A DNA stretch of 20,756 nucleotides from Candidatus Mcinerneyibacteriota bacterium (GTDB lineage: Bacteria > Macinerneyibacteriota > Macinerneyibacteria > Macinerneyibacteriales > DSCS01), in the NCBI GenBank assembly GCA_016937175.1, contig JAFGWL010000029.1, forward strand, positions 1-20,756, in the 5' to 3' direction. The translations under genes and the position numbers were made by a program. Under the pieces are notes generated by a model that ran no database searches, had not been told where the DNA came from, and was given only the letters and a program-made list of their open reading frames with translations. Shown here piece after piece: positions 1 through 20,756 of the stretch (positions within the stretch are counted from its first letter, which is position 1; the number at the start of each line of letters is the position of its first letter).

Positions 1-416
1 ACGGCCAGCCCGAACTTCATCCCCCGGATCTCCACCAGGGCAGGGTTGCTCCCGGCTTCAAAGACCTTCTCCTCCCCGGTCAGGGTAAAGAGATGGATCT
101 TGGAATAAGCCGCTGCCAGTTCGCCGTCAGGGCCGAAGACGGTGAGGGTATTGACAACCTTCTCCCCCTTCGGTTCCGCAAAGGAACCCGGAATAAAAGT
201 GCAGCTGTATTTGCGTGCCAGCGATGAAGCCCAGCTGACCATCTCATCCCGGTTCCGGGCTCTTTCCCTGACTGAACCCAATTCGTATCCGGTATTGAAA
301 AGTTCCGGAGCTATATAAAGAGAGGCTTTCCGGGATGCCATGGCAGCTTCGATACGCTCCCTGTTTCTTTTCAGCTGATTATAGGCGGTATTCAGCTGAA
401 AAACGGCAATTTTCAT
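1..416 (-). CDS. Carbon-nitrogen hydrolase (nitrilase/amidase family), 3' end off window
   Basis: This is the N-terminal 138 residues of a nitrilase-superfamily enzyme, which hydrolyses amide or nitrile C-N bonds in the cytoplasm through a Glu-Lys-Cys triad. The start reads MKIAVFQLN, typical of the family. Glu38 lies in APELFNTGYE and matches the catalytic Glu; Lys106 in YSKIHLF matches the catalytic Lys. The nucleophilic Cys would lie beyond position 1 and cannot be seen. The family is usually about 260-300 residues, so roughly half is present. An ATG start at 416 is preceded by a G-rich Shine-Dalgarno (GAGGGGGG). It is transcribed divergently from the gamma-glutamyltransferase gene and has its own promoter. 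The substrate cannot be assigned; omega-amidase or another small amide hydrolase is possible. Confidence 0.88.
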   Translation of the reverse strand, partial: MKIAVFQLNTAYNQLKRNRERIEAAMASRKASLYIAPELFNTGYELGSVRERARNRDEMVSWASSLARKYSCTFIPGSFAEPKGEKVVNTLTVFGPDGELAAAYSKIHLFTLTGEEKVFEAGSNPALVEIRGMKFGLA

Positions 417-446
417 AGCTGCCCCCCTCATTTCCCTTTATATTGG

Positions 447-475
447 ATAATACTCGTGGGGCTTTTCATTGTCAA
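447..475 (-). promoter_or_regulatory. Sigma-70-type promoter for the carbon-nitrogen hydrolase
   Basis: On the minus strand a consensus -35 TTGACA (470-475) is followed after exactly 17 bases by TATTAT (447-452), a one-mismatch -10. It lies about 30 bases upstream of the ATG at 416. Spacing and match are close to ideal. Confidence 0.7.
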
Positions 476-494
476 GAAAACAAATGGAGAAGCC

Positions 495-522
495 TTGACG
501 AAGGGAACTTTTTCGCTATCCT
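495..522 (+). promoter_or_regulatory. Probable promoter for the gamma-glutamyltransferase/YkgJ-like pair
   Basis: TTGACG (495-500) and TATCCT (517-522) are separated by 16 bases and lie about 28 bases before the start at 550. The -10 is weak (two mismatches), so the promoter may be moderate. It sits back to back with the minus-strand promoter at 447-475. Confidence 0.5.
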
Positions 523-549
523 AAATAAAAAAGCTGAGAAGGAGGCCCT

Positions 550-2157
550 ATGCGATTCGATGCTCTTCACTACCGCTACCCGTCCCAAAGGACCCTCGTT
601 TACGGGACGCATGGAATGGTCGCTACTTCAACGCCCCTTGCAGCCCAGGCGGGGCTCCAGATCCTCCGGGAAGGAGGAAATGCCATCGACGCCGCCGTAG
701 CTGCAGCAGCAGCCCTCACGGTGACAGAGCCCACGTCCAACGGCATCGGCGGCGATGCTTTTGCCCTGTTCAGCTATAATGGAAAGCTCTACGGCCTCAA
801 CGGAAGCGGCTGCTCCCCGGCCCTGCTGACCCCTTGCCTTTTAAAAGAGAAAGGCCTGGACAAGATGCCCGCCCACGGGTGGCTTCCTGTGACCGTCCCC
901 GGAATCCCGGGATCCTGGGCAGCCCTGGTGAACCGGTTCGGGCTCCTCCCCCTCTCTCAGGCCCTGGCCCCGGCTGTGGAAATAGCCCGGGAAGGATATC
1001 CCGTCTCTCCTGTCACATCCCGTTTCTGGGAAAGAGCGGTAAAACGCTATAGAGAGATTCTGAAGGGAGAAGAGTTCTCTCCCTGGTTTTCCCATTTTGC
1101 TCCCCTGGGAAGAGGCCCTTACCCCGGCGAGATCTGGTCGTCACCCGATATGGCTGAAACACTGACACTCATCGGAGAGACTGACGCCAGAGCATTTTAT
1201 GAAGGGCCCCTCGGCGAAGCCATAGAGGATTACGCCATAAAAACAGGAGGGGTTTTGCGCCTTTCGGATCTGGCTGCCTTCACTCCGCAATGGGTGGACC
1301 CCCTTTCTGTGGAGTATAAGGGGAAAAAGATCTGGGAACTTCCCCCCAACGGCCAGGGAATGGCCGCGCTCATGGCTCTCAATATATTGAAGGAACTCCC
1401 TGAGACTTCTTATGACTCGGCTGAATATATCCACTATTCCATCGAAGCGATGAAACTGGCCTTCAGCGACTGCATGGCCTATCTGGCTGATCCCGCCTCT
1501 ATGCCCATTTCTCCTGAAAACCTTCTTTCCGAAGGGTATGCGGCTGAACGTGCCCGCCTGATCGGAAACAAAGCCCTCAGCCCTTTCCCCGGAAAGCCTC
1601 CCGGGAACGGCACTGTCTATCTGGCCACAGCAGACAAAGAGGGGAATATGGTCTCCTATATTCAAAGCAATTATATGGGATTCGGCTCGGGAATCGTTAT
1701 CCCGGGGACAGGCATCTCCCTGCAGAACCGGGGCCATGGCTTTACTCTTGAAGAGGGACACCCCAACTCCCTTGAACCCGGAAAAAGGCCCTATCATACC
1801 ATCATCCCCGCATTTCTCACAGAAACGGACGATACCCCTTTGGGCCCTTTCGGGGTCATGGGAGGCTTTATGCAGCCTCAGGGCCATCTCCAGGTTGCTT
1901 CCGCCCTCATCGAGGGACACCACAACCCCCAGGAAGCTATTGACAAACCCCGTTGGCAATGGCATCACGCAAAAAAGATCACATGTGAAGCAACCTTTGA
2001 CCCTGCCACCCTTGAAAAACTGAAAGAGATGGGACATGATATGGTCAAGGACCCCGATGGCTTTTTCGGGCGGGGTGCGATGATCCTGAAGACAGAAGAA
2101 GGGAGCCTGTGCGGAGCCACAGACCATCGGGCCGACGGGACTGTGGCCGCTTGGTAA
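550..2157 (+). CDS. Gamma-glutamyltransferase family protein (Ntn-hydrolase)
   Basis: A 535-residue member of the gamma-glutamyltranspeptidase family, which autoprocesses into two chains and hydrolyses or transfers gamma-glutamyl or similar acyl groups. The N-terminal half carries the family signature GGNAIDAAVAAAAALTV (42-58) and GIGGDAF. The probable autocleavage nucleophile is Thr355 in PGNGTVYLATAD, which starts the small chain. The later VMGGFMQPQGH (437-446) replaces the GSPGG-type oxyanion region of classical GGTs, and LPPNGQG replaces the usual PPSSGG. Both variants are typical of the YwrD-like branch. No signal peptide is visible, unlike secreted glutathione-degrading GGTs, so a cytoplasmic role is likely. 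A GGAGG Shine-Dalgarno lies just upstream of the ATG. The next gene starts one base after its stop, so they are co-transcribed. The substrate is unknown. Confidence 0.93.
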   Translation: MRFDALHYRYPSQRTLVYGTHGMVATSTPLAAQAGLQILREGGNAIDAAVAAAAALTVTEPTSNGIGGDAFALFSYNGKLYGLNGSGCSPALLTPCLLKEKGLDKMPAHGWLPVTVPGIPGSWAALVNRFGLLPLSQALAPAVEIAREGYPVSPVTSRFWERAVKRYREILKGEEFSPWFSHFAPLGRGPYPGEIWSSPDMAETLTLIGETDARAFYEGPLGEAIEDYAIKTGGVLRLSDLAAFTPQWVDPLSVEYKGKKIWELPPNGQGMAALMALNILKELPETSYDSAEYIHYSIEAMKLAFSDCMAYLADPASMPISPENLLSEGYAAERARLIGNKALSPFPGKPPGNGTVYLATADKEGNMVSYIQSNYMGFGSGIVIPGTGISLQNRGHGFTLEEGHPNSLEPGKRPYHTIIPAFLTETDDTPLGPFGVMGGFMQPQGHLQVASALIEGHHNPQEAIDKPRWQWHHAKKITCEATFDPATLEKLKEMGHDMVKDPDGFFGRGAMILKTEEGSLCGATDHRADGTVAAW

Positions 2158-2158
2158 T

Positions 2159-2791
2159 ATGGACATTAACGGAATAGAACTCTACAAAAACCTGCTGGAA
2201 GAGACCTTCGCCTGGAAAGATAAAGCAGCAGGACACCTGAGAGGCCTCATCCATTGCTCCAAGGGATGCTCCCATTGCTGCCACGGCCTCTTTTATGTCA
2301 CCTATCTGGACCTTATGCTTCTCCTGGAAGGCTGGAAAAGACTTCCCCCTGAAACTCAAGAAGGAGTCCTGGAACGCTCCCGGTCCATCAAACAGAAGAT
2401 GAAACAGTTTTTCGGTATCGAGAGTTTTAACCAGCTGGACGACCACCGGGAAGATATTTTTTATAATAAGTTCAAAGATATTCCCTGCCCCTTCCTCAGC
2501 CTGGAGCAGGGTTCCTGCATGATCTACCCCTACCGCACTTATATCTGCCGCCTCCAGGGGCTTCCCTTCTTTGACGGGAAACAGTGGGACAACGACCCCT
2601 GCTGCGATTTCAATACATCCCTTCTGCCGCTGGAGAAGGACCCTGCCAACCGCGGACTCTTCCTCTTTAACGAAGGGGCCTATTTTGAAAAAGAGAAAAC
2701 TCTCTTCAGGAAACTGGGCCTGGAAGAGAAGGCTGATACCTACTATGTGATACCGGACATCATCGATTTCGTCCCCGAGGAAAGCTCTTAA
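2159..2791 (+). CDS. YkgJ-like cysteine-cluster (predicted metal-binding) protein
   Basis: A 210-residue soluble protein with the cysteine pattern of the YkgJ/CxxCxxCC family, predicted to chelate zinc or an iron-sulfur cluster. C33, C37, C40 and C41 form CSKGCSHCC. C110, C120 and C130 lie in CPFL, GSCMIYPYRTYICR, and the pair C148-C149 follows in NDPCCDF. The middle block with CxxxPYRP/T-like spacing is the family hallmark. The start ATG sits one base past the GGT stop codon, so expression is coupled to that gene. Family members have no established biochemical role; oxidative damage to metal centres or protein modification have been proposed. It ends 17 bases before the convergent permease gene. 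Confidence 0.85.
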   Translation: MDINGIELYKNLLEETFAWKDKAAGHLRGLIHCSKGCSHCCHGLFYVTYLDLMLLLEGWKRLPPETQEGVLERSRSIKQKMKQFFGIESFNQLDDHREDIFYNKFKDIPCPFLSLEQGSCMIYPYRTYICRLQGLPFFDGKQWDNDPCCDFNTSLLPLEKDPANRGLFLFNEGAYFEKEKTLFRKLGLEEKADTYYVIPDIIDFVPEESS

Positions 2792-2808
2792 ACCCTTAGT
2801 CGGTTGTT

Positions 2809-4581
2809 TTAAAAGGGCCAGAACACAGGAAGAAGAATAAGGCTGATAATTACAATAATAATCTCAAGGGGAAACCCCATCCGGGCATAATCGGTAAAAC
2901 GGTAACCTCCCGGACCCATGACAAGTGTGTTGGATTGATGCCCTATAGGAGAAAGGAAGGCACTGGACCCGCCTATGGCCACAGCCATGAGGAAGGGATC
3001 AGGAGAAAAACCCAGCCCCCGGGCTACGCTGAGGGCGATAGGAGCCATTAAGACGACAGTCGCTGCGTTATTGATAATATCGGAGAGGAACATCGTCACC
3101 ACAAGAAGAATCCCCAATAAGGCCCAGGAGGGCAAGGATCCTTGCAGATGAAGAAGGGAAGAGGCAATCGTTTCTGAGCCTCCGCTGGTCTCCAAAGCGG
3201 CTCCCACAGGGATCATCGCGCCCAGCAGGATAATAATAGGCCAATCGACGCCGGAATACATTTCTTCGACAGGCAAGACTTTGGCTAAGATCATGAGAAC
3301 GGCTGCCATGGGAAAGGCCATCTGCACGGGAAGCAAACCCGTAACCACAGCCAACACTGAAAGCCCGAAAATCCCCAATGCCAAAGGGATCTTTTTCTCA
3401 TAACCGATCCGCAAACCCCGTTGGGCCAGAGGAAGGCATGAGATAGTCTTGATGGCATTCATGAGACTCTCCTCGCGGCCCTGAAGCAGAAGGACATCTC
3501 CCTTTTTGAAACGCGTAGTCATCAGCCGTGTTTTAACCTGTTCTCCGGGACGGGCCAGAGCTAAAAGGCTGAAGCCATACCGGGAACGAAGCTTAAGGGC
3601 GGAAGCGGAATGCCCGATAAGGGAGGATCCCGGCATCACGACCACTTCCATGGTCGCCAGATGATCAGCTCTTTTTGCGTCCTTTCTGATCTTTCGATAG
3701 CCTTCAGGCCTCACACCGGTATCATCGATAAAGAGAGCCAGGTCACGGGCGTCCACCCGCAATGTCACAATATCTCCGCTTTTGAAGGTCTCTGTCTTCC
3801 CCGGGGAGTGCAGAATCTTATCCTTTCGGATAATATTGACCAGATGAACCTTGGCGTCGGTCATCGCTGCCATCTCTTTAACGGAGACTCCCTTGAGCTT
3901 CGACCGGGAAAAGACCTTGACTTCCGTGATGTAATTGTCCACGCGGAAAAGATTCTCAGGAGATTGTGTAGAGGTTCGTTTGGGGAGAAAACGCCAGCCG
4001 ATGAGGGCGACAAAAAGAATTCCTGCTAAAGCGATAACGCCCCCGACCGGTGAAAAATCGAACATCCCGAAAGGGCGTCCCAATTCACCGGCTCTAAAGG
4101 CCGACACAATGATATTCGGCGGGGTCCCGATCAAAGTCGTCATCCCACCCAGAAGAGAGGCAAAAGAGATGGGCATTAGAATATATGACGGAGATCTTCC
4201 GGCCTTTTTCGCCAATAAAATAGCAATAGGCATCATAATCGCCAGGGAGGCCACATTATTCATAAAAGCAGACAAGATCCCCACTATAAGACAAAGCACG
4301 ATAATCTGGAGAAAGAAACTCTTGCCGAGGTTCATCACTATATTTCCTAAAAGGTCCACCAGCCCTGATTGTTCCAAAGCTTTTCCGATGATCAGAACTG
4401 CCGCTACGGTGATGACAGCCGGATGCCCGAATCCCGCGAAGGCTTCTCCCGGTTCGATCAGGCCCGCCAGTGTCAGGATGAACAGAGCGATGAGGGCCAC
4501 AAGGTCATGGCGGACTTTTCCCCATATGAAAAGAAACAAGGTCAGGCCCAGAGTAGCAAAGACGATGGATTGCTGCATCAT
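2809..4581 (-). CDS. SLC13/DASS-family anion permease with two TrkA-C (RCK_C) domains
   Basis: A 590-residue inner-membrane transporter of the divalent anion:sodium symporter type. Membrane segments occupy about residues 5-200 and 398-590. Between them, about 212-288 and 303-385, lie two cytoplasmic TrkA-C/RCK_C-like regions, a common arrangement in bacterial SLC13-like permeases of sulfate, phosphate or dicarboxylates. Pseudo-symmetric substrate and sodium motifs are visible: FMNNVAS (106-112) with IGTPPN (151-156), and IINNAAT (502-508) with SPIGHQSNTLVMGPGGY (544-560). Two adjacent ATG codons (4581 and 4578) follow GGAGG; the second has the better spacing, so the protein may start there. 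The promoter upstream carries an inverted repeat. If sodium-coupled, it could use the gradient made by the operon at 11202; that link is inference. The substrate is unknown. Confidence 0.92.
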   Translation of the reverse strand: MMQQSIVFATLGLTLFLFIWGKVRHDLVALIALFILTLAGLIEPGEAFAGFGHPAVITVAAVLIIGKALEQSGLVDLLGNIVMNLGKSFFLQIIVLCLIVGILSAFMNNVASLAIMMPIAILLAKKAGRSPSYILMPISFASLLGGMTTLIGTPPNIIVSAFRAGELGRPFGMFDFSPVGGVIALAGILFVALIGWRFLPKRTSTQSPENLFRVDNYITEVKVFSRSKLKGVSVKEMAAMTDAKVHLVNIIRKDKILHSPGKTETFKSGDIVTLRVDARDLALFIDDTGVRPEGYRKIRKDAKRADHLATMEVVVMPGSSLIGHSASALKLRSRYGFSLLALARPGEQVKTRLMTTRFKKGDVLLLQGREESLMNAIKTISCLPLAQRGLRIGYEKKIPLALGIFGLSVLAVVTGLLPVQMAFPMAAVLMILAKVLPVEEMYSGVDWPIIILLGAMIPVGAALETSGGSETIASSLLHLQGSLPSWALLGILLVVTMFLSDIINNAATVVLMAPIALSVARGLGFSPDPFLMAVAIGGSSAFLSPIGHQSNTLVMGPGGYRFTDYARMGFPLEIIIVIISLILLPVFWPF

Positions 4582-4600
4582 ATCCTCCTGTCAGTCGTCA

Positions 4601-4619
4601 CTCTATACTGATTATAGAG
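4601..4619 (-). promoter_or_regulatory. Inverted repeat overlapping the -10 of the permease gene
   Basis: CTCTATA and TATAGAG form a perfect 7-bp inverted repeat with a 5-base spacer. On the minus strand it contains TATAAT (4611-4616), a consensus -10 about 30 bases upstream of the permease start. No good -35 lies 17 bases away (TTCTTT). A repressor site, or a promoter needing an activator, would explain this. Confidence 0.45.
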
Positions 4620-4711
4620 GAACACGGATAAAGAAAGAAGATTAAAGTCCGAAAATCAGGGACAATATTGCCGTAACGAGCTGAGCAAAATCCGTTTTGT
4701 CGATTTTCCTC

Positions 4712-4754
4712 ACTAAAACGCACTGAAATGCCAAATATTCGCGACTAAAATGCA
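4712..4754. repeat. Pair of 11-bp near-identical direct repeats
   Basis: ACTAAAACGCA (4712-4722) and ACTAAAATGCA (4744-4754) differ at one base and their starts are 32 bases apart, about three helical turns. They lie in the 208-base gap between the permease and the PC4-like gene, which otherwise shows no gene. They may be coincidental in this AT-rich gap. Confidence 0.3.
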
Positions 4755-4789
4755 GTCCGAATCAAAAAAGCCCTATTTCATGACCGATA

Positions 4790-5011
4790 TTAAAGATCCA
4801 GCCCGTTAAGGTAATCGCGGAGTTTCGCAGCCTCCTCTTTGGTGAGGGTAATGCCCTTGCTCATCTTCTCATGGTCCGGGTCCCACTCTCTCAAATCATA
4901 TTTCGGCTCCCGCCCGTTCCAGCTCACCAGGTTCAGCTCCTTGGTCCAGCCCTTGTTGGATTCCGACAGGATTCCGATCTCTTTCACAATCTCCACAGTG
5001 ATATCTGCCAT
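4790..5011 (-). CDS. PC4/YdbC-like single-stranded nucleic-acid-binding protein
   Basis: A 73-residue protein resembling the bacterial YdbC/PC4 fold, a small dimeric beta-sheet protein that binds single-stranded DNA or RNA. The core is KELNLVSWNGREPKYDLREW, then KGITLTKEEAAKLRDYL, matching the family's strand-turn-strand and C-terminal helix. The start chosen is the ATG at 5011 (MADITVEIV), because AAGGAGG lies six bases upstream. An in-frame ATG at 5032 would overlap the previous gene and has no such site. Eleven bases separate it from the stop of the HNH gene, so it is the last gene of a four-gene minus-strand operon. Family members are linked to transcription and DNA repair; its role beside a nuclease is not known. 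Confidence 0.85.
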   Translation of the reverse strand: MADITVEIVKEIGILSESNKGWTKELNLVSWNGREPKYDLREWDPDHEKMSKGITLTKEEAAKLRDYLNGLDL

Positions 5012-5022
5012 ATTTTTCCTCC

Positions 5023-5940
5023 TTATCCGCAATAGATGTTTTCATTATGCCAATTTAAAAACTCTTCTGAAGGGTATTCTTCACGGTGCTCAGGCAGAAC
5101 TGATAATTTTCTGCCGTGCAGAGCATAATAATCTCTGCCGTTTTCATACTCCTCTTTGATCCTGCGGCTCACATTGATCGTATGGGACCGATCTACTGTC
5201 AGATACCCCTTGTCAAAAAGGATATGAAGATCAGAACGTAACAGTAATCCGTTTTTGACTTCATGCTGTCCCGCCAGAGAGACGGGTTTAATATGAGCCG
5301 CTTCCAAAACCGGCAGAGTCTTCTCCCCGGTCATGGCACATCGTCTATTATAAGCATCCGTTACTAAAATCCGGAAAGCCCCCTGTCCCAACCGCCGTTT
5401 GGCCTCGTAGGACACAAAAGCAACATCAGCCCCGATATTTTCTTTTTCGGGAATCATGGATGATCCTAAACGGTCAAAGACAGCTCTCCATATCAACTGA
5501 CCCTCCTCTTCTTGACTCTCATAACCTTTTCCTGAAACAATGCTTTTGTTCCATATGCCCCGAACCGGAATCCAAAGTTCCTTGGGAAAAAAGAATGGCT
5601 CCACAAGTATCGTGCAGCCAATAACAGGATCTCTCTCCTTTGTTTTTCTTTTTTTGTGAATAGCTTTCCGGAGTTCATCCAATGATGTTACCCCGTTCTT
5701 CTCCCCGAAGCTTTCCCAGGCGAGGCTCAAGGGAAGAGCTGTATGGCGGGCAAAAAAACCTCCTCCCGCGATATAATCCAAAGGGCTGTGAAGTTTAAAA
5801 AGAAAAAGGTCATAAGGTTTAATATTGTGGACTTGCTGGAATTTCCCGGGCCGCCAGAAATTGACTTCATCAGGTCTTTTTTCGGAAAGAAAATCATACC
5901 ATCGATTATCAGTGACTCCCACATAGAAACGGCTCATCAT
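5023..5940 (-). CDS. HNH endonuclease with PUA-like N-terminal domain (predicted modification-dependent nuclease)
   Basis: A 305-residue protein. The C-terminal part is an HNH nuclease: C201 in RCAMTG, H216 in EAAHIKP, N230 in KNGLLLRSDLH and H239, the order of the HNH_2-type betabetaalpha-metal fold. Only one zinc-knuckle-like Cys is present, with TG replacing the second. The N-terminal 1-130 begins FYVGVTDNRWYDFL and continues DEVNFWRPG, KPYDLFLFKL and AGGGFFARH. This looks like the PUA/EVE/ASCH-type fold seen in predicted readers of modified bases, though that assignment is by eye. Such fusions are known or predicted type IV restriction enzymes that cut modified DNA. Two ATGs (5940 and 5937) follow a GAGGGGGG site. 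It is flanked by the YkoF-like gene (21-base gap) and the PC4-like gene. Confidence 0.85.
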   Translation of the reverse strand: MMSRFYVGVTDNRWYDFLSEKRPDEVNFWRPGKFQQVHNIKPYDLFLFKLHSPLDYIAGGGFFARHTALPLSLAWESFGEKNGVTSLDELRKAIHKKRKTKERDPVIGCTILVEPFFFPKELWIPVRGIWNKSIVSGKGYESQEEEGQLIWRAVFDRLGSSMIPEKENIGADVAFVSYEAKRRLGQGAFRILVTDAYNRRCAMTGEKTLPVLEAAHIKPVSLAGQHEVKNGLLLRSDLHILFDKGYLTVDRSHTINVSRRIKEEYENGRDYYALHGRKLSVLPEHREEYPSEEFLNWHNENIYCG

Positions 5941-5961
5941 CCGCCCCCCTCTTCTTGAGTC

Positions 5962-6231
5962 CTAAAGCCCGCACACATTGGAAAGAGTAAAGCTCAAAGA
6001 AAAGGCCCCCTCCCGGCGTGCCGTCCGTGTCAAGGCCCTGATCCCCTCGAAGACCGCTTCTTCCTCCCCGGAAAAACACGTGCTCATGGGGCCATATTCC
6101 ACTTTCAGCCCGGATATTTCGGAAAGAGCATTGATGGCCTTGATGATAATTGCATTATAATCATTATCGCCCAGAGGGTAGAGAGCTGCCTGACAGGAGA
6201 GCTTCCCTTCACATTTTTTTCCAGATCCCAC
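5962..6231 (-). CDS. YkoF-like thiamine/HMP-binding single-domain protein
   Basis: An 89-residue protein matching one repeat of the YkoF fold: CQAALYPLGDNDYNAIIIKAI (13-33), GLKVEYGPMSTCFSGE (41-56), VFEGIRALTRTA (60-71), then FSLSFTLSNVC (77-87). Bacillus YkoF carries two such domains in tandem and binds thiamine or hydroxymethylpyrimidine; this copy would need to dimerise. The start is GTG at 6231, eight bases after GGAGG. It overlaps the last 23 bases of the methyltransferase gene, so translation is probably coupled. No ABC transporter for thiamine lies nearby, so the ligand is uncertain. Confidence 0.72.
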   Translation of the reverse strand: MGSGKKCEGKLSCQAALYPLGDNDYNAIIIKAINALSEISGLKVEYGPMSTCFSGEEEAVFEGIRALTRTARREGAFSLSFTLSNVCGL

Positions 6232-6901
6232 AGAGAAAACCTCCTTCTTTTTTCTTTGCTTCCACTCCTTCCTTTTCCCGTATCAAAGCCTCTTCACGCT
6301 TTTCCGGGTCAAAACCGGGCCCGAAATGGAGGCCGATCTGATATTCACCCTTAACTCCGGGAAGAAGCCCCATGAGCTCTTCCACAGTGAAAAAATGCGC
6401 TCCCGCGAAAACGCTGCTCTTATCCGTTTGAGCACTTTTTTCATAAAGGCGGGCCCAGGGGCTTTCTTTTGCGATCACGGCTATGACAAGACGCCCCCCT
6501 TTTTTCACAAGACTCCACGCTTTAAGCGCTGCTTTTCGCGGATCGTCCAAAAACTCAAAGGCTGTCACGGAACAGACAAGGTCGAAGGACTCCTCATCAA
6601 AAGGAAGCTCCTTCAGAGATGTATTGACCCACCTGACGGATAATCCCGACATTTCACTTTTCTTCCGGGCGAACTTCAGCATGGGCTCGGAGATATCCAC
6701 TCCAGTGACATCACAACCCCTTTGAGCCAGGAAAAGCGAATAATGTCCTGTCCCGCATCCCAGATCCAGCACCTTCTCCCCCCTTTTCGGGGCGGTACAC
6801 TTGAGAAAAAGATCCTTCTCAGCCTTATCGACCAGAGCTCCCAAAGGGGTCTCAAACCAGCTGTCATAACTTGAAGCCGCCTTTTCATCGAAAAAGGACA
6901 T
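6209..6901 (-). CDS. Class I SAM-dependent methyltransferase (Methyltransf_11 type)
   Basis: A 230-residue cytoplasmic methyltransferase. SAM-binding motif I is VLDLGCGTG (44-52) and the acidic ribose-binding residue is Asp69 in GVDI. The post-I region is LPFDEESFDLVCSV and motif III is VKKGGRLVI (132-140). This resembles UbiE/BioC-like small-molecule enzymes rather than a DNA methyltransferase, because no NPPY or PC motif is seen. AGGAGG lies five bases before the ATG. It is the first gene of the minus-strand operon that continues into the YkoF-like, HNH and PC4-like genes, with a promoter at 6926-6954. The methyl acceptor cannot be named. Confidence 0.9.
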   Translation of the reverse strand: MSFFDEKAASSYDSWFETPLGALVDKAEKDLFLKCTAPKRGEKVLDLGCGTGHYSLFLAQRGCDVTGVDISEPMLKFARKKSEMSGLSVRWVNTSLKELPFDEESFDLVCSVTAFEFLDDPRKAALKAWSLVKKGGRLVIAVIAKESPWARLYEKSAQTDKSSVFAGAHFFTVEELMGLLPGVKGEYQIGLHFGPGFDPEKREEALIREKEGVEAKKKEGGFLCGIWKKM

Positions 6902-6925
6902 CTTTTCCCTCCTGATTCTCTTTTC

Positions 6926-6954
6926 ATCTTACAGGGGAAAGCCCCTCCTGACAA
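6926..6954 (-). promoter_or_regulatory. Promoter of the methyltransferase-YkoF-HNH-PC4 operon
   Basis: On the minus strand TTGTCA (6949-6954) and TAAGAT (6926-6931) are exactly 17 bases apart, 25 bases before the methyltransferase start. The spacer holds AGGGG-AAAG-CCCCT, a 5-bp inverted repeat that could form a hairpin or protein site. Confidence 0.6.
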
Positions 6955-6988
6955 GTCCGTGTGAGAATCAAAATCATCGCAAAAGAGT

Positions 6989-7003
6989 TTCGTTTAACGA
7001 AAT
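6989..7003. promoter_or_regulatory. Perfect palindrome, candidate operator between divergent genes
   Basis: TTTCGTT-T-AACGAAA is a perfect 7-bp inverted repeat around one base. It ends five bases before the TTGACA of the peptidase promoter and about 35 bases upstream of the -35 of the divergent methyltransferase promoter. Size and place suit a dimeric regulator controlling one or both units. The regulator is unknown. Confidence 0.55.
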
Positions 7004-7008
7004 TTTCT

Positions 7009-7035
7009 TGACAAACCTCTTTCTTTTCCTATACT
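7009..7035 (+). promoter_or_regulatory. Probable promoter of the metallopeptidase gene
   Basis: Consensus TTGACA (7009-7014) is followed by TATACT (7030-7035) with a short 15-base spacer; TACTTA two bases further would give 17. The Shine-Dalgarno AAGGAGG (7045-7051) follows at once, so the leader would be very short. Confidence 0.5.
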
Positions 7036-7055
7036 TAAGCAAACAAGGAGGCTTT

Positions 7056-8582
7056 ATGTCGGATCAAAGCAAAAAACTTTTGGAAATAGGAAAAGAGCTT
7101 AAAGAACTCTCTGTAAAATCAGGCCGGCTGGGCTGGGCTTACTACACCACAGGCTATGATTTCGGTATCCAGGAATCCTATGACAAGATCACAGATTACC
7201 TCAAAGATAAAAAACGGTTTGAGACAGTATGCGCTATCCGGGACAAGACAACAGACACTGAAGAAAAGCGCATGGCTGACCTTCTTTTCGATTCCTTTGA
7301 GCGGTTTCACCTCTCTGACGAAGTCACCCGGATCACTAAAGAGATCCAGGTCCTCACCAACAAACTGTCCGGGATCCTGAATACCCACCGCAGCCATATT
7401 GACGGAAAAGAAGTGACCTCCCTGGAGATCCAGCAGATCCTTTCGGAAAGCCCCGACAGAGAACTGCGCAAAAAAGCGTTTCTAGCCCGGGCCCAGGTCA
7501 ACCGCCCCATGCTTGAGGGAGGATTCATCGACCTTATCAAGCTGCGCAAGGAGTATGCCAGAGCCTACGGCGCCGATGATTATGTCTCCATGTCCCTGGA
7601 GAAGCAGGACCTCAACACAGATATCTTCAAAGGATGGGAAGAGTCCGTTCAACAGAAACTCCCCGAGATGAAGAAAGTGCGGGAAAAATATGCCCAAAAA
7701 TACCTTAAAGACAATACCGTCCGGCCCTGGGATGAAGACTATATCCGCGGGCAGCTGGCCCCGGCGTTGAACACTCAGGTCAACATGACAAACTTCTACG
7801 ACTATATCCGCACCTTTTTCGCCCATTTCGGATACAACCTGGATGACTACAACATCACTTACGACCTCTTCTCCCGCCGGAACAAGTCTGAGTGGGGGTA
7901 CAACTTCCCTATTGAAACAGCCAAAGATTCAAGGATCCTGGCCAATATCAAGGACCGCTTCCACGAGTTCCGCGTTCTGCTCCATGAAACGGGACACGCC
8001 CTGCATTCCTACCTGAACGACCCGGAAAAGATCGTCCTCAACATGGGGATCTCCGGGATCATTTCAGAGGGGATCGCCAACCTGTTCGGCGGCTTTCTGA
8101 CCAAACCTCTCTTCTACAGTCAATTTTTCAGCGATAACCTCAAAGAGGTCAAAGAGCAGTTCGCTGCCTTGAAAGAGTGGCAGGAGGCCCACATCCTCCA
8201 ACCTGTAGCGGGAATCCTCTTCGACCAGCGGCTTTACACCGCTTCTATTGAAAATGCAGAAGACATCCATGCCCTTAAATGGAGCCTGGATCAAAATCTG
8301 AACGCCGTAGAGCCCTACGGAGACGAGCCGGTCTGGGCCTATCGCATCCATCATACGACTCATCCCATCTACCTGCACAACTACTTTATGGGGGACGTCA
8401 CCTGCGCCATGCTGGAAGAGACTTTCAAAAAGAGAAGCGGTGTGGAACAGATCGAAGAGAAGCCCGAAGAATTCGCCCGTTTCCTCTATGACGAGGTCAT
8501 CTCGCCTTCGGGGCTCTACCCATATCCTGAACTCTTCAAGAAGATTGCAGGGGAAGAGTTTTCATTAAAATACATCCTGTGA
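7056..8582 (+). CDS. M2/M3-like zinc metallopeptidase (HExxH oligopeptidase)
   Basis: A 508-residue cytoplasmic zinc peptidase of clan MA. The active site is HETGH: H310 and H314 bind zinc and E311 activates water. E338 in GIISEGIANLFGG is the likely third ligand. The first 300 residues are largely helical and include SPDRELRKKAFLARAQVNR (132-150), like the lid region of the M2 peptidyl-dipeptidase and M3 oligoendopeptidase families. M2 versus M3 cannot be settled by eye. No signal peptide is present, so a role in trimming imported peptides is likely. The start is the ATG at 7056, four bases after AAGGAGG. An upstream in-frame ATG at 7008 overlaps the -35 and lacks a ribosome site. It ends at a strong terminator. 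Confidence 0.88.
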   Translation: MSDQSKKLLEIGKELKELSVKSGRLGWAYYTTGYDFGIQESYDKITDYLKDKKRFETVCAIRDKTTDTEEKRMADLLFDSFERFHLSDEVTRITKEIQVLTNKLSGILNTHRSHIDGKEVTSLEIQQILSESPDRELRKKAFLARAQVNRPMLEGGFIDLIKLRKEYARAYGADDYVSMSLEKQDLNTDIFKGWEESVQQKLPEMKKVREKYAQKYLKDNTVRPWDEDYIRGQLAPALNTQVNMTNFYDYIRTFFAHFGYNLDDYNITYDLFSRRNKSEWGYNFPIETAKDSRILANIKDRFHEFRVLLHETGHALHSYLNDPEKIVLNMGISGIISEGIANLFGGFLTKPLFYSQFFSDNLKEVKEQFAALKEWQEAHILQPVAGILFDQRLYTASIENAEDIHALKWSLDQNLNAVEPYGDEPVWAYRIHHTTHPIYLHNYFMGDVTCAMLEETFKKRSGVEQIEEKPEEFARFLYDEVISPSGLYPYPELFKKIAGEEFSLKYIL

Positions 8583-8601
8583 TCTTTCAATAAATAGGAA
8601 C

Positions 8602-8638
8602 AAAAAAAAGCGCTTCTTTACGAAGCGCTTTTTTTTTC
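8602..8638. terminator. Bidirectional rho-independent terminator
   Basis: GCGCTTC (8610-8616), loop TTTAC, GAAGCGC (8622-8628), flanked by a run of A on the left and a run of T on the right. The symmetry lets it end both the plus-strand peptidase transcript and the minus-strand tRNA transcript. Confidence 0.92.
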
Positions 8639-8685
8639 TTTGAGATTCTCATCCCATGGAAAGAAAGGAAAGATGGGTTCCGGTA

Positions 8686-8702
8686 CGGTTTTGCCAAAAC
8701 CG
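8686..8702 (-). other. Hairpin in the tRNA-Ala 3' trailer
   Basis: CGGTTTT-GCC-AAAACCG is a perfect 7-bp stem starting one base past the tRNA discriminator base on the minus strand. It may direct 3'-end processing before the downstream terminator. It has no U-tract of its own. Confidence 0.5.
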
Positions 8703-8703
8703 A

Positions 8704-8776
8704 TGGAGCTAACGAGACTCGAACTCGTGACCTCTTGACTGCCAGTCAAGCGCTCTCCCAGCTGAGCTATAGCCCC
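8704..8776 (-). tRNA. tRNA-Ala (anticodon GGC)
   Basis: On the minus strand all four arms fold. The acceptor is GGGGCTA paired with TAGCTCC, with discriminator A. The D-arm is GCTC/GAGC around AGCTGGGA. The anticodon stem CTTGA/TCAAG holds loop CTGGCAG, giving anticodon GGC for Ala codons GCC/GCU. The T-arm is ACGAG/CTCGT with loop TTCGAGT. The 3' CCA is not encoded (TCG follows the discriminator), so a CCA-adding enzyme is required. The gene is monocistronic, with its own promoter. Confidence 0.97.
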
Positions 8777-8787
8777 CTGCGAAAAAG

Positions 8788-8815
8788 ATTATACGGATAA
8801 TGGACTTCTTGTAAA
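8788..8815 (-). promoter_or_regulatory. Promoter of the tRNA-Ala gene
   Basis: On the minus strand TTTACA (8810-8815) and consensus TATAAT (8788-8793) are 16 bases apart, 11 bases before the mature tRNA 5' end. Confidence 0.7.
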
Positions 8816-8857
8816 GGGAAAAATATTCTTCTGTTTAAAATTCCATCTCAGCTATTT

Positions 8858-8884
8858 CAGCCCGCCGTGTAAAACAGCGGGCTG
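8858..8884 (-). terminator. GC-rich hairpin after the AraC-type regulator gene
   Basis: CAGCCCGC (8858-8865) and GCGGGCTG (8877-8884) form a perfect 8-bp stem with an 11-base loop, starting 12 bases past the regulator's stop. There is no clear U-tract on the minus strand, so termination may be weak or the hairpin may stabilise the mRNA. The whole 8583-8895 gap is covered by this hairpin, the tRNA with its promoter and trailer, and the bidirectional terminator. Confidence 0.45.
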
Positions 8885-8895
8885 TCAAAAGGGAG

Positions 8896-9765
8896 TTATT
8901 CAACGGGAATATAGATATCAAGCTCAGAGTGTTCGGGATCATCATGTCTGAAGCGATGATCGTAACGCTCAAAATCATCTTTTTCAGCAAAGACGAAATC
9001 ACTACGGGGAAACCATCTCTTGTAGATCTCATCATATGTCTCTCCAAGAGTGGCCACAGGGCCTTTGTGAGTAAAGACAGCATATTTCTGAGCGGGCATC
9101 TCCCTGCTGACCATTCCATGGGGAATATGATCAAACTCAGTCACTTCGACACTCACCAGGACATTGAAAGGTGTCTCATCGGTAAATTCGTCCAGGTCTT
9201 TATATTCGCAGATCCCGTAACAGACAGAGGGTGTTTTCTGATGACTGACTTCACGGGCCCGGGGATTAAAATCAGCCCACATCTGCGGAATGGTATTGTT
9301 CTTCAATGTCGTCTCTTTTTCGATACCCACCACTTTAAAAGGCTCCATATAGACGATTTTCGGCTCCATCATTTTTTGACCTCCTTTTTCCGGTATTCCC
9401 GGCCCGGTTTCCATTCTTGCGACCCGGCCGGAAAGAGGAACCACCCCTCTTTTTCTGACCATGCTTGGAGAAGATTCAAACTGTTTTTTAAAGGCCCGTG
9501 TAAAGGCTTCATGGGAATCATACCCCACATCGAGGGCGATACTCAGGATGCTCTCACTGGTCCCGACGATCTTTTCGGCTGCCGTTGTGAGCCGCCTTCC
9601 CCGAATATACATATCAGCTGTCATGCCTGTCAAGCCGTGGAAGATCCGATGAAAATGATAAGGAGAACAGCCCGCTTCCCTGGCCACGTCTTTATAGGAA
9701 AGGGTGAGGGAAAGGTTTTCCTCGATAAAGAGCAGGCTTCTTTCGATCATATCAGAATAATCCAC
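8896..9765 (-). CDS. AraC-family transcriptional regulator with GyrI-like effector domain
   Basis: A 289-residue regulator. Residues 1-105 form the double helix-turn-helix of AraC/XylS: LSYKDVAREAGCSPYHFHRIF (22-42), then ILSIALDVGYDSHEAFTRAFKKQFESSPSMVRK (73-105). After a linker of about 30 residues, residues 133-289 look like the GyrI/Rob-type effector-binding domain: EPKIVYMEPFKVVGIE near the start, GICEY, PAQKYAVFTHKGP and a final ELDIYIPVE. This architecture matches Rob- and SoxS-like activators of drug or stress responses that sense small hydrophobic ligands. The start is GTG at 9765, six bases after GAGGAGG. It is divergent from the lipoprotein gene at 9910, a plausible target with an inverted repeat between them. 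Confidence 0.92.
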   Translation of the reverse strand: MDYSDMIERSLLFIEENLSLTLSYKDVAREAGCSPYHFHRIFHGLTGMTADMYIRGRRLTTAAEKIVGTSESILSIALDVGYDSHEAFTRAFKKQFESSPSMVRKRGVVPLSGRVARMETGPGIPEKGGQKMMEPKIVYMEPFKVVGIEKETTLKNNTIPQMWADFNPRAREVSHQKTPSVCYGICEYKDLDEFTDETPFNVLVSVEVTEFDHIPHGMVSREMPAQKYAVFTHKGPVATLGETYDEIYKRWFPRSDFVFAEKDDFERYDHRFRHDDPEHSELDIYIPVE

Positions 9766-9834
9766 GCTTTTCCTCCTCGCGGGAAGTTTTAACAGCCAAC
9801 CGGATTCATCTTACCATATGAGAAACCCCTGTCT

Positions 9835-9858
9835 TGATAAATGTTGCTTTTTTTATCA
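9835..9858. promoter_or_regulatory. Inverted repeat between the AraC regulator and lipoprotein genes
   Basis: TGATAAA (9835-9841) and TTTATCA (9852-9858) are perfect inverted copies with a 10-base spacer; one more base on each side is near-matched. It sits mid-way in the 144-base divergent gap. It could be an operator for either gene. AraC proteins more often bind direct repeats, so the binding protein is uncertain. Confidence 0.4.
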
Positions 9859-9909
9859 GGAAACTCTTCGCTTTCTTTCGTTGTCTGATATAAAACAAAA
9901 GGAGTCTAT

Positions 9910-10971
9910 ATGAAACATGTCCTTTCCCTTGTCATCCCCATCCTTCTCACTGTTTTCCTCGGGTCATCATGCATCCGGAGGCCTCCGGCCGGACACGTGA
10001 CGTTAAAACCCCTCCACATCTGGGAGCTCGAAGGACTCACTAACAGCAATTCTCCCAACTGCGTCACCGTTTATGACAACACGATCTATTATGTCCGGGA
10101 AACCCCTGAGGGGTTTCTTGTGCGCCGTATGGGCCTGGAGGGAACTCTTCTTTCTGAATTCGCTATTCCCCTGGGGAAGGGCCCCGGAGAAGCTCTGCAC
10201 AGCATGGGCCTGGCTATAGATCAGAGCGGCATCTATTTTTGTGATCTTCACCTCAAACGGATCTCCCGTTTTGATTTTGAGGGACGATATCAGGATTGTA
10301 TGGACTTCGGGCCGGAATCGGGAATCATCCTCTATTTTGCCCTCACCGAGTCCTTCATCTATACCACGACTATGGATTCCGTTTTTCTGGGGAAGATCGA
10401 TAAAGCAAGCGGCAGACAAACGGCTTTCATCAGACGCGAAGGCCCTACTGAGACGAAAATCGGAGGAACTTTTACCGGAGGGCCGGTGAAATATGACCCC
10501 TTTAACGGGGAGATCTACATGGGACTTGCGGGTAAGCCTTATACTATTCTACGCTTTGATAAAGATCTGAACCCCCTGGGCCGCTTGACCTATCCCCTCG
10601 AAAAAGAGTTCAAGCCTATCCGTGTCTATCCCGGGCCCCGTCCCGCAGGCGATTTCACCGTCCTGTCTATGGCTGTCACCAGGGAGTATCTCTATGCTCC
10701 TCATATCAGCGCCCGCTATCAGATGAAGGACAACCGCCCCAAAGCCCTCAATTTTTCTCCGGAGATCCTCCGCTTCAACAAAGAGATCTCCCGTGCGGAC
10801 CAGCATTTCACCATTCAGGGCCTGAAATCCATGAAAGGGGAGTTCTCTGTCCTGTATGCTGATGACAGCAGGCTCATCGTTCTGGCCTCTGGAACCGGAG
10901 AGTGGGTTTCTCAACTCTATCCCGAGTCGCCTCCTGAATACACCAATACCGTTTTGATCCTGTCTTTTTAG
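9910..10971 (+). CDS. Lipoprotein with predicted six-bladed beta-propeller
   Basis: A 353-residue exported protein. Residues 1-20 form a signal peptide (MKHVLSLVIPILLTVFL core) ending in GSSC, so Cys21 is the likely lipidated residue. The lipobox is relaxed, with Gly at -3 instead of the usual Leu/Val/Ile. The mature part shows repeated beta-strand blocks, each ending near a turn such as LGKGPGEA (87-94), RISRFDFEGRY and ILRFDKDLNPLGR. The GxGPGE turn is typical of the 6-bladed beta-propeller lipoproteins common in Bacteroidota and some uncultured phyla. No enzymatic residues are recognised; ligand or protein binding outside the membrane is likely. AAAGGAGTC precedes the ATG. A terminator hairpin overlaps its stop codon, separating it from the operon that follows. 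Confidence 0.8.
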   Translation: MKHVLSLVIPILLTVFLGSSCIRRPPAGHVTLKPLHIWELEGLTNSNSPNCVTVYDNTIYYVRETPEGFLVRRMGLEGTLLSEFAIPLGKGPGEALHSMGLAIDQSGIYFCDLHLKRISRFDFEGRYQDCMDFGPESGIILYFALTESFIYTTTMDSVFLGKIDKASGRQTAFIRREGPTETKIGGTFTGGPVKYDPFNGEIYMGLAGKPYTILRFDKDLNPLGRLTYPLEKEFKPIRVYPGPRPAGDFTVLSMAVTREYLYAPHISARYQMKDNRPKALNFSPEILRFNKEISRADQHFTIQGLKSMKGEFSVLYADDSRLIVLASGTGEWVSQLYPESPPEYTNTVLILSF

Positions 10972-11011
10972 GAGAGAGGGGCCCCTCCCCTCTCCCTCAT
11001 CTTTCTTTTTT
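10971..11011 (+). terminator. Probable rho-independent terminator after the lipoprotein gene
   Basis: GGAGAG-A-GGGG pairs with the CCCCTCTCC end of 10971-10995 (one bulged A), then a T-rich run follows (11001-11011). It starts on the last base of the stop codon. Confidence 0.6.
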
Positions 11012-11016
11012 GGTAT

Positions 11017-11040
11017 ATCGATATATCGGGATATATCGAT
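11017..11040. promoter_or_regulatory. 24-bp perfect palindrome upstream of the mbx-like operon
   Basis: ATCGATATATC (11017-11027), GG, GATATATCGAT (11030-11040) is a perfect inverted repeat with 11-bp arms. Three direct ATATCG units (11015, 11023, 11033) also run through it. It lies about 94 bases upstream of the -35 of the operon promoter. It has the look of a high-affinity operator; there is no U-tract to suggest a terminator. Confidence 0.55.
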
Positions 11041-11116
11041 TTATACTTCCCTTGATGATTTTTCCGGGTTATAATTTTTTTGGAAAGAGTAATAAGCGCC
11101 CTTATGTGACAAGGCT

Positions 11117-11141
11117 AGTGTCAATTAAAAAAATTGACACT
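11117..11141. promoter_or_regulatory. Inverted-repeat operator overlapping the operon -35
   Basis: AGTGTCAATT (11117-11126), AAAAA, AATTGACACT (11132-11141) is a perfect inverted repeat with 10-bp arms, and the right arm contains the -35 hexamer TTGACA. A further TGACA half-site lies at 11107-11111. A dimer bound here would block RNA polymerase, so a repressor is the simplest reading. Confidence 0.65.
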
Positions 11142-11161
11142 TCCCGGATATGTTTTATAAT
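11134..11161 (+). promoter_or_regulatory. Consensus promoter of the mbx-like operon
   Basis: TTGACA (11134-11139) and TATAAT (11156-11161) both match sigma-70 consensus exactly, with a 16-base spacer, about 40 bases upstream of the first gene. A promoter this strong, with an operator on its -35, suggests high expression held in check. A second TATAAT at 11070-11075 has only a weak -35 (TTCCCT). Confidence 0.8.
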
Positions 11162-11201
11162 GTAAAGGTAGATAGGCTCTCTTCTACGCAAAGGAGGTCA
11201 A

Positions 11202-11684
11202 GTGAAACGTTTCCTCTCTCTTTTTCTTGTAGTACTTCTCTTCTGGTTTTTGTTTACAGGCTCCTTTCACCGTGACGAGATCATCGCAGGCGTGGTGCTT
11301 TCTCTCCTCATCGCTTTAGCGACGAAAAACTACTATCGCTTCAATATCCTGCTGCCTGATCTCCCTGTCCGTATCTTCAAGTTTGTATTCGCCTACCTCC
11401 CCAGGCTTGTCTTCGAGATGGTGAAAGCCAATATCCATATGGCATCCATCGTCCTGAATCCGAAGCTTCCCCTGGATGCAGACATCATTGAAAACAGGAC
11501 CTCTCTTACAGGAGATATCAGCCGCCTTGTCCTGGCCAATTCCATTACATTGACCCCGGGGACCCTGACACTGGATGTCCTTGAAGACACCGTTGTCATC
11601 CACACGGTGAACCGTGCAGCTTACAAAGGAGATAAGACAGCCACAACCCCTTTTGAAAAAGCTGTCAAAGGAGTATTCGAATGA
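11202..11684 (+). CDS. mbxA: Na+/H+ antiporter subunit E, MrpE/MnhE-like (MbxA position)
   Basis: A 160-residue membrane protein of the MrpE family, the usual length. Two hydrophobic segments lie in the first 45 residues (FLSLFLVVLLFWFLFTGSF and IIAGVVLSLLIALAT) and a third near 62-80. The soluble C-terminal half carries the family motif LANSITLTPGTLTLDV. In Mrp, MBH and MBX complexes this subunit is part of the sodium-translocating module. The start is GTG at 11202, directly after AAAGGAGGTCA; no ATG fits. It is the first gene of the operon, and its stop overlaps the next ATG (ATGA). Confidence 0.93.
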   Translation: MKRFLSLFLVVLLFWFLFTGSFHRDEIIAGVVLSLLIALATKNYYRFNILLPDLPVRIFKFVFAYLPRLVFEMVKANIHMASIVLNPKLPLDADIIENRTSLTGDISRLVLANSITLTPGTLTLDVLEDTVVIHTVNRAAYKGDKTATTPFEKAVKGVFE

Positions 11685-11938
11685 CCACCTATATTTTTTG
11701 GCTGCTGATTGCAGCGGGACTCATGCTCTCCATCCTCCGCATCATCCTGGGCCCGGGAAAAGAAGACCGGGTCGCCGCCCTGGATACGGCTAATATCATC
11801 GGAACGGGGATCATTCTCTTGTTGGCTTTACAGTTTCACTCGCCCTTATATCTGGATGTCGCTCTCGTCTATGCCGTTCTGGGCTTTATGGAGACAGTCG
11901 TGATCGCCAGAATAATGGAAAACAGTAAGGAGCTCTAA
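11681..11938 (+). CDS. mbxB: Na+/H+ antiporter subunit F, MrpF/MnhF-like (MbxB position)
   Basis: An 85-residue protein with three predicted membrane helices. Family features include ILGPGKEDRVAALDTAN (22-38), the polar loop between the first two helices, and DVALVYAVLGFMETVVIAR. MrpF is a core small subunit of the sodium-pumping module. The ATG overlaps the MrpE stop by four bases, and its own stop shares one base with the next start (TAATG). This tight coupling fits fixed-stoichiometry assembly. Confidence 0.93.
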   Translation: MTTYIFWLLIAAGLMLSILRIILGPGKEDRVAALDTANIIGTGIILLLALQFHSPLYLDVALVYAVLGFMETVVIARIMENSKEL

Positions 11939-12234
11939 TGCACACAGCAGGTCAGATCTTCATACTTATCGGGACCTTTTTCATGTTCCTGGGAGGGTTG
12001 GGTGTCTTCAGGATGCCCGATGTCTATAACAGACTCCAGGCAGGGACAAAGGCAACGACGCTTGGCTTTATGAGTATCGCCCTTGGCGTCGGATTAAGTC
12101 AACCCCAGTGGCTTCTCAAAGCCCTGGTCCTTATCGCTTTTATCGCCTTTACAAACCCGGTGAGCAGCTCTGTCTTGGCCAGGGCGGCCATGAAACGCGG
12201 CATCCCCGCAAGGAAGGTGACCAGACATGATTAA
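11938..12234 (+). CDS. mbxC: Na+/H+ antiporter subunit G, MrpG/MnhG-like (MbxC position)
   Basis: A 98-residue, three-helix membrane protein. The signature RMPDVYNRLQAGTKATTLG (25-43) is nearly invariant in MrpG. Pro and Gly residues break the third helix near FTNPVSSSVLARAA. With subunits E and F it completes the EFG sodium-translocating set. It overlaps the next gene by eight bases. Confidence 0.94.
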   Translation: MHTAGQIFILIGTFFMFLGGLGVFRMPDVYNRLQAGTKATTLGFMSIALGVGLSQPQWLLKALVLIAFIAFTNPVSSSVLARAAMKRGIPARKVTRHD

Positions 12235-12472
12235 TCCGGGACTCTCCTCACTTTTCATCTTTCTGGTCTTTGTGGCTTCCCTCCTGGCTGTGGAGGCCAA
12301 AAAAGCCTTCCGCGCCGTCCTCTTCATGTCTCTGGCCGGGCTCCTCACCGCCGTGATCTTTGTCCTCTGGAAAGCCCCGGATGTGGCCATGACTGAAGCA
12401 GCCATCGGAGCCGGATTTACCACATTCCTCTTCCTCATGGCTCTGAATAGGATCAGGGGAAAGGAGAAATAG
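12227..12472 (+). CDS. mbxD: MbhD-like antiporter subunit (DUF4040; MrpA C-terminal/MrpB type)
   Basis: An 81-residue, three-helix membrane protein matching the DUF4040 domain, found at the end of MrpA or as stand-alone MbhD/MbxD. The motif KAPDVAMTEAAIGAGFTTFLFLMAL (48-72) is the family hallmark; its Asp and Glu lie in the membrane and are thought to help ion transfer. It starts inside the end of the previous gene and ends one base before the next ATG. Confidence 0.9.
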   Translation: MINPGLSSLFIFLVFVASLLAVEAKKAFRAVLFMSLAGLLTAVIFVLWKAPDVAMTEAAIGAGFTTFLFLMALNRIRGKEK

Positions 12473-12473
12473 G

Positions 12474-13223
12474 ATGAAAAAAGTTATCGCGCTCCTTCTT
12501 TTCCTGGGTCTGCTCTTTTTTCTGGGGACAGGCCTTGAGCAGGGATTAAAGCTCGGCGACCGGAACACGTTAGCCGGCAAAGCCGGAGAGGCTTATCTGA
12601 AACGGACGGTGAACTCAGCCGATCCCTCTGCATCACCCAGCCAGGTGGAATACGGCAGCGAAACTGACATCGAAGAGAATGCCGCCAACACATTGACTGC
12701 CGTCGTTGTGGGATACAGGTCTTTTGATACCCTGGGTGAAGTCACTGTCCTCTTCCTCGCAGCCACAGGGGTCATGGCCCTCTTTTTTGCATCCGGAAAA
12801 AAGAAACGCCTCGCCCTGGCCAAACCCAATTTTATACTGTCGGTCTCCTCAGGTTTTTTGCTGCCTCTCATCATCCTCTTCGGCGCCTACGTCTTCACCC
12901 ATGGCCATCTCACCCCCGGAGGAGGATTTCAGGGCGGGACCATCATCGCCGCCGCTGTTCTTCTCCTCTATATGGCGGGAAACGCCTACAAAGCGCCTGC
13001 CACTGGCCTTAAGGTCCTTGAAGGGTTTTCAGGAGCCGGTTATCTGCTTATCGGCCTTGCAGGCCTGCTTCTCACAGGATTTTTCCTTAACAATTTTCTA
13101 CCTTCGGGAAAGATGGGCGCCCTTTTCAGCGCAGGGGTCATCCCTGTGGTCTACATCCTCATAGGCCTGAAAGTCAGCGCCGAACTCAGCGGTATTGTAT
13201 CAGATTACATGGGAGAAGATTAA
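12474..13223 (+). CDS. mbxF: Fused MbhE-MbhF antiporter subunit (MrpB-like), MbxF position
   Basis: A 249-residue membrane protein joining two subunits that are separate in MBH hydrogenases. Residues 1-105 are MbhE-like: one N-terminal helix, a loop of about 50 residues outside the membrane, then NTLTAVVVGYRSFDTLGEVTV (72-92). Residues 118-245 are MrpB/MbhF-like, with HGHLTPGGGFQGG (143-155) and four helices. The same fusion defines MbxF in archaeal mbx operons, which is why no separate E gene is expected. The reading frame is continuous, so this is a true fusion rather than a sequencing artefact. The ATG is one base after the previous stop. Confidence 0.9.
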   Translation: MKKVIALLLFLGLLFFLGTGLEQGLKLGDRNTLAGKAGEAYLKRTVNSADPSASPSQVEYGSETDIEENAANTLTAVVVGYRSFDTLGEVTVLFLAATGVMALFFASGKKKRLALAKPNFILSVSSGFLLPLIILFGAYVFTHGHLTPGGGFQGGTIIAAAVLLLYMAGNAYKAPATGLKVLEGFSGAGYLLIGLAGLLLTGFFLNNFLPSGKMGALFSAGVIPVVYILIGLKVSAELSGIVSDYMGED

Positions 13224-13224
13224 T

Positions 13225-13593
13225 ATGGGACATGAATGGTTATCCTTATGGAGTTTTCTCTACGGCCCCCTGTCCATCTTCCTGGTGGGCCTTTACGGAC
13301 TGTTAACACAAAAAAACCTGATCAAAATGGCAATTTCCATTAACATCATGGATTACGGAGTGAATCTCTTCATCATCTCGCTGGGCTATGTGCCCTCTGC
13401 TGAGGCCCCGATCTATACAGACGCGGTGAAAACTTATCTTCCCGTATTTGCGGACCCGCTCCCCCAGGCCCTGGTCCTCACAGCCATCGTGATCTCTGTC
13501 GCCGTGACTGCATTTATTCTGGCCCTGACCATCAAGATCCACAGTCAATACGGAACGACAGACCTGACAAAACTCGGGGAGATGGAATTATGA
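13225..13593 (+). CDS. mbxG: Na+/H+ antiporter subunit C, MrpC/NuoK-like (MbxG position)
   Basis: A 122-residue protein with three membrane helices, homologous to NuoK of complex I. The signature DPLPQALVLTAIVI lies near residues 76-89. The start is the ATG at 13225, one base after the preceding stop, with GGGAGAAG as ribosome site; an ATG at 13195 would lie inside the fused subunit. The conserved membrane Glu of NuoK helix 2 is not obvious: NIMDYGVNLFII carries Asp instead. The stop overlaps the next ATG (ATGA). Confidence 0.9.
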   Translation: MGHEWLSLWSFLYGPLSIFLVGLYGLLTQKNLIKMAISINIMDYGVNLFIISLGYVPSAEAPIYTDAVKTYLPVFADPLPQALVLTAIVISVAVTAFILALTIKIHSQYGTTDLTKLGEMEL

Positions 13594-15032
13594 TCATGCA
13601 AAACCCTGTCCTTCTCATAGCCGTGCCCCTGCTTCTGGCCTTTCTCATCCCGGTTTTCTCCTCCTTCTTCAAGGGAGCTGTCCGTTTCATTCCCGTCCTG
13701 GCGGGGGGATTCAATGTGATCGCCGCCGCGCTTCTTATTCCCCAGGCATCGGGAGATGTGGCAGTGACGGAGATCGGGGGGTGGGCGTCCGCTTACGGCA
13801 TCAGCCTCCTGTTCAGTTCTCAGATAGGATATATGATCCTGGCGGTGAACCTCACGGCTCTTCTGGCTATCTTCTATTATATCCTGAATGAAAGAGACCT
13901 GGGAAGCCCCCTGGCCTACCCCATCGCCTTTACCCTGGCGCTCAGCGGGGCCAACGGCATGATCATGACCGGAGACCTCTTCAACCTTTTCGTCTTCATG
14001 GAGATGACCGCCATCGCCGGTTATATCATCGCTGTCCATAAAAAAGGCTACTTGGGGACATTCCGGTTTGTGGTCCTCTCTTCGGTGGGCTCGGCCTTTT
14101 TCCTCATCGCCACAGCCTCACTCTACAATGCCACGGGATTCCTGAATATGGCCATGGCGGGAAAGAACCTTGGCGCCCTGTCAACGCCCTTTATCTCCGT
14201 TATCAGCGTTCTTTTCATCATGGCATTGAGCAGCGAAGCAGAACTCCTTCCCCTGAACGGCTGGGTCGCTCCGGTCTACAGGGAATCAAGCGGAGCGGGA
14301 AGCGTCTTCTTCGCCTCTGTCTTTTCGGGAGCAGCCCTCTTTGCCGTGATCAAGGTCATGCTTATCGTGTTCGGCATTAATTATGCTTATGTCCATCAGG
14401 GCCTGTTGGTTTTGGGGCTGGTCACGCTGGCTGCGGGAGAAGCAGCTGCGTTCAAACAGTCCAACCTCAAAAAAATGGTGGCCTACTCCTCCATTGCCCA
14501 ATCGGGGCTCATCATTGCCGCTGTGGCGGCCGCCATGCGTTCAGGAGTGCTTCACAACGGATTGTTCAACGCAGCTCTTTTCCAACTCATCAACAACATC
14601 CTGGCCAAAGCCCTCGTTCTCCTGGGGATCGCCCTGCTGGGACAGGCCACATTAAAAGAGATCGGCGGAGCAGGGACAAGGAAAAAGTGGCTCGGGGTGT
14701 TCATCTCGGCGGGAGTCCTCTCCCTCATCGGGATGCCCGGCTTTGCGGGATTCTGGAGCAAACTCTTCCTCGTCAGGGAGCTTGTGGGAAACAGGATGTT
14801 CGTCTTCACCCTGGTCTTTCTCTTGGCTGCTCTCTTCGAAGCCTATTATTATCTGAGGTTCCTGCAGTCCCTCTTTTTAGGGAAAAGCACAACTGCAGCT
14901 TCTCTGCCCAAAACCTCATGGGTGACCTATATCCTGCTTTTCGTCCTGGCCGCGCTCATCATCCTGATCGGTTTCGCCCCTGATGTTATAATCCGGGCCG
15001 TTTCCGGCCTCAGCCTGGGAGGTGTCCTATGA
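13590..15032 (+). CDS. mbxH: Antiporter-like subunit, MrpD/NuoN type (MbxH position)
   Basis: A 480-residue membrane protein with about 14 helices, of the proton-conducting antiporter-like family of complex I. The helix-5 Glu is E138 (FVFMEMT), the helix-8 Lys is K255 (AVIKVML), and the helix-12 Lys is K340 (NILAKALVLLG). The helix-7 Lys is missing: the usual KAGLFPLHSW block reads EAELLPLNGW, so Glu216 takes its place and His becomes Asn223. The family block SNLKKMVAYSSIAQSG (291-306) is intact. That pattern suggests a modified ion path, which is inference. The gene is coupled to both neighbours through ATGA overlaps. Confidence 0.93.
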   Translation: MIMQNPVLLIAVPLLLAFLIPVFSSFFKGAVRFIPVLAGGFNVIAAALLIPQASGDVAVTEIGGWASAYGISLLFSSQIGYMILAVNLTALLAIFYYILNERDLGSPLAYPIAFTLALSGANGMIMTGDLFNLFVFMEMTAIAGYIIAVHKKGYLGTFRFVVLSSVGSAFFLIATASLYNATGFLNMAMAGKNLGALSTPFISVISVLFIMALSSEAELLPLNGWVAPVYRESSGAGSVFFASVFSGAALFAVIKVMLIVFGINYAYVHQGLLVLGLVTLAAGEAAAFKQSNLKKMVAYSSIAQSGLIIAAVAAAMRSGVLHNGLFNAALFQLINNILAKALVLLGIALLGQATLKEIGGAGTRKKWLGVFISAGVLSLIGMPGFAGFWSKLFLVRELVGNRMFVFTLVFLLAALFEAYYYLRFLQSLFLGKSTTAASLPKTSWVTYILLFVLAALIILIGFAPDVIIRAVSGLSLGGVL

Positions 15033-16882
15033 GTACTTTGATTTTCATCGGGCTTGCTGCATCCCTTCTCATCTATGCAGCCGCCCGCCTCAGCCGCCCG
15101 CTGGGAGCGCTTCTGCTTATGCTTCTGAGCGGAGCGGGGGTAGCTGCTTTGATCCTCTCCTGGGGAAAGGGATTTACAGAGACCCTGCCTCTGGGAAATG
15201 GGCTTGAACTGACCTTCAGCCTCTCCACATTCAATTGGCCCTTTTTACTCCTGGGCGCTTTTGTGCTCTTCATCGTCTCCCTCTTTGCTGTCAACGCCCT
15301 GAAAGAGATGGAGCACGGAGCCTCTTTCCTTGCGCTTCTCACTCTCATCGGGGTGAGTGTTATGGGCGTCTTTGGAGCTTATGATTTTCTGACGCTTTTC
15401 ATCTTTTTCGAACTCATGACCTGGACCTCCTTTTTCCTTGTCTCCATGGGAAAAACGGGGGCCAAAAAGGCGGCTCTCATCTATGCCTTTATGAGTATGA
15501 TCGCAGCCTACCTGATGATCAGCGCCATCATGATGATCGCTCAATATACGGGAAGCTTCTCTTATTCTGACTTTATGGGGATGTACGAAGCTATGCCTTC
15601 GGGGATCAGGACCACGGTGGTCATCTTTTTCCTCGCGGCTGCTCTCATCAAGGGAGGGATCTATCCGGTCCACTTCTGGCTGCGTTCGGCGCACGGAGAT
15701 GCCCCTCATGTCTTTTCCCCTGTCCTCTCGGGGCTACTGGTGAAATACGGCTACTATTCCGCCTTTCTCTTCCTCCTCTTTTTCCCGGTGATGGTAGCCA
15801 CAAAAGCCGGGATCACACAGGTGACCTCTACAGACGGGCCCAATTTCATCCTGGCCTTTATCGGAGGGTTGAGCATCATGGCGGGCACCGTGGCGGCGAT
15901 CCTCCAGAGTGACGCTAAAAAACTGGTGGCATTCTCGTCGGTGAGCCACGGGGGATATGTTATCCTGGCCCTGGCCTACGGCACGAATATGGCCGTGGCC
16001 GGCGGCCTGGCCCATATCTGGGTCCATGTCCTCACAGCGCTGGGGATGTTCCTCTCCATGGGGGCTGTCGCCTACCGGACAGGGACCACCGATATGGACG
16101 AGATGGGCGGGCTCATCAAAAATATGCCCGTGACCTTTACCGTCTATCTCATCGCCATCATCTCGGTAGCGGGGATCCCCCCTCTGGCGGGGTTTGTCTC
16201 CAAATGGATGATCATCCAGGCCCTGGCCGCCAACGGAAGCTACATCCTGGCCTTCATGGCCTTCTTCGGATCCATCGGTTCCTTTATGTATGTCTTTCGG
16301 CCCCTAGCTACGATCTTTCTAGGTCAGCGCCCTCATAAGTTTAAAGATGTCAGGGAAGTCCCCTTCTTCATGCAGCTTGCCATGCTCATCGTCACACTAC
16401 TCACGATCCTCCTGGGTATCATGCCCTATTACCTCCTGAAACCCTTCACCCGGATCCAGGAGTTCATCGGAATGGTGCCTGTGAAGATCGGGTTCTCCAC
16501 GGTCTACTCGGCTCTGACCCAGCTGGACATGATGCTGATCTTTTTGGTCTTCGGCGGCGGGTTCCTTCTGGCACTGGTCATCTTTCTTCTTTTCTCAAAG
16601 CCCACAAAAGTGGAGCAGCATGAGGTCTACACCTCGGGAGAGATCGCACCCGAGATCAGCACGACTCCGGAGATCTACCACTTCTCCAAAGGCTACTACC
16701 GCTCTTTCGGTCGCCTCTTTTCACGGTGGCCCTCGGTGGAAGCCTGGTACCATAAGGGAGCGGCCTACATCTCCCAGTTCTTTGAGATCATCGAACAGTC
16801 ACTCTTCAAACAGTCCATCAACGGGTTTATCTGGCTGGCCGTTGTCGTCATGGCCGTTTTGATGGCAGTAAGGTGGTTCTGA
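15029..16882 (+). CDS. mbxH': Second antiporter-like subunit with C-terminal extension (MbxH' position)
   Basis: A 617-residue MrpD/NuoL-like subunit. The helix-5 Glu is E128 (FFELM), the helix-7 Lys is K208 in IKGGIYPVHFWLRSAH, and a helix-8 Lys is K239. The helix-12 Lys is not at its place: HIWVHVLTALGMF has Ala/Thr there. A further segment of about 90 residues (525-617) follows the core: a TSGE motif, then an amphipathic stretch around KGYYRSFGRLFSRWPSVEAW and a final membrane helix. This suits the lateral arm seen in NuoL and in MBX H'. Having two antiporter-like subunits distinguishes MBX from MBH. Its stop lies one base before the next ATG. Confidence 0.92.
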   Translation: MSTLIFIGLAASLLIYAAARLSRPLGALLLMLLSGAGVAALILSWGKGFTETLPLGNGLELTFSLSTFNWPFLLLGAFVLFIVSLFAVNALKEMEHGASFLALLTLIGVSVMGVFGAYDFLTLFIFFELMTWTSFFLVSMGKTGAKKAALIYAFMSMIAAYLMISAIMMIAQYTGSFSYSDFMGMYEAMPSGIRTTVVIFFLAAALIKGGIYPVHFWLRSAHGDAPHVFSPVLSGLLVKYGYYSAFLFLLFFPVMVATKAGITQVTSTDGPNFILAFIGGLSIMAGTVAAILQSDAKKLVAFSSVSHGGYVILALAYGTNMAVAGGLAHIWVHVLTALGMFLSMGAVAYRTGTTDMDEMGGLIKNMPVTFTVYLIAIISVAGIPPLAGFVSKWMIIQALAANGSYILAFMAFFGSIGSFMYVFRPLATIFLGQRPHKFKDVREVPFFMQLAMLIVTLLTILLGIMPYYLLKPFTRIQEFIGMVPVKIGFSTVYSALTQLDMMLIFLVFGGGFLLALVIFLLFSKPTKVEQHEVYTSGEIAPEISTTPEIYHFSKGYYRSFGRLFSRWPSVEAWYHKGAAYISQFFEIIEQSLFKQSINGFIWLAVVVMAVLMAVRWF

Positions 16883-16883
16883 T

Positions 16884-17777
16884 ATGGCATTGATCGGAAA
16901 AATCGTCTTGTTTATTGTGGGTGCTTTTGTGTTCCAGGTGGCCCTGAGCGGGTTTTCCCGCAAGGTCATCGCCCGGATCCAAAAGCGGAGAGGCCCTGTC
17001 TTCTGGCAGAATTTCTACGATATCGGCAAACTCTTCTTCAAAAAGACCTCCATCTCCCACGGTTTTATCTTTGATTTCGGCGTCTGGATGGCCTTCGGCG
17101 GGACGGTAGCCACCCTTCTCTTCGTCCCGGTGGGCCCCTATTCGGTCTTTCCCGGACAGACCAATTTCATCGTCATCATCTATCTACTGGCCATCGGGTC
17201 ATTGGGGATGGCCATGAGCGCTGTCGGTTCGGCAAATCCTTTCGCCTCTATAGGCATCTCCCGGGCGTTGACGCAGATGTTCGGTTATGATGTCCCCTTT
17301 GCGCTTACTGTAGTCATCATGATCTATGTCCACAGGACATCCCAGGTGGCAAAACTGGCGGCGGTCCAGTCGGACATCGGCTGGCACCTGTGGGTGATGC
17401 CCCTGAGCGCCCTTGTGGCCTTTATCGCCCTCATGGCCATGTTGGGGAAAAAGCCCTTTGACACCCCCATCGCTCCCGCCGAGATCGCGTCAGGCCCTCT
17501 GGTGGAATACAGCGGGAAATACCTGGGCATGCTCATGGTCCAGCACGAATTTGCCACCTTTGTGGAAGTGGGCCTCTTTGTCAACCTCTTCCTCGGAGGG
17601 GGCAGCACCCTTCTCATCTATCTTGTCAAATATATCATCGTCTATCTCCTCACCGTGATCATTTCAGCGCTCATGGCCCGATTCCGGGTGGAGCAGACGG
17701 TGGCTTTTTTCTGGAAGTGGCCCCTGGTCCTGGTCTTTATCCAGGCTTTGATCATAATCGGAATAGGGATAAGGTGA
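16884..17777 (+). CDS. mbxM: NuoH/MbhM-like membrane anchor subunit (MbxM position)
   Basis: A 297-residue membrane protein with about eight helices, homologous to NuoH, which joins the electron-transfer arm to the ion-pumping arm. Conserved cytoplasmic loops are RIQKRRGPVFWQNFYD (31-46) and KKPFDTPIAPAEIASGPLVEYSGKYLGM (189-216), rich in the acidic residues that form the E-channel. The Mbh/Ech type lacks complex I's quinone-specific residues, but that cannot be checked here by eye. The gene starts one base after the previous stop and is followed by the NuoB-like gene four bases on. Confidence 0.94.
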   Translation: MALIGKIVLFIVGAFVFQVALSGFSRKVIARIQKRRGPVFWQNFYDIGKLFFKKTSISHGFIFDFGVWMAFGGTVATLLFVPVGPYSVFPGQTNFIVIIYLLAIGSLGMAMSAVGSANPFASIGISRALTQMFGYDVPFALTVVIMIYVHRTSQVAKLAAVQSDIGWHLWVMPLSALVAFIALMAMLGKKPFDTPIAPAEIASGPLVEYSGKYLGMLMVQHEFATFVEVGLFVNLFLGGGSTLLIYLVKYIIVYLLTVIISALMARFRVEQTVAFFWKWPLVLVFIQALIIIGIGIR

Positions 17778-17781
17778 TTCT

Positions 17782-18309
17782 ATGGACTCACGTACCATGT
17801 GGGAAAAGGTGAAAGATATTACACGGGGGCATTCCCTCTGGATGCTCTACTACTGCACAGGGTGCGGCGCCATCGAGCTGCCGCCGACCATGACCTCGCG
17901 GTTTGATATGGAGCGATTCGGCATCGGCCCCATGGCCACTCCCCGGCAGGCGGATATCCTTCTGGTAACCGGTTATCTGAGCACCAAGACACTCCGCCGT
18001 GTCATCTATACCTATGAACAGATGCAGTCCCCCAAATGGCTTGTGGGATTCGGCTCCTGTACCCTGAACGGAGGGATCTATCACGACTCTTACGCCACCA
18101 TCAACCAGCTTGACCAGTATCTCCCCGTGGACCTCTATCTGGCCGGGTGCATGCCCCGTCCGGAAGTCATCATCAAGGGATTCAAACAGCTTATGGAAAT
18201 GATCAAAACCGGAGAAGCCGACGGCTGGAAACAGTATCAGGACAACAGAGAATGGTATCGCAAGAACCAGAAAAAGGCCCTCGGCGACCTTCTCTATACG
18301 ACACGGTAA
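17782..18309 (+). CDS. mbxJ: NuoB/MbhJ-like [4Fe-4S] subunit (MbxJ position)
   Basis: A 175-residue peripheral subunit that carries the terminal (N2-like) [4Fe-4S] cluster. The four ligands appear to be C25 and C28 in YYCTGCGAIE, C93 in GSCTLNGG and C123 in AGCMPRPE. The CxxC spacing is of the hydrogenase (Mbh/Ech) type; complex I NuoB has adjacent cysteines. The last 45 residues are basic and soluble. It should pass electrons between the ferredoxin-like domain of the last gene and the vestigial active site in MbxL. It is separated by 12 bases from the NuoC-like gene. Confidence 0.93.
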   Translation: MDSRTMWEKVKDITRGHSLWMLYYCTGCGAIELPPTMTSRFDMERFGIGPMATPRQADILLVTGYLSTKTLRRVIYTYEQMQSPKWLVGFGSCTLNGGIYHDSYATINQLDQYLPVDLYLAGCMPRPEVIIKGFKQLMEMIKTGEADGWKQYQDNREWYRKNQKKALGDLLYTTR

Positions 18310-18321
18310 GGGAGGATCAGA

Positions 18322-18840
18322 ATGTTACAGAAAGATTTCATTGCAAAGATCGAACAGGAGTTCGGGCTTGATCCCGCACACATCATAGCCGTAGCCGAAA
18401 AAAAGCTCGCCATTAACGTGGACAGCGGAGAGGCCCTCTCCTTTCTCATTTATCTGAAAAACAATGATTTTATCCAGCTGTCCCTCATCACCGCCGTGGA
18501 CTGGATCGATGAGAACCGGTTTGAACTGGTCTACACCCTGGTCTCCTGGGAAAAGAACCTCACGGTCTCGGTAAGCACCTTTATTCCCCGGGATAACCCT
18601 GTAATGGTCTCAGTCCGCCATATCTGGCCTACAGCCAAATATTACGAGTGGGATATCAACGAATTTTTCGGGATCATCTTTTCCGGCCATCCAGAGATGG
18701 GAAACCCCCTCTTTTTGGAAGGGTGGAGTGAAAAACCGCCCATGCGCAAAGATTTCGATCCACAGGCCTACTCCTATGAACGCTTTCCCTCGCGAAAGTA
18801 CGATTACAAGGTCGAAAACAAGGGGAAGGTGATAGAATGA
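18322..18840 (+). CDS. mbxK: NuoC/MbhK-like subunit (MbxK position)
   Basis: A 172-residue soluble subunit without cofactors, which braces the NuoD-like protein. The family motif is WPTAKYYEWDINEFFGIIFSGHPEMGNPLFLEGW (102-135), the counterpart of the ERExYDMFGIxFxGHPDxRR block of complex I. GGGAGG lies six bases before the ATG. The stop overlaps the next ATG (ATGA). Confidence 0.92.
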   Translation: MLQKDFIAKIEQEFGLDPAHIIAVAEKKLAINVDSGEALSFLIYLKNNDFIQLSLITAVDWIDENRFELVYTLVSWEKNLTVSVSTFIPRDNPVMVSVRHIWPTAKYYEWDINEFFGIIFSGHPEMGNPLFLEGWSEKPPMRKDFDPQAYSYERFPSRKYDYKVENKGKVIE

Positions 18841-19937
18841 AAGAAGTCAAGCTTTTCCACGGCCCGAACCACCCCGGGATGCACGGAAACTTCTCGGTAC
18901 ACCTGACGGTGGACGGGGACACCGTAGTCTCCGCCCGCCCCAATCCGGGAATGCTTCACAGGGGGTTTGAAAAGCTCATGGAACGGCGCTCCTGGATCCA
19001 GAACATCGCCCTCATCCCCCGGATCTGCGTCCCCGAACCTGACATCAACGAAGCGGTCTACTCCATGGGTGTGGAAGCCCTGGCGGGCATAGAGATCCCC
19101 GAGCGGGCCAAATACATCCGCGTCATCGTTCTGGAGATCGCCCGCATCATGATCCATCTCATGTCCATCGGAGGTATCGGCGGGCCCACAGGGCTCTATA
19201 CAGCCCCCAACTGGGGCATCGCCGACCGGGATCTCTTCCTGGACATCTTTGAAAAACTTACCGGGCACCGCGTCTATCATATGTATATCGTCCCGGGAGG
19301 CGTCCGTCAGGACATCCCCGCCGATCTCCTCAAAGAGATCGAAGAGAAGCTGGATGACCTGGAAAAACGACTCGTGGAATACAGAGAGCTCATCTTCGAC
19401 CACCCTATCCTCCACAAACGCCTCAAGGGGATGGCCCCTCTTCCCAAAGAACTGGCCCTGGACTGGGGGATCACCGGCATCGGGATCCGCTCCAACGGGT
19501 TCGACTACGATATCAGAAAATACGATCCCTACCTGGTCTACGACAAGCTCTCCTTCGACGTCCCGGTGTGTGACAAGAGCGACGCCTATTCGCGCCTTTT
19601 GCTGAAATTCAGGGAGATCCCCCAGAGCATGCGCATAATCCGCCAGGCCATCGCGGATATGCCCGCCGGCAAGGTGCGGATCAAACTCCCCGGAAACGCC
19701 CTCAAGTGGAAGGTCCCCAAAGGAGCTGTCTACTCCCGCCTGGAATCGTCCCGCGGCGAATACGGCTACTATATGGTCTCCAACGGAGGTCTGACCCCCT
19801 ACCGGGTCCATGTGCGCGGAGCTTCCTATCCTCAGGGTTTGTACGGGGTGGAAGCAGGCCTTCCGGGAACACGTCTGGAAGATGTGGCTGTCTGGCTGGA
19901 CACCATGGGGGTCTGCGCCCCCGAATTCGACAGGTAA
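18837..19937 (+). CDS. mbxL: NuoD/MbhL-like subunit with a vestigial NiFe site (MbxL position)
   Basis: A 366-residue large-subunit homologue of NiFe hydrogenases and NuoD. The first NiFe motif, RxCxxC, reads PRICVPEPD: C64 is kept and the second Cys is E67. The last motif, DPCxxC, reads GVCAPEFDR at the very end: C360 is kept and the second Cys is E363. A NiFe centre needs four Cys ligands, so hydrogenase activity is not expected. No C-terminal tail follows, so there is nothing for a maturation protease to remove, and no hyp genes are in view. GGPTGLYTAPNWG and IRSNGFDYDIRKYDPY are the conserved core. Archaeal MBX acts on sulfur compounds; the acceptor here is unknown. Confidence 0.93.
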   Translation: MKEVKLFHGPNHPGMHGNFSVHLTVDGDTVVSARPNPGMLHRGFEKLMERRSWIQNIALIPRICVPEPDINEAVYSMGVEALAGIEIPERAKYIRVIVLEIARIMIHLMSIGGIGGPTGLYTAPNWGIADRDLFLDIFEKLTGHRVYHMYIVPGGVRQDIPADLLKEIEEKLDDLEKRLVEYRELIFDHPILHKRLKGMAPLPKELALDWGITGIGIRSNGFDYDIRKYDPYLVYDKLSFDVPVCDKSDAYSRLLLKFREIPQSMRIIRQAIADMPAGKVRIKLPGNALKWKVPKGAVYSRLESSRGEYGYYMVSNGGLTPYRVHVRGASYPQGLYGVEAGLPGTRLEDVAVWLDTMGVCAPEFDR

Positions 19938-19947
19938 AGGAGCGGAT

Positions 19948-20756
19948 ATGATGAAAGAGCCTAAAATAAACCTTCTCTCCCCTTTAAAGGGGGTCAAATA
20001 CCTCTTTAAAAAACCGGTGACCCTCAACGTCCCCAAAGAGGAGCGGGAAGCCGCGGACCGGTACAGGGGATTTCATACCAACGACTGGGAGACGTGTATC
20101 GGTTGCGGAAGCTGTTCGGAGATCTGCCCAACCGGGGCCATCAGCATGGAAAAGATCCCAGGGCTGGAGATCGATCCCGTAGAGGGGAAGACCGACGAGC
20201 GTCCGGTGATCGATTACGGCCGCTGCTGCTGGTGCGCCTTCTGCGTGGACATCTGCACCACCGGATCCCTGAAGATGAGCAAGGACTATGTCTTCATCGA
20301 CCCCAACCCTGATAAGTTCATCTACATCCCTGATGAAGAGGGAATCAATCATAATCAGCCTGAAGAGGGCTACCGGAGAAATGAAGACACTGACCTTCTG
20401 GAGCTGGAGCGCCGCCCCATGGAGCAGGCCCCGGCAGAAGAACGGAAGGGCTCCTTCATGGAATATGTGAAAGGGTTCAGCAAAGAAGAGGCCATGCGAG
20501 AAGCGGCCCGATGTGTGGAGTGCGGGATCTGCACCAACACCTGCCCGGCTCACATGAACATCCCCGAGTATATCAACGCCGTATTTGAAGACGACCTGAA
20601 AGAGGCCTCGGAATACCTCTACAAGACCAACCCCCTCCCGGCAGTCTGCGGACGGGTCTGCACCCATAAGTGCGAAGACGTCTGCTCCATCGCCCACCGG
20701 GGCGAGGCCATCTCCATCCGCTGGCTGAAACGCTACATCGTGGATAACACGCCTGA
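19948..20756 (+). CDS. mbxN: MbxN/NuoI-like ferredoxin domain fused to GltD/NfnL-like oxidoreductase, 3' end off window
   Basis: The first 269 residues of a fusion still open at the window end. Residues 40-110 hold two [4Fe-4S] sites of the NuoI type: C50, C53, C56 and C60 (CIGCGSCSEICP), then C93, C96, C99 and C103 (CCWCAFCVDIC). A charged linker of about 60 residues (125-180) follows. From residue 184 the GltD/NfnL N-terminal domain begins: C189, C192, C195 and C199 in RCVECGICTNTCPAHMNIPEYI, then NPLPAVCGRVCTHKCEDVC (229-246; C234, C238, C242, C246). The first set is two residues tighter than the usual GltD CxxCx4CxxxCP. The FAD and NADPH motifs would lie past the end. Two ATGs (19948, 19951) follow AAAGGAG. 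I infer electron exchange between ferredoxin, NAD(P)H and the Mbx core. Confidence 0.9.
   Translation, partial: MMKEPKINLLSPLKGVKYLFKKPVTLNVPKEEREAADRYRGFHTNDWETCIGCGSCSEICPTGAISMEKIPGLEIDPVEGKTDERPVIDYGRCCWCAFCVDICTTGSLKMSKDYVFIDPNPDKFIYIPDEEGINHNQPEEGYRRNEDTDLLELERRPMEQAPAEERKGSFMEYVKGFSKEEAMREAARCVECGICTNTCPAHMNIPEYINAVFEDDLKEASEYLYKTNPLPAVCGRVCTHKCEDVCSIAHRGEAISIRWLKRYIVDNTP

Follow-up and report, generated by a model that had tools for sequence, protein, structure and literature searches.

We describe an mbx operon of Mrp/complex I type whose last gene encodes a NuoI-like (MbxN) iron-sulfur subunit fused in frame to a GltD-like flavoprotein. The Mbx complex may be an NAD(H)-linked, probably Na+-translocating oxidoreductase of sulfane or a similar compound, with the fusion protein as the subunit through which electrons would enter or leave; judging from the sequences compared here, we give this reading a probability of about one half. 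The fusion most likely lets NADH rather than ferredoxin feed the pump, or be made by it. The fusion itself is not new, since its family is catalogued and the T. maritima complex is known. As far as we can tell, the new elements are an NAD(H)-type signature, the grouping of the fusions in a single clade, the spread of the fusion into sulfur-oxidiser lineages with an MBS-like MbxJ, and a ferritin-like partner.

The mbx operon and its fusion gene

The window, meaning the whole stretch of 20,756 bp that was analysed, is an entire contig (G000:C41) of a 1.88-Mb genome that is 98.7% complete. The nearest named relative in our survey is Candidatus Mcinerneyibacterium aminivorans (L049, recorded as "same order", its locus identical to that in G002). 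Upstream of the fusion gene lie, in order, mrpE, F, G, A', B, C and D, followed by nuoL-, nuoH-, nuoB-, nuoC- and nuoD-like genes. An Mrp module and NuoL/H/B/C/D/I-like subunits therefore share one operon, the arrangement by which MBX/MBS systems are recognised:

11202..13593, + strand: mrpE, F, G, A C-terminal part, B and C homologs (Mrp module); open reading frames, order kept in related loci
13590..15032, + strand: mbxH (MrpD-like antiporter); operon position conserved
15029..16882, + strand: mbxH' (NuoL/antiporter-like); operon position conserved
16884..17777, + strand: mbxM (NuoH-like); operon position conserved
17782..18309, + strand: mbxJ (NuoB-like; CTGC motif as in MBS); MbsJ match and alignment
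18322..18840, + strand: mbxK (NuoC-like); operon position conserved in related loci
18837..19937, + strand: mbxL (NuoD-like, no NiFe site; closest solved chain MBS MbsL); chain match and alignment
19948..20754, + strand: MbxN(NuoI)-GltD fusion gene, cut at its 3' side where the contig ends (269 of ~610 codons present)

The fusion frame (19948-20754, 269 codons) begins with an ATG behind a GGAG ribosome-binding site, 10 nt past the stop of the nuoD-like gene, and remains open to the contig end, with the stop codon lying beyond the sequence. Its features are as follows:

20095..20127, + strand: NuoI-type [4Fe-4S] motif 1 (C50, C53, C56, C60), invariant in 48/48 relatives
20224..20256, + strand: NuoI-type [4Fe-4S] motif 2 (C93, C96, C99, C103; an extra C94 is variable)
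20293..20460, + strand: charged linker of ~65 residues joining the NuoI-like and GltD-like domains, stop-free; a medium-confidence stretch in the predicted model of a relative
20512..20685, + strand: eight-Cys GltD/DPYD-type domain (Fer4_20; C189, C192, C195, C199, C234, C238, C242, C246)

A preliminary description of this DNA had seen in one frame a pair of NuoI-type motifs followed by a charged linker and a domain with eight Cys, and had proposed a domain search. Both the sequence and that search bear the reading out: Pfam returned Fer4 and Fer4_20 (9.5e-31), and residues 4-269 align with positions 6-272 of the NCBIfam model PRK13984 (611 positions) at 1e-132, unbroken across the linker. The window copy scores 443 bits over its 269 residues, and since the contig ends there the family cut-off of 946 bits is unreachable for it. 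The missing 3' half did not turn up in its own genome when searched for with the C-terminal half of a relative, the best match being only a separate NfnL on contig C57 (36%), and a Pyr_redox_2 survey of the genome found no half-gene at any contig edge. A contig-edge Pyr_redox_2 match on C24 was considered as the missing half and rejected, its frame being thioredoxin-reductase-like. We assume that an assembly gap explains the absent half.

A catalogued and widespread family

The earlier impression that such a direct fusion is less described did not hold up, because NCBIfam already contains a curated equivalog with its two-domain architecture (NF010590 / PRK13984, "putative oxidoreductase", 611 aa). 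The cut-off of this model, 946 bits, is reached by neither half alone; the nearest relative of the window protein (L089/L048) scores 950 bits. Among 14 control genomes T. maritima gave the sole PRK13984 match, above 946 bits, and since half of the model yields only ~440 bits, T. maritima must carry both halves in frame. This supports the link to Thermotogales noted earlier: the family, the T. maritima protein included, has the same architecture as the window copy, which differs in being cut by the contig end.

A survey of genomes for the same fusion, as had been suggested, proved productive. Scanning GTDB contigs gave 40 fusion loci and scanning 290 genomes gave 14 genomes with the fusion, for ~50 loci overall in seven phyla, with hosts in Macinerneyibacteriota, Bacillota, Spirochaetota, Mycoplasmatota (complete chromosome CP074575.1), Myxococcota and Pseudomonadota. 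Most relatives read as one frame of ~590-760 aa, contig ends truncating a few, and the fusion is nearly always the last gene of an mrpEFGA'BCD-nuoLHBCD operon. Wherever the upstream sequence suffices a nuoD-like gene precedes it, except in L070 (Thiomargarita), where the fusion occurs without one; in L082 the two genes are separated by a gap of 845 bp. Intact relatives, PRK13984 and operon order thus agree with the original assignment, in which a GltD/NfnL-fold flavoprotein is joined to a NuoI (MbxN) subunit within an mbx operon. Because the same single frame recurs in assemblies made independently, including a complete chromosome, neither chance nor the misassembly at the linker that had been raised as a concern can explain the family.

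The mbx locus is accessory, as a 99%-complete genome of the same genus has neither an mbxJ match nor a PRK13984 match. Our full-text searches turned up no paper that describes what the NuoI-GltD fusion does; it may be discussed by Schut et al. 2013 (FEMS Microbiol Rev).

Cofactor sites of the fusion protein

All 16 cluster cysteines are invariant in 48/48 family sequences. In the region that would lie past position 20756 of the window, where FAD and NAD(P) motifs had been predicted, relatives carry the FAD motif GxGxxG/S (47/47) and a second dinucleotide motif GxGxxA/G/S (45/45); that part of the prediction stands for the relatives, whereas the window's own 3' half was not found in the genome. 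The NAD(P) motifs of the relatives also support the earlier proposal of an NAD(P)H site on this subunit as the point where electrons enter or leave.

Where the second strand of the NAD(P) domain ends, 38 of the 45 sequences have A/S/C-L-E, four YRR, two ARK and one ALQ; NfnL and NfnABC have YRR at this position. In two-dinucleotide flavoproteins, a glutamate in place of the lost arginines speaks for NADH rather than NADPH. L048 and L049, the closest relatives of the window protein, are of the LE type, and NAD(H) is our best guess for the window copy, from this one motif as read in its relatives. In one subclade (L095, L096, L097 and L098) the NADPH-type YRR is kept and the short insert before YRR is absent; these proteins may form a version linked to NADP(H).

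The protein of L048, modelled with AlphaFold2 (pLDDT 83, pTM 0.80), superposes on NfnL over residues 148-606 (Z ~41, rmsd 1.9-2.1 Å), with its C-terminal part matching NfnL/GltD at Z ~40. The fusions share with NfnL, GltD and NfnABC-StnABC the fold and the plan of eight Cys, FAD and NAD(P) sites. They also keep the equivalent of Tm R187, the N5-bonding Arg of bifurcating NfnL (PMC6405883), in 47/47 proteins having this region, before which the window copy ends. A tree built from the GltD-like halves places every fusion in a single clade (support 97/96), apart from the branch holding the NfnL of T. maritima, of P. furiosus and of the genome itself; the lone row labelled "other" inside the fusion clade (L086) is a fragment whose contig begins within the gene. 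A single origin of the GltD half would be the simplest reading. Membership of the fusion in NfnL, implied by the earlier term "NfnL-type", was rejected on this tree and on the absence of an NfnS partner from the operon; the fusions further differ from NfnL by shorter Cys spacings and, in most, by -LE- in place of YRR.

In one bacterial MBX operon (L145, G183:C1) the NuoI, of 193 aa, is not fused, and the next 4.6 kb downstream contain no GltD gene, which marks the GltD module as an addition to a core able to work without it.

The acceptor side

The window operon has the same Mrp/complex I plan as P. furiosus MBS/MBX (6U8Y), including the MbxJ CTGC motif. Window MbxL scores 350 bits against P. 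furiosus MbsL versus 251 against Nqo4 of complex I, window MbxJ 235 bits against MbsJ versus 121 against the next chain, and the NuoI half of a relative has its closest solved chain in MBS (6U8Y, 117 bits). In MBS the proximal [4Fe-4S] cluster is held by just three cysteines via a shortened motif, sulfane is reduced at this cluster, and the complex I residues H38 and Y87 are both absent from MbsL (PMC7684303). The short TGC motif and the three ligand Cys of the p-cluster are kept in all aligned fusion-linked MbxJ, and in the window they occur as the CTGC motif of MbsJ with its three ligands; an additional Cys follows the TGC motif in MbxJ of a few Clostridia and in the Mycoplasmatota sequence. 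Window MbxL has no NiFe site, its C64 and C360 aligning with MbsL C85 and C385, two of the four NiFe Cys. The equivalent of Nqo4 Y87 is never Tyr in aligned MbxL (Val in the window). The acceptor side thus looks like that of MBS, a sulfane reductase, and not like that of a quinone-reducing complex I. Our reservation concerns H38, whose equivalent is absent from P. furiosus MbsL but is His in window MbxL and many relatives, with other residues in others.

The input side departs from both models. P. furiosus MbsN is unfused and takes electrons from ferredoxin, whereas its counterpart in the window family is joined to a flavoprotein that bears NAD(P)-site motifs. Respiratory complex I (NuoA-N) has homologous B, C, D, H, I and L subunits and likewise a pyridine-nucleotide input module; the fusion operon, however, lacks NuoEFG, its GltD-like input module sits on NuoI, and Nqo4 Y87 is not conserved.

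Proposed reaction

In the NAD(H)-linked sulfane oxidoreductase that we favour, a hydride from NADH (NADPH in the small subclade) would reduce FAD, and electrons would then pass over four clusters, first two of GltD type and then two in MbxN, before reaching the proximal cluster of MbxJ with its three Cys. There they would be delivered to polysulfide/sulfane or a similar S-S substrate in a chamber beside MbxM, where the chemistry would drive the antiporter-like membrane arm, as in MBS. The final gradient would probably be Na+; the c-subunits of the genome's own ATP synthase have ESTGIY plus a second carboxylate, and we take ESTxxY to be a motif typical of Na+ rings.

The potentials of NADH (~-320 mV) and polysulfide (~-260 mV) are close, and this small span implies that the reaction should be reversible and move few ions per electron pair. 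If so, NADH could be formed from sulfane at the cost of the ion gradient in sulfur-oxidising Proteobacteria. Small span and reversibility fit T. maritima, a sulfur reducer, as well as those fusion-bearing lineages that are related to sulfur oxidisers (Thiocapsa, Thiothrix, Parasulfuritortus, Thiobacillaceae and Thiomargarita). T. maritima mbxA is up 4.4-fold with S0, and its MBX is depicted as a sulfur reductase that depends on ferredoxin (PMC9431562); for the Mrp-Mbx of the Riftia symbiont, function and direction are given as unknown (PMC11636981). Counting against the NAD(H)-linked sulfane reading are YRR in 4/45 sequences, the published ferredoxin donor for T. maritima MBX, the H38-equivalent His of the window and the lack of a recognised sulfur gene beside the operon.

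The fusion also shows a second means by which the complex I scaffold can be given a pyridine-nucleotide input module, its GltD half having one apparent origin. An NAD(H)-type module predicts pyridine-nucleotide-dependent, reversible sulfane chemistry with ion transport, unlike the ferredoxin-donor picture of T. maritima MBX. A broader version, which we consider possible though doubtful, is that the whole fusion class consists of NADH-linked reversible ion-translocating sulfane oxidoreductases, forms of complex I whose input module is GltD-like and whose iron-sulfur cluster reacts with sulfur, sulfur-reducing in anaerobes and running in reverse in sulfur-oxidising Proteobacteria, where they would make NADH directly from sulfane sulfur, aided by the linked ferritin-like protein.

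Alternative explanations

Ferredoxin and NAD(P)H might instead both feed MbxN, by confurcation or as alternative donors, with electrons leaving at MbxJ to a sulfur compound. We find this unlikely: the operon has no NfnS-like second flavin branch and no retained ferredoxin dock is evident, even though the bifurcation-type Arg is conserved, ferredoxin is the assumed donor for T. maritima MBX (PMC9431562), and the unfused bacterial MBX of G183 indicates that the core can work without the GltD module.

More improbable is the function originally suggested for this operon, an ion-pumping ferredoxin:NAD(P) oxidoreductase doing the job of Rnf, in which ferredoxin would dock on MbxN or MbxJ/L and NAD(P)+ be reduced at the GltD module. 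MbxN is indeed the ferredoxin-side subunit in MBS (PMC7684303), and the bifurcating Arg R187 (PMC6405883) persists in the 47/47 fusions with the region. The same genome, however, has Rnf twice and Nfn once. On contig C37 (L117) an RnfCDGE operon is accompanied, at the limit of the sequence read, by the first part of RnfA; C9 (L118) carries a second set of RnfDGE and a partial RnfA-like frame, and C57 an NfnL beside an NfnS C-terminus. With its [FeFe]-hydrogenase beside a HydB/NuoF-like gene, the genome has a redox set much like that described for T. maritima (Rnf, Nfn, [FeFe]-hydrogenase). Because Rnf is present, the replacement of Rnf is rejected. Complex I-type enzymes couple redox to pumping at MbxJ/L; with both substrates on one peripheral subunit, electrons would never reach MbxJ/L and would bypass the coupling chamber. 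The catalytic-type three-Cys cluster of MbxJ would also be pointless unless it were an acceptor or donor site.

Less credible still is an acceptor other than sulfur, either another disulfide or a small molecule (e.g. quinone in quinone-containing Proteobacteria), in which case the complex would be an alternative form of complex I that takes its input through a GltD module. The H38-equivalent His in several MbxL, the window's included, would suit such an acceptor, as would the loss of the non-ligand C25-equivalent Cys from five proteobacterial MbxJ and of the C385-equivalent from several proteobacterial MbxL; against this, the Y87-equivalent is never Tyr and MbxJ is MBS-like in every aligned sequence. 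That the fusion is an assembly or annotation artefact joining two genes, as the contig ending inside the gene might suggest, has practically no chance of being right, given the same in-frame fusion in ~50 independent loci, a complete chromosome among them, and a 611-position NCBIfam model spanning both halves.

Neighbouring genes and ferritin-like partners

The genes at 550-9792 of the window are unrelated to the mbx operon:

550-2157: gamma-glutamyltranspeptidase
2809-4581, - strand: CitMHS-type transporter
5023-5940, - strand: HNH endonuclease
6209-6901, - strand: methyltransferase
7008-8582: M3 peptidase
8896-9765, - strand: AraC/GyrI-like regulator

A 353-aa open reading frame directly upstream of mrpE (9910-10971) had no Pfam match at 1e-4, and no sulfur gene was recognised adjoining the mbx operon. 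Elsewhere in the genome (G000:C28:17563-18293, L124), the ATP synthase c-subunits are encoded by one double-hairpin and one single-hairpin gene, all with ESTGIY.

A ferritin-like/rubrerythrin gene directly follows the fusion in six Proteobacteria loci and one Myxococcota locus:

L070:6642-7121, ferritin-like gene
L074:2278-2787, ferritin-like gene
L075:11892-12377, ferritin-like gene
L077:7068-7571, ferritin-like gene
L079:11859-12353, ferritin-like gene
L082:4517-5038, ferritin-like gene
L083:11969-12472, ferritin-like gene

All three of the proteins scanned (L075, L077 and L083) match PF02915, and in L077 and L082 the gene overlaps the fusion by 4 nt. Spirochaete fusions and one unclassified fusion (L054, L056, L059, L061, L062, L063, L066, L068 and L069) carry a helical C-terminal tail of ~145 aa (residues ~600-750). 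Aligned with hhalign, eight of these tails match the free ferritin-like proteins with 97.5% probability (E 8e-12), the metal ligands being partly lost. We read the tailed proteins as NuoI-GltD-ferritin-like triple fusions. In Clostridia, recurrent neighbours of ~300 aa without a Pfam match accompany the fusion locus, and a MatE transporter adjoins four fusion loci.
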